Positions 1-64,000 of a DNA stretch of 64,000 bases are shown here, piece after piece; position 1 is the first letter of the stretch; each line of letters opens with the position of its first letter. A model generated the notes under the pieces. The model did not search any database. It saw only the letters and a list, made by a program, of their open reading frames with translations, and was not told where the DNA came from. A program made the position numbers and the translations under genes. This DNA comes from Citromicrobium sp. (GTDB lineage Bacteria; Pseudomonadota; Alphaproteobacteria; Sphingomonadales; Sphingomonadaceae): assembly GCA_002729695.1 (NCBI GenBank), contig PBYQ01000019.1:1-64000 (forward strand). Direction: 5' to 3'.

Positions 1-1
1 C

Positions 2-2032
2 GAGAATGCCGGTGTCGTCGATATCGGCGACGGCCAGGCGATCATCTTCAAGATGGAGAGCCACAACCACCCGTCCTATATCGAGCCCTATCAGGGTGCG
101 GCGACGGGCGTCGGCGGCATCCTGCGCGACGTGTTCACGATGGGCGCGCGCCCGATCGCCAACATGAACGCGCTGCGTTTCGGCCGCCCCGATCATCCGA
201 AGATGAAGCATCTCATTTCCGGCGTGGTCCATGGCATTGGCGGCTATGGCAATTGCGTCGGCGTGCCGACCGTTGGCGGCGAGACCAATTTCCCCCCCGC
301 CTATGACGGCAATATCCTCGTCAACGCGATGACCGTGGGCGTCGCGGACGCGGACAAGATCTTCTATTCCGCTGCAACGGGCGTGGGCAATCCGATCGTC
401 TATGTCGGCTCCAAGACTGGCCGCGACGGCATCCACGGCGCCACGATGGCGAGCGCGGATTTCGAGGAAGACGCCGAGGCGAAGCGGCCCACGGTGCAGG
501 TGGGCGACCCCTTCACCGAAAAGCTGCTGATCGAGGCGTGCCTTGAACTGATGGCGACCGACGCAATCGTCGCGATTCAGGACATGGGCGCGGCGGGCCT
601 GACCTCCTCCAGCGTCGAGATGGCGAGCAATGGCGGCGTCGGCATTCGCCTCAAGATGGACGACGTGCCCCAGCGCGAAGAGGGGATGACCCCCTATGAA
701 ATGATGCTGAGCGAGAGCCAGGAGCGGATGCTCATGGTCCTCAAGCCCGGCAAGGAAGACATGGCCCGCGCCATCTTCGAAAAGTGGGAACTGGACTTCG
801 CGGTGATCGGCGAAGTGACCGATACCGGCCGCATGGTGCTCGACTTCGAAGGCGAGACTGTGTGCGACATTCCGCTCGGCCCACTTGCGGACGATGCGCC
901 GCTCTACGACCGGCCTTACCTGAGCCGCGAGGAATACACGCAGTGGGCGAAGATCGCGCCCATGACCAACGTGCCCGAAAGCGCGGATGTCGGCGCGGAC
1001 CTGCTCAAGTTGATGGGCAGCCCCGCCCTCGCCTCACGCGGGTGGATTTACGAACAATACGACCGGCAGGTGGGCGCCGACACGCTGCAGACCGGCGGCG
1101 ATGCGGGCGTGGTACGCGTGCACGGCACGAAGAAAGCGCTGGCGATCAGCACCGATTGCACCCCGCGCTATGTCCATGCCGACCCCTACGAGGGCGGCAA
1201 GCAGGCGGTGGCCGAGGCCTATCGCAACCTGTGCGCGGTCGGCGCGAAGCCACTCGCGATCACCAATTGCCTCAACTTCGCCAACCCGCAGCGGCCCGAG
1301 ATCATGGCCCAGATCGTCCACGCGCTGGACGGCATGGGTGAGGCCTGCCGCACGCTCGACTTCCCCGTGGTGAGCGGCAACGTGTCGCTCTACAACGAGA
1401 GCAAGGCGACCGGCGGCGGCTCGGCGATCCTCCCCACCCCTGCCATCGGCGGGGTCGGGCTGGTCGCGGATTACGACAAGCTCGCCAGCATCGGCTTCAA
1501 GAACGAAGGCGATGCGATCTACCTGATCGCACCCGAATTCTGGGCCAAGCCCGATCCGGTCCGCTCGCACCTCGGCAAGTCGCTGTGGCTCAAGGAAGTG
1601 CAAGGCCGCGACGAAGGCCGCGCGCCGCCGGTCGACCTGCTCGCAGAGCGCGGCGCGGGCGAGATCGTGCTCAAGCTGATCGACGAAGGCCTGCTGAGCG
1701 CGGTCCACGATTGCTCCGACGGCGGGCTCGCCGTGACGCTGGCCGAGATGGCGCTGGCGGGCGGCATCGGCGCGGAAGTGACTGCCAACGAGGCCTACAC
1801 GCCTGCACAGTGGTGGTTCGGCGAAGACCAGAGCCGCTATGTCGTCACCGTCAGCCCCGACAAGGTCGAAGCGTTCAACGCGATCGTCGCCGAAGGGCCC
1901 GAGAGCGAAGCCGCCGCGCTGGTCGGCTTCCGGCGTCTGGGCACGGTCGGTGGCGACAGTCTGCTGGGCGTAAAGGTGGACGACCTGCGCGCCGCGAATG
2001 AGGCGTTCTTCCAGGAGTGGATGGAGGGCTAG
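2..2032 (+). CDS. purL: Phosphoribosylformylglycinamidine synthase subunit PurL (5' end outside window)
   Basis: This gene makes the large, ATP-using subunit of FGAM synthase, step four of purine synthesis, which in this type works with separate PurS and PurQ subunits. The reading frame is open from base 2, so the start and roughly 60 residues lie upstream; 676 codons are visible, consistent with the short PurL of about 735 residues. The ESHNHPS motif near the left edge, GGETNFPP, and the second-half [11 protein letters not shown] and [12 protein letters not shown] segments are characteristic of the AIR-synthase-like tandem fold. The downstream DUF3052 gene starts 2 bases after the stop. Identification is secure; only the N-terminus is unseen. 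Confidence 0.97.
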
Positions 2033-2034
2033 GC

Positions 2035-2442
2035 GTGCCCACAGGCTACTCCGAAACGCCACTCGCGAAAAAGCTCAACCTGCGCGACGATCAGCGGGTG
2101 TGGTTTCACGCCATGCCCGAGAATGTGCAGGACGAGATCGGCGAATACGCGCTCGACCTGATCTTCGTCGCCGATCCGGCGGAAGGGATCGACGCGGCGC
2201 ACATCTTCGTGACCACGCGCGAAGAGCTGGACGGCCTGCTCGCCACATTGCGCAACCAGATCGCGGTCGACGGCCATATCTGGGTGAGCTGGCCGAAGAA
2301 GGCATCCGAGGTGCAAACCGATGTCACCGAAGACACGATTCGCGACGTCGCGCTGCCGATCGGGCTGGTCGATACGAAAGTGTGCGCCGTGGATGAGACA
2401 TGGTCAGCCCTCAAACTGGTGATCCGCAAGGATTTGCGATGA
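2035..2442 (+). CDS. DUF3052 family protein
   Basis: This 135-residue protein begins (from the GTG) VPTGYSETPLAKKL and contains an HIWVSWPKK segment, the pattern of DUF3052 proteins, whose function is not established. I prefer the GTG at 2035 because a GGAGGG ribosome site lies seven bases upstream, directly at the purL stop; an ATG at 2017 would overlap purL. The next gene's ATG overlaps this stop in an ATGA arrangement, so purL, this gene and the nitroreductase are probably translated from one message. No signal peptide or membrane segment is visible. The family call is from sequence style only. Confidence 0.8.
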   Translation: MPTGYSETPLAKKLNLRDDQRVWFHAMPENVQDEIGEYALDLIFVADPAEGIDAAHIFVTTREELDGLLATLRNQIAVDGHIWVSWPKKASEVQTDVTEDTIRDVALPIGLVDTKVCAVDETWSALKLVIRKDLR

Positions 2443-3110
2443 GCGATGGGCACCAGCCTTTCCCCGCCTTGCCAGACTACACCGACGCGCAACGCATCGA
2501 GCGCGCCCGCGCCGCGTACGAACGCCTCAAGACCCGCCACACCTGCCGCAGCTTCACCGACGCGCCCGTACCGCGCGAAGTGATCGAACACGCGATCCTC
2601 GCGGCAGGCACCGCGCCCAACGGTGCGAACCATCAGCCGTGGCATTTCGCAGCGGTTTCTTCGCCCGACAAAAAGCGCGCCATCCGCGAGGCGGCGGAGG
2701 CGGAGGAGCGGGCTTTCTATGCCGGTAAGGCGGGCGAGCAATGGCTCGACGCGCTCGCGCCCATCGGCACCGACGCAAACAAACCCTTCCTCGAAACCGC
2801 TCCGTGGCTGATCGTGTGCTTCGCGCAGCGCAAGGGCGGGATCGACGAGGATGGGCAGACGCAGAACTACTACGTCACCGAAAGCGTGGGGATCGCCTGC
2901 GGGATGCTGCTGGCGACATTGCACGAGGCGGGGCTGGCGACGCTGACGCACACGCCCTCGCCGATGGGTTTCCTGCGCGAGATCTGCGGGCGGCCCGAGT
3001 GGGAGAAACCGCTGATGATCGTCGTGGTCGGGCATCCGGCGGAAGACGCCACCGTGCCCGACCATGCGATGCGCAAGAAGCCGCTGAGCCAGATTTCCAG
3101 CTGGCTCTAG
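2439..3110 (+). CDS. Nitroreductase family flavoprotein, iodotyrosine-dehalogenase-like
   Basis: This is a 223-residue FMN-dependent nitroreductase-fold protein. RHTCRSF (residues 33-39) and APNGANHQPW (59-68) are the expected FMN-binding segments, and a C-terminal KKPLSQI closes the fold. The segment spacing and the lid-like EAEERAFY stretch resemble iodotyrosine deiodinases more than classic NfsB enzymes, but the lysine that completes the halotyrosine-binding triad in vertebrate enzymes appears replaced when I align by eye. The substrate is therefore unknown. The ATG at 2439 overlaps the upstream stop, implying translational coupling. Confidence 0.85.
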   Translation: MSDGHQPFPALPDYTDAQRIERARAAYERLKTRHTCRSFTDAPVPREVIEHAILAAGTAPNGANHQPWHFAAVSSPDKKRAIREAAEAEERAFYAGKAGEQWLDALAPIGTDANKPFLETAPWLIVCFAQRKGGIDEDGQTQNYYVTESVGIACGMLLATLHEAGLATLTHTPSPMGFLREICGRPEWEKPLMIVVVGHPAEDATVPDHAMRKKPLSQISSWL

Positions 3111-3113
3111 GGG

Positions 3114-3965
3114 TTACGCCGCGGCGGGCACTCCGCCTTCGACCTTCTCAGTGCCGAGCAGGTCGTAGGGGTCGATACCTTCCTCGCGCCACACCCGGTG
3201 GCATTCGCGGTACCAGTGCGGCTCGGGAATGTTCAGCTTCGCGCGCGCTTCGGCGAGGTCCATCGCCAGCAGTTCGCGGATCGACATTTCGACCAGCGGC
3301 GGGCACGCGGTGCCGGTCTTCTGCGCCTGGCGCACCGCCTTGAACACGGGCGCCTTGCTGCCCTTCACATTGCGCTTGATGTTCAGCGCACCGGCATAGC
3401 CGATCAGCAGGTGCCCGTGGCTCGGCTGCTGGCCGTGGGTGAACAGCAGCACGCACTGCTCGCCCAGCGCATCGCGCCCGTATCCGGTCAGCACGTGCAT
3501 CAGGTCGTGCGTGTCGCGGTTGCGGAAGCCGAACCATTCGACGAGGTCGCCGAACTTGCGGCGGCCCAGCTTGTCCGCTTCGGCGACGAGGCCTGCAGCG
3601 GACAGGCCTTCGGTTTCCATGAAGTCGCAATAGGCGTGCGCGACCGTGCCCTTGGGCAGTTTGCGCAAGGTTTCGTGATCGTCGAGGATCGGCGGCAGGT
3701 AGGGCTCTTCGGCCCGCAGCCGCTCACCCTGCTCGCTCAGCACGAGCCGCCGTACGCGCGGCATGAAGCCCTTGTGCGGCAGCGCCTCGAAAATGCGGAA
3801 GACGTGGGAGGTATCCTCCTTGTCCTTCAGCAACTCGCGGAAGTGATGATAGGCGACCAGAGGCCGATACTTGGGGATCACCCGGTCGGGATGGCGCAGC
3901 GGGGTTCCGTCGCGCGCCGTTTCGACCGCAGCCGAGTGATCGGAATTGGAAGTAATATTGGTCAT
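3114..3965 (-). CDS. Coq4-family protein
   Basis: This 283-residue protein carries HDLMH (residues 153-157) followed eleven residues later by Glu169, the HDxxH-x11-E metal site that defines Coq4 proteins. In eukaryotes Coq4 acts in ubiquinone synthesis, recently linked to head-group decarboxylation and hydroxylation; bacterial homologues are less studied, so a role in quinone metabolism is inferred. The ATG at 3965 is preceded by AAGGA at good spacing and is preferred over a start ten codons upstream. It converges on the nitroreductase with three bases between the stops. A perfect TGACA/TGTCA palindrome lies just upstream. Confidence 0.88.
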   Translation of the reverse strand: MTNITSNSDHSAAVETARDGTPLRHPDRVIPKYRPLVAYHHFRELLKDKEDTSHVFRIFEALPHKGFMPRVRRLVLSEQGERLRAEEPYLPPILDDHETLRKLPKGTVAHAYCDFMETEGLSAAGLVAEADKLGRRKFGDLVEWFGFRNRDTHDLMHVLTGYGRDALGEQCVLLFTHGQQPSHGHLLIGYAGALNIKRNVKGSKAPVFKAVRQAQKTGTACPPLVEMSIRELLAMDLAEARAKLNIPEPHWYRECHRVWREEGIDPYDLLGTEKVEGGVPAAA

Positions 3966-3980
3966 GGGATCATTCCTTAC

Positions 3981-3994
3981 TGACAGGAATGTCA
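3981..3994 (-). promoter_or_regulatory. Palindromic operator-like site upstream of the Coq4 gene
   Basis: TGACAGGAATGTCA is a perfect 5-4-5 inverted repeat 16 to 29 bases upstream of the Coq4-family ATG. Reading toward the gene, its distal edge overlaps a TTGACA hexamer at 3995-3990 that matches a -35 element, although no good -10 follows at 17 bases. It could bind a dimeric repressor; no candidate regulator is adjacent. Confidence 0.4.
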
Positions 3995-4043
3995 ATAAGA
4001 CCTGAACACGCCCGTTTCAAGTCCCCTTTTTGTGAAGGGGCAG

Positions 4044-4928
4044 CTAGCGCAGCACCCACTTTTCCCGCTCGATGCCGAGCAGCAGGAGAAGCGCGGTGAG
4101 ATCGTCGGTATCGATCCAGCCATTCGCCGCAGCGCGTGTTTTCGGCTTCGCCTTGTAGGCGATGCCGTAATCCGCCGCGACGATCATCGGCGTGTCGTTC
4201 GCGCCGTCGCCGATCGCCAGCGTGCGCGCGCCCTCGCCCAGCCTGCCCGCTTCTTCGGCCAGAGTTGTTTGCTTGGTTGTGCTGTCGCAGATCGGCTCCT
4301 GCACCTTGCCGGTCAGCTTACCGTCCGCGATCAGAAGGCGGTTGCCGACCACCCGGTCAAACCCGAGCTTTTCGGCCACAGGATCGGCGAAGCGGTGGAA
4401 CCCGCCCGTCACCAGCACGCTATGCGCGCCGTGCGCCTTGAGCGTCGCGATCAGCGTGGCAGCACCGGGAGTAGGAGAAATCCGTTCGTCGAGACAGCGC
4501 TGGATCGCAGCTTCGTCCAGCCCTTCCAGAAGCCCGACCCGCTCTTTCAATGCGCCCGCGAAATCGAGTTCGCCCCGCATCGCGCGCTCGGTAATCTCGG
4601 CAACACGCGGCTTCACGCCGGCGAAATCGGCCAGTTCGTCGAGGCATTCCTGCCCGATCATCGTCGAATCCATGTCGCTGACGATCAGGCGCGGCACCTC
4701 GATGAAATCGTCGGCGAACAGCGCGGCGTGCGGTGCAAGATGCTGTTCGACCAGCGGCGCAACCACCTCGCGCGTCCCCTCGGGAATCGCGATTTCCAGC
4801 ACCTCGCCACAGAATTCGAGCATCGCCGCGCTGGCGAGCGGCTGCCCCGCCTCGCCCAGCGCATTCTCAAATGCACTCAGGCTTGCCTCATCGGGCACTG
4901 GCTCTGCTAGGATGCGGACGATGAGCAC
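4044..4928 (-). CDS. serB: Phosphoserine phosphatase SerB
   Basis: This is the last enzyme of serine synthesis, a HAD-family phosphatase converting phosphoserine to serine. The 294-residue protein has the catalytic DMDSTM motif (Asp85 nucleophile, Asp87 acid), VLVTGGF in the middle and GDGANDTPM near the end, all expected for SerB, preceded by an N-terminal ACT-like region. I chose the GTG at 4928, which has a GGAG site about ten bases upstream; a longer frame to 5060 would run through the miaA start. This makes the serB and miaA starts overlap head to head by eight bases. Confidence 0.93.
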
Positions 4929-5856
4929 TGACGAAATCTCCGGGGAAACGCGAAAACCGCTCGCGCTCATCGCAGGGCCGACCGCCAGCGGCAAGAGCGC
5001 GCTCGCGCTCCGGTTTGCGGAAAAGCTGGCGGCAGAGGGCCGTAAGGGCGTGATCGTCAACGCAGACAGCGCGCAGGTCTATGCCGACCTGCGCGTACTG
5101 AGCGCCCGCCCTTCGCCCGAAGAAGAGGCGCGCGCGGAGCACCGGCTGTTCGGTGCGTGGGATGGGTCGCAGTCCTGCTCGGCGGCCGAATGGGCCGAAG
5201 CTGCCAAGCGCGAGATTGCCGATATCCACACGGCGGGCGACGTCCCCATCCTGGTCGGTGGAACCGGGCTCTACATCCGCACGCTGCTCGACGGGATTGC
5301 GCCTATCCCCACGATCCCGGATCACGTGCGCGACGCGGTGCGGGCGATGCCGACGCCCGATGCCTATGCCGAACTGGCTCTGGAAGACCCGGCGAGCCAC
5401 GCACGCCTCGACCCGGGCGACTCGCAGCGCATTTCGCGTGCGCTCGAGGTGGTGCGCGCCACGGGCCTGACACTGGGCGAATGGCAGAGGCGGCGCGAAG
5501 GCGGGATCGGCGATACCGTGGCGCTCAACCCGGTCATCCTGCTGCCCGAACGCGAGTGGCTTTATCGCAAGTGCGACGCGCGCTTTGAGCAGATGCTGGA
5601 CGAAGGTGCGGTGGCGGAGGTCGAGGCGCTACTGATGCGCGATCTGGACCACAACCTGCCCATTATGCGCGCCATCGGCCTGCGCGAGATTGCCGGTTGG
5701 CTGCGCGGCGAATGGTCGCGCGAAGAGGCGATCGCCAAGGGTCAGCAGGCGACGCGCAACTACGCCAAGCGGCAATATACCTGGCTGCGCCATCAACCCC
5801 CGTCGACATGGCCGAGAGTGACGTTCGCGGACGAGGCGCTGGCGCTGCTCGCATAA
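4921..5856 (+). CDS. miaA: tRNA dimethylallyltransferase MiaA
   Basis: MiaA transfers a dimethylallyl group to the N6 of A37 in tRNAs that read UNN codons. The 311-residue protein has the P-loop GPTASGKS at residues 19-26, the NADSAQVY segment, the VGGTGLYI motif and the [14 protein letters not shown] region near the C-terminus, all standard for the family, and its length is normal. The ATG at 4921 follows an AGGA site. The frame extends far upstream, but that part is antisense to serB and is rejected. Confidence 0.96.
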
Positions 5857-6082
5857 GAGCCTTTCCTACGCGGTGTCCTTCCGGCAGGCTGCGCCCCAGT
5901 GATCTACTTCACACAGAAGAGACCGGACAGAGGATGCAAACCGGACTTCGCCCACGAGCCGCGAAAGGTGACACGGCGGCCCACGCTTTGTCGCCCAAGC
6001 GATTGATCGCGCGGTCAAACATCGCGGTGGACGGTTTTGCAAACATACCCGGTCTGTGTGTCACGAGAAGCAAGGAGACCGC

Positions 6083-7138
6083 ATGACCCCGCCCGAAGCG
6101 ATCATCGACCCCGATCTGCCGATCATCGATCCGCACCATCACCTGTGGGATCTGCGTCCGCTCGTCTCCGCCTTCCCCGAACCGCGCCACCCTTTCATCG
6201 AGACGGTGGGGCGTTCTGCGCTGTACACCTTCGACCAGCTGCTCGCAGATACGCAAAGCGGCCACCGCATCATCGGTACGGTCTTCATGGAATGCGGCGC
6301 GTTCTACGATCCTGCGCGCGGCGAGGCGATGAAGGTCGTGGGCGAAGTCGAGTTCGTGAACGGAGTCGCGGCGCAGGGCGCAAGCGGTCTCTACGGCGAC
6401 TATCGCCCCTGTGCGGGGATCGTCGGCCATGCCGACCTGATGCTGGGCGCCGAGGCTAAGCCGGTGCTCGAAGCGCTGATCGCTGCCGGCAACGGGCGCT
6501 TTCGCGGCATCCGCCACAGTGCTGCATGGGATGCCGATCCGGCTGTGCTCGGCCCGCCGTTCCACGCGCCCGAGGGCCTGCTGCGCGACAACACCTTCCG
6601 CAAGGGATTCGCGCAGCTCGGCGAACTGGGGCTGAGCTTCGATGCGTGGGTGCTCGAACCGCAGCTGGGCGATGTGATCGACCTGGCGCGCGCCTTCCCC
6701 GAACAGCCGATCATCCTCGACCATTGCGGCACGCCGCTTGGTATCGCCTGCTATGAAAGCAAGCTCGACGAGAATTTCGAGCGGTGGCGCACTTCGATCC
6801 GCGAACTGGCGAAATGCGAGAATGTCGTAGTGAAGCTCGGCGGACTGGCGATGCCGTTCTGCATGATGCCCGGCGAGGGCCCGACAGAGTCGGTTCCATC
6901 GGAACAGCTCGCCGACATGTGGCGACCCTATGTCGAAACCTGCATCGACGCCTTCGGGCCACAGCGGGCGATGTTCGAAAGCAACTACCCGGTCGACAAG
7001 TGGGCGGGCAGCTACGCAACCCTCTGGAATGCCCTCAAACGTCTGGCGTCGGGTGCATCGGACGACGAGAAGCGCGCGCTGTTCGCGGGCACTGCAGCGC
7101 GTGTCTATCGCGTCGAAAACCTGCTCGGGTTGACGTAA
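6083..7138 (+). CDS. Amidohydrolase-2 family metal-dependent hydrolase
   Basis: This 351-residue TIM-barrel hydrolase starts with the metal-binding cluster DPHHHLWDL (residues 16-24) and has ILDHCGTPLG in the middle and FESNYPVDK toward the end, the pattern of the amidohydrolase family related to pyrone-dicarboxylate lactonase. The substrate cannot be read from sequence; a lactone or aromatic breakdown product is plausible. The ATG at 6083 has an AAGGAGA site. About 226 bases of non-coding sequence separate it from miaA, in which I see no clear feature, and a nitronate monooxygenase gene follows in the same direction. Confidence 0.85.
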   Translation: MTPPEAIIDPDLPIIDPHHHLWDLRPLVSAFPEPRHPFIETVGRSALYTFDQLLADTQSGHRIIGTVFMECGAFYDPARGEAMKVVGEVEFVNGVAAQGASGLYGDYRPCAGIVGHADLMLGAEAKPVLEALIAAGNGRFRGIRHSAAWDADPAVLGPPFHAPEGLLRDNTFRKGFAQLGELGLSFDAWVLEPQLGDVIDLARAFPEQPIILDHCGTPLGIACYESKLDENFERWRTSIRELAKCENVVVKLGGLAMPFCMMPGEGPTESVPSEQLADMWRPYVETCIDAFGPQRAMFESNYPVDKWAGSYATLWNALKRLASGASDDEKRALFAGTAARVYRVENLLGLT

Positions 7139-7209
7139 CGGCAATCTCGACACCGGGCACAGCGCGGCATAGACCGCCGCCCAACCACATATTTCCGGGA
7201 GAAAACCAC

Positions 7210-8190
7210 ATGCCCCTGCCCGCCCCGTTCGATCGGCTGCGCCTGCCCATCATCGGCTCGCCCATGTTCATCGTCTCCGGCCCCGAACTGGTCATCGCCC
7301 AGTGCAAGGCGGGGATCGTCGGCAGCTTCCCGGCTCTGAACGCGCGCCCCTCCGGCGTGCTCGACGAATGGCTCCACCGCATCACCGAAGAACTGGCGGC
7401 GCATAATCGCGACAACCCCGATCGCCCCGCCGCGCCCTTCGCGGTCAACCAGATCGTCCACCGCTCGAACGCCCGGCTAGAAGAAGACATGCAGGTGTGC
7501 GAGAAATGGCAGGGGCCGCTCGTCATCACTTCGCTCGGCGCGCGCGAGGAAGTGTTCCAGGCGGTGAAGAACTGGGGCGGGATCACGCTGCACGACGTCA
7601 TCAACAACCGTTTCGCGCACAAGGCGATCGAAAAGGGTGCGACGGGCCTCATTCCGGTGGCAGCGGGTGCCGGTGGCCACGCGGGCACGCTGTCGCCCTT
7701 CGCCTTGATGCAGGAAATCCGTGAGTGGTTCGACGGCCTGATCGCGCTTTCGGGCTCGATCGCAACGGGTCGTGCGGTGCTGGGCGCGCAGGCTCTGGGG
7801 GCCGACTTCGGCTATATCGGCAGCGCCTTCATCGCGACCGAGGAAGCCAATGCCGAACAGGGCTACAAGCAAGGGATCGTCGACGGCAGTGCGGAAGGCA
7901 TCGTCTACACCAACCTCTTCACCGGGGTGCACGGCAACTACCTGCGCAGCTCGATCGAGGCGGCGGGGCTCGACCCGGACAATCTGCCCGAAAGCGATCC
8001 GTCGAAGATGAACTTCGGCAGCGGCGGCAATTCCAAGGCCAAGGCGTGGAAGGACATCTGGGGTTCGGGCCAAGGCGTCGGCGCGGTCAAGAATGTGGCG
8101 ACCGTCGCCGAAATGGTCGACCGGCTGGAGCGTGAATACAAGGAAGCCAAGGCCGGTCTGGCGGAGGCGTCCGCGCCTTACGGCGGCTAG
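7210..8190 (+). CDS. Nitronate monooxygenase family FMN enzyme
   Basis: This 326-residue protein is an FMN-dependent barrel enzyme of the nitronate monooxygenase / enoyl-reductase-like group. The N-terminal PIIGSPMFIVSGPEL, the central VAAGAGGHAGTLSPF and IALSGSIATGRAVLGAQALGAD segments, and the YIGSAFIAT phosphate-binding region fit the family. It would oxidise alkyl nitronates or related carbanions; the natural substrate is uncertain. It lies 71 bases after the amidohydrolase, possibly as one catabolic unit. The ATG follows CCGGGAGAAAACC. Confidence 0.9.
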   Translation: MPLPAPFDRLRLPIIGSPMFIVSGPELVIAQCKAGIVGSFPALNARPSGVLDEWLHRITEELAAHNRDNPDRPAAPFAVNQIVHRSNARLEEDMQVCEKWQGPLVITSLGAREEVFQAVKNWGGITLHDVINNRFAHKAIEKGATGLIPVAAGAGGHAGTLSPFALMQEIREWFDGLIALSGSIATGRAVLGAQALGADFGYIGSAFIATEEANAEQGYKQGIVDGSAEGIVYTNLFTGVHGNYLRSSIEAAGLDPDNLPESDPSKMNFGSGGNSKAKAWKDIWGSGQGVGAVKNVATVAEMVDRLEREYKEAKAGLAEASAPYGG

Positions 8191-8939
8191 CCCGGAGTTA
8201 CGCGCACGTATCGGCCATCCGCGCTCGGCTCGATCCGGAGCGGGTGGCCATCGGGCGCGGTCAACTGCCCGGATTGGGTTTGTTTGCCGGCATAGAACAG
8301 ATGCGTGAACAGCAAACGCGCCAGCGCATTGCCCTCCGCACGAACCAGCGGCGGCTCGATGCGCAGTTCCTGGCTGGTGAAGTAATGCAGTCCATGGCTT
8401 TGCAGCGCGCCGTCGATCGTGGACCGAAAACTGGCGAGGAGGCTGACCGGCACATCACCACGCGCCTCCCAGCTATCGATCTGGCGCGTGAGGCTTTCCA
8501 TGCCGATGACGACGCCGCCCGGCACCCAGCATATGCCTTCGGCGCCAAGCCGCTGGCCGACGCCTTGGGCGAGCGTGAACCATGCGCGCAGGATCGCCAG
8601 CGTGTGTCGCCCGGCCGCGATATGCGGACCGACGCGCAAGGACAGCGCGCATGTCCCGTCCTGCCCGATCGCGCCCTCGATCTCCGCCCCTCCCAGGTCC
8701 GGGATCGGCGCAGCCGGACCGGGGCCCAGCCCGACGAGATCGAATGTCAGGCCCGAACGGCGCAGCTCGACCACACCGCGCGACGGATCGGCCAGCGGCT
8801 TCGGTGCGGCATCGATGATGTCCGCTCCGTCACACGCATCGCGCACCTGCTCGAAGGTTGGGCGCGGGTTGCGTTGAAAGAGAATCAGCAGATCGTCGGC
8901 AATCGCCTCACCCTCGGGCGAGCCCAGTTGATCGGACAT
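8187..8939 (-). CDS. Uncharacterised protein, possibly DUF4261-like
   Basis: I do not recognise this 250-residue protein with confidence. It is soluble by inspection, with no signal peptide or membrane segment. The region around residues 125-235, with GAEGICWVPGGVVI and the later HGLHYFTSQELRIEPP stretch, faintly resembles DUF4261 proteins. The ATG at 8939 is favoured over a start 24 codons upstream because GGGAGGAG lies five bases before it. It overlaps the end of the nitronate monooxygenase gene by four bases in convergent orientation, and the flavodoxin gene on the same strand ends about 105 bases upstream. Confidence 0.65.
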   Translation of the reverse strand: MSDQLGSPEGEAIADDLLILFQRNPRPTFEQVRDACDGADIIDAAPKPLADPSRGVVELRRSGLTFDLVGLGPGPAAPIPDLGGAEIEGAIGQDGTCALSLRVGPHIAAGRHTLAILRAWFTLAQGVGQRLGAEGICWVPGGVVIGMESLTRQIDSWEARGDVPVSLLASFRSTIDGALQSHGLHYFTSQELRIEPPLVRAEGNALARLLFTHLFYAGKQTQSGQLTAPDGHPLRIEPSADGRYVRVTPG

Positions 8940-9044
8940 GCGCTCCTCCCTTCCAGACGCCCGCTCGTCGATCCTGCTTTGCGTCTCCCGGGCGAGCGCG
9001 TCGAGGGTCAATGATCAGCTTTGCTCCGATATGGAACCGTTTGG

Positions 9045-9530
9045 TCAGAAAACGCCCATCGCCAGACCTTCGGCCAGCGCCTCTCCCAGCGTGGCGCATT
9101 CGTCGAGCCGTTCCTCGGGCACGGTCTTGGGCGCGAGGATCTCCTCGGGCGTCTGCGCTTTCATGTTCACGATCACCGGATCCGCCACACGCTTCAGTCG
9201 CCAGCCTTTCGCGATCCGGTCGATCTGGGCCTGCGCGCCCTCCCCGTCCGAACCTGCCGCGATGATCGTTGCAAAGGCGCGCCCCTCGATCCTGCCGAGC
9301 ACGGGGTAATAGCAGCGATCGAACATCTCCTTCATCATTCCGGACATCGACGCGAGATTCTCGGGACAAACGAACAGGTATCCCCCTGCGCTCAGGATAT
9401 CGTCGGGCGAAACCTCCTGCGCCGCCATCAGCCGCGCGCGATCTCCCGCACCGCGTGCCGCCGCACGCGCCATCGCCTCGCTCGCGCCGGTGCGGCTGTG
9501 CCAAATGATCAGAAGGTCCTGCACCGTCAT
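9045..9530 (-). CDS. Flavodoxin-like / NAD(P)H-dependent oxidoreductase
   Basis: The 161-residue protein has the flavodoxin fold signature: LLIIWHSRTGASEAMA near the N-terminus is the FMN phosphate-binding loop, and GGYLFVCPENLASMSGMMKEMFDR is the next FMN-contact region. It probably carries electrons or reduces a small molecule; the partner is unknown. The ATG at 9530 is preferred, with a GAGGG about ten bases upstream; a GTG three codons earlier is possible. It shares a short divergent region with recJ. Confidence 0.82.
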   Translation of the reverse strand: MTVQDLLIIWHSRTGASEAMARAAARGAGDRARLMAAQEVSPDDILSAGGYLFVCPENLASMSGMMKEMFDRCYYPVLGRIEGRAFATIIAAGSDGEGAQAQIDRIAKGWRLKRVADPVIVNMKAQTPEEILAPKTVPEERLDECATLGEALAEGLAMGVF

Positions 9531-9611
9531 GCCAGACACCCTCGGGTGCCGCTGTCGAAAGTCAACGGGTGCGCGCTTTGTTCTTCGCGCCCGGCACGCT
9601 AGGTTGATGCC

Positions 9612-11414
9612 ATGGCGACCACAGCCCCCCTTTCCGGAATGACGTATGTTTGCGGTGTCGAGCGATCACTTGCCGGGCGTAGCTGGCGCTGGCGCGGCGG
9701 TCGCAATCAGTTCGCGGACAGCTCCGCGAGTCTGAGCGATGATATCCTCACGCAAATCCTGCTCGCGCGTGGTGTTGCGCGTGACGATCTGGAGCGTCAG
9801 CGCGATCCCAAGCTGGCGACCTTCCTGCCCGATCCTGCGATCTTCCAGGACATGGAAGTGGCCGCGGAACGATTGGCGCAAGCCATTCTCACTCGTGAGA
9901 CCGTGACGATCTACGGAGACTACGACGTCGACGGGGCGACCTCGGCTGCACTGATGATTCGCCTGTTCCGGATGCTGGGTCACGAGGCTGGCTACTACAT
10001 TCCCGACCGCCTGCTCGAAGGTTACGGCCCGAGCGGCGAAGCGCTGGTCAAGCTGGGTGAGGAAGGCTCCAGCCTCGTCGTGACCGTCGATTGCGGCGCG
10101 ATGGCGCACGAGGCTTTGGCTGCGGCGCGCGACGCGGGCGTAGATGTGATCGTGATCGACCATCACAAGTGTTCGCCCGAACGCCCCGCGGCGGTCGCGC
10201 TGGTCAATCCGAACCGCCTCGACGAGGATGACGAGGCCGCGGCACACGGCCATCTAGCGGCGGTGGGCGTCGCGTTTCTGGTTGCGGTCGCGCTGGTGCG
10301 CAAACTGCGCGAGGGCGGTTATTTCAAGGATCGCACAGAGCCCGACCTTCGCGGCCTGCTCGACCTGGTCGCGCTGGGCACGGTTGCCGATGTCGCGGCG
10401 CTCCATGGGTTGAACCGCGCGTTCGTGTCCCAGGGTCTCAAGGTGATGGCGAGGCGTGCGAATATCGGCATGAGCGCGCTCATCGATGCCAGTCGTCTCA
10501 CCCGCGCGCCGGTCTGTTCCGATCTCGGCTTCGCGCTCGGCCCGCGAATCAATGCAGGAGGGCGCGTCGGCGAATCGACCCTGGGGGTGCGCCTGCTCAC
10601 CACCGAAGATGCCGAGGAAGCCGCGCAGATCGCCGCCCAGCTTTCACAACTCAACGAAGAACGCCGTGCGATCGAGGCGGAGGTTCAGGAGGCTGGCGAG
10701 GCGCAGGTGGCGGGTCAGGCAAACCGCGCCTTGCGAATCGTCCATGGCGAAGGCTGGCATCCCGGCGTGATCGGGATCGTTGCGGGGCGCATCAAGGAGA
10801 AGACGGGCAAGCCTACGCTGGTGATCGCTCGCGATGCGAAAAGCGGCCTCGGCAAGGGATCGGGCCGATCGATTCCCGGAGTGGATTTGGGTGCGGCGAT
10901 CATGGCTGCGCGCGAGGAAGGATTGCTCGAAGCAGGGGGCGGGCATGCCATGGCAGCGGGCCTGACCGTGCGCGACGACAAGATCGAAGCGCTTGCCGAA
11001 TGGCTCGAGGCGCGGCTCGATCGACAGGTTGCCGCGGCGAGCGCGGAGGCCTCGCTCGGTTTCGATCTGTCGCTTGGCCCGCGCGGGCTGACCGTCGAGC
11101 TGGTCGAAACGCTCGAACGGGGCGGCCCTTACGGCATGGGATGGCCGGGGCCGCGAATCGCAATTGGTCCCGTGCACGTCGTAAAGATCGACCGCGTCGG
11201 CAGCGATCATGTCCGCCTCGTGGCAGGATCGCGCGATGGCGGCTCGATAAAAGCGATCGCTTTCCGGATCGCAGATACCGAGTGGGGACAGGCTTTACTG
11301 GCGCTCGCGCCGGGAACTCACCTGTGGCTCGCCGGGCGCGCAAAGGTGGATACCTGGGCCAATACGCCTCGTGCCGAGTTGCACCTGGAAGACGCCGCGG
11401 TGGTCGAGCTGTAA
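9612..11414 (+). CDS. recJ: Single-stranded-DNA-specific exonuclease RecJ
   Basis: RecJ is a 5'-3' exonuclease on single-stranded DNA used in RecFOR recombination, mismatch repair and base excision repair. The 600-residue product has the DHH phosphoesterase motifs: IYGDYDVDGATSAAL, VVTVDCG, VIVIDHH and NPNR, followed by the DHHA1 region with GRSIPGVDLG and GGGHAMAAG. Its length is typical. The ATG at 9612 is the earliest; an ATG at 9639 (MTYVCGVERSL) aligns better with the usual RecJ N-terminus and may be the true start. It runs toward tRNA-Glu and phoR. Confidence 0.95.
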   Translation: MATTAPLSGMTYVCGVERSLAGRSWRWRGGRNQFADSSASLSDDILTQILLARGVARDDLERQRDPKLATFLPDPAIFQDMEVAAERLAQAILTRETVTIYGDYDVDGATSAALMIRLFRMLGHEAGYYIPDRLLEGYGPSGEALVKLGEEGSSLVVTVDCGAMAHEALAAARDAGVDVIVIDHHKCSPERPAAVALVNPNRLDEDDEAAAHGHLAAVGVAFLVAVALVRKLREGGYFKDRTEPDLRGLLDLVALGTVADVAALHGLNRAFVSQGLKVMARRANIGMSALIDASRLTRAPVCSDLGFALGPRINAGGRVGESTLGVRLLTTEDAEEAAQIAAQLSQLNEERRAIEAEVQEAGEAQVAGQANRALRIVHGEGWHPGVIGIVAGRIKEKTGKPTLVIARDAKSGLGKGSGRSIPGVDLGAAIMAAREEGLLEAGGGHAMAAGLTVRDDKIEALAEWLEARLDRQVAAASAEASLGFDLSLGPRGLTVELVETLERGGPYGMGWPGPRIAIGPVHVVKIDRVGSDHVRLVAGSRDGGSIKAIAFRIADTEWGQALLALAPGTHLWLAGRAKVDTWANTPRAELHLEDAAVVEL

Positions 11415-11522
11415 TTTCGCACGATTGTGGGCTTGACCCCCTGCGCACACCCCCCTAAGTGCGCGGCTCGCTTCGGCGCTGTCGGTTCTTCAACCGCTCC
11501 GCCAAGAAGCTTTTCCGGATGT

Positions 11523-11597
11523 GGCCCCTTCGTCTAGCGGTTAGGACGCGGCCCTTTCACGGCTGAAACACGGGTTCGATTCCCGTAGGGGTCACCA
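11523..11597 (+). tRNA. tRNA-Glu (UUC anticodon)
   Basis: A complete cloverleaf is visible. GGCCCCT at the 5' end pairs with AGGGGTC before the A discriminator and an encoded CCA. The anticodon arm holds CCTTTCACGG with anticodon TTC, and GGTTCGATTCC forms the T loop. Confidence 0.97.
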
Positions 11598-11742
11598 TTC
11601 GGAAACCAGGTGCGGCGGGCGACATGTTCGCCAGCGCGCCGAACTCCCCAATCGAAAGGTCAGAGCGCGTAGTGTGGCGCAACTGCGCGTGCTCACCCGA
11701 GCGCACTGGCGGAACTCTTCGAATCCCCCTAGGCCGACCGCC

Positions 11743-12981
11743 ATGCACAAGTCGCATACCTTGCCCTGGGCCGGCCTGATGATCGCCGCAGTGGCCGCCG
11801 TGCTGCTGATCTCGGCGGGTGTGGTGGTACCTTACGCCATCGCCGTATGGGTCGTCTGGTCGCTGACCTTGCTGATCAGCCAGCCGCAGGAGCCGCTGGT
11901 GATCGCCGATCAGCGACAGGAAGGCATTTCTCGCGAAAACCTGATCGGGATGATCGAGAACGCGCATTCGCCGCTGCTGCTGGTGGACCGCAAAAGGGTG
12001 GTGATCGCGAACGCCTCGGCCCGTGCGCTTCTCGGACGTCATGTGATCGGACAGGATGTGCGCGTTGCGATTCGCCATCCGCGCGCCATTGCGATGATGA
12101 ATTCGGACAGTCACGGCGAAGCGATCGTTTCCGGCTTGGTACGCCGCAAGGATGTGTGGCGGGTCAGCCGCTTTGCGGTCGATGACCGGACGTCTGTCAT
12201 CGAACTGGTTTCCAAGACGGCCGAATCGGATGTGAGCCGCGCGCACACGGACTTCGTCGCCAATGCCAGCCACGAACTGCGCACACCGCTTTCGTCGATC
12301 ATCGGCTACGTCGAAACGCTGAGCGAGCATCCCGACGATATCGACAGCGACACGGCGAAGAAGTTTCTCGACACCATCCTGCGCGAAGCCCGGCGACTGC
12401 AAAACCTTGTCAGCGACCTGATGTCGCTCTCTCGCGTGGAAGCCGAAAAGCACGATCGCCCGGACGAGCCGGTGGCGCTCAACGCGCTTGTCGAGCGTGC
12501 CGCACGCGAAGGTGCCGGCCTCGACCGGGCCGAACGGGTACAATACTCGCAAGACGGCGATTTCGAGGTGCGTGGCGATCCGCAACAACTCGAACAGCTT
12601 GTGCGCAACCTTGTGGACAATGCGTTGAAATATGGCCGCGCGGGAACGCCAGTGGACGTTCGATTGAGCGAATCTTCGCTCGGCGAGGCCAAGATCGAGG
12701 TGAAAGATCACGGCGAAGGAATTGCGCCCGAGCACCTGCCGCACCTTACGCGCCGGTTTTACCGGACCGATCCGGGGCGCAGCCGGATGTCGGGAGGGAC
12801 GGGCCTGGGGCTGGCGATCGTCAAGCACATCGTCGAGCGGCATCACGGCAGGCTCGACATCGAAAGCGAACTCGGCCGTGGCACCACGGTCACAGTGCGG
12901 TTGCCACGTGACGGAATCGTCAAGTTTCCGGTGCCAACTCAAACCACGGAAACCGCCGGTTTAAGCCAGGAAGGAGGATAA
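11743..12981 (+). CDS. phoR: Phosphate regulon sensor histidine kinase PhoR
   Basis: This 412-residue kinase has two hydrophobic segments in the first 60 residues, a PAS-like region around residues 75-150, the dimerisation/phosphoacceptor box NASHELRTPLSSIIGY, then RNLVDNALKYG (N box), DHGEGIA and GGTGLGLAIVKHI (G boxes). It stands directly before pstCAB-phoU-phoB, which identifies it as PhoR: it phosphorylates PhoB when phosphate is low and is held inactive by the Pst transporter and PhoU. The ATG at 11743 is chosen because its product starts just before the first membrane segment; a GTG at 11674 would add 23 residues. Confidence 0.93.
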   Translation: MHKSHTLPWAGLMIAAVAAVLLISAGVVVPYAIAVWVVWSLTLLISQPQEPLVIADQRQEGISRENLIGMIENAHSPLLLVDRKRVVIANASARALLGRHVIGQDVRVAIRHPRAIAMMNSDSHGEAIVSGLVRRKDVWRVSRFAVDDRTSVIELVSKTAESDVSRAHTDFVANASHELRTPLSSIIGYVETLSEHPDDIDSDTAKKFLDTILREARRLQNLVSDLMSLSRVEAEKHDRPDEPVALNALVERAAREGAGLDRAERVQYSQDGDFEVRGDPQQLEQLVRNLVDNALKYGRAGTPVDVRLSESSLGEAKIEVKDHGEGIAPEHLPHLTRRFYRTDPGRSRMSGGTGLGLAIVKHIVERHHGRLDIESELGRGTTVTVRLPRDGIVKFPVPTQTTETAGLSQEGG

Positions 12982-13024
12982 GCTGGCTCATCCGCACGAA
13001 ACAGTCCGGCCTGTTCGTGACCGA

Positions 13025-13042
13025 CTGTCATCACACTGCCAC
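13025..13042 (+). promoter_or_regulatory. Pho box upstream of pstC
   Basis: CTGTCAT-CACA-CTGCCAC is two 7-base PhoB half-sites with the standard four-base spacing; the first is perfect and the second differs from CTGTCAT or CTGTCAC by one base. It lies in the 185-base gap between phoR and pstC, so pstCAB-phoU-phoB should be induced by PhoB on phosphate limitation independently of phoR transcription. I see no strong -10 at the usual distance. Confidence 0.85.
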
Positions 13043-13166
13043 ATAGTTTCAACAACGCGAGCGCGCGCTTCATTTGAAAAGCGACGTTTCACCTGATTAT
13101 GGACATTCGAGGGGCTAATCCGATGCGATGCTCCCCGATCGAGGATTGAGGGACCCCGCCCGCAGC

Positions 13167-14552
13167 ATGTCTCCCGCATTTCTTTTCCTGCTTGCACTAG
13201 GCCTCGGCCTGGCGGGTTGGCTTGCCGGCCGCGCGAAGGCCCGTGCGTTTACGCGCGGGGCCGACCCGCGCCGCGTTTCCGCCCGCCCCGGCTATCATGC
13301 CTGGTTCGTCGCGATCTGGGTGGCGCTGCCGCTGACGGTGTTTGCGGTTGTCTGGACGACGCTTTCGCCCGCGCTTGTCGATCAATGGGTTCTCGCCTCG
13401 CCCGCGGCGCAGGATCTTCCCGCCTTCGGTTTCGAACGCCAGTCGATTCTGGCCGAGGCACGCGCGGTCGCCAGCGGCAACGCCACAGCGGTGTTCAACC
13501 CGGCCGCGCAGGGCCTGGTTGAACCGTTCCGTGAGGCGCAGCAATTCTACAGCCTGATCGGACTAGCCTTCGCCATCGCCATGGCAATCATCCTCGGGTT
13601 GTGGGCCTACACCCGCGTGAAGCCGGCCTTCGCCGCGCGGGTAAAGGTGGAACGCACCGTGATGGGCCTCCTGCTGCTGGCCTCGCTGGTCGCGATCCTG
13701 ACGACTTTCGGAATTCTCGCGAGCCTTGTGTTCGAGACGATCCGGTTCTTCGGCATGGTCTCGCCGATAGATTTCCTGTTCGGACTGAGCTGGAATCCCG
13801 ATCCGATGGCGAACGCCGCCGCTCCGCAGGGCGATCGCTACGGCGCGATCCCGCTGTTCTGGGGCACCATCTTCATCGGTGCGATTATCGCCATGATCGT
13901 CGCCATTCCGCTCGGCATGATGAGCGCGATCTATCTGACGCAATATGCGAGTTCGCGCTGGCGCAAGATCATCAAGCCCGCGCTCGAGATTCTCGCTGGC
14001 GTCCCCACGGTGGTTTACGGCTATTTCGCCGCGCTGACCGTCGCCCCGGCGATCCGCGATGCGGCACAGGCAGTGGGCATATCCAACGCCTCTTCGGAAA
14101 GCGCGCTCGCTGCGGGTCTGGTAATGGGGGTGATGATCATTCCCTTCGTGTCCTCGATGGCCGACGATTCGATTGCCGCCGTGCCAAGCGCCATGCGCGA
14201 CGGCAGCCTGGCGATGGGCGCCACCCAATCCGAGACGATCAAGAAGGTGCTGATCCCGGCCGCCCTGCCTGGGATTGTCGGCGGAGTCATGCTCGCTGTC
14301 AGCCGCGCGATCGGGGAGACCATGATCGTGGTGATGGCCGCCAGCACCGCCGCCAACCTGAGCGCCAATCCGCTTGAATCGATGACCACGGTGACGGTGC
14401 AGATTGTCGCCCTGCTGACTGGTGAAGGCAGCTTCGATCATCCCGCGACGCTCAGCGCCTTTGCGCTCGGCTTCGTATTGTTCATGGTGACGCTGTTGCT
14501 GAACTTCATCGCGCTGCGCGTCGTCAAACGCTTCCGGGAGGCGTACGAGTAA
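13167..14552 (+). CDS. pstC: Phosphate ABC transporter permease PstC
   Basis: PstC is one of two membrane subunits of the high-affinity phosphate importer. The 461-residue protein has a long N-terminal extension with hydrophobic segments before the canonical transporter domain, a form common in alphaproteobacteria. The permease domain shows ILAGVPTVVYGYFA and the coupling loop with GSLAMGATQSETIKKVLIPAALPGI, followed by AIGETMIVVMAA. The ATG at 13167 gives the expected membrane-first N-terminus. The stop TAA shares its last base with the pstA ATG. The Pho box is 125 bases upstream. Confidence 0.95.
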   Translation: MSPAFLFLLALGLGLAGWLAGRAKARAFTRGADPRRVSARPGYHAWFVAIWVALPLTVFAVVWTTLSPALVDQWVLASPAAQDLPAFGFERQSILAEARAVASGNATAVFNPAAQGLVEPFREAQQFYSLIGLAFAIAMAIILGLWAYTRVKPAFAARVKVERTVMGLLLLASLVAILTTFGILASLVFETIRFFGMVSPIDFLFGLSWNPDPMANAAAPQGDRYGAIPLFWGTIFIGAIIAMIVAIPLGMMSAIYLTQYASSRWRKIIKPALEILAGVPTVVYGYFAALTVAPAIRDAAQAVGISNASSESALAAGLVMGVMIIPFVSSMADDSIAAVPSAMRDGSLAMGATQSETIKKVLIPAALPGIVGGVMLAVSRAIGETMIVVMAASTAANLSANPLESMTTVTVQIVALLTGEGSFDHPATLSAFALGFVLFMVTLLLNFIALRVVKRFREAYE

Positions 14553-15817
14553 TGAGTGATCCCGCAATGACCGAGACGAGACAGCCGACCCGCACGAAGG
14601 CGTTCGAGAAGCGGCTGAAGGCGCGTTACGCGCAGGAGCGGCGATTCAAGGTCTTCGGCCTGTTCGCGATCCTCATTTCGATCGCGATCCTGTTCGTTCT
14701 GCTCGGAAACATGACGATCAACGGCATCGGCGGCTTCCAGCGTGCCGAATTGCAGGTTCCGATCGATTTCGCGCAATCCGGCCTCGCGGGCGATCAAAGA
14801 TCGCTGAGCCAGCCTGGCGCGATCCAGACGCTCGAGATGCAGGGCTTGCCGCAGATTGTTCAATTCGCTGCCGAACAGCACATCGGTGAGGCAGGCGCGC
14901 AGCAGCTGAGCGAACAGGCCTGGCGGGACGTGGCGGCATCGATCACTGCCGATCCCTCGCTTATCAATCGGCAAGAGACCTTCTGGCTGCCGTCCAGCGG
15001 CGACCTGGCGATGGGAATGGACGGCGAAGGCTCGCCCGAAATGCAGGCCCTTGCCAGCCAGCTCGAAAGCGCGGGCGTGCTGGAAAAGCGGTTCGACTGG
15101 GGCTTCCTTACCCGATCGGATGCGACCGATCCGCAACAGGTCGGTGTCTGGGGGGCGCTCAAAGGCTCGATCCTGACGATGATCATCACCCTCGCGCTGG
15201 CGTTTCCAGTCGGCGTTCTGGCTGCGCTTTACCTGGAAGAATATGCCCCGCGGAATCGGTGGACCGACATTATCGAGGTTTCGATCAACAACCTCGCAGC
15301 GGTGCCCTCGATCATTTTCGGCCTTTTGGGCCTTGCGGTGTTCCTCTGGATTTTCCCCAATCTGCGCTCGGCTCCGCTGATCGGTGGCATGACTCTCGCC
15401 TTGATGACGATGCCGGTGATCGTGATTTCCGGACGCAACGCGATCAAGGCGGTCCCACCATCGATCCGCGATGGCGCGCTGGCAATCGGGGCATCGCCCG
15501 TCCAGGTCGTCTTCCACCACGTGCTCCCGCTCGCATTGCCGGGGATTCTCACCGGCACGATCATCGGGATGGCGCGTGCGTTGGGCGAAACGGCGCCGCT
15601 TCTGCTAATCGGCATGCGCGCCTTCGTGGCGACCCCGCCGGACGGCTTCACCTCGCCTGCGACCGTCCTGCCGGTACAAATCTTCCTGTGGTCGGATGAA
15701 ATCGACCGCGGTTTCATCGAACGGACCAGCGCGGCGATTATCGTGCTGCTGCTGTTCCTTCTGGTCATGAATGCCCTGGCCATCTACCTGCGCAACAAAT
15801 TCGAGAAAAGCTGGTGA
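14552..15817 (+). CDS. pstA: Phosphate ABC transporter permease PstA
   Basis: This is the second membrane subunit of the phosphate importer. The 421-residue protein has one early hydrophobic segment (about residues 33-55), a long periplasmic region of the DUF3333 type up to about residue 200, then the permease domain with [12 protein letters not shown] and the coupling loop [26 protein letters not shown], and [11 protein letters not shown]. The start overlaps the pstC stop by one base and the pstB GTG overlaps its own stop, so the three are tightly coupled. Confidence 0.95.
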
Positions 15818-16602
15818 CCGTAATTCACGAAATGGACGACACGGCCGACCCTAAGATGCGCGCTCGCGACGTCTCGGTATTCTATGGTGACAAGAAAGCG
15901 ATCGACGATGTCTCCATCGACATCCCGACCAAGTATGTCACCGCCTTTATCGGCCCATCGGGTTGCGGGAAATCGACTTTTCTGCGCACTCTCAACCGCA
16001 TGAACGACACGATCCCTTCGGCCCGTGTCGAGGGCGATATCGAGCTCGACGGCGAGAATATCTATTCCAGCGGGATGGATGTGGTTCAGCTGCGCGCCCG
16101 GGTGGGCATGGTGTTCCAGAAACCCAATCCCTTCCCCAAGTCGATCTACGACAATATCGCGTATGGTCCCAAGATCCACGGCATCGCCGGCAGCAAGAAC
16201 GAGCTCGACGAGGTCGTCGAACGTTCGCTGCAACGCGCAGGCCTGTGGAACGAGGTGAAGGATCGCCTCGGTGAATCGGGCACCGCACTTTCGGGCGGAC
16301 AACAGCAGCGCCTCTGCATTGCGCGCGCCATCGCGGTCGATCCCGAAGTGATCCTGATGGACGAGCCGGCCTCCGCGCTCGACCCCATCGCGACCGCCAA
16401 GATCGAGGAACTGATCGACGAACTCGCAGGGCGGTACGCCATCGTGATCGTGACCCATTCGATGCAGCAGGCGGCACGCGTGAGCCAGCGAACGGCCTTC
16501 TTCCATCTCGGGAAGATGGTAGAGTACGGTCCGACGGACCAGATCTTTACCAATCCGCTCGAAGAACGAACCAAAGATTATATCACCGGACGATACGGAT
16601 GA
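15814..16602 (+). CDS. pstB: Phosphate ABC transporter ATPase PstB
   Basis: PstB powers phosphate uptake. The 262-residue protein has Walker [10 protein letters not shown], the Q loop [10 protein letters not shown] typical of PstB, the ABC signature LSGGQQQR and Walker [14 protein letters not shown]. It ends with the usual phosphate-family tail KDYITGRYG. The GTG at 15814 overlaps the pstA stop in a GTGA arrangement; an internal ATG at codon 7 is an alternative. The phoU ATG overlaps its stop. Confidence 0.97.
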
Positions 16603-17270
16603 TTTCCGAACACACAGTCAAAGCCTTCGATGAGGACATCACGCGGCTTCGCGGCCTCATCACCGAGATGGGCGGGCTCGCCGAGACCGCGCTGGAAGGC
16701 GCGCTCGACGCGCTTATCCGCGGCGACGAAGAGCTGGCCGAGCGGATCGTGGCGGACGACCGCAAGCTCGACACGCTCGAGAGCGAGGTCGACAGACTGG
16801 CCGTCAAGATCATCGCCCTGCGCGCGCCGATGGCCGACGATTTGCGCGAAGTCATCGCAGCGCTGAAGATCGCCGGCGTGGTCGAGCGGATCGGCGACTA
16901 TTCCAAGAACATCGCCAAGCGCGTGGGCCACATCGAAGGGCGCACCCGGTTCGAACCTTTGACCCTGCTGCCCGCGATGGGCGAGGTGGCCGCGGAAATG
17001 GTCCACGACGTGCTCACGGCCTATGCCGCGCGCGATCCTGCACTGGCGCTCGAAGTGATCGCGTCGGACAAGAAGGTCGACGCCTTCTACAACTCGGTTT
17101 TCCGCAATCTTGTCAGTCATATGGTCGAAAATCCTGCGACGATTTCGAGCGCGGCTCAGTTGCTGTTCGTCGCCCGCAATATCGAGCGGATCGGAGACCA
17201 TGCGACCAACGTAGCCGAGATGGTCTATTTCGCCGCCACGGGCGACTACCCGCTGGACGACGACAGTTGA
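16599..17270 (+). CDS. phoU: Phosphate signalling protein PhoU
   Basis: PhoU is a cytoplasmic metal-binding helical protein that passes the Pst transporter state to PhoR and turns the regulon off when phosphate is plentiful. The 223-residue product has the two repeated three-helix PhoU units, each with an E/D-rich metal motif such as [13 protein letters not shown] and the matching [15 protein letters not shown]. Its ATG overlaps the pstB stop. Length and position are standard. Confidence 0.95.
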
Positions 17271-17325
17271 GCCTTCGTCACCCCCACCCAACGGGCGAGA
17301 GAGCCCGCGGATTGCGAGACCTGCC

Positions 17326-18015
17326 GTGCCATCAGCCAAGCTGATCCTTGTCGAAGACGATCCGGCGCTCGCCGAGCTGCTCGAGTTCCGGTTCGCCAAC
17401 GAAGGCTACCAGGTGCGCGTCACCGCCGATGGGGACGAAGCGCTGCTGATGGCGAGCGAGGATGTGCCCGACCTCATCATCCTCGACTGGATGATCGAGG
17501 GCACCAGCGGGATCGAAGTCTGTCGGCGCCTGCGCCGCGACAAGGAAACCGCGCACGTGCCGATCATCATGCTGACCGCGCGCGAGGCGGAAGACGACCG
17601 CGTGCGCGGCCTCGAAACCGGTGCCGACGACTATCTGACCAAGCCCTTCAGCCCGCGCGAGCTGCTTGCCCGAGTGGCGGCGGTCATGCGCCGGATCCGC
17701 CCTGCGCTTGCCGGGGAAGCGATCGAGGTGGGCGACATCCGGCTCGATCCGGTGGCGCACAAGGTCGAGCGGCGCGGCCGGATGCTCCAGCTCGGGCCGA
17801 CCGAGTACCGCCTGCTCAAATTCTTCATGGAGAGCCCAGGCCGCGTGTTCAGCCGTGGGCAGCTGCTCGACGGCGTATGGGGCACGGGCAGCGATATCGA
17901 ACTGCGCACGGTCGATGTGCACATCCGGCGGCTGCGCAAGGCGCTGGAACTGGAAGGCGCGAAAGACCCGATCCGCACGGTGCGTTCTGCCGGATACGCC
18001 ATCGAAGCGGTCTGA
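17326..18015 (+). CDS. phoB: Phosphate regulon response regulator PhoB
   Basis: PhoB is the transcription factor activated by PhoR that binds Pho boxes such as the one at 13025. The 229-residue protein has an N-terminal receiver domain with the acidic pair ED (about residues 9-10), the phosphoacceptor Asp in LIILDWM (about 53) and Lys in LTKPF (about 106), then a winged-helix OmpR-type DNA-binding domain with GPTEYRLLKFFM and DVHIRRLRKAL. It starts with GTG, 55 bases after phoU. A dispersed repeat motif lies downstream. Confidence 0.96.
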   Translation: MPSAKLILVEDDPALAELLEFRFANEGYQVRVTADGDEALLMASEDVPDLIILDWMIEGTSGIEVCRRLRRDKETAHVPIIMLTAREAEDDRVRGLETGADDYLTKPFSPRELLARVAAVMRRIRPALAGEAIEVGDIRLDPVAHKVERRGRMLQLGPTEYRLLKFFMESPGRVFSRGQLLDGVWGTGSDIELRTVDVHIRRLRKALELEGAKDPIRTVRSAGYAIEAV

Positions 18016-18072
18016 CCTGCTCCATCTCGGCCTGCGCATGGCACCTTTGCCCTTGCCACTTTGGCGAGTGCA

Positions 18073-18095
18073 CTGACACACCTGACACAGTGTCC
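18073..18095. repeat. Dispersed 23-base motif, copy 1
   Basis: This 23-base stretch contains CCTGACACAGTGTCC, whose GACACAGTGTC core is a palindrome, preceded by a half-site-like TGACACA. An identical 23-base copy lies at 45259-45281. This copy is in the gap between the convergent phoB and extensin-like genes. Confidence 0.7.
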
Positions 18096-18228
18096 TGAGG
18101 TCAAAAAGTCGGGCGGTCTGTTGGTGGTTCTCTGTTGGTGAACGATGTCGGCGTATGCGATTTTGCATGGGTCGACTTTCGCACATTCCCGAAGCTGTAG
18201 GACAGCGGAAACCCGCTTCGCCAATCGA

Positions 18229-18993
18229 TCAGCGACACACTCCGCCCAGGCCCCTTGCTTCCTGATCGAGGTGGAAATGGTCGCGGTGCGCTTCGTTGTA
18301 ATCGGGTGAGAGGACGGTTCCGAACGCCCGGCACGCGCCATCGCGTACTTCTCGGAGGAACCGGGCCTTCTCGCCCTCCCCCTGCCAGTCGTTGACCACC
18401 GCGATGCGCGTACCGTCCGCCAGCACGAAGCCTGCAATGTCGATGGCATTGCCCGTGGCATGCTGACTCCACGGTCCCTCGTCGCGGCCATAGAGTCGAC
18501 GGCAGGAAAAGCTGCCGAAATGCTCGATCCGGGCGACTTCCTGCCCGAAGATTTCCTGCGCGAGGGGCTGCACGCTGTCGCGCCGCCAGACGTCCAGCGC
18601 AGCGGCGACCGCGCAGCTGGTGTCGGGCCGGTCGCCGGCATAGGGAAAATCGCTTAGCAGGATGCGGTTTTCCCGCCGGCAAGCGTCCTCCCCCACGGGA
18701 TCAAGCGTGGTGAACGCGACCTCGCTCCGCTCCAGCACCGCGCGACATTGCGCGGGGTCTTCGCGCAGGGCCGCGATCTTGGTGCGGGTTGCCCAGCCCG
18801 GCTCCTCGCGCAGGTCGAGCGGCGCCCACGGGTTGCTACCCGGATGCTCGGCAAGCCAGGCGCGCCCGGCCACCAGCACGGCGATCAGGATGAGGATCGT
18901 GAGCACGCGCCGGTCGCTGCTGAACCGGGCGAGCGGTCGCAGGAAGCGGGCGAGCGTCCTCAGTCTTCCAAAATCGTGCGGTGTGCCGGGCAT
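18229..18993 (-). CDS. Extensin-like C-terminal domain protein (putative wall peptidase)
   Basis: This 254-residue protein has one hydrophobic segment near residues 29-45 and then the bacterial extensin-like C-terminal domain, with a six-cysteine pattern and the motifs SQHATGNAIDIAGF and HRDHFHLD. The paired His/Asp motifs resemble the zinc site of M15-type D,D-carboxypeptidases, so a peptidoglycan role is likely but unproved. The ATG at 18993 lies two bases after the dnaE2 stop, so it is almost certainly translated from the dnaE2 message and may be SOS-induced with it. Confidence 0.85.
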   Translation of the reverse strand: MPGTPHDFGRLRTLARFLRPLARFSSDRRVLTILILIAVLVAGRAWLAEHPGSNPWAPLDLREEPGWATRTKIAALREDPAQCRAVLERSEVAFTTLDPVGEDACRRENRILLSDFPYAGDRPDTSCAVAAALDVWRRDSVQPLAQEIFGQEVARIEHFGSFSCRRLYGRDEGPWSQHATGNAIDIAGFVLADGTRIAVVNDWQGEGEKARFLREVRDGACRAFGTVLSPDYNEAHRDHFHLDQEARGLGGVCR

Positions 18994-18995
18994 CT

Positions 18996-21900
18996 TCAAT
19001 GAAAGTCGCGCGACTTGGGAATGATCCGCACATTGCGCGGGTGCCCGCCGGTATTGGGCAATTCGTCGATGAGGTCGCGTGGCCGAATTGCGCCTTGGTG
19101 CGCGGGATCGTCGGCCCCCTGACGCAAGTCATCGCGTGGGTTGATCTTCCCGCTCGGCAGCGGGCTGTTCACGTGGTCCGCACGCGCCAGCTGGTATTGC
19201 AGCGTATCGTCGGACAGGCGCGAGAGCATGTGCGTCGCGTCGGTCATATGCTGGGCGATGACGTGGATCACCTCGTCATCGTACTCCACGCGGCCACGGA
19301 CCTCCATCAGCCGCGCGCCCATCACCACCTTGCGCTGCTTTTCCTTGAGATCGGGCCACACGACCAGGTTCACCACCCCCGTCTCGTCCTCCAGCGTGAT
19401 GAAGCACACGCCCTTTGCACTGCCCGGCCGCTGGCGGATCAGCACCACGCCCGCGACCTGGACCATGCTGCGGAACTTGCGCTCGCGCAGATCGCACGCG
19501 CGCACGAAGCCGCGCTCGGCAAGGTCGGCACGCAGGAAGGCCATCGGATGCGCTTTCAGGCTGAGCCGCGTGGTCTGGTAATCGGCGACCACCTCTTCGC
19601 TGAGCGGCATGAGGGGCAGCGCGGTGCGCGCCTTCTCCGCCCCCTCGTCGCGCTCCGCCGCCGCGCGGAACAGCGGCAGGTCGGGCGCAGCGATCAGGCT
19701 GCGCGCGTCCCACAGCGCCTGACGGCGCGGCAGATTGAGCGACTGGAAGGCATCGGCACTGGCAAGCCGCTCGACATGCGAGGGGGAAAGCCCCGCGCGG
19801 TCGCGCAGCTCCGCCACATCGCGGTAGGGGCCGTTCTCGACACGCTCTGCCACCAGTTGCGCGGCGACATGCTCGGGCAAGCCGTCGATCTGCCGCAGGC
19901 CGAGGCGGAGCGCGATGTGGCGGTCGAGGCGGCCCTTGTCCTGCTTTGCCCACCCCGTTGCAGCTAGGCTCACCTTCGGTTCGCCAAGCTTCACTGCCCC
20001 TCCCGCTTGCGGGAGGGGTTTGCGAGACTTGGCAGCTTGCTGCCTAGTTGCAGCGGGGTGGGCATCCGATCCACGCACATCCTCCAGCGTACAATCCCAG
20101 TCCGAGCAATTCACATCCGCCGCCAGCACGCCGACGCCATGCTCGGCTGCGTCGCGCACGATCTGTGCGGGCGCGTAGAAGCCCATCGGCTGCGAGTTGA
20201 GCAGCGCACAGGCGAAAGCCGCCGGGAAGTGGCATTTGAGCCAGCTGGAAACGTAGACGAGGTGCGCGAAGCTGGCCGCGTGGCTTTCCGGAAAGCCGTA
20301 CTCCCCGAAACCGCGGATCTGGTTGAAGCACCGTTCGGCAAACTCGCGGTCGTAGCCGCGGTTCACCATCCGCTCGACCATCATGTCCTGCAGTTCGTCC
20401 ACCATGCCCCGGCTGCGGAAGGTCGCCATCGCCTTGCGCAGCCGGTTGGCCTCGAGACTGGAGAACTTGGCTGCGTCGAGCGCGATCTTCATCGCCTGCT
20501 CCTGGAAGATCGGCACGCCAAGCGTGCGTTCGAGGATGCTCGATAGCTCGTCGGGCGGGCCGTGCTGCGGGCTCGGCGCGGGGATCACCACCTGTTCCGC
20601 GCCCCGGCGGCGCTTCAGATAGGGATGGACCATGTCGCCCTGGATCGGGCCGGGCCGCACGATTGCGACCTGGATGACGAGGTCGTAGAACTCGCGCGGG
20701 CGCAGCCTTGGCAGCATGTTCATCTGTGCCCGGCTCTCGACCTGGAATACGCCGAGCGAATCCCCCTTGCGCAGCATCGCGTAGGTTTCCGGGTCCTCGC
20801 GCGGCACGGTGGCGAGTTGCAGCGGGCGCTGGTGGTGATCTTCCAGCAGGTCGAAGCACTTCTTGATGCAGGTGAGCATGCCCAGCGCGAGCACGTCGAC
20901 CTTGAGGATGCCGAGCGCCTCGATATCGTCCTTGTCCCACTCGATGAAACTGCGATCGGGCATGGCGCCATTGCCCACCGGCACGGTCTCGATCAGGTCG
21001 CCCTGGGTAAGGATAAATCCGCCGACATGCTGCGACAAATGGCGCGGCATTCCAATCATTTGGCTTGTGAGTTTGAGAACCCGCTTCAGGTGGGGATCGG
21101 TCACGTCCATCCCCGTTTCCGTCACATGCTTCTCGCCAATCTCGCTCCCCCAGCCACCCCACACGGTGCGCGCAAGCGACGCGGTGACATCCTCGCTCAG
21201 CCCCATCGCCTTGCCCACCTCGCGGATCGCCATGCGCGGGCGGTAGTGGATGACGGTGGCGCACAGGCCTGCGCGGTGGCGACCATATTTGCGGTAGAGG
21301 TACTGGATCACCTCCTCGCGCCGCTCGTGCTCGAAATCGACGTCGATATCGGGCGGCTCCTTGCGCTCCTCCGAGATGAAGCGGTCGAACAGCAACTGGT
21401 GCTTGGCCGGGTCGACGCTGGTGATGCCGAGCACGTAGCAGACGGCGGAATTGGCCGCGCTGCCGCGCCCCTGGCACAATATCGGCGGATCGACGCCGGT
21501 CCGTGCGAAATCGACGATGTCCTTGATGGTCAGGAAATAGCGCGCGAGATCGAGCTTGCCGATCAGCCCCAGCTCTTTCTCCAAGGTTATGCGAACAGTT
21601 TCCGGCAAGCCACTGGGATAACGTGATTTTGCGCCCTCCCACGTTTCCTGTTCGAGAAAGGCCTGCGGGCTCATGCCCTCGGGCAAAATCTCGTCCGGAT
21701 ATTCGTATTGAAGTTCGTCGAGCGAGAAGTCGCAGGCGTCGGCGATATCGCGTGACGTCATGACGGCATGGGGCCAGCGGGCGAACAGGCGGACCATGTC
21801 CTGGGGCGATTTCAGGTGCCGCTCGGCATTGGCATGGAGCAGCTGCCCGGCGGCCTCCACGGTCGTCTTGTGGCGGATTGCCGTCATGACGTCATTCAGA

Positions 21901-22688
21901 GGACGGCGCTCTGGTGCGTGATAATGCACGTCGTTCGTGGCGAGCAGCACGAGGCCGTGCGCGCGCGCCATGGCGTCGAGCCGGTCGATCCGCGCGATAT
22001 CGTCCCCGCGATAGAGGTAGGCGGCGGCAAGATGGCGCAGCGTCGGCAATTGCGCGGTCAGGTGGGGGAGGAGCTGCGGAAAAGATGCAGTCAGCTCCAC
22101 CTTGCCGTCATCCCGGACCGGCTCCAGAGTCTCGCTTCCCTTCTGCCGCTCCGAAGAAGGATGACGGAAGGGGATAACATTGCTCGGCACTGCAATCGTG
22201 AACCGTGCATCCAGTTCGTCCGGCGGCAGCAGGATCAACTGCACATCCTCGCTGTGGGCGGCGAGCATGGCGAGGTCGATCTCGCACACACCCTTGTCCT
22301 GCCAACCGCCCGACAGCGTCTGCATGCGGCCCTGGCTGATCAGACGGCACAGGCGCCCGTAGGCTACGCGGTTTTTCGGGTAGGCAAGGAAGGCGAGGCC
22401 TTCGGCGGTCTCGATCCGGCAGCCGATCACGGGGCGCAGCTTCAGCGTCTTGGCTTCGGTGTGCACGCGGACCACGCCGGCCATCGTGTTGGCATCGGCA
22501 ATGCCGAGCGCGTCGTAGCCGAGCATTCGTGCGGTGGTAACAAGGTCGACCGCGTCCGAACTTCCGCGCAGGAAACTGAAGCACGAGACGAGCCCCAGCT
22601 CGACGAAGGGCGCGCGCGGCGGCGGATCGATCCCTTCGGGGTCGATCTCTATCCGGCGCTTGTCGGGGGTGAGTGGAGCCTCTGGCAT
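18996..22688 (-). CDS. dnaE2: Error-prone DNA polymerase DnaE2 (ImuC)
   Basis: DnaE2 is the C-family polymerase that copies past DNA lesions with ImuA and ImuB and causes SOS mutagenesis. The 1230-residue product has an N-terminal PHP domain (FSFLRGSSDAVDLV), the polymerase active-site region with PDIDVDFEHERREEV, AVIHYRPRMAIREVGKAMG and VESRAQMNMLPRLRPREFYDLV, and a C-terminal OB domain ending with DATHMLSRL. It is longer than the usual 1,050-1,100 residues. Part of the excess comes from two in-frame palindromic repeats, at about residues 174-195 and 876-914. Both sit where homologues have loops, so activity is probably kept. It is the third gene of the SOS-controlled radical SAM operon. Confidence 0.94.
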   Translation of the reverse strand: MPEAPLTPDKRRIEIDPEGIDPPPRAPFVELGLVSCFSFLRGSSDAVDLVTTARMLGYDALGIADANTMAGVVRVHTEAKTLKLRPVIGCRIETAEGLAFLAYPKNRVAYGRLCRLISQGRMQTLSGGWQDKGVCEIDLAMLAAHSEDVQLILLPPDELDARFTIAVPSNVIPFRHPSSERQKGSETLEPVRDDGKVELTASFPQLLPHLTAQLPTLRHLAAAYLYRGDDIARIDRLDAMARAHGLVLLATNDVHYHAPERRPLNDVMTAIRHKTTVEAAGQLLHANAERHLKSPQDMVRLFARWPHAVMTSRDIADACDFSLDELQYEYPDEILPEGMSPQAFLEQETWEGAKSRYPSGLPETVRITLEKELGLIGKLDLARYFLTIKDIVDFARTGVDPPILCQGRGSAANSAVCYVLGITSVDPAKHQLLFDRFISEERKEPPDIDVDFEHERREEVIQYLYRKYGRHRAGLCATVIHYRPRMAIREVGKAMGLSEDVTASLARTVWGGWGSEIGEKHVTETGMDVTDPHLKRVLKLTSQMIGMPRHLSQHVGGFILTQGDLIETVPVGNGAMPDRSFIEWDKDDIEALGILKVDVLALGMLTCIKKCFDLLEDHHQRPLQLATVPREDPETYAMLRKGDSLGVFQVESRAQMNMLPRLRPREFYDLVIQVAIVRPGPIQGDMVHPYLKRRRGAEQVVIPAPSPQHGPPDELSSILERTLGVPIFQEQAMKIALDAAKFSSLEANRLRKAMATFRSRGMVDELQDMMVERMVNRGYDREFAERCFNQIRGFGEYGFPESHAASFAHLVYVSSWLKCHFPAAFACALLNSQPMGFYAPAQIVRDAAEHGVGVLAADVNCSDWDCTLEDVRGSDAHPAATRQQAAKSRKPLPQAGGAVKLGEPKVSLAATGWAKQDKGRLDRHIALRLGLRQIDGLPEHVAAQLVAERVENGPYRDVAELRDRAGLSPSHVERLASADAFQSLNLPRRQALWDARSLIAAPDLPLFRAAAERDEGAEKARTALPLMPLSEEVVADYQTTRLSLKAHPMAFLRADLAERGFVRACDLRERKFRSMVQVAGVVLIRQRPGSAKGVCFITLEDETGVVNLVVWPDLKEKQRKVVMGARLMEVRGRVEYDDEVIHVIAQHMTDATHMLSRLSDDTLQYQLARADHVNSPLPSGKINPRDDLRQGADDPAHQGAIRPRDLIDELPNTGGHPRNVRIIPKSRDFH
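19948..20063. repeat. 116-base palindromic repeat inside dnaE2
   Basis: Outer arms at 19948-19968 and 20043-20063 are inverted repeats matching at 19 of 21 bases (starting GCCCACCCCG). Inside is a perfect hairpin CCCCTCCCGC/GCGGGAGGGG at 19997-20018. The reading frame of dnaE2 stays open through it and encodes about 39 residues that look unlike the polymerase, including a proline- and alanine-rich stretch. The CACCCCG..TGC core and the flanking AAGTCT-like bases recall the element between the radical SAM and UdgX genes. Confidence 0.85.
22105..22167. repeat. 63-base palindromic repeat inside dnaE2
   Basis: CCGTCATCC at 22105-22113 is inverted as GGATGACGG at 22159-22167. The 63-base length is exactly 21 codons, and the frame is kept, adding a serine- and charge-rich stretch at about residues 174-195. 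The left arm layout (CGTCAT, CCCGG, TCCAG) matches the REPIN at 22711-22798, so this looks like an eroded member of that family. Confidence 0.75.
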
Positions 22689-22710
22689 CGGAGCGGCTCC
22701 CGCCCCTCCC

Positions 22711-22798
22711 CGTCATTCCCGCGAAGGCGGGAATCCAGCTTTTCCGGGCGCACCAACCCGCAAAAGAAGCTGGACCCCCGCCTTCGCGGGGGTGACGA
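22711..22798. repeat. REPIN-like double palindrome between udgX and dnaE2
   Basis: Two arms of about 33 bases are inverted to each other, and each holds its own hairpin CCCGC-GAAG-GCGGG (left) or CCCGC-CTTC-GCGGG (right). The few differences between arms (TT/AA in the left hairpin, CC/GG in the right) are compensatory, keeping each stem paired. The outer ends read CGTCA and TGACG. This is the architecture of REP doublets mobilised by RAYT transposases; no transposase is in the window. Confidence 0.85.
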
Positions 22799-22813
22799 GA
22801 AAAATTGAGAGTC

Positions 22814-24274
22814 TCATTGCCCCTCCAACTCCGCCAACCGCTCGCGCACTGCGGCGAGGTCTGCATCGAACAGCGCGGCCTGCCTGTTGCGCGCATCGCC
22901 ATCGAGGCGCAGGAGGTAGGAGGGGTGCGCGGTAACCCACAGCTCGCTGCCATCCTCAAGTGGGATGGCCTGCCCACGAATCTTCGCAATACTGACCGTC
23001 TTGCCCAGCATCCCGCGTGCCGCACTCGCGCCCATCGCCAGCACCAGCTTGGGCTTCACCAGTTCACGCTCGCCCTCGATCCACCAGCGGCAGGTGTCGA
23101 TCTCCTTCGCGGTGGGCGACTGATGCAGCCGCCGCTTGCCCCTCCCAGAAGCCTTGATCGTGAACTTGAAGTGTTTGACCGCATTGGTGACGTAGGCACG
23201 CCCACGATCGATGCCTGCGCGTTCCAGATGCACGTCGAGCAACTGCCCGGCGGGGCCGACGAAGGGCCGCCCCTCCTGATCCTCGTGATCGCCCGGCTGT
23301 TCGCCGACGATCATCAGCGCCGCATCGGACGGCCCCTCGCCCATCACCGCCCTATTATCGAGGCATCCGATCGGGCATTTGCGGCACCCTTCGATAGCCT
23401 CGCCGATCGCCTCCAGGCTTTCGGGACGCACGCCGTCATCGCGTTCCCCTGCCGCCACCATTTCGCTCTCCCGCTGCTGCGCGCCCGCGATCAGGTCGGG
23501 GATGAGCGCGGCTTCGGGCAGGTTCTTCCAGTATTTGCGCGGCATTTCGGAGAGCATCGCGCCCACTTTCAGCCGCGCGGGGTTGAAGATCGACGCATAA
23601 TAGGTGCGCCACAGATCCTCGACCGGGTCGCCCTGCGGCGCGTCGCTCTTCTGCGCGGGCGGGCCCTCGCGCATGGTCTCGCCATCCCAGTGCAGCGTGC
23701 CCTGCGGGGTCAGGATCGACCAGCGCATGCTCGCGAAGCGGCGCAGGAAGAAGCCTGCATTGGCGCGCAGGATGTGATGCTCTGGCTCGAACCACGCGAC
23801 GTAGTGCTCCGCTCCGCCTTCTTCCTCGACCTGCCGAAAACGGACGAAGGCGTGCATCTTGTGACTGTCGCGTCGGACGTTCTTGTCGAGTTCTTCCACG
23901 CGGCGGACATCGGGATCGGCCTTGTCCTCCATCAGCCGCGGATTGGCCTGGAGCCGCCACAGCAGGCGATAGAGCACCGAAAACCGCGCCGGATCGCTGT
24001 GCAGCGCGGCGTTCTTCGCAAGGCTGAGGTAGCGCTTGCTCGCGCGGACCGGCGGTGCGTCGGCGGGCGGCTCGGGCAGGCGCATGCCGCCGCCAGAAGA
24101 CGGTTGCGCAAAGAGATCGCCGCTGCCGCCCGGTTCGACCCACGCGACCTTGTCGGGCGGAATATCGCACTGGATCAACGCCCGCGCGCGTTCGCGCCAG
24201 AAGGCGAAATCGTCGCTGCGCGGCAGTTGCACGGTGTAATAGGCGTGCGGGCGGACGTGCTGGAGCGCGGTCAA
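22814..24274 (-). CDS. UdgX-type uracil-DNA glycosylase fused to a TIGR03915-like domain
   Basis: This 486-residue fusion has an N-terminal domain of unknown function (about residues 1-265, the TIGR03915/DUF4130 type) and a C-terminal UdgX domain (about 285-486). The latter has GEQPGDHED (324-332), the R-loop KRRLH (380-384) whose histidine in Mycobacterium UdgX becomes covalently linked to the abasic sugar after uracil removal, HPSYLLR (450-456), and cysteines 297, 300, 304 and 395 for a 4Fe-4S cluster. UdgX binds uracil in DNA tightly. The likely start is the TTG at 24274, with an AGGAGG-like site supplied by the adjacent repeat. It lies between the radical SAM gene and dnaE2 in one operon. 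Confidence 0.9.
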   Translation of the reverse strand: MTALQHVRPHAYYTVQLPRSDDFAFWRERARALIQCDIPPDKVAWVEPGGSGDLFAQPSSGGGMRLPEPPADAPPVRASKRYLSLAKNAALHSDPARFSVLYRLLWRLQANPRLMEDKADPDVRRVEELDKNVRRDSHKMHAFVRFRQVEEEGGAEHYVAWFEPEHHILRANAGFFLRRFASMRWSILTPQGTLHWDGETMREGPPAQKSDAPQGDPVEDLWRTYYASIFNPARLKVGAMLSEMPRKYWKNLPEAALIPDLIAGAQQRESEMVAAGERDDGVRPESLEAIGEAIEGCRKCPIGCLDNRAVMGEGPSDAALMIVGEQPGDHEDQEGRPFVGPAGQLLDVHLERAGIDRGRAYVTNAVKHFKFTIKASGRGKRRLHQSPTAKEIDTCRWWIEGERELVKPKLVLAMGASAARGMLGKTVSIAKIRGQAIPLEDGSELWVTAHPSYLLRLDGDARNRQAALFDADLAAVRERLAELEGQ

Positions 24275-24408
24275 CTTCCCCCCTCCTCTTCAGGGGAGCG
24301 GGTCAGAGGGCGGGGCTCGCCAGGAATGCCACACCCCGCTGCGACCAAGACTTGGCAAACGCCAAGCCCAAGTCTCGCTGCCCCTCCCCTAAAGGAGAGG
24401 GGGAAAGT
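24273..24408. repeat. Palindromic repeat between the radical SAM gene and udgX
   Basis: The outer arms (ACTTCCCCCCTCCT at the left, its near-complement AGGAGAGGGGGAAAGT at the right) flank a hairpin AGACTTGG/CCAAGTCT. The CACCCCGCTGC core recalls the element inside dnaE2. It fills the gap between the two genes; its left edge supplies the ribosome site and touches the TTG start of udgX. Confidence 0.75.
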
Positions 24409-24419
24409 CACTTGCCCCA

Positions 24420-25661
24420 TCATGCCGCAAACAGCTCCAGCTGCTCGGCCTTGGGCGCCAGCAGCGCGCGCAGGTCGGCGCGGTCGGTCAGCAGGGTCGG
24501 CCGCCAGTCCACCGTACAGATGAAGGCCCGCACCTTGGTGAGCGAGACGGTGAGCCGTGCCACATCGTCGAGCCTCAGCGTGCGGTGACGGCGCGAGGCG
24601 AGGATGCGCTGCACCGCCTTCACCCCCAGCCCCGGCACGCGCAGCAGGTCTTCCCGGCTCGCGCGGTTGACGTCGACCGGAAAGCGTTCGCGAAATTTCA
24701 GCGCCCAGGCGAGCTTGGGATCGATATCGAGCGGCAGGTTCCCGTCGGCCTCGGTCGCCTGCATGATTTCCTGCGGGCGGTAATCGTAGAACCGCATCAG
24801 CCAGTCCGACTGGTAGAGCCGGTGTTCGCGGATCAGCGGCGGGCGCTTCAGCGGCAGCACGGCACTCGCATCGGGGATCGGCGAGAAGGCGCTGTAATAG
24901 ACGCGGCGCAGGCCGAAACTGTCGTAGAGGCGGCTTGCGCGGCCCACGATATCCGCATCGCTCGCCGCATCGGCACCGACGATCATCTGCGTCGACTGGC
25001 CTGCAGGTGCAAAACGCGGCGCGTGCCTGAAGCGCTTCTTCGCATCCTTCGCCTCGACGATGTCATCCTTGGTCTTGCCCAGCGCGCCTTCGATCTGCCG
25101 CGCGTCCTTGTCGGGCGCCAATCGCGTCAGCCCCGCATCGGTCGGCAGTTCGACATTGATCGAGACGCGATCGGCGTAAAACCCGGCGCGGTGGATGATC
25201 TCAGGGTCCGCCTCGGGAATGGTCTTGAGGTGAATATATCCGCGAAAATCGTACTCTTCTCGCAGGATGCGCGCGGCCTCCACGATCATTTCCATCGTGT
25301 GATCGCTGCTCTTGATGATGCCTGAGGAGAGGAACAGCCCTTCGATATAATTGCGACGGTAGAAGCTGATCGTCAGGTCCGCGACCTCCTGCGGCGTGAA
25401 CCGCGCGCGCTGCACGTTCGAACTCTTGCGGTTGATGCAATAGTGGCAATCGAAGATGCAGTGGTTGGTCAGCAGGATTTTCAGCAGCGAGATGCACCGG
25501 CCATCGGGCGCGTAGGCGTGGCAGATGCCCATGCCTTCGGTCGATCCGATCCCGCCCTTCACGCTGTTGCGTTTCGCCGTGCCGGACGACGCGCAGGAGG
25601 CATCGTACTTGGCCGCATCGGCAAGAATCTTCAGCCGGTCGAGGATCGGTGCAACACCCAT
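24420..25661 (-). CDS. Radical SAM DNA modification/repair protein linked to UdgX (TIGR03916-like)
   Basis: The 413-residue protein has the radical SAM cluster motif CIFDCHYC (Cys68, 72, 75), a SAM barrel, and a C-terminal helix-hairpin-helix (about 330-360, with RVPGLGVKAVQRIL) that suggests DNA binding. It matches the family found only together with the UdgX-type partner; its chemistry is unknown. It ends with QLELFAA, close to the QL(S/D)LF motif that binds the beta sliding clamp. The ATG at 25661 is chosen because AAGGA lies six bases upstream and a LexA box ends two bases before it; the frame extends upstream but is unlikely to be translated. It heads the operon with udgX, dnaE2 and the extensin-like gene. 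Confidence 0.9.
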   Translation of the reverse strand: MGVAPILDRLKILADAAKYDASCASSGTAKRNSVKGGIGSTEGMGICHAYAPDGRCISLLKILLTNHCIFDCHYCINRKSSNVQRARFTPQEVADLTISFYRRNYIEGLFLSSGIIKSSDHTMEMIVEAARILREEYDFRGYIHLKTIPEADPEIIHRAGFYADRVSINVELPTDAGLTRLAPDKDARQIEGALGKTKDDIVEAKDAKKRFRHAPRFAPAGQSTQMIVGADAASDADIVGRASRLYDSFGLRRVYYSAFSPIPDASAVLPLKRPPLIREHRLYQSDWLMRFYDYRPQEIMQATEADGNLPLDIDPKLAWALKFRERFPVDVNRASREDLLRVPGLGVKAVQRILASRRHRTLRLDDVARLTVSLTKVRAFICTVDWRPTLLTDRADLRALLAPKAEQLELFAA

Positions 25662-25663
25662 AT

Positions 25664-25678
25664 GTTCCTTATATGTTC
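25664..25678 (-). promoter_or_regulatory. LexA (SOS) box of the radical SAM-udgX-dnaE2 operon
   Basis: GTTC-CTTATAT-GTTC is a perfect match to the alphaproteobacterial LexA site GTTC-N7-GTTC. On the coding strand it ends two bases before the radical SAM ATG and overlaps the ribosome site, so LexA would block this operon until DNA damage. Confidence 0.9.
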
Positions 25679-25821
25679 TTGCAATTGGATTGGCTAGCCC
25701 TTCCCTCGCGGCTCGTGCAAAAATTCCTCTTATCAAATGTTTGCTCACTTGTTCACAGGCGGGCATGTGACCTTGCCCTTGGCCCGCAATGCGCGCATGA
25801 TCGCGTCGGAGGAGAGGCATT

Positions 25822-26136
25822 ATGGACGATCTTTCGATCAATTCCGGCCTGGCCAATCGCCTTTGGCGCGTGGCGCTGTGGGGCTCGGTCGTCGCCATTC
25901 TCATCGCTCCGCTGGTCGCGATGCAGTTCACGGGCGAGGTTCACTGGACGCCGTTCGATTTCGCGGTGGCCGCGGCGCTGCTGGGCGCCACCGCGCTGGC
26001 CATAGAGCTGGCGATCCGTGTGATCGGTCGCCCGACTTTCTGCGTCGTGGCGGTACTCGGTATCCTGCTGGCGCTGGTGCTGGTATGGGCCGAGTTGGCG
26101 GTGGGCATCTTCGGCACGCCTTTCGCAGGGCACTGA
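25822..26136 (+). CDS. Small three-helix membrane protein
   Basis: This 104-residue protein has three clear hydrophobic helices, at about residues 15-35, 45-66 and 71-95, and no recognised enzymatic motif. A strong GGAGAGG site precedes the ATG. It sits alone on the plus strand between the two SOS operons, ending 15 bases before the convergent imuB stop and divergent from the radical SAM gene, with which it shares about 160 bases of upstream sequence containing the LexA box. Similar small membrane proteins occur in sphingomonads; the function is unknown. Confidence 0.8.
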   Translation: MDDLSINSGLANRLWRVALWGSVVAILIAPLVAMQFTGEVHWTPFDFAVAAALLGATALAIELAIRVIGRPTFCVVAVLGILLALVLVWAELAVGIFGTPFAGH

Positions 26137-26151
26137 CGCCGTAGCGTTGAA

Positions 26152-27705
26152 TCACGCGTAGAGCCCCTGCAGGAACCATTCGGGCGCGCCCCCGCGGCCG
26201 TCGCCTGCGATCCCGTAGCGATAGATCCAGTAGCGGCGCCCGGCATCGTCCTCGATCCGGTAATAGTCGCGCAACCGCGCCGTGCCGCGTTCGCGCCACC
26301 ACTCGGGCGCGATCCGCTCCGGCCCTTCGACCCGCGCGATCTCATGCACCTCGCCGCGCCAGCGGAACCGCTGCGGCAGGCCGTCGGGCGTGGCGTAGAG
26401 CACCGCGATCGTCTCCGCCCGGTCGAGCAGTTTGAGCGGGCGGGCATGGAACCGCAGGCTCTCCTGCGATGGCAGCTCGGGGTCGAGCGCGGGCTGCCAG
26501 CCTTGCGAGCGTTCGGGCAGGTGGCTTCCTTTCAGCACCGGGCGGCGCACCGCCTTGGGGCCAAGCCGCGTGGTCAGCCGGTCGACGAAGGCGGCAAGCG
26601 AAGTGCCGTGGCGTTCGGCGGCGGCTTCGATATCGGCCTGGTTCGCGGGTAGCGGTTCGGCCCAGCTCGCACGCAGGCGAACCAGTTCGATCCCGAAGCC
26701 CGCGTCGATATCGCCCAGCTTTTCGCCGAACAGCCGCACGATATGCGCCGCATCGCGCGTGGCGGCAGCGAGTTCCAGCGTCTTGACGGCGACCTCGCCA
26801 TTGACCCTCCACAGCCCGAGGTCGAGGCGGCGGGCACCCTGCCCCGCCCCTTCGAGTTCGCGGACCATGTCCGCGGCCAGATCGCCCAGCACGGTGTCGA
26901 GCAGCGCGCGGTGACGGATCGGCTCCATCAGCCGCCGCTGCACCAGCGGCACCTGCTGCGGCACCACCGGCAGCAACGGTTCGGGCACGCGACCGAGCAG
27001 CTGGTCCATCCGCACCAGCGGATTGGCAGCGGGCGACTTGCGGTTGCGGAACCGGCGGTGAAGCGCGTCGCGGCCCACCGTCCCCAGCTCGCCGAGCCGC
27101 TTGAGCCCGAGCCTGCGAAGCACGGTGAGCACGTCGTCGTCGAGCCGCAGCGCCGCCACGGGCAGGTCGGAAAGGCGCGCTTCCATGTCGTCTTGGGGAG
27201 CGAGAATGCTGCGCTCCGGCCCATAATGCGCCAGCGCCCATGCCGCACCGGCGGTCGGCGCGATCGCAGCGCGAACGGCAAAGCCGCGCGTCTCGAAGGC
27301 ATTGTAAACGTCCGCCAGCAGCTTCGCCTCGCCGCCGAACAGGTGCGCCACGGCGGTGACATCCACCAGCAGCCCGTCGGGCGGATCGAGCGCAGACCAT
27401 GGCCCCCAGCGCATGGCCCATGCGGCGAGCCTTTCCAGTTCCGCAAGGTCGCCCGCGGGATCGCCCGGCACCGCGACGATCGAGGGGCACAGCGTGCGTG
27501 CATCGGCGAGCATGATGCCGATCCGCGCGCCCGCATTTCGCGCTGCGAAGTTGGTGGACTGGATGCGCGGGCCGTGCGCGGTCTCGGTGATCAGGGCCAG
27601 CGGCTGCGCGTCGGCACCTTCACCCCGCGCGCAGCCTTCGGCCAGACGCCAGCGATCGATCGCGAAAGCCGCGAGCCAGATCGAGAGGATGCGGCGGGGC
27701 GCCAT
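26152..27705 (-). CDS. imuB: ImuB, catalytically dead Y-family polymerase-like protein
   Basis: ImuB is the adaptor of the ImuA-ImuB-DnaE2 mutasome; it resembles DinB but lacks the catalytic acids and recruits DnaE2 to the clamp. The 517-residue product begins RRILSIWLAAFAIDRW, where active DinB proteins have a DMDxFYA motif, so the key aspartate is absent as expected for ImuB. A little-finger-like region and a C-terminal WREERG/YYRIEDDAGRRYWIYRYG segment typical of ImuB follow. The ATG at 27705 lies two bases after the imuA stop; a TTG overlapping that stop is possible. I did not find an unambiguous clamp motif by eye. Confidence 0.92.
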   Translation of the reverse strand: MAPRRILSIWLAAFAIDRWRLAEGCARGEGADAQPLALITETAHGPRIQSTNFAARNAGARIGIMLADARTLCPSIVAVPGDPAGDLAELERLAAWAMRWGPWSALDPPDGLLVDVTAVAHLFGGEAKLLADVYNAFETRGFAVRAAIAPTAGAAWALAHYGPERSILAPQDDMEARLSDLPVAALRLDDDVLTVLRRLGLKRLGELGTVGRDALHRRFRNRKSPAANPLVRMDQLLGRVPEPLLPVVPQQVPLVQRRLMEPIRHRALLDTVLGDLAADMVRELEGAGQGARRLDLGLWRVNGEVAVKTLELAAATRDAAHIVRLFGEKLGDIDAGFGIELVRLRASWAEPLPANQADIEAAAERHGTSLAAFVDRLTTRLGPKAVRRPVLKGSHLPERSQGWQPALDPELPSQESLRFHARPLKLLDRAETIAVLYATPDGLPQRFRWRGEVHEIARVEGPERIAPEWWRERGTARLRDYYRIEDDAGRRYWIYRYGIAGDGRGGAPEWFLQGLYA

Positions 27706-27707
27706 GC

Positions 27708-28574
27708 TCAACCAAGAACCCTCTCCCCATTGGGGGAGAGGATGGCGACGCTTGCTCCGAAGGAGCTAGCAAAGCCTGGAGAGGGGGATGCGGCGTTCGA
27801 AATCGCAACACGCCCCTCTCCAACTTCGGCTAGGCCGCTATGCGACCAACCCTTCGTATCCTCTCCCCGCACGGGGAGAGGGGTTTCGCGCTCCGCCACC
27901 AACGTTCCCGCATCCTCGCTCAGCCGCCATGTGCCCGGCGGGTGGCTGCGCGCGCGGAACAGTTCGGCCTGCCATGCGGGAACGCCGGGTGCCTGCCGGT
28001 TCCACCGTGGACGCGCCGAGGGTGCGGCCTGCACCGCCCAGCGCTGCCGTGCGGAGGAAAGATCGCGCGTCCCGTCGAGCCGCACCAGCGTCAGCGGGAC
28101 GCCATGCCGCTCCGCCGCCAGCGTCAGTCGGCGCGAAGCGGTGAAGTCGAGCGCGCGGGGGCTGCCCACGATCTCGCCGATCACGAAGGCGATATCGCGG
28201 CAACGCACCGCCTCTTCCAGCGCGAACAGCGCATCCTCGTCCTTCTCGGCGAGCACGTGGATCAGGCGGTGACGAATCTCTTGCGGCAGGCCGGCCCGAA
28301 ACGGGCGACCGCCGCGCTTCACCGCCGCGCGGGTCTGCACCCACACCACGGCACGACGATCCTCCGCCTCCTCCCCCTCCGCACGCGGGCGGCAGCGCCA
28401 TGCGTCGAGCGCGAACGCCAGCGCGGCGCCCGCCCCGCTACCATCTCGCCCCGAGGCGAAAATTTCGCTCTGCGCGACGGCGCCCAGCCCCGGGCGCCAG
28501 CGTTCGGCCTGCGAAGGCGAGGCAAGCGCGGCGGCGGTATCGAATGCATCAGGGATCATGGCGGAACGACTCAT
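27708..28574 (-). CDS. imuA: ImuA, RecA-like mutasome protein, with a repeat-derived C-terminus
   Basis: ImuA is a RecA/SulA-related partner of ImuB and DnaE2 in SOS mutagenesis. The 288-residue frame shows the ImuA pattern: ERWRPGLGAVAQSEIFASG, a glycine-rich SGAGAALAFAL region, VVWVQTR, IAFVIGEIVGSPRALDFTASRRL and the following LTLVRLDGTRDLSSARQRW stretch. The last roughly 59 residues are encoded by a palindromic repeat, so the original C-terminus has been replaced or extended. The ATG at 28574 is chosen because the LexA box ends two bases before it, exactly as for the radical SAM gene; GTG 28583 and ATG 28559 are alternatives. Confidence 0.88.
   Translation of the reverse strand: MSRSAMIPDAFDTAAALASPSQAERWRPGLGAVAQSEIFASGRDGSGAGAALAFALDAWRCRPRAEGEEAEDRRAVVWVQTRAAVKRGGRPFRAGLPQEIRHRLIHVLAEKDEDALFALEEAVRCRDIAFVIGEIVGSPRALDFTASRRLTLAAERHGVPLTLVRLDGTRDLSSARQRWAVQAAPSARPRWNRQAPGVPAWQAELFRARSHPPGTWRLSEDAGTLVAERETPLPVRGEDTKGWSHSGLAEVGEGRVAISNAASPSPGFASSFGASVAILSPNGERVLG
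27721..27880. repeat. Compound palindromic repeat forming the 3' end of imuA
   Basis: Hairpins CTCTCCCC-ATTG-GGGGAGAG (27721-27740) and CTCTCCCC-GCAC-GGGGAGAG (27861-27880) flank an inner inverted pair TGGAGAGGGG (27777-27786) and CCCCTCTCCA (27813-27822). The same kind of three-stem element occurs between pgk and gap. Here it is inside the imuA reading frame. Confidence 0.85.
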
Positions 28575-28576
28575 CT

Positions 28577-28591
28577 GTTCCACTTATGTTC
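28577..28591 (-). promoter_or_regulatory. LexA (SOS) box of imuA-imuB
   Basis: GTTC-CACTTAT-GTTC matches the alphaproteobacterial LexA consensus GTTC-N7-GTTC perfectly. It ends two bases before the imuA ATG at 28574, the same geometry as the box of the radical SAM operon. Confidence 0.9.
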
Positions 28592-28691
28592 CCTTTTGCG
28601 CTCGGCCGCAAGCACCCGCTGACTACCGCCCTTGGGCCCCTGCCGAAACCATCTCCCCCACTTGTTCGTTGCCAAAACAAAGGAGATCACA

Positions 28692-29177
28692 ATGAGATAC
28701 AACGAAGGCAAAGCCGACGAACTGCGTGAGAAATTCTGGAAGGCGCTGGCCGACAGCCCCTACCTGTTCCTCCAGCTCGACACCGATCCGAAGAGCGCCG
28801 TTCCGATGTCGCCGCAACTCGACAAGGATGCCAACAGCTCGATCTGGTTCTTCACCCATACCAAGAGCGACTTCGCCAAGCTGGGCGCGGCGACCGCCAC
28901 GTTCGAAGGCGAAGACCACAAGATGTTCGCGCGCTTCCACGGCACGCTGACGAAGGAAACCAGTCAGGAACGCTTCGACCAGTTCTGGAATAATTTCGTC
29001 GAAGCCTGGTACGAGGGCGGCAAGGACGATCCCGACATCCTGTTCCTGCGCATGGACCTGGGAGACGCGGAAATCTGGAACGGCGACATGGGCCTGCTCG
29101 ACGTGGCAAAGATGGCGCTGGGCATGACCGTCCACGACGACGCGGAAGAAAAGCACGTCAAGGAAACGTCGCTCTAG
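28692..29177 (+). CDS. Pyridoxamine 5'-phosphate oxidase-like general stress protein
   Basis: The 161-residue protein has the split-barrel FMN-binding fold of the general stress protein 26 group: YLFLQLDT, PMSPQLDKDANSSIWFFTHTKSDFAKLG and EAWYEGGKDDPDILFLRMDLGDAEIW are typical. Members bind flavin or similar cofactors and are often stress-induced; the reaction here is unknown. The ATG at 28692 follows AAAGGAGA. It is divergent from imuA and is followed by a strong terminator, so it is a single-gene unit. Confidence 0.9.
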   Translation: MRYNEGKADELREKFWKALADSPYLFLQLDTDPKSAVPMSPQLDKDANSSIWFFTHTKSDFAKLGAATATFEGEDHKMFARFHGTLTKETSQERFDQFWNNFVEAWYEGGKDDPDILFLRMDLGDAEIWNGDMGLLDVAKMALGMTVHDDAEEKHVKETSL

Positions 29178-29202
29178 GCGAGCATTCCGAACTCATAACA
29201 GA

Positions 29203-29235
29203 GGGGCGCGATCGCAAAGGCCGCGCCCCTTTTTT
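29203..29235 (+). terminator. Rho-independent terminator after the stress protein gene
   Basis: GGGGCGCG (29203-29210) pairs perfectly with CGCGCCCC (29222-29229), with an 11-base loop and six T residues following. It ends just before the convergent permease gene and can also serve that gene poorly in reverse. Confidence 0.93.
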
Positions 29236-29241
29236 CATGCG

Positions 29242-30822
29242 TCAGTTCGATGGCGGATCGATCGGCACCATCGTTTCCTCGCCCGGTACGTCTTCAAACA
29301 CCTCGACGATTCCGCGCGCAAGATGGCTGCGCGAACGGCTGTAGGCGAAGTAGATCACGATGCCGAGCAGGCCCCAACCGGGCAGGAACAGCATCGCTTC
29401 GTAGGGCAGATTGAGGAACAGGAACACGCAGCCGGCAATCGTCAGCGGCGCGATCAGCCACGCGGCGGGCACCCGGAAGGACCGCTTGCGCTCAGGGTCC
29501 CGGCTGCGCAGCACCAGCAGCGCGATCGCCACCATCATGAACGCGTAAAGCGTGCCCGCGTTGGAGATATCCGCCAGCTTGCCGACCGGGAAGAACGCCG
29601 CGCCAATCGCAACGGCACCGCCGGTCAGCATCGTAACGATATGCGGCGTCTTGTACTTGGGGTGCACCCGGCTGAGGCTTTCCGGCAGCAGCCCGTCGCG
29701 CGCCATCACGAAGAAGATGCGCGTCTGGCCGTAGATCAGCACCAGGATGACCGATGGCAGTGCCAGGAAGGCTGCGATGCCGAGCAGGTTGCCGATGCCC
29801 GACCACCCGATCTGGCGCAGCACATGCGCCAGCGCCTCGTTCGAGCAGACCAGCGGCAGCTGGTCAGCGGCATAGGTCGCGCACTGACGCGCAAGCTCTT
29901 CCGATCCGGTGGGGAACGGCACGCCGTTCGGTCCCATGATCGGCTGCCCGCCGATCGTGCCGATCGCACCCGCCGCGACGAGGATGTAGAACACCGTGCA
30001 GAACAATAGCGATCCGACCAGGCCGATGGGCACGTTTTTCTGCGGATTCTTGGTTTCCTCCGCCGCGGTCGAGACCGCATCGAAGCCCACATAGGCGAAG
30101 AAGATCGTCGCCGCCGCACCGACCGCGCCGAGGCCCGAGCCGAAGCCGCCGAACACGCCGGCGGGCAGGAACGGGTTGAAATGGCTCGCATCGAAGGACG
30201 GGCTGGTGAAGGTCAGCGCGATGAAAGCGGTCAGCGCGGTCACCTTGATCAGCACCAGCACCGCGTTGACCTTGGCGCTCTCGCTCGTACCGACAACCAG
30301 CAGTCCGGTGACCAGCAGCGCGATGATCAGCGCGGGCAGGTTGATGAGCCCTCCCGGAGCGCCGCCGAGAACCAATGGTCCAGCAGCGAGCCACGGCGGT
30401 AGCTGCACGCCGAGCAATTCATTCAGGAAAGTCCCGCTGAAATAGCCCGACCAGCCGACCGAAACGGCTGCGGCGGCGATCGCGTACTCCATGATCAGCG
30501 CCCAGCCCACGGTCCAGGCGAGAAACTCGCCCACGCTGGCGTAGCTGTAGGTGTAGGCGGAGCCCGCGACGGGTATCATCGAGGCGATTTCTGCGTAGCA
30601 GAGCGCCGCGATGATGCAGACCGCACCGGCAATGGCGAAGGCGAGCATCAGGCCGGGTCCGGCCTTCTGAGCGCCCGCTGCGGTGAGCACGAATATCCCT
30701 GTGCCGATCACGCAGCCGATGCCGAACAGCATCAACTGGAACCAACCGAGAGTACGATGGAGAGACTTCTTTTCCGCCGTCGCCAAAATGGCGTCGAGCG
30801 GCTTCACGCGGCCGAAGATCAT
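29242..30822 (-). CDS. APC-family amino acid permease (cationic amino acid transporter-like)
   Basis: This 526-residue inner-membrane protein has about twelve hydrophobic helices. The N-terminal FGIGCVIGTGIFVLTA is the unwound TM1 substrate site of the APC superfamily, followed by YAEIASMIPVAGSAYTYSY and FFAYVGFDAVSTAAEETKNPQKNVP. The layout is that of the bacterial YfnA / mammalian CAT group with a C-terminal pair of extra helices. It likely imports amino acids by proton coupling; the exact substrate is not determinable. It follows the sodium symporter gene on the same strand after 98 bases. Confidence 0.92.
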   Translation of the reverse strand: MIFGRVKPLDAILATAEKKSLHRTLGWFQLMLFGIGCVIGTGIFVLTAAGAQKAGPGLMLAFAIAGAVCIIAALCYAEIASMIPVAGSAYTYSYASVGEFLAWTVGWALIMEYAIAAAAVSVGWSGYFSGTFLNELLGVQLPPWLAAGPLVLGGAPGGLINLPALIIALLVTGLLVVGTSESAKVNAVLVLIKVTALTAFIALTFTSPSFDASHFNPFLPAGVFGGFGSGLGAVGAAATIFFAYVGFDAVSTAAEETKNPQKNVPIGLVGSLLFCTVFYILVAAGAIGTIGGQPIMGPNGVPFPTGSEELARQCATYAADQLPLVCSNEALAHVLRQIGWSGIGNLLGIAAFLALPSVILVLIYGQTRIFFVMARDGLLPESLSRVHPKYKTPHIVTMLTGGAVAIGAAFFPVGKLADISNAGTLYAFMMVAIALLVLRSRDPERKRSFRVPAAWLIAPLTIAGCVFLFLNLPYEAMLFLPGWGLLGIVIYFAYSRSRSHLARGIVEVFEDVPGEETMVPIDPPSN

Positions 30823-30920
30823 GGGCGCTAATCCACGGTCCGGAAGCGAGCCCTCCCCGCCCTGCCGACCGCGTCTGCGCCAATATTACAACTCTTTGAC
30901 CGCGTGAAGCCGAATTCTTC

Positions 30921-32348
30921 CTAGCCGAGGATGCTGGGGAACAGGCCCGTCACCAGAATGATGGTCACCGCGATCGGGCACAGCCATGCGATCAGGAAGC
31001 GCCACAGGGCGAACATCCCTGCCGAAAGCCCGGTGACCTGCTGCACCATCCGACGATCGGCGCGCCACCCGACGAACAGAGAGGTCAGCAGCGCACCCAG
31101 CGGCAGCATGACCTTGCCGGTGAAACCGTCGACCGTGTCGAGAATGTCGAGATCGGCAAACAGCGGCCAGAAGCCCAGCGGATGCACGTCTGCCAGCACG
31201 TTGTAACCGAGCAGGCACAAAATCCCGATGAGGAACGCGCCCACGCCGAAAACCGTGGCCGAGGTACCGCGCTTCCAGCCCAACTCCCCGATACCCCACG
31301 CCGTCGGCACCTCGAGCAGCGAGATCGAGCTGGTCACCGCAGCAACCAGGATCAGGATGAAGAACAGGAAGCCGATCAGCGCACCAGCAGGCATCGACTG
31401 GAAAGCGAAGGGCAGGCTCTGGAACACCAGCGTCGGCCCTGCGGCCGGATCCAGCCCGACCGCGAAGACGACCGGGAAGATCATCAGGCCCGCGAGCAGC
31501 GCCACACCCGTGTCGGCCACAGCGATCAGTGCTGCGGTGCCGCCGAGCCCGTCCGATCCCTTGATGTAGGAGCCGTAGGTGATCAGCCCCGCCACGCCCA
31601 GAGAGAGCGAGAACAGCGCCTGGCCCAGCGCGGAATTCATCACCGCGGGCGTCAGCTTGCTCCAGTCCGGTGTGAACAGGAAGGCGAGCGTATCGGTCAG
31701 ATCGCCGACGATCGCACCGTAGATCGTGATCCCGACCAGCAGGACGAAGAACATCGGCATAAGGATCGTCGCGGCAGCTTCGATGCCCGAGTGGACACCG
31801 CGGGCGACGATGAAGAGGGTCGCGCCCATGAAACAGAAATGCATCGCAAGCAGCAGACCGACATTGCCGAACAGGTCGCCCATGCGGCCTTCGATCATTG
31901 CCTGGCTCTCCCCGGCTAGCGCGCTGCGGAACGGGTCGCCCGCGCCGATCGCCTGGATCAGGTCCGCCCCGAAAACACCCGCATAGTAGAGCACCCACCC
32001 GGCCACGACCGAGTAGAAGGAAAGGATCAGGAACGCCGCCAATGCGCCGATCCCGCCGAAGATGCTCCACGCCTGCGAAACGTTCGAGTCACGCGCAACC
32101 TTTCGAATCGAACCGACCGCGTCGGTCTGGCCTGCGCGGCCGATGAAGATTTCCGAAAGGACGAGCGGCAGGCCTAGCAAAAAGACGCAGCCGATGTAGA
32201 ATATGACGAAGGCACCGCCCCCGCTTTCCCCCGCCAAAGTCGGGAAACGCCAGATGTTTCCCAGTCCGACTGCCGCGCCGATGGCGGCGAGGATAAAGGC
32301 GGATCGCGAGGACCAGCCCTCGCTCGTGCTCGTCGATGTTGCGACCAT
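30921..32348 (-). CDS. Sodium:neurotransmitter symporter family (SNF/NSS) transporter
   Basis: The 475-residue protein has the NSS signature [27 protein letters not shown] spread over TM1, with about eleven hydrophobic helices. It should cotransport an amino acid or amine with sodium, like LeuT or TnaT. The ATG at 32348 has a GGGAGAG site; the frame upstream is rejected because it overlaps the divergent panB promoter region and lacks a family match. It is followed by the APC permease, suggesting an amino acid uptake pair. Confidence 0.93.
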
Positions 32349-32480
32349 GAATGTGCTCTCCCTGCGGCGCTGAATCTTGCGCGCATCCGGTTTCGGTTGG
32401 TCGCGCTTCTGCAATGTTTCTGCCGCTTCGTCGAGGCCCCGGCTTTGCCTTTGTCCCATAGTCGGGCTAGCAGGCGCCCT

Positions 32481-33350
32481 ATGTCGACGACCTTCCAGCT
32501 AGATACGGCGACGAGCCGAGCCACCCCCACCCCGCAGCCGATGAAGCGGCTCACGGTCCCGAAAATCCAGAACCGCAAGGCCGACGGGGAGACCAAGGAG
32601 CCGCTGGTTATGCTGACCGCGTATACCGCGCGGCAGGCACAGCTGCTCGACGAACATTGCGACATCCTGCTGGTCGGCGACTCGCTCGGCCAGGTGATCT
32701 ACGGCCTGCCGTCCACTCTGCAGGTGACGCTCGACATGATGTGCGCGCACGGCGCGGCGGTGGTGCGCGGCAGCTATCATTCGGTGGTCGTGGTCGACAT
32801 GCCCTTCGGCGCATATGAGGGCAGTCCGCAGCAGGCGTTCGAGAGCGCCAGCAGGATCATGGCCGAAACCGGCTGCGCGGCGGTGAAGCTGGAAGGCGGC
32901 GAGGCGATGGCGGAAACGATTCGCTTCCTCTCTCAGCGCGGCATCCCGGTGATGGCACATATCGGCCTGACCCCGCAGGCGGTGAACGCGCTGGGCGGCT
33001 ACGGAGCCCGTGGACGCAGCCAGGAAGAACACGCCAAGATCATCGCCGACGGCAAGGCGGTGCAGGCAGCGGGAGCATTCTCGGTCGTGGTCGAAGGCGT
33101 GGTCGAACCGATTGCCGTCTCTCTGACCCAGTCGCTTGAGATCCCGGTCATCGGAATCGGCGCCTCTGCCCAGTGCGATGGGCAGGTGCTGGTGGTGGAC
33201 GACATGCTCGGCATGTTCGAACGCGTGCCCCGGTTCGTGAAAAAATACGGCAATTTGGCGGATGAAATCACCGACAAGGTGGCGCAATACGCGCAGGATG
33301 TTCGCGCGCGCGAATTCCCGACCAAAGACCAGACCTACCAACCCAAATAG
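32481..33350 (+). CDS. panB: 3-methyl-2-oxobutanoate hydroxymethyltransferase PanB
   Basis: PanB makes ketopantoate from 2-oxoisovalerate and methylene-tetrahydrofolate, the first step of pantothenate and CoA synthesis. The 289-residue protein shows [40 protein letters not shown] and [13 protein letters not shown], and [10 protein letters not shown], in the expected order of the TIM barrel. ATG 32481 is favoured; the frame upstream to 32397 is antisense-like leader. The DUF475 gene follows after 12 bases. Confidence 0.96.
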
Positions 33351-33362
33351 GCCGCCCAAGAC

Positions 33363-34421
33363 GTGCAGACCCTTTTCAGGCATTACAGCGGATCGCTGAT
33401 TTTCACGCTGGTGTGTTTCGCAGCGGCTGCGGCCTACGCGTGGTCGGGATCGGCCGATCTCCAGCAGGTCGCGCATGTCCTGTGGATCGTGTTCGTCCTC
33501 TCGATCCTCGAAATATCGCTCAGCTTCGATAACGCGGTGGTCAACGCGACCGTGCTGCGCGAGATGGACGAGAAATGGCAGCGTCGATTCCTGACCTGGG
33601 GCATCGTCATCGCGGTGTTCGGGATGCGGATCATCTTCCCGCTCGCGATCGTGGCGATTGCCGCGAAGCTCGATCCGATTTCGGCGATCAACCTCTCACT
33701 CAACGATCCTGAGCGGTACGAGCAGATCGTCTCCAGCGCGCATATCGGCATTGCCGGGTTCGGCGGTGCGTTCCTGACGATGGTCGGGCTCAACTTCTTC
33801 TTCGATGGCGACAAGGACGTCGACTGGATCCGCGGGCTGGAACTGGCGCTGCGCCGCTTTTCAGAGGTCAAGGCGGCCGAAATCGGCATCCTCCTGCTGC
33901 TCCTCTATGGCATTTCGACCATGCTGGCAGAGGATGAAGCGATGGTGTTCCTCAGCTCCGGCATCCTCGGGATCATCACCTATATCGCGGTCGATGCGGT
34001 CGGCTCGCTGCTCGACAAGGTGGAACGCAAGAAAATGGCTGCGGGCGCGGTGCGATCCGGAATCGGCGGTTTCCTCTATCTCGAAGTGCTCGACGCGAGC
34101 TTTTCGTTCGATGGAGTGATCGGGGCCTTCGCGCTATCCAACAACATGCTGATCATCGCCATCGGGCTGTCGATCGGGGCGATGTTCGTCCGGTCGATGA
34201 CGGTCCATCTGGTCCGTGCGGGCACGCTGTCGAAATATCGCTTCCTCGAACATGGGGCGTTCTGGGCGATCATCGCGCTGGGCCTGATCATGCTGTTCTC
34301 CGCAAAATACCATATTTCGGAGAGCATCACCGGGCTGATCGGCGCGGTCCTGATCGGCATCTCGTTGCTGTGGTCGCTACGTTACAACCGCAAGCATGGA
34401 CGCCAGACCGATACGGTCTAG
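33363..34421 (+). CDS. DUF475 (TerC-related) integral membrane protein
   Basis: This 352-residue protein has about nine hydrophobic helices and the acidic membrane motifs LEISLSFDNAVVNA and YLEVLDASFSFDGVIGAFAL, which are the duplicated metal-binding-like motifs of the TerC superfamily; this subgroup is DUF475. TerC-type proteins are linked to metal (manganese or tellurite) handling, so ion export is possible but unproved. It starts with GTG, 12 bases after panB, probably in the same transcript, and converges on prsR. Confidence 0.87.
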   Translation: MQTLFRHYSGSLIFTLVCFAAAAAYAWSGSADLQQVAHVLWIVFVLSILEISLSFDNAVVNATVLREMDEKWQRRFLTWGIVIAVFGMRIIFPLAIVAIAAKLDPISAINLSLNDPERYEQIVSSAHIGIAGFGGAFLTMVGLNFFFDGDKDVDWIRGLELALRRFSEVKAAEIGILLLLLYGISTMLAEDEAMVFLSSGILGIITYIAVDAVGSLLDKVERKKMAAGAVRSGIGGFLYLEVLDASFSFDGVIGAFALSNNMLIIAIGLSIGAMFVRSMTVHLVRAGTLSKYRFLEHGAFWAIIALGLIMLFSAKYHISESITGLIGAVLIGISLLWSLRYNRKHGRQTDTV

Positions 34422-35794
34422 TTCTGCAGGTCGTACTGCTTGAGCAGGTCGTAGAGCGTCGGTCGCGACACGCCGAGCAGCTTCGCACTGCCCGAGATAT
34501 TGCCCTCGGTTCGCGCGAGCGCCCGGCGGATCACCTGCCGATCAACCTGTTCGCGCGCGCCTTTGAGATTGAGCGCGTCGTGTAACGACTCCGGCGGCAG
34601 GTCGAGGTCTAGATCCTCGGCGGAGATCAGCTTGCCGTCGGCCATGATAACCGCGCGCTTCACACGGTTTTCCAGCTCGCGAACATTGCCCGGCCACTTG
34701 TGCGAGTCGAGCGCGGCGAGCGCATCGGGCGCAAAGCCCTTCACCTGTGGGTTCATCTCGCGCGCGAACCGCGTCAGGAACGCTTTGGCGAGCAGCCCCG
34801 CATCGCCCGCGCGCTCCGCCAGCGTGGGGATTTTGACCACGATTTCGGCGAGCCGGTAATAGAGGTCTTCGCGGAAGGATTGCTCGGTGATCATCGCATC
34901 GAGATCGCGGTGGGTGGCGCACACTATCCGGGTATCGACCGCGATAGGCTTGCGCCCGCCGATCCGCTCGATTGTGCGTTCCTGAAGGAAGCGCAGCAGT
35001 TTTACCTGCAGGGGGAGCGGGATGTCGCCGACCTCGTCGAGGAAGAGCGTACCGCCATGCGCGCTTTCGATCTTGCCCTCGGTGGTCTTCACGGCGCCGG
35101 TGAACGCCCCCTTCTCGTGCCCGAAAAGCTCGCTTTCGAGGAGGTTTTCCGGGATCGCCGCGCAGTTGATCGCGACAAAGGCTCCACCGCGTCGGGGGCT
35201 GGCATCATGCAGCCCGCGTGCGAGCAGCTCCTTGCCCGTCCCACTCGCGCCGAGCAGCATGACCGAGGCATCGGTGTTGGCCACACGCTCGATCGTGCGG
35301 GCGACCTTCACCATTTCCGGTGCGCCGGTAATCAGCGTGCCGAGCACGCGCTTGCTCTTGCCGACTTTGTCCGCCAGCCGGCGGTTCTCGGCCTCGATCC
35401 GGTGCAGGTTCAGCGCGCGCCCGACGATCAGTTCGAGCGCAGAGAAATCCACCGGCTTTTGGTAGAAATCGTAGGCCCCCGCCGCGATCGCATCGAGCGC
35501 GCTTTCGCGGGCTCCGTGGCCGCTGGCGACGATCACCTTGGTCGATGGCGCGGTCGCCATGATTGCATCGAGCACCGCGAAGCCTTCGCTGGTGCCGTCG
35601 GGATCGGGCGGCAGCCCCAGGTCGAGCGTCACCACGGGGGGCATTTCGGCGCGCAGGATCGTCAGCGCCTCGTCGCGGGTCGACGCGATAAACACCTCGA
35701 ACCCCTCGAAGGCCCATTTGAGCTGCGTCTGCAGCCCTTCATCATCCTCGACGATCAGGAGCTTTGGCAGGTCTCGGGATTTGGTATCGCTCAT
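34418..35794 (-). CDS. prsR: PEP-CTERM-associated sigma-54 response regulator PrsR
   Basis: The 458-residue protein has a receiver domain (phosphoacceptor Asp in VVTLDLGLPP, near residue 58), a sigma-54-interacting AAA+ domain with Walker A GASGTGKE and the GAFTGA loop, and a C-terminal Fis-type helix-turn-helix (GNISGSAKLLGVSRPTLYDLL). The N-terminal and linker style match PrsR, the regulator of PEP-CTERM/exosortase exopolysaccharide genes. It is translationally coupled to prsK by a one-base overlap and is the last gene of the operon. Confidence 0.92.
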   Translation of the reverse strand: MSDTKSRDLPKLLIVEDDEGLQTQLKWAFEGFEVFIASTRDEALTILRAEMPPVVTLDLGLPPDPDGTSEGFAVLDAIMATAPSTKVIVASGHGARESALDAIAAGAYDFYQKPVDFSALELIVGRALNLHRIEAENRRLADKVGKSKRVLGTLITGAPEMVKVARTIERVANTDASVMLLGASGTGKELLARGLHDASPRRGGAFVAINCAAIPENLLESELFGHEKGAFTGAVKTTEGKIESAHGGTLFLDEVGDIPLPLQVKLLRFLQERTIERIGGRKPIAVDTRIVCATHRDLDAMITEQSFREDLYYRLAEIVVKIPTLAERAGDAGLLAKAFLTRFAREMNPQVKGFAPDALAALDSHKWPGNVRELENRVKRAVIMADGKLISAEDLDLDLPPESLHDALNLKGAREQVDRQVIRRALARTEGNISGSAKLLGVSRPTLYDLLKQYDLQN

Positions 35795-37902
35795 CAGGCT
35801 GCCTCATATTCCGGATTGGTGCCGTGCACGTCTTCGACCGTGAAACGGGAAAGTTCGATGGTGAAGCGCGTGCCCAGCCTAACGCGCGACTGGACATGCA
35901 GCTGCCCGCCCATTGCCCGCACCAGCTCGCGTGCCTCGAGCGCACCAATGCCGAACCCGTCGGGTTTTGAGCTGACGAAGGGCGCGAACAGCTTGTCGCG
36001 CACGAAAACCGCATCCATCCCCTCGCCGACGTCGACGATGTCGATCACCGCACGCGATTTCTCGCGCCGGGCAGACAGGCACACCGGGGCGCCTTCGGGG
36101 CTGGCATCGAGCGCATTCTGCACCAGATGGACAAGCGCCTGTTCCAGTGCCTCGCGGTCACCCTGCACTTCGCAATCCGCATCGCACACCAGCTCTATCC
36201 GTTGTCCGGGGGAGAAGCGTTGCTTCACTTCGCGCATCAGGGCGGCAAGGTCGAAGCGGGCGACGCGCGCCTCGCGCGGCTTGCCGTAGCGGGCCAGACG
36301 ACGGATCAGCGCATTGAGTTTGTCGGTGCTGGTGCCGAGCGTCTTGAGCATGTCCGCCCGGAAGGCCGGATTGTCCGCATGGCGCTGCGCATTGTGCGAG
36401 AGCAGCGAGAGCTGGCTCGCCAGGTTCTTGATGTCATGCAGGACGAAGGCCATCCGGCGATTGAACTCGTCGAACCGTGCGGCCTCCATGAGGGCGCGCT
36501 GTGTCGCCTGTTCGGACAGGTAGCTGGCGAGCTGTCGGCCGACCACGGTAAGCAGGTCGAAATCTTCCCAATCGAGCTGCCGATCTATGACGGGCCGCGC
36601 AAGCAGCACAGCGCCCTGCAAACGGTCGAAATGACGTAGTGGGACGATGGCCCATGCCCGGCTGCTGCTATCGAGCCATGCCGGCAGGGCATCTGTTTCG
36701 CCCGCGATCGATTTCCCCTCGCGCCATTGCTCGAGGTCGATCACGTAGTCGCGATCGGCAAGCAATTGCACGATTTCTGTCGGCAACTCCCTCCCTTCAT
36801 CCTCAAGCATGGGCCAGCGCCATGTGTCGGAAAGGGAGAGCACGCCGTCGCCCTCTATCAGGAACAGCGCTGCGGCGGGGCTCTGGGTAATCTCGGCCAC
36901 GGCCTGGGGAATGCGTGCGCACAGGGCCGAGCCCTCTTCCGATCCGTGCCCGATGGTATCGGCCAGCCTCAGCCATTCTGCGCGATAATCGTATCGATGG
37001 CTGAACAGGTGTTTCTGCACCGTCACTTTCAGCCACGCCCGGAAGCGCGGGGACGGTAGCCAGAGTGCCGCGACGGTAAGGAGCGCGACGAGGAAGCCGA
37101 CCTGGGCCAGTCTCGCCCCGTCCGCATCGAGCGCACTCAGCAGGCGCGCAAGCCCCGCCATCGCCAGCAGATAGCCCCCGATCAGCAGCAGCGAGAGCGA
37201 GCGAAAGGCGACGTTGCGTGAAGCCTGAAATCGCAACCGCCGCACATCGGCGCCCAGCGCCATCGCCAGCGGCACGCAAACGATCCCGACCACCAGCCCC
37301 CTGAGCCCGGCAATCTGGACGGGATAGTCACCGGTGAACCAGCTAACCGCGTAAAAATTGAGTTCGAACACCCACCAGGCAGACAGCGACAGCGCCACCC
37401 ACCGAGTGCTCGCGCGGTCATGATGCGAAGCGCCGGTATAAAGATGATGCAGCAACACCAGCGAACCGATCGCCACCAGCATGTGCAGCAGTGCCGATAC
37501 CTCCAGCGCAGAGGCGGTAAATTCGCGTCCCGGGTGCATCGTGGCGGTCACGCCCAGCACGGCGCCTTGCAGCAGTGTCACGAACACGAGGCTGGCGATG
37601 ACGAAACGCACGCGCTGCGCGCTTTCCCGGTCGACGCCACTCGCAAAGAGCGCATGGAGCAGTGCCAGCCACGCAAGATTGCGAATGCTCTCCGCGGCCT
37701 CCGAAAACAGGTTCTCGCCGCCAAGCGCCGCCAACACGCCAGCCCATAATGCGGTGAAGCAAAGCGCAGCCACCCCGGCGATCCGCTCTCGCCGCCAGGG
37801 CAACGGGCGTTGCGCGAGCCATAGCGCACCAATGGTGCAGGCCACTGCGCACGCCGTACTGCCCGCCAAGCCGACGACATTCCAGAGATGGTCGCCCACC
37901 AT
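35794..37902 (-). CDS. prsK: PEP-CTERM-associated sensor histidine kinase PrsK
   Basis: This 702-residue kinase has an N-terminal region with about eight hydrophobic helices, a GAF-like domain near residues 300-450, then the histidine box FVLHDIKNLASQLSLL characteristic of PrsK, and an ATPase domain with LVQNALDAS and GIGALEARELVRAMGG. It should phosphorylate PrsR to activate sigma-54 promoters of exosortase/PEP-CTERM genes. Its ATG overlaps the sugar transferase stop and its stop overlaps prsR, so the three form one operon. The inducing signal is unknown. Confidence 0.93.
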   Translation of the reverse strand: MVGDHLWNVVGLAGSTACAVACTIGALWLAQRPLPWRRERIAGVAALCFTALWAGVLAALGGENLFSEAAESIRNLAWLALLHALFASGVDRESAQRVRFVIASLVFVTLLQGAVLGVTATMHPGREFTASALEVSALLHMLVAIGSLVLLHHLYTGASHHDRASTRWVALSLSAWWVFELNFYAVSWFTGDYPVQIAGLRGLVVGIVCVPLAMALGADVRRLRFQASRNVAFRSLSLLLIGGYLLAMAGLARLLSALDADGARLAQVGFLVALLTVAALWLPSPRFRAWLKVTVQKHLFSHRYDYRAEWLRLADTIGHGSEEGSALCARIPQAVAEITQSPAAALFLIEGDGVLSLSDTWRWPMLEDEGRELPTEIVQLLADRDYVIDLEQWREGKSIAGETDALPAWLDSSSRAWAIVPLRHFDRLQGAVLLARPVIDRQLDWEDFDLLTVVGRQLASYLSEQATQRALMEAARFDEFNRRMAFVLHDIKNLASQLSLLSHNAQRHADNPAFRADMLKTLGTSTDKLNALIRRLARYGKPREARVARFDLAALMREVKQRFSPGQRIELVCDADCEVQGDREALEQALVHLVQNALDASPEGAPVCLSARREKSRAVIDIVDVGEGMDAVFVRDKLFAPFVSSKPDGFGIGALEARELVRAMGGQLHVQSRVRLGTRFTIELSRFTVEDVHGTNPEYEAA

Positions 37903-39287
37903 CAGCGTGCTCCGGCGGGGAACAGGATGACGCGCAGGGTCTGCAGCAGGATCAGCAGGTCGAGAAAAGGCGTGTAGTTCTTGGCGTAGTAGAGATCGTA
38001 TTCCAGCTTGTGCCGGGCATCCTCGATACTAGCACCATAGGGAAAGTTGATCTGCGCCCACCCGGTGATGCCTGGCTTCACCATGTGGCGTTCGGCATAA
38101 TAGGGCAGCTTGTCCTCCAGATCGTTGACGAAATGCGGCACTTCGGGGCGCGGTCCGACGAAGCTCATCTCGCCTTTCAGCACGCTCCAGGTCTGGGGCA
38201 GCTCGTCGATCCGGACCTTGCGGATGAAGCGACCGAGCCGCGTGATCCGCGGATCGTTCTCACACGCCCACTTGGCGCCGTCCTTCTCCGCATCCGTGCG
38301 CATGGAGCGCAGTTTTACTACCCAGAACGGGCGCCCGTAGAGGCCAACGCGCTGTTGCCAGAAGAACGCCGGACCCTTGCTGTCGAGCTTCACCAGCACT
38401 GCGAACACGACGATGACCGGCAGGGACAGCAGGAGCAGCAGTGCGCCGACCAGGATATCGAAACTGCGCTTGGCGATGCTCGACCAGCGGCGGCCGGCGG
38501 AAAACCCGTCGGAGAAGATCAGCCAGCTGGGGTTGAGCGTGTCGAGATCGACGCGTCCCGTCTCGCGTTCGAGAAAGCTGGAAACCTCCTGCACCGGGAT
38601 GCCGCGCGTACGGACCCTCAACAGATCCGCCAGAGGCAGCGCGTTGCGCCGCTCTTCGAGGGCAAGCACGAGTTCGGTGGCCTTCAGGCGCGCGACGTAT
38701 TCGCCCAGATCGCCTGCATCGTCTCGCCCGATGGCTTCGGGGAGGATGCGATGCGCTTCGTTCATCGAGATGTAGCCGACGATCGCAAAACCGCTGTCCG
38801 GATCTTCCGCCAAGGCTTTCAGGCGTGCGGCGCGCGAGCCCGCCCCCATCACCACGACGCGCCGTTTGAACCGGTCGCGATCGACCGCATGGCTCAGAAC
38901 CAGACGCGAGAGCCCGATCAGCACCGCCGCCAGGCCCAGCGCGTAGAGCAGGGTCGAACGCCAGAAGCCCATCGTGGGCATCATGAAGTCCACAACCGCC
39001 AGTGCGACTCCGCCGAGCGACAGCGCGACGAGCGCGCGGGCAAATGCATATCGCGGACTGCGCAGCGCCTCGGGGCTGTAGAGCCCGATGGAAACCAGCG
39101 ACAGCCAGCATACGACGGCAAAGCCGAGGATCGGGGGCAGACGGTCGAACCAGAGCCCGGCATCGATGCCGATCTGGATCGCACGAAGATGCCACGCAAG
39201 GTCGCCTGCAAGCAGCAGCAGCGCCAGGTCGCACAGCCCGAACAGCAGCACCGCGTGCGGAATGTAGTGCTTGAACAGGCGGATCAT
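37902..39287 (-). CDS. PEP-CTERM-system sugar transferase (polyprenyl glycosylphosphotransferase)
   Basis: The 461-residue enzyme starts exopolysaccharide assembly by moving a sugar phosphate to undecaprenyl phosphate in the inner membrane. It has about four N-terminal membrane helices, a CoA-binding-like middle domain (VVVMGAGSRAARLKAL), and the C-terminal bacterial sugar transferase domain with KRSFDILVGALLLL, KLRSMRTDAEKDG, IRKVRIDELPQ and GPRPEVP. The type is TIGR03013. It heads the operon with prsK and prsR. A long leader hairpin and a GTAAA/TTTAC palindrome lie upstream. Confidence 0.92.
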   Translation of the reverse strand: MIRLFKHYIPHAVLLFGLCDLALLLLAGDLAWHLRAIQIGIDAGLWFDRLPPILGFAVVCWLSLVSIGLYSPEALRSPRYAFARALVALSLGGVALAVVDFMMPTMGFWRSTLLYALGLAAVLIGLSRLVLSHAVDRDRFKRRVVVMGAGSRAARLKALAEDPDSGFAIVGYISMNEAHRILPEAIGRDDAGDLGEYVARLKATELVLALEERRNALPLADLLRVRTRGIPVQEVSSFLERETGRVDLDTLNPSWLIFSDGFSAGRRWSSIAKRSFDILVGALLLLLSLPVIVVFAVLVKLDSKGPAFFWQQRVGLYGRPFWVVKLRSMRTDAEKDGAKWACENDPRITRLGRFIRKVRIDELPQTWSVLKGEMSFVGPRPEVPHFVNDLEDKLPYYAERHMVKPGITGWAQINFPYGASIEDARHKLEYDLYYAKNYTPFLDLLILLQTLRVILFPAGAR

Positions 39288-39295
39288 GCGCTTCG

Positions 39296-39343
39296 CCGGG
39301 CCCCTTCTCCGCGAGGTTTCGCGGGGTTTCTCGTGGGGCCCGG
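39296..39343 (-). promoter_or_regulatory. Nested hairpin in the leader of the sugar transferase gene
   Basis: CCGGGCCCC (39296-39304) and GGGGCCCGG (39335-39343) are a perfect 9-base inverted repeat enclosing a second hairpin CCGCGA/TCGCGG (39309-39314 with 39319-39324). On the transcript it would sit nine bases before the ATG at 39287 and cover the ribosome-binding region. It may be a cis-regulatory RNA structure or a palindromic repeat. Confidence 0.55.
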
Positions 39344-39368
39344 TCTAAGCGGGAGTGGTGAAATGTCG

Positions 39369-39379
39369 GTAAACTTTAC
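39369..39379. promoter_or_regulatory. GTAAACTTTAC palindrome upstream of the PEP-CTERM operon
   Basis: GTAAA-C-TTTAC is a perfect inverted repeat 82 bases upstream of the sugar transferase start. Its place, at an enhancer-like distance, suits a binding site for PrsR, but I could not find a good -24/-12 sigma-54 promoter between it and the gene. Confidence 0.45.
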
Positions 39380-39406
39380 AGGGGCGCGTGCCCCATCCCG
39401 ACAATC

Positions 39407-39700
39407 CTAGTCGTTGGGCGCAACCCGGTCTGCGGCGTCCTTCACGGCTTCGCCAGCATTGTTGGCCGCATCCCCGACCTGCGAGGCAGCCTCGCCGATC
39501 GCATTGTCCTTCGCGACCTCGGCATTGCTCATGTTGCTGAAGAAGTAGACCGCGACGATGATCGCGACGACGGCCAAGAGCACGAGCAGGATGGTCGCTC
39601 CCCCGCCTCCGCGGCGCGGTTCGTTATCGCTAACGATGGTATGGGTCGTGTGGGTGTGGCCCGCTTCGTCGGTATGTTCGGTGATGCGTTCTTCGGTCAT
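39407..39700 (-). CDS. Small single-pass membrane protein, unknown
   Basis: This 97-residue protein has a His/Thr-rich hydrophilic N-terminus (residues 1-32), one strong hydrophobic helix (about 35-55), and an alanine- and acid-rich C-terminal tail that looks helical. There is no signal peptidase or lipobox motif. I do not recognise the family. The ATG at 39700 gives this compact protein; the frame upstream is antisense to the regulator gene region. It lies between the regulator gene and the sugar transferase, all on the minus strand. Confidence 0.75.
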   Translation of the reverse strand: MTEERITEHTDEAGHTHTTHTIVSDNEPRRGGGGATILLVLLAVVAIIVAVYFFSNMSNAEVAKDNAIGEAASQVGDAANNAGEAVKDAADRVAPND

Positions 39701-39771
39701 GGTGCTTGCGCCCGCCTTGTGGTCAATGCTTTGCAAAAAGCGCAACGGGAGTTGCGGTTCCCTAACCTTTG

Positions 39772-41094
39772 CTAGTCTGTGGGGACCGCGGATGGTCCGC
39801 GTAGGGATCGTGCCGGGCATTCGACCCTTCGGCAGGTGCGGCACCCCGGACCGATCGGCACCGCGTCCTCCGGCTTCAGTGAAACGCCTCTGGCGAGCGC
39901 GAAGTTCTCCGCAAACCGCGCCTCGAGCCCGAGGAAGAGCGTATCTTCGCGCGGTTCGTCGGCAATAGGCGGTGCGGCGATCTGCGCGATCAACCAGTGC
40001 GGGGGCCCCAGCGCGCCGCTTTCCATCATCACCGCCTGCGCCCGCAACTCCGCAGGAGCGTGGAAAGCCAAGCGGGGACACCCAGGCCGTCTGTCGAGCA
40101 GGCTCGCATCGCTTGCACCGAGCAGCCGCTCGACCAGCTGTACCGAGGGGTCCACCCTCCCCACGAAAAACGGGAGCCCGCGCTGGCTCACCCTCTGCAT
40201 CGTCGTAAAGCGCCGCGCGACCTCGCCGACATCGGTGGCGAAGCGGCGGGCGAGGACACGCGGATCGTAAGCAGTGGCCTCGCACGCGCGCAAGAAGCGG
40301 CCATAGGGCATGATCAGCGCGCGGGCATAGTAACTGCGCAAATAGCTGGTGAACGCTTCCTTGGTGCCCGCCAGGTCGAAGCTGGCACCATTGGCGATGT
40401 CGGCGATCATGTCGCGCTGTTCCAGCTCGGCAATCTGCCGTGCAAGCGCGAGATTGCGCGCCGCTGGCGAGAGCATCTCGGACAGTTGCACCTGCCGTGC
40501 GTGCAGATCGAGACGCCGGTTGGTCTCAGGCATCACCGCCCGTGGGAGATAGCGGATCGCGAGATCGTGGCGGTCGCGCAAGTAATCGGTCAGCGCCGCC
40601 CCTATGTCCGCGCGGGTCAGACGAAGTTCGTCGGCCAAGCCTTCTGCTGCCTCGTCCAGATCGGCGAAGTGATTGCGCCATCGTTCGATCGCGCGCGAGA
40701 CATCTTCCTCAAAGGGCTGTTCCTGATAGACCGCGCGGCCGCCCTCGTCGAACAGGCGGGCGAATGCGGCGGCAGCCTGCGGAGCGGCGGCGAGGAATTC
40801 GATCGCCTCGGCACGATCGATGCCGAGATCGGCAAAGCGCTCGTCGCCCAAGCGGCGCGCAAGCCCGTCGATCCCGCCGATCGCCCCGTCTTCCTGCAAG
40901 GCGCGCGGGTCGTAATCGAACTGGTCGACCAGTTCGACCACCACGCGCGCCGTGACCGGACGCTGGTTGCGCTCAATCAGGTTGAGATAGCTGGGCGAGA
41001 TCGACAGGCGCTGCGCCATCACTGCCTGGGTCAGGCCTTCGCGACGGCGCAGTCGGCGCAGCGCGGCGCCAGCATAGAGGGATGGTTCGCTCAT
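39772..41094 (-). CDS. RamB/ScfR-like short-chain fatty acyl transcriptional regulator
   Basis: The 440-residue protein has an N-terminal XRE-type helix-turn-helix (about residues 8-60, with GLTQAVMAQRLSISPSYLNLIE), a long helical middle and a C-terminal cysteine cluster GPGCRTCRRVECP, the layout of RamB and related regulators that sense acetyl- or short-chain acyl-CoA status. It is divergent from aceA with 159 bases between the starts, so it likely controls the glyoxylate shunt gene and itself. The ATG at 41094 gives the usual N-terminus; earlier in-frame starts are inside the shared promoter. Confidence 0.88.
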   Translation of the reverse strand: MSEPSLYAGAALRRLRRREGLTQAVMAQRLSISPSYLNLIERNQRPVTARVVVELVDQFDYDPRALQEDGAIGGIDGLARRLGDERFADLGIDRAEAIEFLAAAPQAAAAFARLFDEGGRAVYQEQPFEEDVSRAIERWRNHFADLDEAAEGLADELRLTRADIGAALTDYLRDRHDLAIRYLPRAVMPETNRRLDLHARQVQLSEMLSPAARNLALARQIAELEQRDMIADIANGASFDLAGTKEAFTSYLRSYYARALIMPYGRFLRACEATAYDPRVLARRFATDVGEVARRFTTMQRVSQRGLPFFVGRVDPSVQLVERLLGASDASLLDRRPGCPRLAFHAPAELRAQAVMMESGALGPPHWLIAQIAAPPIADEPREDTLFLGLEARFAENFALARGVSLKPEDAVPIGPGCRTCRRVECPARSLRGPSAVPTD

Positions 41095-41125
41095 AAGAGG
41101 GCTATCGCTCCAAGGTGTGAATATA

Positions 41126-41184
41126 TTTACAAACTGACAAACGCATTGGGCGAGAATCGCCTCGGATGACAAGTTGTTTTGTAA
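41126..41184. promoter_or_regulatory. Candidate operator region between the RamB-like gene and aceA
   Basis: TTTACAAAC (41126-41134) is inverted with one mismatch as GTTTTGTAA (41176-41184), in an AT-rich patch that stands out in this GC-rich sequence. A further GACAAAC lies at 41136. Corynebacterial RamB sites also contain TTTGCAAA-like sequence. It is the natural place for the RamB-like protein to control aceA and itself. Confidence 0.5.
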
Positions 41185-41253
41185 TTTTTCTGTCTGAAGA
41201 GCGTGTCGATGCGTATCCGCTTGGCAGCACATTCAATCCTGCGGAGCATCGCA

Positions 41254-42849
41254 ATGACCTACCAGAATGAAATCAATTCGCTGGACAACACGATCGCCGA
41301 TGGCGGACCTGCCTGGGCTGCCATCGACAGCACGTCTGCTGCGCGGATGCGCCTGCAGAACCGTTTCCGCACCGGGCTCGACATCGCGAAGTACACCGCG
41401 AAGATCATGCGCGCCGACATGGACGCCTATGACGCCGATCCGGCATACTACACGCAGTCGCTGGGCGCATGGCACGGTTTCATCGGCCAGCAGCAGATGA
41501 TCGCGATCAAGAAGCACTTCGGCAGCACCAAGCGCCGCTACCTCTACCTGTCGGGCTGGATGGTCGCCGCGCTGCGCAGCGAATTCGGCCCCCTGCCCGA
41601 CCAGTCGATGCACGAGAAGACCGCCGTGCCCGAACTGATCGAGGAGATTTACACCTTCCTCAAGCAGGCCGACGCGCGCGAGCTGGGCGGCATGTTCCGC
41701 GATCTCGACGCTGCTCGCGAGAGTGGCAACGAAACCGAAGCCAAGCGTCTGGAAAAGGCCATCGACGGGTACGAAACTCACGTGGTTCCGATCATTGCGG
41801 ACATCGACGCAGGCTTCGGCAATGCCGAGGCGACCTACCTGCTCGCCAAGCAGATGATCGAGGCGGGCGCCTGCGCGCTGCAGATCGAAAACCAGGTGTC
41901 GGACGAGAAGCAGTGCGGCCACCAGGACGGCAAGGTCACCGTTCCGCACGAGGACTTCCTCCAGAAGATCCGCGCGATCCGCTACGCCTTCCTCGAACTG
42001 GGCGTGGATGATGGCATCATCGTCGCGCGGACCGACAGCCTGGGTGCCGGCCTGACCAAGCAGATCGCCTACAGCACCGAGCCGGGCGACCTGGGCGACC
42101 AGTACAACAGCTTCCTCGATTGCGACGAGGTCGACCCGTCCGACATCAAGAACGGCCAGGTCTTCATCAGCCGCGACGGCAAGCTGCTGGCGCCCAAGCG
42201 CCTGCCGAGCAACCTCTACCAGTTCCGCCCCGGCACGGGTGTGGACCGGGTCGTGCTCGACTGCATCACCTCGCTGCAGCACGGCGCCGACCTGCTGTGG
42301 ATCGAGACCGAGAAGCCGCATGTCGAGCAGATCGCCGAAATGGTCGACAAAATCCGCGAGACGGTGCCCAATGCAAAGCTGGTCTACAACAACTCGCCCA
42401 GCTTCAACTGGACGCTCAACTTCCGCCAGCAAGTGTTTGATGCGTGGGAGGAAAGCGGAAAGGATGTGAGCGCCTACGATCGCGCCAAGCTGATGAGCGT
42501 GGACTACGACGGTACCGACCTGGCGATCGAGGCGGATGCGAAGATCCAGAGCTTTCAGGCCGACGCCGCGAAGCGTGCGGGCATCTTCCACCACCTGATC
42601 ACGCTGCCGACCTACCACACAGCCGCGCTGAGCACGGACAACCTTGCCAAGCGCTACTTCGGCGAAGAGGCGATGCTGGGCTACGTCAAGAACGTCCAGC
42701 GCGAGGAAATCCGCCAGCAGATCGCCTGCGTGAAGCACCAGAACATGGCCGGTTCCGACATCGGAGACGACCATAAGGAATACTTTGCCGGTGAAGCGGC
42801 CCTCAAGGCCGGCGGCAAGGACAACACGATGAACCAGTTCGCCGCCTAG
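41254..42849 (+). CDS. aceA: Isocitrate lyase AceA (long form)
   Basis: Isocitrate lyase splits isocitrate to glyoxylate and succinate, letting the cell grow on acetate or fatty acids. The 531-residue protein is the long form seen in Pseudomonas aeruginosa, not the 430-residue E. coli form. Landmarks include YLSGWMVAA, IIADIDAGFGN, the catalytic EKQCGHQDGK loop (KQCGH in place of KKCGH, normal for this form), IVARTDS and NNSPSFNWT. The ATG at 41254 follows CGGAG. Malate synthase is not adjacent. A 61-residue gene follows in the same direction. Confidence 0.96.
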   Translation: MTYQNEINSLDNTIADGGPAWAAIDSTSAARMRLQNRFRTGLDIAKYTAKIMRADMDAYDADPAYYTQSLGAWHGFIGQQQMIAIKKHFGSTKRRYLYLSGWMVAALRSEFGPLPDQSMHEKTAVPELIEEIYTFLKQADARELGGMFRDLDAARESGNETEAKRLEKAIDGYETHVVPIIADIDAGFGNAEATYLLAKQMIEAGACALQIENQVSDEKQCGHQDGKVTVPHEDFLQKIRAIRYAFLELGVDDGIIVARTDSLGAGLTKQIAYSTEPGDLGDQYNSFLDCDEVDPSDIKNGQVFISRDGKLLAPKRLPSNLYQFRPGTGVDRVVLDCITSLQHGADLLWIETEKPHVEQIAEMVDKIRETVPNAKLVYNNSPSFNWTLNFRQQVFDAWEESGKDVSAYDRAKLMSVDYDGTDLAIEADAKIQSFQADAAKRAGIFHHLITLPTYHTAALSTDNLAKRYFGEEAMLGYVKNVQREEIRQQIACVKHQNMAGSDIGDDHKEYFAGEAALKAGGKDNTMNQFAA

Positions 42850-42936
42850 CTGCGAAGCCTTGTCACCGGGACGCTCGGTCGGCATGGCTGACCAGCGAGC
42901 CCGGGACGAAGCATTGCCAATGGAGCGATAAGACCG

Positions 42937-43122
42937 ATGACTGAAGAAACCGATACCCCCAAGGAACCGGGCCGCGCGCGTGCGCTGCTCTCCACTGCCG
43001 ACTTCCGCTTGCTGCGCGCCGCTCTCGCGAGCCATGCCCGCACCACGGAAGACCGCGAGGAGCTGGCGAAAATCAACGCCTTGCATCACCGGCTTGGAAC
43101 ATACGTCCCCGACGCGGAATAA
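42937..43122 (+). CDS. Small conserved-looking protein downstream of aceA
   Basis: This 61-residue, charged, helical protein (core RALLSTADFRLLRAALASHA) has no signal or membrane segment and no recognised domain. A GGAGCGATAAG site precedes the ATG at 42937, and it lies 87 bases after aceA and before a GC-rich hairpin, so it is probably co-transcribed with aceA. Composition matches its neighbours. The function is unknown. Confidence 0.65.
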   Translation: MTEETDTPKEPGRARALLSTADFRLLRAALASHARTTEDREELAKINALHHRLGTYVPDAE

Positions 43123-43144
43123 TCGCGCGGAGAGGATGCCTGCG

Positions 43145-43178
43145 GCGGGCGCATGGGGATGAAGCCCCGTGCGCCCGC
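43145..43178 (+). terminator. GC-rich hairpin after the aceA unit
   Basis: GCGGGCGCA-T-GGGG (43145-43158) pairs with CCCC-G-TGCGCCCGC (43165-43178), with a six-base loop. The following bases TTGCGTTT are only weakly T-rich, so it is a likely but imperfect intrinsic terminator. Confidence 0.6.
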
Positions 43179-43239
43179 TTGCGTTTGGGCGGGCAGCGGC
43201 TAGACCGCGCGGCGAGTTTCGGCCCGAGGAGATCGAATA

Positions 43240-43887
43240 ATGCCCCGCTTCGCTGATGGTGTCCTGAAGTTTCAGAACGAGGTCTTTCCCGAAAAGAAGG
43301 AACTTTTCGAACGGCTGAGCCTGGGCCAGTCGCCCGAGGCGCTGTTCATCACCTGCTCCGATTCGCGGATCGAAACGGGGATGATGACGCAGACCGATCC
43401 GGGCGACCTGTTCATCTGCCGCAACGCGGGCAACATCGTTCCTCCGCACACCAACCAGACGGGCGGGATGACTGCCAGCATCGAATTCGCCTCCGCCGCG
43501 CTCAAGGTGCCGCACATCATCGTGTGCGGGCACACCGAATGCGGCGCGATGAAGGGCGCGATGGACCTGCATCACGACGCCACTTCGCTCGACACCCTGC
43601 CCCACGTCCGCGAATGGCTGGGCTTCAGCCGCGCGGCGGTCGACATTGTCGACGCCCTGGCAGAGGGCAAGAGCGAGACCGACAAGATGCGCATGCTGCT
43701 GGAGCAGAACGTCGTCCTCCAGCTGCAGCATCTGCGCACCCACCCCACCGTCGCGCTGCAGCTCGCGCGCGGCGAGGTGGAGCTTCACGGGTGGGTCTAC
43801 GACATCAAGACCGGCGCGGTGGACGCCTACGACCCCGATCAGGACCGCTTCGTCTCCATCGAGGAACGCTACGGCCTGGGCGGCTAA
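43240..43887 (+). CDS. Beta-class carbonic anhydrase
   Basis: The 215-residue enzyme interconverts carbon dioxide and bicarbonate for carboxylases and pH balance. Zinc ligands are Cys39, His98 and Cys101, with the Asp41-Arg43 dyad in TCSDSRIE and the HTECGAMKG motif. IEERYGL near the end is typical of bacterial beta enzymes. GAGGAGA precedes the ATG. It converges on the M20 gene, whose stop overlaps by four bases. Confidence 0.95.
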   Translation: MPRFADGVLKFQNEVFPEKKELFERLSLGQSPEALFITCSDSRIETGMMTQTDPGDLFICRNAGNIVPPHTNQTGGMTASIEFASAALKVPHIIVCGHTECGAMKGAMDLHHDATSLDTLPHVREWLGFSRAAVDIVDALAEGKSETDKMRMLLEQNVVLQLQHLRTHPTVALQLARGEVELHGWVYDIKTGAVDAYDPDQDRFVSIEERYGLGG

Positions 43888-45230
43888 CTCCCCGAAACGG
43901 GCATCAGTTGCATCGCCGACGCCGCCAGCGCTTCCGCGCCGGTGGCGATCACCTTTTCCGCATCGGGTGCCCACAAGGGGCTGTGGAGCGACGGCAGCGT
44001 CGCCTCACCCTTCTGCGCCGCTTCCCACTCGTCCATCGGCACACCGCCGACCCAGAAGATGAAGGATTCGACGTCGTCGGGCGCCGCCCGATGGAACTGG
44101 CCGAAATCTTCGCCCCCCATCACGCTGGGCACCTGCATCACGCGCTCCTCGCCAAAACGGCTCCGGAAGCCCGCAATCACGCTCTCGGTCAATTCCGGAT
44201 CGTTGTAGGTCGAGGGCGTGTACGGCTCTTCCACCGTCACCACGGGCATCAGGTCGTCGGGCAGGCCCGCAGCGATCGCCTCACCGCGCGCGATGCGGGC
44301 GATCCCGTCGAGCAGCAGCTTGCGCGATTCGTCGGTATAGCTGCGCACGGTCAGCTGCAGCTTCGCCTCATCCGAGATGATGTTGTGCTTCGAACCTGCG
44401 CGGAAACTGCCGACCGTCACCACACCGGGTTCGAGCGGCGAAAGCTCGCGACTGACCAACGTCTGCAATTTCATCACGATCGCACTGGCGAGCACGATCG
44501 GGTCCCTGGTCGTCTGCGGATAGGCCCCGTGCCCGCCGATGCCTTTCACCGTGATATCCACGCTATCCACGTTCGCCAGCGCATAGCCGGGCGCGTAGCC
44601 GATCATCCCGGCGGGAAACTGCGCCGCATCGTGGAAGGCTATCGCGTAGTCCGGCTTGGGAAACCTCTCGTAAAGTCCGTCTTCCAGCATCGCGAGCGCG
44701 CCCAGCCCCAGTTCTTCTGCCGGTTGCAGGATCATCACCAGCGTGCCGCTCCATTGGTCCTTGTGATCGACCAGCTGCTGCGCCGCGCCGATCCACGCGG
44801 CCATGTGCGTATCGTGCCCGCAGGCGTGCATCACGCCGGTTTCGACACCGCTCGCCGGCGTCGCGGTTACGGTGGAGGCAAACGGCAGCCCGGTCTGTTC
44901 GACCACCGGCAGCGCGTCCATATCGGCGCGGATCAGCACGGTCGGGCCTTCGCCGTTCTTCATCACGGCGACCACGCCCGTCTTGCCGACGCCCTGAGTG
45001 ACGTCGAAACCCATCGCCCGGGCACGCGCGGCCAGCTTGGCCGAGGTTTCCGTTTCTTCGAAACTCAGTTCGGGATGCTCGTGCAGATCGCGGTAGAGCG
45101 CCATCAGTTCGGGCATGTCCTGGGCCAGGCCTTCGCGCAGCGTGTCGGACTGAGCGAATGCCGAGGTGGAGCACAACATTGCCCCTGCCGCCGCTGCGAT
45201 GGCACCCGCCATCCGAACCTGTCCGATCAT
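43884..45230 (-). CDS. Exported M20 family amidohydrolase (hippurate hydrolase-like)
   Basis: This 448-residue metallo-amidohydrolase has a signal peptide (MIGQVRMAGAIAAAAGAML.. with cleavage probably after AFAQ, near residue 27), then the catalytic DLHEHPELSFEE, ADMDALPV, HACGHDTHMAA, LQPAEE and GGEDFGQF motifs of the N-acyl amino acid hydrolase group. It probably cleaves N-acyl or indole-amide amino acids in the periplasm. The ATG at 45230 is chosen because it gives a proper signal peptide; upstream in-frame starts run into a dispersed repeat. Confidence 0.92.
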   Translation of the reverse strand: MIGQVRMAGAIAAAAGAMLCSTSAFAQSDTLREGLAQDMPELMALYRDLHEHPELSFEETETSAKLAARARAMGFDVTQGVGKTGVVAVMKNGEGPTVLIRADMDALPVVEQTGLPFASTVTATPASGVETGVMHACGHDTHMAAWIGAAQQLVDHKDQWSGTLVMILQPAEELGLGALAMLEDGLYERFPKPDYAIAFHDAAQFPAGMIGYAPGYALANVDSVDITVKGIGGHGAYPQTTRDPIVLASAIVMKLQTLVSRELSPLEPGVVTVGSFRAGSKHNIISDEAKLQLTVRSYTDESRKLLLDGIARIARGEAIAAGLPDDLMPVVTVEEPYTPSTYNDPELTESVIAGFRSRFGEERVMQVPSVMGGEDFGQFHRAAPDDVESFIFWVGGVPMDEWEAAQKGEATLPSLHSPLWAPDAEKVIATGAEALAASAMQLMPVSGS

Positions 45231-45258
45231 TCCCGATTCTCCCCTTGCCCCGGTTCGC

Positions 45259-45281
45259 CTGACACACCTGACACAGTGTCC
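45259..45281. repeat. Dispersed 23-base motif, copy 2
   Basis: This is identical over 23 bases to 18073-18095. It holds the GACACAGTGTC palindrome and lies 29 bases upstream of the M20 amidohydrolase ATG. Confidence 0.7.
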
Positions 45282-45396
45282 AAGCAACGAAATCCACTCG
45301 ATCGATCGCGGCCCGTCAATCGCTTTGTTCGATAAGTTCCGGGCCGCGCGAAAGCTCATGTCCTACCCATCGCAAATTTGGCGCGGGTAGGAAATG

Positions 45397-47202
45397 CTAC
45401 AGCCGGTACGTCAGCACCAGCAGGACGGAGAGCGTGGTGACCATCAGCAGCACCAGCGGCACGCCGGTGCGGATATAGTCGGAAAATTCGTAGCCGCCCT
45501 CGCCCATGATCAGCATGTTGGTCTGATAGGCGATTGGCGTCGCGTAACACAGGTTGCAGCCGAACAGCACCGCGAGCACCAGCGGTTCCGGTGGCAGGCC
45601 CAGCTGTGTGGCGATGCTGAAGGCAATCGGGGTGCCCACGGTCGCGGCGGTCGCGTTCGACGCGAAGTTGGTCAGTACGGTCACGAACAGCATCACCGCC
45701 GCCAGCACGAAGGCTGGTGCCAGCGAACTCATTCCGCCGGCCAGCACCATCCCCAGCCATGCCGCCGCACCGCTCGCATCGATGATCTGGCCAACCGCAA
45801 TGCTCGCCGCGACCAGCACGATGACCTTGGCCGAAAGCGCACGCCCCACCCGGTCGAACTTCACGCACCCGGTGACGAACATCAGGATCGCCCCCGCAAG
45901 CGCGGAGATCGCGATGGGGAACAGGCCGACAGAGGCGGTGACGATGGCCCCGCCCATGATGACCGCTGCCAAGACTGCCTTGGAGCGTCGGGGAAGCTCG
46001 CGCATCCCTTCGAGCATCAGCAGGCTGTCTCCGCGCGCGAATTCCTCCAGCTCGGCACGCAGGCCCGTCACCATCAGCACGTCGCCTTCGGCAAAGCGCA
46101 GATCGGTATCGGAATAGTCGGTCTGTTCCTTCTGCCCGCCGGTCCACCGATCGGGCCGATGCACGCCGAGCACGGCGACACCGTACAGGTCCGCGATACC
46201 CGAGCTTGGCAGAGTACGGCCGATCAGGCGGGAATCGGCCGTTACCGCCATTTCCACCACGATCACGTCGTCGCCGCGCGCATCGGCTTGCCGCTTGATC
46301 TTGGAGAGCACCCAATCGGGCGCGACCTCGCCGCGCAGCAGGCGCATCGCGCTTTCGATCCCTTCCTGCGTGCCGGAGATCAGCAGGCGCTGCTGCGGCT
46401 GCAGCTTGCCCACCGGCGGATTGTGCACGCGCACATCCTTGCCCAGGCGCGGCAGGACGTCTGCCAGCAGTTCACCGGTCAGCGGACCGTCCTCGCTCAC
46501 CCGCAGCCGTGCCTGGAAACGGCGGCTCTCGCGCGTGTCCTCGATCCGGTTGTCCTTCAGGAGGCGCGGCATCACCAGCCACAGGTAGGGAAGCGCGATG
46601 GCGGCGGCGAACAATACGATCGGGGTGAAGTGAAACACGCTCATCTCGGGCAGACCGAGGTCCATCGCGATCGACACGACCAGGATGTTGGTCGAGGTGC
46701 CGATGGTGGTCGCCATCCCGCCGATCAGCACCGCCGCGTTAAGCGGGATCAGCGTCTTGGAGGCAGGCAGCGCACCGCGCGCGGCGAGGCTGACGAAGAT
46801 CGGCAGCAGCAGCACCAGCACCGGCGTATCGTTGACCGCCATCGACAATAGCATCGCAGCCACCAGAGAAACCAGCAGGCCAATCTGGAGGTTCCACTTG
46901 AACAGCCGTTCGAGGATCTGCGCGGCAGGCTCCAGCGCGCCGGTCACCACCAGGCCGCGCCCCATGATCATCAGCGCGCAGATGGTGATGAGCGCGTAAT
47001 GCCCGAAACCCGAGAATGCGAGCGAGAGGCCGTCCGTTGGCTTGGTATCGGGGAGCGGGAAGAAATAGAGGAACACCGCGATCACCGCGATGGTCAGCAG
47101 CGAAACGATCTCTGTCGACAGCCTGCTGCGTGCGAAGCCGAAGAACATGGCGACCGTCACGACCATTGCGGCGATCGCGTGAAAGGAAGGGGGTTCGATC
47201 AT
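45397..47202 (-). CDS. SLC13-family permease with TrkA-C (RCK) domains
   Basis: The 601-residue inner-membrane protein has a split transporter: about five helices, then a hydrophilic insert (about residues 215-395) with two TrkA-C-like ligand-binding units, then six or more helices. MAVNDTPVLVLLLPIFVSLA and GTSTNILVVSIAMDLG, and later TNFASNATAATVGTPIAFSIA are the re-entrant loops of the divalent anion:sodium symporter family. The substrate may be sulfate or a dicarboxylate. It begins at ATG 47202 and lies 24 bases or so before the M20 stop region in the same orientation. Confidence 0.9.
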   Translation of the reverse strand: MIEPPSFHAIAAMVVTVAMFFGFARSRLSTEIVSLLTIAVIAVFLYFFPLPDTKPTDGLSLAFSGFGHYALITICALMIMGRGLVVTGALEPAAQILERLFKWNLQIGLLVSLVAAMLLSMAVNDTPVLVLLLPIFVSLAARGALPASKTLIPLNAAVLIGGMATTIGTSTNILVVSIAMDLGLPEMSVFHFTPIVLFAAAIALPYLWLVMPRLLKDNRIEDTRESRRFQARLRVSEDGPLTGELLADVLPRLGKDVRVHNPPVGKLQPQQRLLISGTQEGIESAMRLLRGEVAPDWVLSKIKRQADARGDDVIVVEMAVTADSRLIGRTLPSSGIADLYGVAVLGVHRPDRWTGGQKEQTDYSDTDLRFAEGDVLMVTGLRAELEEFARGDSLLMLEGMRELPRRSKAVLAAVIMGGAIVTASVGLFPIAISALAGAILMFVTGCVKFDRVGRALSAKVIVLVAASIAVGQIIDASGAAAWLGMVLAGGMSSLAPAFVLAAVMLFVTVLTNFASNATAATVGTPIAFSIATQLGLPPEPLVLAVLFGCNLCYATPIAYQTNMLIMGEGGYEFSDYIRTGVPLVLLMVTTLSVLLVLTYRL

Positions 47203-47294
47203 CGCTTCATCCAGCGATAGCGCTTCGCAGGGGCGCTAGGCAATCGTACGCGTGCGCTAAGCCATGCAAAAATGCGTCGAAAGCGCGGTGTGCG

Positions 47295-47379
47295 TGGTGC
47301 CCCTGGCCCGACTCGAACGGGCACTCCTTTCGGAACTCGATTTTGAGTCGAGCGCGTCTACCAATTCCACCACAGGGGC
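47295..47379 (-). tRNA. tRNA-Leu (CAA anticodon)
   Basis: On the minus strand GCCCCTG pairs with CAGGGGC before the discriminator A and an encoded CCA. The anticodon stem CTCGA/TCGAG holds the loop CTCAAAA with anticodon CAA, and a long variable arm marks a class II leucine tRNA. The remaining 156 bases up to the phosphatase gene contain an ACCGGT repeat pair and nothing else I can support. Confidence 0.97.
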
Positions 47380-47535
47380 TTCCCGTGCGAAGGTTCGGTC
47401 GCTTAGCCGAGCATGCGGATTGCTTCAACGGCAAAGCCCGATAGCACACAATTTACCGGTCGAACCGGTCCAACCAGCCTCGTGACCTGTGCAATGGGTC
47501 GGCCCGGTGCCCCAGGCCGCATCGCAATCGGATGA

Positions 47536-48363
47536 CTAGCCCGCGTTGCGCAGCGAAGCGGCAACGACCTTGTGCATTTTTGAATGCAGGCCGTCATTGC
47601 CCGCCAGAACCTGCTCCGTGTGGATCGGCTGACTGCGGCCGCGGTAATCGGTCACGAACCCGCCCGCTTCGCGCACCAGCAGGCACCCTGCCGCCGTGTC
47701 CCACGGCTGGAGGTCGCTTTCCCAGAAGCCGTCGAAGCGGCCCGCGGCAACCCATGCGAGGTCGAGCGAGGCGGCACCGAAACGGCGAATCCCGGCGACT
47801 TCGGGCCCGAGGGCGCCGAAAATCCGGCTCCATTCGGAGAAGTTTCCGTGGCCCTGGAAGGGAATGCCGGTCGCGATCAGTGCGTCGGACATGCGGTTGC
47901 GCGACGACACGCGCAGGCGCCCGTCGTGCAGCCATGCGCCCCGGGTCTTCTCGGCCCAGAAGGTTTCGTCGGTGATCGGCTGATAGACGACCGCGGCGGT
48001 CACATCGCCCCAGCCCGAACCATCCAGCTTGCGTTCCTGCACCGCGATCGACACCGCGAAATGCGGGATACCGTGGAGGAAGTTGCTCGTCCCGTCGAGC
48101 GGGTCGATCACCCAGCGCGGCTGGCCGTCCTCACCCGCGATCTCGCCCGCTTCCTCCAGCAGGAAACCCCAACCGGGGCGCGCCTGCAAAAGATCGTCGT
48201 AGAGCGAACGTTCGGCGCGCATATCCGCCTTGCTGACGAAATCCGCAGGGCCCTTGCGGCTGACCTGCAAGTGCTCGATTTCGCCGAAATCGCGGCGGAG
48301 CCTGCTGCCTGCACGGCGCGCGGCGCGCTCCATGACGCGGATGAGGCCGGAAAGTGCTGCCAT
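47536..48363 (-). CDS. Inositol monophosphatase family protein (SuhB-like)
   Basis: The 275-residue magnesium-dependent phosphatase has the three family motifs: LLEEAGE, IDPLDGTSNFLHGIPHFAVSIA (metal and phosphate site) and QPWDTAAGCLLVREAGG. It may act on inositol phosphate or a related sugar phosphate, or on histidinol phosphate as in some alphaproteobacterial homologues. It starts six bases after the efp stop, so efp and this gene form an operon. Confidence 0.92.
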   Translation of the reverse strand: MAALSGLIRVMERAARRAGSRLRRDFGEIEHLQVSRKGPADFVSKADMRAERSLYDDLLQARPGWGFLLEEAGEIAGEDGQPRWVIDPLDGTSNFLHGIPHFAVSIAVQERKLDGSGWGDVTAAVVYQPITDETFWAEKTRGAWLHDGRLRVSSRNRMSDALIATGIPFQGHGNFSEWSRIFGALGPEVAGIRRFGAASLDLAWVAAGRFDGFWESDLQPWDTAAGCLLVREAGGFVTDYRGRSQPIHTEQVLAGNDGLHSKMHKVVAASLRNAG

Positions 48364-48369
48364 TGGTCG

Positions 48370-48933
48370 TCAGCCAGCCTTGCCGACGTAGGACTGTTCG
48401 TACACGTCGACGATGATCCGCGTGCCGCTTTCGATGTGCGGCGGCACCATGATGCGCACGCCGTTGTCGAGGATCGCGGGCTTGTAGCTGGAGGAAGCGG
48501 TCTGCCCCTTCACCACCGCGTCCGCTTCGACGATCTGCGCTTCGATCTGCTCTGGCAGCGCGACCGAGATCGGCTTTTCTTCCCACAGTTCCAGCGTCAC
48601 GGTCATGCCGTCCTGCAGGAACGGGCGGGCGTCGCCCAGCAGGTCGCTCGGCAGGTTGATCTGTTCGTAGGTGTCGGTGTCCATGAACACCAGCATCTCG
48701 CCATCCTCGTACAGGAACTGGTAGTCCTTGGTGTCAAGGCGGACCTTTTCGACCGTGTCGGCGCTGCGGAAGCGCACGTTGGTCTTGCGGCCATCCTGCA
48801 GGTTCTTCATCTCGACCTGCATGTACGCACCGCCCTTGCCCGGCTGGGTGTGCTGGATCTTGGCAACCTTCCAGATGCCGCCCTCGTACTCGATAATATT
48901 GCCGGGGCGGATATCGACGCCACTGATCTTCAT
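48370..48933 (-). CDS. efp: Translation elongation factor P
   Basis: EF-P rescues ribosomes stalled at polyproline. The 187-residue product has the normal length and all three beta domains. The functional lysine is Lys33 in the loop TQPGKGGAY, equivalent to E. coli Lys34, which EpmA modifies in lysylating species. The ATG at 48933 is chosen over a long upstream frame because it matches the EF-P N-terminus MKISGVDIR. The phosphatase gene follows after six bases. It is divergent from a small exported protein gene. Confidence 0.97.
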
Positions 48934-49060
48934 GGGTTTTACCTTGGGTGCTTGCAAAAGAGGTCTGCCGGGCGAGACGATGGGACGCCCAAGCAGCAAG
49001 GCGCGCGCCTTAGCGGAGCGCTCATGGTCAGGCAAGGTAAGGCATCCTATATTGCGCCCC

Positions 49061-49453
49061 ATGGACAGGAAATTCCCGCTTCTCGGACCGCTCGTTGCCG
49101 GTGCCGCGCTCTTCACGAGTGTCGCAGCCGTTGCCTCCCCGACACCGCTGCCGCAGGCAGGCAGGCTCGATACGCTGCCGATCGGCACCTATCAGTGCAC
49201 GCTGCCGGGCGATGCGAGCGGGCCGGCGTGGCACCGCGTCCCCGACGCCGACTTTACGATTCTCAACGCTTCGAGCTACGAGGCGAAGGGCAGCAGCGGC
49301 GTATACCTGCTGCGCGGCGACCTGGTCACCTTCACGCGCGGCCCGCTGAAAGGTACGACACTCGAACGCACGGGGCGCATCATGCTGCGTGAACGGGCGG
49401 ACGACGGCACCCTGGGCGAAATGCGCTGCGTCCGGGCCGGTCAGGCCGACTGA
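49061..49453 (+). CDS. Small exported protein, unknown
   Basis: This 130-residue protein has a signal peptide ([20 protein letters not shown]..., cleavage probably near residue 26) followed by a beta-rich domain with YQCTLPGDA and the paired cysteines 46 and 123 or so. No known domain is evident. It sits between efp (divergent) and the M23 peptidase gene (convergent, 12 bases apart). A periplasmic structural or binding role is possible but unsupported. Confidence 0.65.
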
Positions 49454-49465
49454 TCCGGCCTGCGG

Positions 49466-50212
49466 TCAGTCCTTCCCTGCGGAAAGGTAGGGATAGGGAT
49501 TGATCGCGTTGGTCGGTTCCCACCATTCGGCGTCTTCGGTGGTGCGCATGATCGCGAAGTGGAGATGCGGTGCATCGGGCGCGGCGTTGCCCGTCGTCCC
49601 GACGGTGCCCAAACGCTGACCGCGCCGTATCTTCTGCCCTTCGTTCAATCCCGGCGCATACTTGTCGAGGTGGGCGTAGTAGAAGATCGTCTGCTTGTCG
49701 GCGGACCGCACGTAGAGCGAGTTGCCGCCCTTTTCCGACCGATAGATTCGTTCGATCGTTCCCGGCGCCGCGGCGACCACCGTGGTGCCGCGCGGAGCCA
49801 TGATGTCGATCGCCTCGTGCATGCGGGCACCGCCGTCACGTTCGGCAAGGAAGCTGTCGGACAGTTCGCCCGGTTTCACATTCAGCACGGGAATGACCAG
49901 CTGCGAGAGGTCGCGCGCGCCCGGCCTCGTCGCGTTCGCGCCATCGTGCGTCACGACATTTCGCTCTTTTGCGGCGATAGCGGCGCTCTGCTCGCCTCCG
50001 GCGACCGTTTCCTGACTGACGGGCTCGGGCGACTTCACGGCCTGCGCCGGACTGGTTTTCTCGATCTGGCTGTCCGAACCGGACAGGTCGAGCAGGCTTC
50101 CCCCCGCCACGATCCACACCATCGAGGTAATCGTTGCGGTGACGATGATGGTGAGGACGCGGTCCAGCACGCTCATCGACTTCGCCTTAACCGACTTCAG
50201 TCTCTCGAACAT
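49466..50212 (-). CDS. Membrane-anchored M23 family (LytM-type) metallopeptidase
   Basis: The 248-residue protein has one hydrophobic segment (about residues 16-38) and a periplasmic C-terminal LytM domain with the zinc motif MHEAIDIMAPRGT and the later HLHFAIMR; YYAHLDKY lies between. It should cut or bind peptidoglycan cross-links. The ATG at 50212 (MFERLKSVKAK) is preferred because it starts just before the anchor. It overlaps the end of thiE by 26 bases, so the two are co-transcribed. Confidence 0.9.
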   Translation of the reverse strand: MFERLKSVKAKSMSVLDRVLTIIVTATITSMVWIVAGGSLLDLSGSDSQIEKTSPAQAVKSPEPVSQETVAGGEQSAAIAAKERNVVTHDGANATRPGARDLSQLVIPVLNVKPGELSDSFLAERDGGARMHEAIDIMAPRGTTVVAAAPGTIERIYRSEKGGNSLYVRSADKQTIFYYAHLDKYAPGLNEGQKIRRGQRLGTVGTTGNAAPDAPHLHFAIMRTTEDAEWWEPTNAINPYPYLSAGKD

Positions 50213-50882
50213 GGTCCGTGTCCTCCAACCTCTTGACGAAAGCCTTAACGGCTTGCGCCTCGTCACCGTTCCACACGGCTCCGCTTGCGGCGAGGAAATC
50301 GGCCCCTGCGGCAATCAGCGGTTCGCAGTTTTCCGGCGTAATCCCGCCGATGGCAACGCTGGGCAGTTCGAATATCTGCGACCACCATTCGAGGATCTCG
50401 GGTGTCGGCCGCTCCGCATCCCCCTTGTCCTTCGTGGTGCTGGGGTAGAAAGCACCGAACGCGACGTAATCGGCGCCCGCGTCGCCCGCTTCCATCGCAA
50501 GGTGGCGTGAAGCGTGGCAGGTGACGCCGATCTGCGCCTGCATGCCCAGCGCGTCGCGCGCCTCCTGCACGGTTCCGTCCTCCTGCCCCAGATGGACGCC
50601 GTCCGCCTTCAGCCGCTTTGCGAGCGCGATATCGTCGTTGACGATGAAGGCGACATCGCGCGCGGCGCAGATTTCCTGCAGCGGCGCAGCGAGCGCGGCA
50701 GCCTCGTGCTGGCCTACCAAGCCTTCGAATCCCTTCACCCGGAACTGGAAGGCGGTCACGTGCCCTGCACCCGCATCGATCGCGCGAGCGAGCCGGTCGG
50801 GAAAATCGCCACCCACGTCGAGCGGGGAGATCAGGTAAAGCTGGGTCGGAATTTTCGCGGCTGCGCCATTTGCATCGTTCAT
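50187..50882 (-). CDS. thiE: Thiamine phosphate synthase ThiE family protein
   Basis: This 231-residue TIM-barrel protein has the phosphate-binding and metal motifs of ThiE: FRVKG (arginine and lysine for pyrophosphate), FIVNDDIALA, GVHLGQEDG, YVAFGAFYPSTTK and AIGGITPENC. It would join the pyrimidine and thiazole parts of thiamine. Some residues differ from E. coli ThiE, such as CHASRH in place of the usual GVSTH region, so a thiamine-salvage or TenI-like role is an alternative. No TPP riboswitch is visible upstream. Confidence 0.85.
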   Translation of the reverse strand: MNDANGAAAKIPTQLYLISPLDVGGDFPDRLARAIDAGAGHVTAFQFRVKGFEGLVGQHEAAALAAPLQEICAARDVAFIVNDDIALAKRLKADGVHLGQEDGTVQEARDALGMQAQIGVTCHASRHLAMEAGDAGADYVAFGAFYPSTTKDKGDAERPTPEILEWWSQIFELPSVAIGGITPENCEPLIAAGADFLAASGAVWNGDEAQAVKAFVKRLEDTDHVRETEVG

Positions 50883-50961
50883 GACTGGCGCACGTAGCCG
50901 GGTAAGTGCGGTTCGTCGATATTCAGCGAACCGCAAGCGAATCGGGCGCTATGTGCAGGGC

Positions 50962-51366
50962 ATGAGACACGCCCCCCTGCTCGCGCTTGCCGCGATCCTT
51001 CCGCTCTCCGCCTGCGCGGTAGTTCCCAACGCAGGGCCGATCGTCGACTCGCCCCATGAGATTGCGCAACAGGGCAGCCTTGTCCCGCTGCTGCAGCCGG
51101 TTCAGGTCGGCAGCGTGGTCGCGACGCCGATGCGCGTCACGGAGGACAGCCGCTGCCCGATGAACGCGCGCTGCGTGTGGGCGGGCCGCGCCGTGGTCGA
51201 AACGCGGATCGACGGGCCCGGCTGGCGGCAGACGCAGCCGCTCACACTGGGCGAACCGCACACGGTGCGCGGCGTGACGATCACCCTGGTGTCGGTGCAG
51301 CCCGAAAAGCAGACCGACACCCAGATTACTTCAGCCGATTATCGCTTCGCCTTCGAAGGCGGGTAG
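50962..51366 (+). CDS. Putative lipoprotein
   Basis: The 134-residue protein has a lipoprotein signal with lipobox LSAC at residues 15-18, so Cys18 would be lipidated and the protein anchored in the outer or inner membrane. A conserved-looking SRCPMNARCVWAG stretch holds a cysteine pair. The rest is a beta-rich domain (TITLVSVQPE). No function is known. The ATG at 50962 starts the signal peptide correctly. It converges on fba. Confidence 0.75.
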   Translation: MRHAPLLALAAILPLSACAVVPNAGPIVDSPHEIAQQGSLVPLLQPVQVGSVVATPMRVTEDSRCPMNARCVWAGRAVVETRIDGPGWRQTQPLTLGEPHTVRGVTITLVSVQPEKQTDTQITSADYRFAFEGG

Positions 51367-51369
51367 CCC

Positions 51370-52263
51370 TCAGCCAGCGGTGCTGGCGGCGTAGATTTCG
51401 TCGATCGCGGCCTCCAGCGCATCGTTGAACTTCGCATCGTCCATCTGGGCGCGCAGTTCTTCGAGCAGCGCGCGGCTGAAGCTGGCGATCATGCCGGTGT
51501 TCTTGGCCAGCTCCCGACAGGCTTCCTCTCGGCCATAGCCACCCGACAGCGCCACGACGCGCAGCACCTTGGGGTGGTGGACCAGCGGGAGATACAGGTT
51601 CGGCTCGCTCGGGATCGTCAGCTTGAGCATGACCTGCTGCCCTTCGGGCACGCGCTCCAGCTCTTCCTGGAACGCCGCGAGCAGGTGCGCTTCGGCCGTC
51701 CCGCGATTATCCGCCTTCAGGCTGACTTCGGGCTCGAGAATGGGGACGAGACCGTGGCTGAGGATTTCGAGGCCGATATCCATCTGCTGGCGCACCGCGT
51801 CGGCGATTCCCTGGCGGTTCGCCTCGTGGACGACCGAGCGCATCTTGGTGCCGAACACGCCCAGCTTTTTGGCCCGTGCACACTGGTCGGCCAGTTGCGG
51901 CATGTCTTTCATCAGCTGCACGCCGTTTTCGGTATCGTGCATGCCCTTGTCGACCTTCAGGAAGGGCACGATGCCCTTGCCTGCCAGCCGTTCGGGGATC
52001 GGCATGCCTTCGGGATTGCAGCCTTCCATGGTCTTTTCGAACAGGATCGCGCCGACGACCTTGTCACCGGTGAAGACGGGGCTTTCGACGATCCGGCAGC
52101 GCATTTCGTGGATCTTGGCGAACATTTCGTCTTCGCCCGAATATTCGCTTTCGGCGACGCCGTACCCGGCCAGCGCCTTGGGCGTCGAGCCACCCGACTG
52201 GTCGAGCGCGGCGATGAAGCCTTTGCCGTCCGCGATCTTCGCCTTCATCTCTTCGAAATTCAT
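51370..52263 (-). CDS. fba: Class I fructose-bisphosphate aldolase
   Basis: The 297-residue enzyme splits fructose 1,6-bisphosphate without metal, using a Schiff-base lysine. GFIAALDQSGGSTPKAL near the N-terminus, the VGAILFEKTM segment and the KLTIPSEPNLY segment (Schiff-base lysine region) and VVALSGGYGREEAC fit the class I type common in sphingomonads. The ATG at 52263 follows GAAGGGAAG. It is downstream of pgk on the same strand, separated by two small genes. Confidence 0.93.
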   Translation of the reverse strand: MNFEEMKAKIADGKGFIAALDQSGGSTPKALAGYGVAESEYSGEDEMFAKIHEMRCRIVESPVFTGDKVVGAILFEKTMEGCNPEGMPIPERLAGKGIVPFLKVDKGMHDTENGVQLMKDMPQLADQCARAKKLGVFGTKMRSVVHEANRQGIADAVRQQMDIGLEILSHGLVPILEPEVSLKADNRGTAEAHLLAAFQEELERVPEGQQVMLKLTIPSEPNLYLPLVHHPKVLRVVALSGGYGREEACRELAKNTGMIASFSRALLEELRAQMDDAKFNDALEAAIDEIYAASTAG

Positions 52264-52468
52264 GCCGTAACGCTTCCCTTCGGGCCGGTTTGCCAATGTG
52301 TAATACATACGAATGCAGATGCGCCGCTCCTAGGCAGGCACCGCGTGCAACGCAACATCGCCGATGCAACCTTTTCCCGGCATGATTCATCGGCCAACGG
52401 AGACACGCCGAGGCCCGCTGGCAGCATCCAGCCCGCGCCCGAACAGCGCAAAGCCGCAGGGCCCTTGG

Positions 52469-52897
52469 TCAGCGGCAGGTGACGTAGCCGGTGCCGACCG
52501 TCTTCGCCTGCTTGCCCTGGCTGATGACGATCTTGTCTGCGCGGGCTTTCATGCCCGACATGACCCAGCCCCTCAGCGTATCGTCGCCGCACAGCGCGCG
52601 CTCCAGCTGGCCCTCTGCATCGATCCAGCTGGTGTCGACGTCGACCGTGTCAGGGCGGACATAGAAGGTATAGACTTCCACCCCGTTCTGCGAACCGGTG
52701 AAGGTCAGCTCCCACCCCTTGGGGACGGACATTTCCTCGTTATAAAATGCCGCAATCATCGGGCCGGCGCCGTTCCATTCCTGCGCCTGCGCGACCGTTG
52801 TAACCACTGCCGATGCCAGCACAAATGCACCTGCCACGGTGCCCCAAACCCGCTTGCGCATGAACCGAAATCCCCCACGTGAACCGAAACCAGCCAT
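52469..52897 (-). CDS. Exported protein of unknown function
   Basis: This 142-residue protein has an arginine-led signal peptide (core VWGTVAGAFVLASAVVTT, ending VAQAQ) and a mature domain with GWELTFTGSQNGVEVYTFYVRP and two cysteines. I do not recognise it. Two in-frame ATGs, at 52897 and 52861, each have a GGGGGA ribosome site at similar spacing; the second gives a more ordinary signal peptide. It lies between the thioesterase and fba genes. Confidence 0.65.
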   Translation of the reverse strand: MAGFGSRGGFRFMRKRVWGTVAGAFVLASAVVTTVAQAQEWNGAGPMIAAFYNEEMSVPKGWELTFTGSQNGVEVYTFYVRPDTVDVDTSWIDAEGQLERALCGDDTLRGWVMSGMKARADKIVISQGKQAKTVGTGYVTCR

Positions 52898-52932
52898 GGA
52901 ATTATTCCCCCACCTGCTATCGGTCAATCGGA

Positions 52933-53397
52933 TCAATCGCGCGTTCCGCGCACCTTGCGGATGATCGCGTCGAAGCGGAGCACGGGGTTGCCGTCGGCCC
53001 TGACCTGTCCGGCAACGAAGATCGTCTTGCCGCCTGCACGCACGACCTCTCCGGTGGCCTCGATCAGCTGACCTACGCGCGCCGGATCGAGGAAGTCGCC
53101 GCTGAGGCTCAGCGTCACACCATGGCTATCGCCCATCGCGTCCCGCGCGATGGTGAAGATGGCCGAATCGGCGAAGGTCATCAGGCACCCGCCATGCATG
53201 AAGCCCGCGCCGTTCATGTGGCGCGGTTCGGCGCGGAACGCGGTGAGCATCGTGCCGTCGGCCTGCCGCTTTTCGTAGAACGGCCCCGCGCGCTGTTCGA
53301 AGGCGTCGCTCTGCCACACCTGCCAGCCCGCGAATTCGCCCTCGGTCACATCGACCAGGCCGTTGCCGCCCTCGCCCACGCCTTCGTTCTCGCTCAT
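52933..53397 (-). CDS. PaaI-type hotdog thioesterase
   Basis: The 154-residue protein has the hotdog fold with MNGAGFMHGGCLMTFADSAIFTIA, the HGG motif and acid typical of PaaI/YbgC-like acyl-CoA thioesterases, followed by GVTLSLSGDFLDPARVGQLIEATGEVV. The substrate is unknown. Its ATG lies four bases after the pgk stop, so it is co-transcribed with the glycolytic genes. Confidence 0.88.
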   Translation of the reverse strand: MSENEGVGEGGNGLVDVTEGEFAGWQVWQSDAFEQRAGPFYEKRQADGTMLTAFRAEPRHMNGAGFMHGGCLMTFADSAIFTIARDAMGDSHGVTLSLSGDFLDPARVGQLIEATGEVVRAGGKTIFVAGQVRADGNPVLRFDAIIRKVRGTRD

Positions 53398-53401
53398 CGA
53401 A

Positions 53402-54604
53402 TCAGGCCTTCAGCGCTTCGACACCGGGCAGCGGCTTGCCTTCCATCCATTCGAGGAAAGCGCCGCCAGCGGTTGAAACATAAGTGAAATCGTCGGCCAC
53501 ACCCGCGACATTGAGCGCCGCGACGGTGTCGCCGCCGCCCGCGATCGAGACCAGCGAACCTTCCTGGGTCAGCGCCGCCGCCGTGCGTGCGAGGCTGACG
53601 GTCGCCTGATCGAACGGCTCGGTCTCGAACGCGCCGAGCGGCCCGTTCCACACCAGCGTCTTGCAGGTCTTGAGCACATCGGCCAGCGCTTCGGTCGCCT
53701 GCGGGCCGATATCGAGGATCATCTCGTCGGCTGCGACCTCGTGCACGTTGCTGGTGCGCAGCGAAGCCGGATTGGCGGCGAATTCCTTGGCCACCACCAC
53801 GTCGTACGGCAGATGCACGGTGCAGCCCGCGTGGTCCGCCGCGTCCATGATCGCGTTCGCCTTGTCGACGAGGTCGTGCTCGCACAGCGACTTGCCGACA
53901 TCGGCCCCGCGCGCGGCGAGGAAGGTGTTGGCCATCCCGCCGCCGATGATGAGGTGCTGCACCTTGCCGACAAGGTTGGTCAGCACGTCGAGCTTGGTCG
54001 AAACCTTCGCCCCGCCCACCACTGCGGCCACCGGCTCCTCAGGATTGCCGAGCGCCGCGTCGAGCGCCTTCAGCTCGGCTTCCATCGCGCGCCCTGCGTA
54101 GGACGGCAGGAAATGCGTAAGCCCCTCGGTCGAGGCATGCGCCCGGTGCGCGGCCGAAAACGCGTCGTTGACGTAGATGTCGCCATGCGCGGCGATGGCC
54201 TTGGCGAAATCGGGATCGTTCGCTTCCTCGCCCGGCCAGAAGCGGGTGTTCTCCAGCAGGCCGATATCGCCATTGCGCAGGATGCCGAGCGACTGTTCGA
54301 CCGACGGGCCCGAAACCTCGGAGATGAACATGACCTCGCGGCCCAGCACACGGTCGACATCGCCCTGCACGTAGCTGGTGCTCATGGTCGAATTGCGCTG
54401 GCCTTTCGGACGCCCGAAATGCGCGAGCAGCAGCACTTTCGCGCCCTTGTCCGCCAGTTCGAGGATCGTCGGCTTCGCCGCCTCGACCCGCGTGACGTCG
54501 GTGGCGGAGCCATCCTTCATCGGCAGGTTGAGATCGACGCGCACCAGCGCGACCTTGCCGGAAAGATCGGCAGGCAGATCGTCGAGGGTTTTGAACTTGG
54601 TCAT
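53402..54604 (-). CDS. pgk: Phosphoglycerate kinase
   Basis: The 400-residue enzyme makes ATP from 1,3-bisphosphoglycerate. RVDLNLPM near the N-terminus, [24 protein letters not shown] and the C-terminal [13 protein letters not shown] nucleotide region are diagnostic. The ATG at 54604 ([10 protein letters not shown]) has AGGAAG upstream; the frame further up runs through a palindromic repeat and is not counted. It lies in the order tkt, gap, pgk found in many alphaproteobacteria. Confidence 0.97.
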
Positions 54605-54617
54605 GTTCGCTTCCTTT

Positions 54618-54766
54618 CCTCTCCCGGTGGGAGAGGGATACGGAGCCTTGCGAGTGTGCTCGCTAGGCGGAGTTGGGTGAGGGTCTCGACCGGTCGACAC
54701 CCTCATCCAAGCTTCGCTAGTCGCATTCGCGACAAGCTGCGCTGCCCTTCTCCCATCGGGAGAAGG
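54618..54766. repeat. Three-stem palindromic repeat between gap and pgk
   Basis: CCTCTCCCGGTGGGAGAGG (54618-54636) and a CCTTCTCCC/GGGAGAAGG hairpin (54746-54766) flank an inner pair GGTGAGGGT...ACCCTCATCC. This is the same architecture as the element at the 3' end of imuA. It fills almost all of the gap between the two genes. Confidence 0.8.
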
Positions 54767-54775
54767 ATCGGGCGA

Positions 54776-55783
54776 TCAGATCAGCCCCGCCATCACGCCG
54801 GCGGTGTCGATCATCCGGTTGGAGAAGCCCCACTCGTTGTCGTACCAGCTGACCACGCGCGCGAGCTTGCCTTCGAGCACGGCTGTTTCGAGGCTGTCGA
54901 CCGTCGAGCTGGCGGGCTGGTGGTTGAAGTCGCTGCTGACGAGCGGCTGTGCGGTGAAGTCGAGAACGCCCTTCATCGCGCCGTCGGCGGCCGCCTTCAG
55001 GGCTTCGTTCAGCTCTTCAGCGCTCGTGTCGCGACCCGGCGTGAACACCAGGTCGATCAGCGAGACGTTGGGCGTCGGCACGCGGACGCTCGAACCATCC
55101 AGCTTGCCGTTGAGTTCGGGCAGCACCAGGCCGACAGCGCGGGCCGCGCCGGTGGTCGTCGGGATCATGTTCTGCGCACCACCGCGCGCACGGCGCATGT
55201 CCGAGTGCATCTGGTCGAGCATGCGCTGGTCGTTGGTGTAGGAGTGGATCGTGGTCATGAAGCCACGCTCGATCCCCACGGTATCGTTCAGCACCTTCGC
55301 GACGGGCGCGAGGCAGTTGGTGGTGCAGCTGGCGTTGGAGACGATGTGGTCGTCGCCGGTCAGCGTTTCGTGGTTCACGCCGAAAACGATCGTCTTGAGG
55401 TCACCCTTCGCCGGGGCCGAGATCAGCACGCGCTTGGCACCTGCGTCGAGGTGCGGCTTCGCAGCGTCGACCGACTGGAAGAAACCGGTGCATTCGAGCA
55501 CGATGTCCACGCCCATGTCGCCGTGCGGCAGCTTGCCCGGCTCACGCTCGCTGGTGACCGCGATTGTCTTGCCGTTCACGACCAGCGCGTTGCCTTCGAC
55601 CGAGACCGAACCGGGGAAGCGGCCATGCGTCGAATCGTACTGGAACAGCAGCGCATTGGCATCCGCGCTGGCCAGATCGTTGATCGCCACCAGCTCCAGA
55701 TCGTGATCGGTGCGTTCGAGCAGTGCACGCGCAACAAGCCGCCCGATGCGGCCGAATCCGTTGATTGCAACCTTGGTCGCCAT
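54776..55783 (-). CDS. gap: Glyceraldehyde-3-phosphate dehydrogenase (type I)
   Basis: The 335-residue enzyme has the NAD-binding GFGRIGR start, the coenzyme-selecting Asp in VAINDLA (consistent with NAD), and the catalytic SNASCTTNCLAP cysteine with TTIHSYTNDQ after it. WYDNEWGFSNRM near the end is standard. It starts at ATG 55783, 18 bases after tkt, so the two are one operon. Confidence 0.97.
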   Translation of the reverse strand: MATKVAINGFGRIGRLVARALLERTDHDLELVAINDLASADANALLFQYDSTHGRFPGSVSVEGNALVVNGKTIAVTSEREPGKLPHGDMGVDIVLECTGFFQSVDAAKPHLDAGAKRVLISAPAKGDLKTIVFGVNHETLTGDDHIVSNASCTTNCLAPVAKVLNDTVGIERGFMTTIHSYTNDQRMLDQMHSDMRRARGGAQNMIPTTTGAARAVGLVLPELNGKLDGSSVRVPTPNVSLIDLVFTPGRDTSAEELNEALKAAADGAMKGVLDFTAQPLVSSDFNHQPASSTVDSLETAVLEGKLARVVSWYDNEWGFSNRMIDTAGVMAGLI

Positions 55784-55801
55784 GGTCTTGGTTCTCCTGA
55801 C

Positions 55802-57793
55802 TTATGCTTCCAGCTTGGCGACGATTTTGGGAATGATCGCCTCGCTTGTGAATCCGAAATGGTCGAAGGCATCCCCGGCCGGGGCCGAGGTGCCGAAGGT
55901 GTCGATGCCGATGCGCAAGCCGTTGCTCATCGTGTAGCGTTCCCACCCGAAGGTGGTGCCCGCCTCGATGCTGACCCGCAGGATTTCCTCGGGGCCGACG
56001 TTGGGCAGGATGTTGTCGCGATAGGCCGGGCTCTGTTCGTCGAACAGCTCCGCGCAGGGCATGGAAACCACGTCCGCACCAATCCCGCGCGATTCGAGCG
56101 CGGCGGCACATTCGATCGCAAGGCCGACTTCGGAGCCGGTCGCGATCAGGATCACGCGCCGATCGGCCTCGGCATCCTTGATGCGATAGGCACCGCGGGC
56201 GGAGCGGTTTTCTTCCGCTTCCTGCGTGCGGAACTGCTCCAGACCCTGCCGCGACAGCGCGAGCACGGTGGGGCGTTTCTTCTGCTGCAAGGCGACTTCC
56301 CAGCACTCGGCGGTTTCGACCGCGTCGCCCGGGCGCATCACTAGCAGGTTGGGAATAACCCGGAGGCTTTGCAGGTGCTCGACCGGCTGGTGCGTCGGTC
56401 CGTCCTCACCCAGCCCGATCGAATCATGGGTCATCACGTAGATCACCCGTGCTTCCTGCAAGGCGGACAAGCGGATCGCCGGGCGGCAATAGTCGCTGAA
56501 CACCAGGAAGGTGCCGCCGTAGGGGATCACACCGCCGTGCAGCGCCATGCCGTTCATCGCAGCGGACATGCCGAATTCGCGAATGCCGTAATAGACGTAG
56601 CGCCCGCCACGATTGTCAGCGGAAAAATCGCCCAGGTCGGCAGTCTTGGTGTTGTTCGAGCCGGTCAGGTCGGCCGAACCGCCAACCGTGTCGGGCAGGC
56701 GCTGGTTGATGACCTCCAGCGCGTTCTCGCTCGCCTTGCGGGTCGCGACTTTCTGCGGTTCGCGCACGAGCTTGGCGACGAATTCGTCGAGCGAGAAGCC
56801 TTCGGGCAGCTCGCCCGCCATGCGCCGCTGGAATTCGGCCTTCTTCTCGCTTGCGTCGAGACGCGACGACCATTCCGATCGCACATCCGCGCCGCGCGAT
56901 CCGGCGGATCTCCATTCGCTGCGGATCTGGTCGGGAATTTTGAAGGGTTCGGCCTTCCAGTTCAGCTTCTCGCGCGCGGCAGCGACTTCGTCCGCCCCCA
57001 GCGGCGATCCGTGCGTTGCCGATGTGCCCTGCTTGTTGGGCGCGCCGTAGCCAATCACCGTGCGGCACGCGATCAGCGCGGGGCGATCCTCCGCCAGCGC
57101 TTCGTCGATGGCACGGGCGATATCCTCGTGATCGTGGCCGTCGCACGAATTGACGAACCAGCCCGTCGCCTCGAACCGGGCGCGCACGTTTTCGCTGGTC
57201 GAAAGATCGGTGCTGCCGTCGATGGTGATCTGGTTATCGTCCCAGAAGCAGATCAGGCGGCCCAGCTTGAGGTGCCCGGCAAGGCCGTTCGCCTCGTGGT
57301 TGACGCCTTCCATCAGGCACCCGTCGCCCGCGATCACCCAGGTGTGATGATCGACCAGCTCATCGCCGAACTCGGCGTTGAGATGCCGCTCGGCCATCGC
57401 CATGCCCACTGCCATCGCGAGGCCCTGCCCCAGTGGGCCGGTGGTGCATTCGACACCGGGCAGCAGGAAATTCTCGGGGTGGCCCGCGGTCGGGCTGCCC
57501 AGCTGGCGGAAATTCTCGATGTCTTCGATCGTCGGTTTGGCGAAGCCCGACAGGTTCAGCAGCGAATAGAGCAACATCGAGCCGTGGCCCGCGCTCAGCA
57601 CGAAACGGTCGCGGTCGGCCCAGTCGGGCGCGCTCGCATCGTATTTGAGGTAGTTCGACCACAGCACCGTGGCGACGTCCGCCATGCCCATCGGCATGCC
57701 GGGATGGCCGCTCTGCGCCTTTTGAACCGCATCCATGGAAAGGGCCCGGATGGCATTGGCCATCGGGATCATGCGGGCGGGATCGAGACTCAT
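55802..57793 (-). CDS. tkt: Transketolase
   Basis: Transketolase moves two-carbon units in the pentose phosphate pathway using thiamine diphosphate. The 663-residue protein has GHPGMPMGMA, the cofactor-binding GDGCLMEGVNHEA motif, FWDDNQITIDGST, and HDSIGLGEDGPTHQPVEHL in the second half. Length is normal. It is the first gene of the block with gap and pgk, and divergent from the ZauP-like/zapA locus. Confidence 0.96.
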   Translation of the reverse strand: MSLDPARMIPMANAIRALSMDAVQKAQSGHPGMPMGMADVATVLWSNYLKYDASAPDWADRDRFVLSAGHGSMLLYSLLNLSGFAKPTIEDIENFRQLGSPTAGHPENFLLPGVECTTGPLGQGLAMAVGMAMAERHLNAEFGDELVDHHTWVIAGDGCLMEGVNHEANGLAGHLKLGRLICFWDDNQITIDGSTDLSTSENVRARFEATGWFVNSCDGHDHEDIARAIDEALAEDRPALIACRTVIGYGAPNKQGTSATHGSPLGADEVAAAREKLNWKAEPFKIPDQIRSEWRSAGSRGADVRSEWSSRLDASEKKAEFQRRMAGELPEGFSLDEFVAKLVREPQKVATRKASENALEVINQRLPDTVGGSADLTGSNNTKTADLGDFSADNRGGRYVYYGIREFGMSAAMNGMALHGGVIPYGGTFLVFSDYCRPAIRLSALQEARVIYVMTHDSIGLGEDGPTHQPVEHLQSLRVIPNLLVMRPGDAVETAECWEVALQQKKRPTVLALSRQGLEQFRTQEAEENRSARGAYRIKDAEADRRVILIATGSEVGLAIECAAALESRGIGADVVSMPCAELFDEQSPAYRDNILPNVGPEEILRVSIEAGTTFGWERYTMSNGLRIGIDTFGTSAPAGDAFDHFGFTSEAIIPKIVAKLEA

Positions 57794-57973
57794 GTGCCGG
57801 GGTACTCCTGAACGGCGCGCCGACGCCGCGATTCGATTGTGCGAGTGCCTTCGACAAGGCAGGCGCTCAGGTCAAGGCAAGGCCACGCTTTGCGACGGAC
57901 CGATCGTGCAACCTGTCCAAAAAATCGTGCCCGCTCTTGGGGATGGCGGATTTGCCTATTACACATTTGCGGC

Positions 57974-58171
57974 ATGAGGGACCAAAGGCTCGAACAGACC
58001 ATCCAGCGGATCGAGCGGGCGCTGGCGCGGATCGGCGCGGCGGCAGACGCTTCGGTGGCGCGGCGTGGCGACGCCACGGGGGCTTCGTCGGCACGCTACG
58101 AAGAAATGCGCAGCAAGGTCCGCGCCGAACTGAGCCGACTCGATTCGGTGATAGGCGAGCTGGAAAAGTGA
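57974..58171 (+). CDS. ZauP-like small coiled-coil protein upstream of zapA
   Basis: The 65-residue protein is almost entirely heptad-like helix (RLEQTIQRIERALARIGAAAD, then YEEMRSKVRAELSRLDSVI). In Caulobacter a coiled-coil protein named ZauP is encoded just upstream of zapA and works with ZapA to focus the Z-ring; this gene has the same place and character, ending ten bases before zapA. I call it by position and coiled coil, not by sequence identity. Confidence 0.7.
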   Translation: MRDQRLEQTIQRIERALARIGAAADASVARRGDATGASSARYEEMRSKVRAELSRLDSVIGELEK

Positions 58172-58181
58172 GCGCTGCGGG

Positions 58182-58757
58182 ATGAGCAAGGTGGAAATCA
58201 CCATTGGCGGACAGGATTTCGCGATCTCCTGCGCCCCCGAAGACGAAGAACGGGTTCGCGCGCTCGTCTCCGCTATCGACGGCTACTACGAACCACTGAC
58301 GCCGAGATTCTCGCAGAACATCCTGTTCGCGTGCCTGCGCGCGGCGGACGATGTATTCGACAAGGCGGGTGTCTCACCTGGCGAAGACGCCGAAACGAAG
58401 CAAATGCGCGAGCGGCTAGTCTCGGTCGAGCAGGAGCGCGATCGGCTGGAGGCAGCGCTGTCCTCCGCCACCGATGCGCGCGGACGGTTGGAACGCGATC
58501 TGCGCAACGCACGCGAGGAAGCGGCGAGCCGCGACGGGGCCGAGGCAAAGGCGCAATCGGATCGGATCGCGCTGCTCGAACAGCGCTGCGCCGATCTTCA
58601 GCGTCGGCTGGAAGATGCGCAGATGCAGGAATTGCCCTTCGCAGCCGCTGCTTCGGGCGCGCAGGTGGACGAAGACCTGCTGCCCGCACTCGAACGTTTT
58701 GCCGGTCTGCTCGAATCCTGCGCGGACAAGCTTGAGGGTGGCAACGGCAACGCCTAG
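58182..58757 (+). CDS. zapA: Cell division protein ZapA, extended form
   Basis: The first roughly 60 residues (VEITIGGQDFAISCAPEDEERVRALVSAID) are the ZapA domain that binds FtsZ and bundles its filaments. A long coiled coil follows (about 75-155, rich in E, R, A and L) and a C-terminal helix. At 191 residues it is longer than the 109-residue E. coli ZapA, as is usual in alphaproteobacteria only to a lesser degree. It sits between the ZauP-like gene and 6S RNA. Confidence 0.92.
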   Translation: MSKVEITIGGQDFAISCAPEDEERVRALVSAIDGYYEPLTPRFSQNILFACLRAADDVFDKAGVSPGEDAETKQMRERLVSVEQERDRLEAALSSATDARGRLERDLRNAREEAASRDGAEAKAQSDRIALLEQRCADLQRRLEDAQMQELPFAAAASGAQVDEDLLPALERFAGLLESCADKLEGGNGNA

Positions 58758-58766
58758 ATAGGGATC

Positions 58767-58936
58767 GGCGGGACTGCCCGGCACGAGCCGTAGAACATCC
58801 CTGAGGCTATAAGTTTATCCTAGGGAGCTGTCCCTGTCCTGGTCCACCAGTTCGGCTGTGGGACCGGGGTATACGGCGCCCACCTGACCTTTTGCGTCAG
58901 AGGATTTCCCAGGCACCGACCCATGGTGGTTCCGCC
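58767..58936 (+). ncRNA. ssrS: 6S RNA
   Basis: This 170-base gap lies between zapA and the 5-formyltetrahydrofolate cyclo-ligase gene, the standard 6S RNA site. The closing stem is GGCGGGAC (58767-58774) with GTTCCGCC (58929-58936), and the interior holds the long partly paired rod with TATAAGTTTATCC and a central bubble that mimics an open promoter. 6S RNA binds RNA polymerase holoenzyme with the housekeeping sigma factor. Ends are estimated from the stem. Confidence 0.85.
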
Positions 58937-59016
58937 ACTCCACCCTGCGCAGCGCTTTTGCAGAGAGCCGCCCGGGCCGTTTCATTTTCGTCGTTGCGAG
59001 CCTAGCGGAGCAATCC

Positions 59017-59589
59017 ATGACCAAATCGCAACTTCGCAAAGAGATGCGCGCCCTCCGCAAGCAGTTCGTCGCCGAATTGCCGGACTCGGTACGCGGGCTC
59101 ATCTTCTCGCGCCCGCCCGCCCCGGTGCTGTCGCGGATCGCGCCCGATGCGACGATCGGGCTTTATCACGCGAGCGCAGGCGAGGCCCCGGCAGAACGCT
59201 ACGCCCAGTACTTCCTGGAACATGGCCACAAGGTCGCCCTGCCCCGCCTGCTAGCCGAGAACGGCGCAATGCGCTTTGCCGAACACACGGATCCTCTGGG
59301 CGGCAGCGATCTGGAGGGCGGCCCTCATGGGCTGATGCAGCCGGGCAAGGACGCCGCCGATGTGGTGCCCGATGTGATCGTCATGCCGCTGCTCGCCTTC
59401 GACGAGGATGGCGGCAGGCTCGGCCAGGGAGGCGGCTATTACGACCGCTGGTGCGCAGCGCACCCCGATGCCTTGCGGATCGGCCTTGCGTGGGACGTGC
59501 AGAAGATCGATCACGTTCCGATGGAACCCCACGATATGCGGCTGCACATGATCGTCACCCCCACCCGCGTTTACGAGGTCGCCGCATGA
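59017..59589 (+). CDS. 5-formyltetrahydrofolate cyclo-ligase
   Basis: The 190-residue enzyme (also called 5-FTHF cyclo-ligase, YgfA/Fau) converts 5-formyl-THF to 5,10-methenyl-THF using ATP. KSQLRKEMRALRK at the N-terminus and the ATP/folate site GGRLGQGGGYYDRW with PMEPHDMRL are diagnostic. In E. coli it is co-transcribed with 6S RNA, and the same order is seen here. The stop overlaps the next gene's ATG. Confidence 0.95.
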   Translation: MTKSQLRKEMRALRKQFVAELPDSVRGLIFSRPPAPVLSRIAPDATIGLYHASAGEAPAERYAQYFLEHGHKVALPRLLAENGAMRFAEHTDPLGGSDLEGGPHGLMQPGKDAADVVPDVIVMPLLAFDEDGGRLGQGGGYYDRWCAAHPDALRIGLAWDVQKIDHVPMEPHDMRLHMIVTPTRVYEVAA

Positions 59590-59801
59590 GGCGCGAACCC
59601 AACTGGCGCATCCCCGTGGGCATTCTCGGCCTGCTGCTGGGATTGTTCGTCTATGCGATTCTGGTCGCGCGCTATGTGCCCGAGGTGATCGGCACTTGGC
59701 CCGTCCTCGTGCAGACGCCGATCTACCTCGTGCTCGGCATCATTTGGCTGCTGCCGCTCAAGCGATTCCTGATCTGGATGGAAACGGGGCGCTGGGGCTG
59801 A
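59586..59801 (+). CDS. DUF2842 small membrane protein
   Basis: This 71-residue protein has two hydrophobic helices (about 10-30 and 42-60) and begins MRREPNWRIPVGIL, the pattern of DUF2842 proteins found in alphaproteobacteria. Its ATG overlaps the cyclo-ligase stop. The function is unknown. Confidence 0.82.
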   Translation: MRREPNWRIPVGILGLLLGLFVYAILVARYVPEVIGTWPVLVQTPIYLVLGIIWLLPLKRFLIWMETGRWG

Positions 59802-59839
59802 CGCGGGAAACGGTCTGCGGCGAACACCGTTGACGCTGC

Positions 59840-60622
59840 ATGCCCGAACTTCCCGAAGCCGAAGCCAATCGCCTGCGTGTCGAGCGCGAATGCCTCAACC
59901 GCACGATCGAGGCGGTCGAGCTGGGCGAGGATACCGACTATCTCGAATTGCCCGGCGATAACGAGCGCACGCGCCTCGTCGGCCATCAGTTTACCCGGAC
60001 GCACCGCCACGGCAAGCTGATCTTCGCGGGCAGCAAGACCGGTCCGTGGATTGCGGTGCACCTTGGGATGACAGGATCGCTGCGCCCCTTCGACGAATCC
60101 GACGGAGCGCCGGACTACGCCAAATTCCTGATTCGCTTTGAAGGCGACCGCCGCCTCGCCTTCCGCTGCCCGCGCAAGCTCGGCTGGGTGCGCGTGGTCG
60201 ACAGCCCTTCAGAAGAGATCGCACGGATCGAATACGGGCCGGATGCGCTGGAGATTGGGCTTGAGGAGTTCGCAGAGGTGATCGGCGGATCGCGCGGGGC
60301 CACCAAGTCCGCGCTGATGGACCAGCGCAAGCTCGCGGGAGTGGGCAATCTCTGGTCGGACGAAATCCTCTACCGCGTCGGAATCGATCCCGAGCGCAAG
60401 GGCACAAACCTCGCCGAAGAAGCGCTAACCGACATGCACGAAGCCATGCGCGACATCCTGTACACGGTCATGGACACCGAGGCGCACTACGACCGGTTGC
60501 CGGACGACTGGTTGATCCACACCCGCAAGGCTGGCTCCGGATGCCCACGCTGCGATGGCACGATCGAGAAATCCAAGGTCGGCGGGCGTAGCGCCTATCA
60601 CTGCACCCGCCACCAGAAATAG
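59840..60622 (+). CDS. Fpg/Nei family DNA glycosylase (formamidopyrimidine-DNA glycosylase-like)
   Basis: The 260-residue protein begins MPELPEAE, so Pro1 and Glu2 are kept as the catalytic nucleophile and acid, with HRHGKLIF giving the lysine near position 58. NLWSDEILYRVGIDP is the helix-two-turn-helix. The C-terminal zinc finger is Cys235, Cys238, Cys255 and His258, a C-C-C-H set in place of the usual four cysteines. PELPEAE (not PELPEVE) and the finger suggest a paralogue rather than the main MutM. Substrate oxidised purine or pyrimidine is open. Confidence 0.85.
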   Translation: MPELPEAEANRLRVERECLNRTIEAVELGEDTDYLELPGDNERTRLVGHQFTRTHRHGKLIFAGSKTGPWIAVHLGMTGSLRPFDESDGAPDYAKFLIRFEGDRRLAFRCPRKLGWVRVVDSPSEEIARIEYGPDALEIGLEEFAEVIGGSRGATKSALMDQRKLAGVGNLWSDEILYRVGIDPERKGTNLAEEALTDMHEAMRDILYTVMDTEAHYDRLPDDWLIHTRKAGSGCPRCDGTIEKSKVGGRSAYHCTRHQK

Positions 60623-60625
60623 CGC

Positions 60626-61300
60626 CTAGAAACTGAACACGAACGTGTCGCGCCCGTCCTTCTCCATCGCGCGCTGGAAGGACGGCGTGCCGCGCATCTG
60701 CTCCATCCAGCGCTGGCAGTTGGGGCGATCCTTCAGCCGCCCCTGCGCATCGGCGGACGCGATCGAATAGCACATCGAGATATCGGCGGCGGTCAGGTGG
60801 TCGCCAGCGAGCCAGGTGTTGCGGCCCAGATCGCTCTCCAGTTTGTCGAACAGCACCTTGAGCCGCGGCGCGACCAGCATCTCGCGCACCTTGTCGGTCG
60901 CGATGCCGATGACCGAACGGACGAGAGCAGGGCTGCGTGCCTTCATCATCGTCAGCAGCCCGTTGAAGAACTGCATCGGCATGAGGCTGCCCACCCCTGC
61001 GTGGAACCAGAACAGGTAATCCACGCGAGCTGCGTCGCCCGGTGCGGGTCGCAGCGGGCTCTCGGGGTGCGAATCGAGGATGTAGTCGATCACCGCGTTG
61101 CTCTCCGCCAGCACCAGCCCTGTGTCGTCGGTGATCACCGGCGCGGTGCCGAGCGGCGAGAGAGCCTTGTACTCGGCGGGCGCAAGCCGGGTTTCGGGAT
61201 CGCGGTCGTAGATCTTCAGCTCGTACGGCGCGCCCAGCTCCTCCAGCAGCCATAGGATGCGGAAGCTCTGCGAATATTCGAGATGGTGAAGCGTGATCAT
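60626..61300 (-). CDS. Glutathione S-transferase family protein
   Basis: The 224-residue protein has the thioredoxin-like N-terminal domain with SQSFRILWLLEELG (glutathione-site start), PLGTAPVITD and ESNAVIDYIL, and an all-helical C-terminal domain with LAGDHLTAADISMCYS. The class is not determinable; it resembles the beta/theta-like proteobacterial type. It converges on the Fpg-like gene. Confidence 0.92.
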   Translation of the reverse strand: MITLHHLEYSQSFRILWLLEELGAPYELKIYDRDPETRLAPAEYKALSPLGTAPVITDDTGLVLAESNAVIDYILDSHPESPLRPAPGDAARVDYLFWFHAGVGSLMPMQFFNGLLTMMKARSPALVRSVIGIATDKVREMLVAPRLKVLFDKLESDLGRNTWLAGDHLTAADISMCYSIASADAQGRLKDRPNCQRWMEQMRGTPSFQRAMEKDGRDTFVFSF

Positions 61301-61393
61301 CGGTGCCCTCCTGCCGGTGCGTTGCAGGGCAGGTGGACGCGCAGCGCAGCCCGCGCAAGAGCACGGGGCGAAATCGGCACCATTTGCATGAAA

Positions 61394-61470
<77 letters not shown>

Positions 61471-61666
61471 GCAAACACGAGGGAGAAGGTGTCTCCGCTG
61501 CGTGGGAGCGGCGCGCTTAAGCCACCCCCACACACCTGTCAATGGCCTGCCCCCCGCCTTTTTCGCGATCCACGAAAGAAACTTGGTTAGTCGGCGATTA
61601 ACTGCATTTTGAGCATTTGCTGCAAGGGTCCGCAACGCTTGGAAAACGGGCATGGGGAGCCCAATC

Positions 61667-62107
61667 ATGCGTATCGGATTGCTGATCGGGGGCGCGGCGA
61701 TGTTCGCCGCTACCGTGGCGAGCGCCCAATCGCTGGTGCAGATCGACCGCGAGGTTTTCGTCGAGCGTTCGCTGGAGCGTGATGGACGGACCCAGCGCCT
61801 GCTGGAACCGGCGGACACGCTGCAAAGCGGGGACACGGTCGTCCTGATGCTCGCCTGGCGGAGCCCGCAGGACAAGCCCTTCACGATATCGAGCCGGGTG
61901 CCCAGATCGCTCGCCTTTCGCGCAAGCGGCGGCGACCAGCCAGAAGTCTCCGTCGATGGCGGACGCAACTGGGGCACGCTCGCCGAGCTTCGCGTGCGCG
62001 GTCGCCCTGCGACATCGACCGATGTGACGCATGTACGCTGGGACGTCGACAATCCGCGTGCGGCGCGCGGACGCGGCGTTTTCACCTACAGCGCGGTGGT
62101 GCGCTGA
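61667..62107 (+). CDS. Exported protein with a DUF11-like fold, unknown
   Basis: The 146-residue protein has a clean signal peptide (MRIGLLIGGAAMFAATVASAQ) and a beta-sandwich-like mature domain with DREVFVERSLERDG and GDTVVLMLAWRSP, and a final VFTYSAVVR. Similar short proteins are common in sphingomonads and have a DUF11-like pattern, but a function is not known. The ATG at 61667 is preferred over one five codons upstream because GGGAG lies nine bases before it. Confidence 0.72.
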   Translation: MRIGLLIGGAAMFAATVASAQSLVQIDREVFVERSLERDGRTQRLLEPADTLQSGDTVVLMLAWRSPQDKPFTISSRVPRSLAFRASGGDQPEVSVDGGRNWGTLAELRVRGRPATSTDVTHVRWDVDNPRAARGRGVFTYSAVVR

Positions 62108-62113
62108 TTCGAT

Positions 62114-62689
62114 TCAGCAGTTTTCGTATTTCCAGTTGCGGCGCTTGCCCTCGGCCAGCCATTCGACCGCAGTCGCAATCCGCTTGGCGCGCGTCCCGGC
62201 CCGCTTCGCCTCGGTTATCCACTCGAGATATTCACGCCGGTGCGATGGCGCGAGGCCATCGAAGAAGGTCCTGGCCGCCAGTGCCGAATCGAGCGCGGCG
62301 CCAAAGTCGTCGGGCATCGCAATTTCGGGCTTGGGTTTGGGCGGTGTGCGCTTGCCTGCCGCGACGCGCTCTGCGCCTTGCCGGATGCGCTCGACGATAT
62401 GCTCATCAGGAGGCAGGTCGTCCAGCGAGGCGATCTTGCCGAGCTGGCCCATGCCCTCGCCCGCCGCATGCTGCTCCTCGTGATGGATCACGCATGCACA
62501 ATGCGCCTTGAACGCGGCGATGCTGACGATGTTCTTCCCGTCCTGCATCACCGTGGGCATGCGCCACTTGATCGCCTCCTCGCCATGGGGAAGCGCGCGG
62601 TGCGCGAGTTCGCGCAGGTGCGTTAGGATCGGCTGCGCGAAGGGTGCCGCCCGCGCAATGTACTCATCGATGCGCAGGTCGGTTTTCAT
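62114..62689 (-). CDS. YdeI/OmpD-associated family protein (DUF1801)
   Basis: The 191-residue protein has an N-terminal DUF1801 domain (about residues 8-110, EEAIKWRMPTVM, and CACVIHHEEQH) and a C-terminal OmdA-type domain with MPDDFGAALDSALAARTFFDGLAPSHRREYLEWITEAKR. The family includes E. coli YdeI, linked to stress and peptide resistance; the mechanism is unclear. It is four bases downstream of the E2 gene on the same strand. Confidence 0.88.
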   Translation of the reverse strand: MKTDLRIDEYIARAAPFAQPILTHLRELAHRALPHGEEAIKWRMPTVMQDGKNIVSIAAFKAHCACVIHHEEQHAAGEGMGQLGKIASLDDLPPDEHIVERIRQGAERVAAGKRTPPKPKPEIAMPDDFGAALDSALAARTFFDGLAPSHRREYLEWITEAKRAGTRAKRIATAVEWLAEGKRRNWKYENC

Positions 62690-62693
62690 CGGG

Positions 62694-64000
62694 TCAGCTC
62701 GCCAGGATCAGCGCTGGCGCTTCGAGCCGCCGCTTGAGCGCCTGGATGAAGCTCGCCCCATCCCAGCCATCGACCACGCGATGATCGCAGCTGATCGAGA
62801 TGTTCATCAGCTTGCGCTTCTCGACCCGCTCGATCCCGTCGGAGCCGGTGACGAACATCGGGCGCTCGACGATCTTGTTCGGGCCGATGATCGCAACCTC
62901 GGGCCGGTTGATGACCGGCGTGGTCGCGATGCCGCCGAGCGGCCCGAGCGAGGTGACGGTCAGCGTGCCGCCCTGCATTTCTTCGGACTTGGCCTTGCCG
63001 CTGCGCGCAGCCTCCGCGAGCCGGCCGATTTCCCGCGCGAGCTGCCAGATATTCTGGCCCTGCGCGTTGTGAAGCACCGGCACCATGAGGCCGGCGTCGG
63101 TCTGCGCGGCCATGCCCATGTTGACCGAACCGTGGCGCGTCACCACGCCCGCATCGTCGTCATAGGTGGCGTTCATCATCGGGAATTCGGGCAGCGTCTG
63201 GCAGATCGCGGTGATCAGCAGCGGCAGGATCGTGAGCTTCGGCTTGTCGCCGCGTCCATCGTTCAGCTGCGCCCGCATGGCCTCGAGATCAGTCACATCC
63301 ACCTCGTCGACATAGGTGAAGTGCGGGATATTGCGCTTCGACGCGCTCATGTTCTGCGCAATCCGGCGGCGCATGCCGATGACCTTGATTTCCTCGTCCG
63401 CGCGCGGGCCGCTGGCAGGCGAATAGCCGCCCGAATAAGCGAGAAACTGGTCGAGATCGCCGTGACGGACGCGGCCATCCTCGGCGGGCTTCACCTGTGC
63501 CAGATCGATGCCCAGATCTTTCGCGCGCTTGCGCACTGCAGGGCTGGCGAGAACCTTGGCTTCGGTCTTCGGTTCGCTCTTTTCGACCGGCTGCTTGGGC
63601 GCGGGCTCGGGATCGGCCTCGTGCGCGTCGTCGGCGTCGCTCGCGTCGGGGTTCTCCACCTCGATGCGCTCCTCGACCTCGTCGTCCTTCGGCGCGGGTG
63701 CAGGTTTCGGCTCGCTATTGGCCTCTGCATCCGAGGCCTTGGCATTCTCTTCCGCGACATCGTCGGGGATTTCGCCCTCGACCTCGATGGTGACGAGCAT
63801 CGATCCGACCGAGATGGTGTCTCCCACTTCGCCCGCGATCTCGATCACCTTGCCTGCGACCGGGCTTTCCATTTCGACGGTCGCCTTGTCGGTCATCATG
63901 TCGGCGATCTGCTGATCTTCCTCGACCATGTCGCCGACCGATACGTGCCACGCAACGATTTCCGCCTCGGCAATGCCTTCGCCGATATCGGGCAGGTTGA
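62694..64000 (-). CDS. 2-oxoacid dehydrogenase E2, probably branched-chain (5' end outside window)
   Basis: The frame runs to the right edge, so the first few residues are missing; 434 codons are visible. It has a lipoyl domain with the lipoylated lysine in MTDKATVE, a long acidic alanine/proline linker, a peripheral subunit-binding domain (SPAVRKRAKDLGIDLAQVKP), and the acyltransferase domain with SCDHRVVDGWDGASFI (catalytic His and Asp). IGEGIAEAEIVAWHV upstream and the MTDKATVE site favour the branched-chain (BkdB) type over pyruvate or 2-oxoglutarate E2. The E1 genes are probably upstream, outside the window. Confidence 0.9.
   Translation of the reverse strand, partial: NLPDIGEGIAEAEIVAWHVSVGDMVEEDQQIADMMTDKATVEMESPVAGKVIEIAGEVGDTISVGSMLVTIEVEGEIPDDVAEENAKASDAEANSEPKPAPAPKDDEVEERIEVENPDASDADDAHEADPEPAPKQPVEKSEPKTEAKVLASPAVRKRAKDLGIDLAQVKPAEDGRVRHGDLDQFLAYSGGYSPASGPRADEEIKVIGMRRRIAQNMSASKRNIPHFTYVDEVDVTDLEAMRAQLNDGRGDKPKLTILPLLITAICQTLPEFPMMNATYDDDAGVVTRHGSVNMGMAAQTDAGLMVPVLHNAQGQNIWQLAREIGRLAEAARSGKAKSEEMQGGTLTVTSLGPLGGIATTPVINRPEVAIIGPNKIVERPMFVTGSDGIERVEKRKLMNISISCDHRVVDGWDGASFIQALKRRLEAPALILAS

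Follow-up and report, generated by a model that had tools for sequence, protein, structure and literature searches.

A probable LexA-type operon combining a radical SAM protein that bears a clamp-binding-type tail with a DUF4130-UdgX fusion and DnaE2 in Citromicrobium sp.

RESULTS

Gene content and transcription units

The window, a stretch of 64,000 nt from contig PBYQ01000019.1 of Citromicrobium sp. (GCA_002729695.1), carries between positions 18,229 and 28,591 a run of minus-strand genes in the order imuA-imuB, followed by genes for a radical SAM protein (rSAM), a DUF4130-UdgX fusion, DnaE2, and an extensin-like protein (Table 1). The preliminary description had named these genes at this place, and profile searches confirmed rSAM, the UdgX fusion, DnaE2, the extensin-like protein, and ImuB, the last with scores over the Pfam gathering values for IMS (29.8 against 23.2 bits), IMS_C (22.6 against 20.7 bits), and DUF6504 (33.8 against 24.2 bits), which we take to be the C-terminal domain of ImuB. 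The match of ImuA to NF033429 was weak (E, 2.2e-5; 24.5 bits, below the cut-off of 150), and its position and box fit the assignment; the 3' end of imuA runs into a repeat element. The extensin-like gene overlaps the end of dnaE2 by 4 bp and encodes a protein with an N-terminal hydrophobic stretch. A PADLOC search for anti-phage defense with four proteins of the locus gave no match.

Table 1. Features of the locus, in window coordinates
Feature	Position	Strand	Basis
LexA-type box GAACATAAGTGGAAC, directly upstream of the imuA ATG (28574)	28577..28591	-	GAACN7GAAC pattern
imuA	27708..28574	-	Weak NF033429 match, position
imuB, Y-family-like; start TTG 27711 or ATG 27705	26152..27711	-	IMS + IMS_C + DUF6504
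Small putative membrane-protein ORF, imuB-rSAM gap	25822..26136	+	ORF list, comparison with relatives
LexA-type box GAACATATAAGGAAC, over rSAM ribosome-binding region	25664..25678	-	GAACN7GAAC pattern
Radical SAM protein rSAM, TIGR03916, 413 aa	24420..25661	-	NCBIfam profile
CX3CX2C radical-SAM cluster motif, residues 68-75 (C68, C72, C75)	25437..25460	-	Sequence motif
Helix-hairpin-helix DNA-binding region of rSAM, about residues 324-357	24591..24692	-	HHH_3, PDB
C-terminal QLELF, beta-clamp-binding-type motif, rSAM residues 407-411	24429..24443	-	Sequence motif
DUF4130-UdgX fusion gene	22814..24274	-	NCBIfam profiles
DUF4130/TIGR03915 half, fusion residues 20-255	23510..24274	-	227 bits, cut-off 112
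UdgX/TIGR03914 half, fusion residues 257-476	22847..23506	-	306 bits, cut-off 190
R-loop KRRLH, crosslinking-type histidine at residue 384	23123..23137	-	Alignment to 6AIL
Inverted repeat, 31-nt arms, udgX-dnaE2 gap	22711..22797		Sequence
dnaE2	18996..22688	-	NF004225, 1373.9 bits, cut-off 939
Extensin-like gene, Extensin-like_C	18229..18999	-	Pfam 6e-58

Probably imuAB and rSAM-udgX-dnaE2-ext make up two separate transcription units, given that imuA and rSAM each have their own GAACN7GAAC box and that imuB is divided from rSAM by a plus-strand ORF. That ORF had no Pfam match, and homologues of it were found in 5 of 80 related loci (L002-L005 and L045). The single LexA-controlled operon of the preliminary description thus stands for rSAM-udgX-dnaE2-ext, a probable unit with a LexA-type box whose genes would be cotranscribed, but imuAB probably falls outside it. 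The fusion gene begins 145 bp after rSAM, and no box was found at dnaE2 in any of the 63 loci with a udgX-dnaE2 spacing of <400 bp; many relatives have a gap of about 1 bp there, where the window has the inverted repeat.

The bare GAACN7GAAC pattern occurs three times in the window against 1.77 expected, the third time inside udgX, and within one window it is weak evidence. The narrower pattern GAACAWANNNNGAAC has 6 sites in the 3.01-Mb genome (C9) and none for a reversed control; two of the six are those at imuA and rSAM, and two have no clear gene behind them. A separate radical SAM protein of the PA0069 family in the same genome has a box near its start. The rSAM-start box (-80 to +25) was present in 80 of 80 related loci, which are close kin, against 75 of 14,908 control stretches, and the imuA box was present in all 60 related loci where it was testable. 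Among 33 other alphaproteobacterial loci, rSAM had a box within -80 in 28 (control stretches, 3 of 1,454) and within -130 in all 33 (control stretches, 3 of 940). A CTGTN8ACAG box stands at rSAM in two of nine nonalphaproteobacterial loci and, judged by eye, in four further such genomes (L137, L138, L141, and L146), whereas the other seven of the nine have neither box type, which counts against our preferred explanation. The presence and conservation of the boxes suggest that LexA may bind and control the imuA and rSAM units.

The radical SAM protein and its partners

The rSAM protein scored 577 bits against TIGR03916 (rSAM_link_UDG; cut-off, 343.5), which we take to be COG4277, and its translation probably begins with the ATG at 25661 and not at the start of a long ORF that reaches 25931. 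The CX3CX2C motif was found in all 123 unique rSAM sequences, and three extra cysteines N-terminal to it (C23, C47, and C56) are kept in 122 of them. The N-terminal cysteines of methylthiotransferases hold an auxiliary cluster, and it is conceivable, if improbable, that those of rSAM do likewise and that rSAM-DUF4130 is an enzyme of DNA (or tRNA) modification and not of repair. The near invariance of these cysteines and the NCBIfam description of TIGR03916 ("modification/repair") accord with such a role, whereas SOS-type control and the helix-hairpin-helix region point to damaged DNA, and a methylthiotransferase model was absent among the NCBIfam and Pfam matches. The helix-hairpin-helix region itself gave a Pfam HHH_3 match below cut-off and matches to ComEA/RuvA helix-hairpin-helix entries in the PDB. 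AlphaFold2 with 65 closely related sequences did not yield a usable fold of rSAM (pLDDT, 50.5). Searches of viral contigs for more diverse sequences returned two loci, one of which was used, plus one phage UDG-polymerase fusion.

The QLELF motif of rSAM stands two residues from the C terminus. Clamp-binding motifs are described as having the consensus QLxLF or QLxLx[FL] and as often being C terminal (PMC4549789, PMC3919608, PMC12309361), and the rSAM tail is a probable docking site of this type. Strict C-terminal QLxLF occurs in 103 of the 123 unique sequences, with hexapeptide QLxLx[FL] forms in 3 and variants in 17; six tails (QLGFGF in four and QGSLF in two) fail even the relaxed clamp pattern. 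Close kin make up 81 of the 123, and the strict form is found in 23 of the remaining 42. It was present in 0 of 3,072 other ORFs, these controls being six-frame ORFs and not curated proteins. DnaE2 of the window carries DLPLF at residue 1003, near to the PLPLF clamp motif reported for alphaproteobacterial DnaE2 (PMC3919608). No common canonical clamp motif was found in ImuB, for which QL/QM-G-L/M-W was common to 10 of 88 rows, and QAELF or QAQLF occurred in 16 of 81 ImuA rows.

The UdgX half of the fusion has motif A (GEQPG, with Q), motif B (HPSYLLR), and an R-loop that aligns with KRRIH of UdgX 6AIL; the R-loop histidine was present in all 106 GEQPGD-bearing ORFs examined, and this half is predicted from its motifs to crosslink uracil. 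With respect to a possible DHH/RecJ phosphoesterase fold of DUF4130, structure comparison gave a list dominated by DHH-superfamily entries (best Z, 8.0; for 8a8k and 1ir6, VIA-align Z of 8.0, rmsd of 4.6 to 4.7, 183 to 191 aligned). The best Foldseek match had an E value of 0.09, and hhalign against a RecJ profile (21 sequences, 17 after filtering) gave nothing (probability, 0.1%).

Conservation and co-occurrence

Of the 80 related loci, 60 keep gene order and strand, and start-stop overlaps are frequent among them. By the test that the preliminary description had set, this neighborhood argues against chance adjacency within this clade; the imuB-rSAM spacing, however, reaches 5.4 kb in some relatives, and this counts against our preferred explanation. 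Fourteen related loci lack a mutasome beside rSAM-udgX. In 10 of these genomes imuB-dnaE2 lies elsewhere, mostly with a GAAC-type box near imuA; the other 4 had neither DnaE2 over cut-off nor an ImuB match though rSAM-udgX is present, two of them being metagenome-assembled genomes and one having no DnaE-type match of any kind.

We surveyed 249 Pseudomonadota genomes with profiles over cut-off. Co-location of TIGR03914, TIGR03915, and TIGR03916 homologues with dnaE2, raised in the preliminary description, is conserved in most of the related loci, but in the survey only 9 of the 56 rSAM genomes, which belong to two families, have dnaE2 at a distance of 10 kb or less from rSAM. These show two layouts, codirectional and divergent, with DnaE2 proteins in different clades, and the linkage probably arose twice independently. 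Coregulation alone, by which a shared need for LexA control would unite genes that have no functional contact and the divergent family would merely share a box, is possible but doubtful. It would account for the scarcity of linkage and for the relatives with a boxed mutasome elsewhere, and the linked DnaE2 proteins form one clade, so that a single event, with the arrangement kept thereafter, suffices for the conservation seen in the 80 loci. It sits less well with two probably independent origins, with the retention of overlapping genes in that arrangement, and with the clamp-type motif of rSAM, which would place the protein where the mutasome works.

DUF4130 was present in all 56 rSAM genomes, in 54 of them within 2 kb and on the same strand. 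UdgX over cut-off was missing in 13 of the 56 rSAM-DUF4130 genomes, and rSAM was missing in 12 of 55 UdgX genomes, one of which (G317) may reflect a contig edge. An adjacent UdgX was missing in 15 of 59 DUF4130 genomes, one (G313) looking like a contig break; the 14 UdgX places not beside DUF4130 include G313, G219 (where UdgX adjoins a below-cut-off DUF4130 remnant), and three second copies. Stand-alone DUF4130 lies beside rSAM in Parabacteroides and in an Acinetobacter-type contig, and in G324/L136, from another family, a UdgX gene standing alone directly adjoins dnaE2. In raw counts that ignore kinship, DnaE2 was present in 52 of 55 UdgX genomes versus 65 of 194 others and in 48 of 56 rSAM genomes versus 69 of 193 others, and the stronger co-occurrence with UdgX may point to a closer bond of UdgX with DnaE2 than would be required under a parallel model.

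The preliminary description had proposed, by way of example, a serial pathway in which UdgX captures uracil or abasic sites, rSAM resolves or repairs them, and DnaE2 then synthesizes across. The tight shared operon, the strong co-occurrence of UdgX with DnaE2, and the lone UdgX gene abutting dnaE2 suit that order, but the constant partner of rSAM is DUF4130, stand-alone in places, and rSAM-udgX persists in the four genomes without DnaE2 over cut-off or an ImuB match. Moreover, UdgX and rSAM separate in evolution, which cautions against UdgX as the substrate maker for rSAM, and we consider the serial pathway unlikely.

DISCUSSION

The explanation that we prefer, to which as a whole we give an even chance, is that this is an Erythrobacteraceae-type genome with an SOS-induced operon of the DNA-damage type, in which a clamp-tethered rSAM-DUF4130 pair would process lesions and UdgX would cap uracil or abasic sites, in parallel to DnaE2. 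Gene content, boxes, gene order, co-occurrence, and motifs support it, and its parallel form is supported by the separability of rSAM-DUF4130, UdgX, and the mutasome across genomes. A LexA-type box would drive rSAM, the fusion gene, dnaE2, and the extensin-like gene, with imuAB adjoining under a separate box. As a real functional pair with DUF4130, rSAM would grip DNA through its helix-hairpin-helix and dock through its C-terminal QLxLF on the DnaN sliding clamp, hence gaining access to primer ends and gaps, and, partnered by DUF4130, would act on a DNA lesion through radical chemistry. The fused UdgX domain would excise uracil and cap the abasic site covalently, so that it is protected against cleavage, and at the clamp-marked sites that rSAM reaches, DnaE2-ImuB would provide a branch of tolerance in parallel, DnaE2 being made in this clade from the same message as rSAM. 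More tentatively, and with a distinctly lower probability, the pair may carry out a type of DNA repair not yet described, in which the clamp brings it to replication sites that are stalled or gapped and it would reverse the lesion in place and compete with, or prepare the template for, DnaE2-ImuB, with UdgX capping abasic sites.

If this is true, rSAM would be a clamp-tethered, SOS-induced counterpart of spore photoproduct lyase in several phyla. The family is widespread, and the clamp motif suggests where in the cell rSAM works; a constant partner, a probable docking site, and a coexpressed polymerase would make its "unknown function" directly testable.

Several known systems come close. SplB-like radical SAM photolyases have been linked to DUF4130, for which a role as a mutagenesis-related enzyme, in association with rSAM and UDG, has been predicted (PMC3765255). 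Spore photoproduct lyase shares radical SAM membership with rSAM, but no SPL family profile matched, only TIGR03916 and a weak TIGR02351 (thiH) match appearing in NCBIfam at E <= 0.001. In Clostridium acetobutylicum, CAC3343-CAC3344 pairs an rSAM of like description with a following gene under putative LexA control, but the second gene is given as of "unknown function," and the accessible part of that source does not mention a UDG or polymerase (PMC3828012). UDG genes of COG1573 number four in Caulobacter (PMC1839093), and a Sphingomonas rSAM is listed among repair genes (PMC9611098). The crosslinking uracil glycosylase UdgX (PDB 6AIL; PMC10359453) shares motif A, the R-loop pattern KRR-L-H, and motif B with the protein of the window, but its 229-aa chain aligns with the UdgX half only, which here forms the C-terminal part of a fusion with DUF4130. 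The preliminary description had called the chemistry undescribed, and we found no description of it in the literature; LexA-type control of a UDG-rSAM operon, by contrast, had already been predicted for the two-gene COG1573-COG4277 operon of Bacteroidetes, in a source that refers, for a repair system based on UDG, to work on Verrucomicrobia and Alphaproteobacteria (PMC8565304). That repair operon likewise contains a UDG under LexA-type control but, as described there, is a separate two-gene unit and does not lie upstream of dnaE2. The ImuA-ImuB-DnaE2 cassette is matched here by the ImuB and DnaE2 profiles, an imuA-like gene, and LexA-type boxes, but it is split, with dnaE2 third in an rSAM-led unit and without a box of its own. 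The clamp-type tail and the three extra cysteines of rSAM are new here, relative to a literature search in which the clamp motif was not a target. The parts are known; the merged rSAM-UdgX-dnaE2 operon and the probable clamp tag of rSAM point to the place where this enzyme may act.

RESULTS

Organization and regulation of the locus. The genes that the preliminary description had placed beside imuA-imuB were all identified on the minus strand, where the order of transcription is imuA, imuB, rSAM (TIGR03916), DUF4130-UdgX (a fusion), dnaE2, and the extensin-like gene; the window is contig C19 of a genome (3.01 Mb, 46 contigs) that is 93% complete, and the loci closest to the window bear the names Erythrobacter, Citromicrobium, and Alteriqipengyuania. 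The rSAM start is probably the ATG at 25661, since the TIGR03916 profile begins at residue 96 of the open reading frame (ORF) and a LexA-type box lies over the ribosome-binding region. Both rSAM and imuA carry boxes, and a small plus-strand ORF separates imuB from rSAM; imuAB and rSAM-dnaE2 are therefore best read as two transcription units. An inverted repeat with 31-nt arms occupies the udgX-dnaE2 gap, which is only about 1 bp in many relatives, and may influence dnaE2 expression; a second inverted-repeat element is reached by the imuA 3' end and gives ImuA an odd C-terminal tail. The extensin-like protein combines an N-terminal hydrophobic stretch with the pattern SxHxxGxAxD...HxDHxHLD, which we take to resemble that of LAS-type zinc peptidases, and for these reasons it is predicted to be, probably, an exported cell-wall enzyme.

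Features of the window and of the sequences compared with it
Feature	Sequence	Positions	Strand	Remark
recJ	window	10746-11015		DHHA1 match
Extensin-like protein	window	18229-18999	minus	
Inverted repeat	window	22711-22797		udgX-dnaE2 gap
Box GAACATATAAGGAAC	window	25664-25678	minus	covers rSAM ribosome-binding region
Inverted-repeat element	window	27719-27882		imuA 3' end
imuA box	window	28577-28591	minus	ATG 28574; layout same as at rSAM
GAACAWANNNNGAAC site, RmuC ORF	G000:C6 (window's genome)	200519-200533		
GAACAWANNNNGAAC site, PA0069-family ORF	G000:C32 (window's genome)	64182-64196		
Divergent rSAM	L119 (Gemmatirosa plasmid)	5899-7161		
Two genes between rSAM and DUF4130-udgX	L129	5261-7684		
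Two genes between rSAM and DUF4130-udgX	L130	8300-10542		
Stand-alone UdgX	L136 (G324)	9479-10141		

In the window's genome, the LexA-type sequence GAACAWANNNNGAAC occurs at six sites, and the reversed control occurs at none. Two of the six are those of imuA and rSAM. A third stops 5 bp short of the ATG that opens an RmuC ORF (Pfam, 3e-95), and a fourth falls within the 5' portion of an ORF for a second radical SAM protein, of the PA0069 family (443 bits; cut-off, 360), before the beginning of the profile; no clear gene was found behind either of the remaining two. Every one of the 80 related loci, most of which bear Sphingomonadales titles, had a box within -80 to +25 of rSAM, compared with 75 of 14908 control stretches. 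A box was also present at imuA in all 60 related loci that could be tested. Among 33 other alphaproteobacterial loci, the rSAM box was within -80 in 28 and within -130 in all 33; four of the five far-box loci (L106 to L109) belong to a family in which imuAB and rSAM diverge from one common box. Nine nonalphaproteobacterial loci yielded no GAAC box and, in two of them, a box of the CTGTN8ACAG type, and scoring by eye placed the latter type directly before rSAM in four further nonalphaproteobacterial genomes (L137, L138, L141, and L146). None of the 63 loci having dnaE2 after udgX had a box of its own at dnaE2, so that SOS induction of dnaE2 in the window's clade would most likely run from the rSAM promoter.

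Features of the proteins. CX3CX2C was present in all 123 unique rSAM sequences, of which 81 are closely related to that of the window, and C23, C47, H48, and C56 were kept in 122, which suggests an auxiliary metal site; the exception is the divergent Gemmatirosa protein L119. This plasmid-borne protein is without the three extra cysteines and carries QLSLW about 20 residues before its end. The C-terminal third of rSAM contains a helix-hairpin-helix (HhH) with likeness to ComEA and RuvA, and the C-terminal end is QLxLF in 103 sequences and QLxLx[FL] in 3, followed by 0 to 3 residues (once by 6). The 17 variant tails are QLSLL (five), QLGFGF (four), QMELF (two), QGSLF (two), QLSLI, QLQLI, QMLLI, and the QLSLW of L119, the six QLGFGF and QGSLF tails falling outside the relaxed pattern. 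The linker is 27 residues long in 99 of 120 measured rSAMs and 16 to 51 in the rest. A QLxLF ending was found in none of 3072 other six-frame ORFs (not curated proteins) of at least 200 aa from the same loci, and the 42 more diverse rSAMs among the 123 comprised 23 with strict QLxLF, 3 with the hexapeptide, 14 variants, and 2 with QGxLF. In the UdgX half of the window's fusion, KRRLH aligns with KRRIH of UdgX 6AIL, and the histidine is kept in 106 of 106 GEQPGD-bearing ORFs (102 by the strict pattern and 4, with GR for GK, by eye). The structure model of DUF4130 had a pLDDT of 76.9.

Partners of rSAM across genomes. In 144 Alphaproteobacteria, TIGR03916 and TIGR03915 exceeded their cut-offs in the same 8 genomes, no more than 640 bp apart in all 8; DnaE2 did so in 71 genomes, including 7 of these 8, and lay beside rSAM in 2. 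The corresponding totals for 249 Pseudomonadota were 56 for rSAM, 59 for DUF4130, 55 for UdgX, and 117 for DnaE2. DUF4130 accompanied rSAM in 56 of 56 genomes, on the same strand within 2 kb in 54; in the others (G335 and G343), 2.8 to 3.1 kb that include a beta-helix gene intervene. Beyond Pseudomonadota, rSAM is accompanied by a stand-alone DUF4130 in a plasmid record of Parabacteroides, and in a contig of Acinetobacter filed as phage it is followed by a "probable DNA metabolism protein" whose alignment with DUF4130 is weak. The rSAM-DUF4130 pair is a near-inseparable unit. DUF4130 occurred without rSAM in three of the 249 Pseudomonadota genomes, two on single contigs (G327 and G374) and one at a possible contig edge (G317).

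Two genes, one of them encoding a right-handed beta-helix, separate rSAM from DUF4130-udgX in L129 and L130, two genomes of the window's family, as does a hemerythrin gene in L131. DUF4130 is still divergent beside imuB-dnaE2 in L134 and L135 (G327 and G374) although rSAM is absent, and the G374 frame is short (226 aa) and without fused UdgX. L122 (CAKLQH020000003.1; 240 kb), filed as Acinetobacter phage, carries glyS, glyQ, rSAM, and a DUF4130-like gene and looks like a bacterial chromosome.

UdgX adjoined DUF4130 in 44 of 59 cases, one of the 15 exceptions (G313) resembling a contig break. The 14 UdgX places away from DUF4130 include that of G313, one beside a below-cut-off DUF4130 remnant (G219), and three second copies. 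No UdgX over the cut-off was found in 13 of the 56 rSAM genomes, nor was rSAM in 12 of the 55 UdgX genomes. In L136, of another family, a stand-alone UdgX lies tail to tail with the dnaE2 of an imuB-dnaE2 unit. Co-occurrence with DnaE2 was strong for rSAM, with DnaE2 in 48 of 56 rSAM genomes versus 69 of 193 others, and stronger for UdgX, with DnaE2 in 52 of 55 UdgX genomes versus 65 of 194 others (counts uncorrected for kinship or genome size); dnaE2 was within 10 kb of rSAM in only 9 of 56, codirectionally in 5 (the window's family) and divergently in 4 (another family).

Conservation and origin of the linkage. The neighborhood does recur in related genomes: imuA-imuB-rSAM-udgX-dnaE2 are ordered on one strand in 60 of the 80 related loci, 6 have a partial arrangement (5 of these lie at the end of a contig), and in 14 neither imuAB nor dnaE2 is near rSAM-udgX. 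Start-stop overlaps are frequent within rSAM-udgX-dnaE2, and the imuB-rSAM gap reaches 5.4 kb. Ten of the 14 unlinked genomes encode an over-cut-off DnaE2 with ImuB elsewhere. The other four had no DnaE2 over the cut-off and no ImuB hit; they are Qipengyuania marisflavi (L014) and Altericroceibacterium indicum (L063), both titled as isolate strains, and two metagenome-assembled genomes (L031 and L032), the first of which has no DnaE-type match at all, so that the absence of DnaE2 there counts little. In a quick-method tree of 22 of the 63 linked DnaE2 sequences and 25 others, the linked proteins formed one clade (SH-aLRT, 100) nested in a group with contiguous imuAB-dnaE2, and those of the divergent family fell in a separate clade; linkage of dnaE2 to rSAM thus probably arose at least twice. 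In 8 of the 14 unlinked loci, the first labelled gene to follow udgX is the extensin-like one, so that dnaE2 was probably inserted between these two.

DISCUSSION

It had been proposed that UdgX, rSAM, and DnaE2 act in series, but the 13 rSAM genomes without UdgX over the cut-off and the 12 UdgX genomes without rSAM over the cut-off make this unlikely, as parts that are separable in evolution cannot all be steps in one obligatory chain. That separability, the near-inseparable rSAM-DUF4130 pair, and the joining of DnaE2 in two families lead us to favor parallel branches that share their sites of action. In such a scheme, the HhH and clamp-type tail of rSAM would place rSAM-DUF4130 on DNA at clamp-loaded sites, and the SOS-type box implies that it would be needed after damage; UdgX would contribute uracil capture and shielding of the abasic site, and DnaE2 is joined to the rSAM-DUF4130 unit in two families of the sample. 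A role for UdgX in uracil capture and abasic-site protection is proposed in passages of PMC10359453.

Of the new leads, the clamp-type tail is the most useful. Excerpts of three reports describe QLxLF as a beta-clamp motif, frequently C-terminal, and QLSLPL as a tight-binding form (PMC4549789, PMC3919608, and PMC12309361). A search of the open literature, not aimed at the tail, gave no description of it in rSAM, and none was found there of a joint rSAM-dnaE2 operon.

We take COG4277 to be the TIGR03916 rSAM family. LexA-type control was predicted for the two-gene COG1573-COG4277 operon of Bacteroidetes in a section of PMC8565304, which cites Verrucomicrobia and Alphaproteobacteria (Caulobacter) for an SOS-controlled UDG-based repair system, and LexA control was proposed for CAC3343-CAC3344 in part of PMC3828012. 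According to extracts of the respective papers, DUF4130 is predicted to be a mutagenesis-related enzyme and is associated with SplB-like rSAM and UDG (PMC3765255), and an rSAM of such a type rises upon desiccation in Acinetobacter (PMC13130816). The operon at this locus is real and conserved, and it is a variant of SOS modules that are already known.
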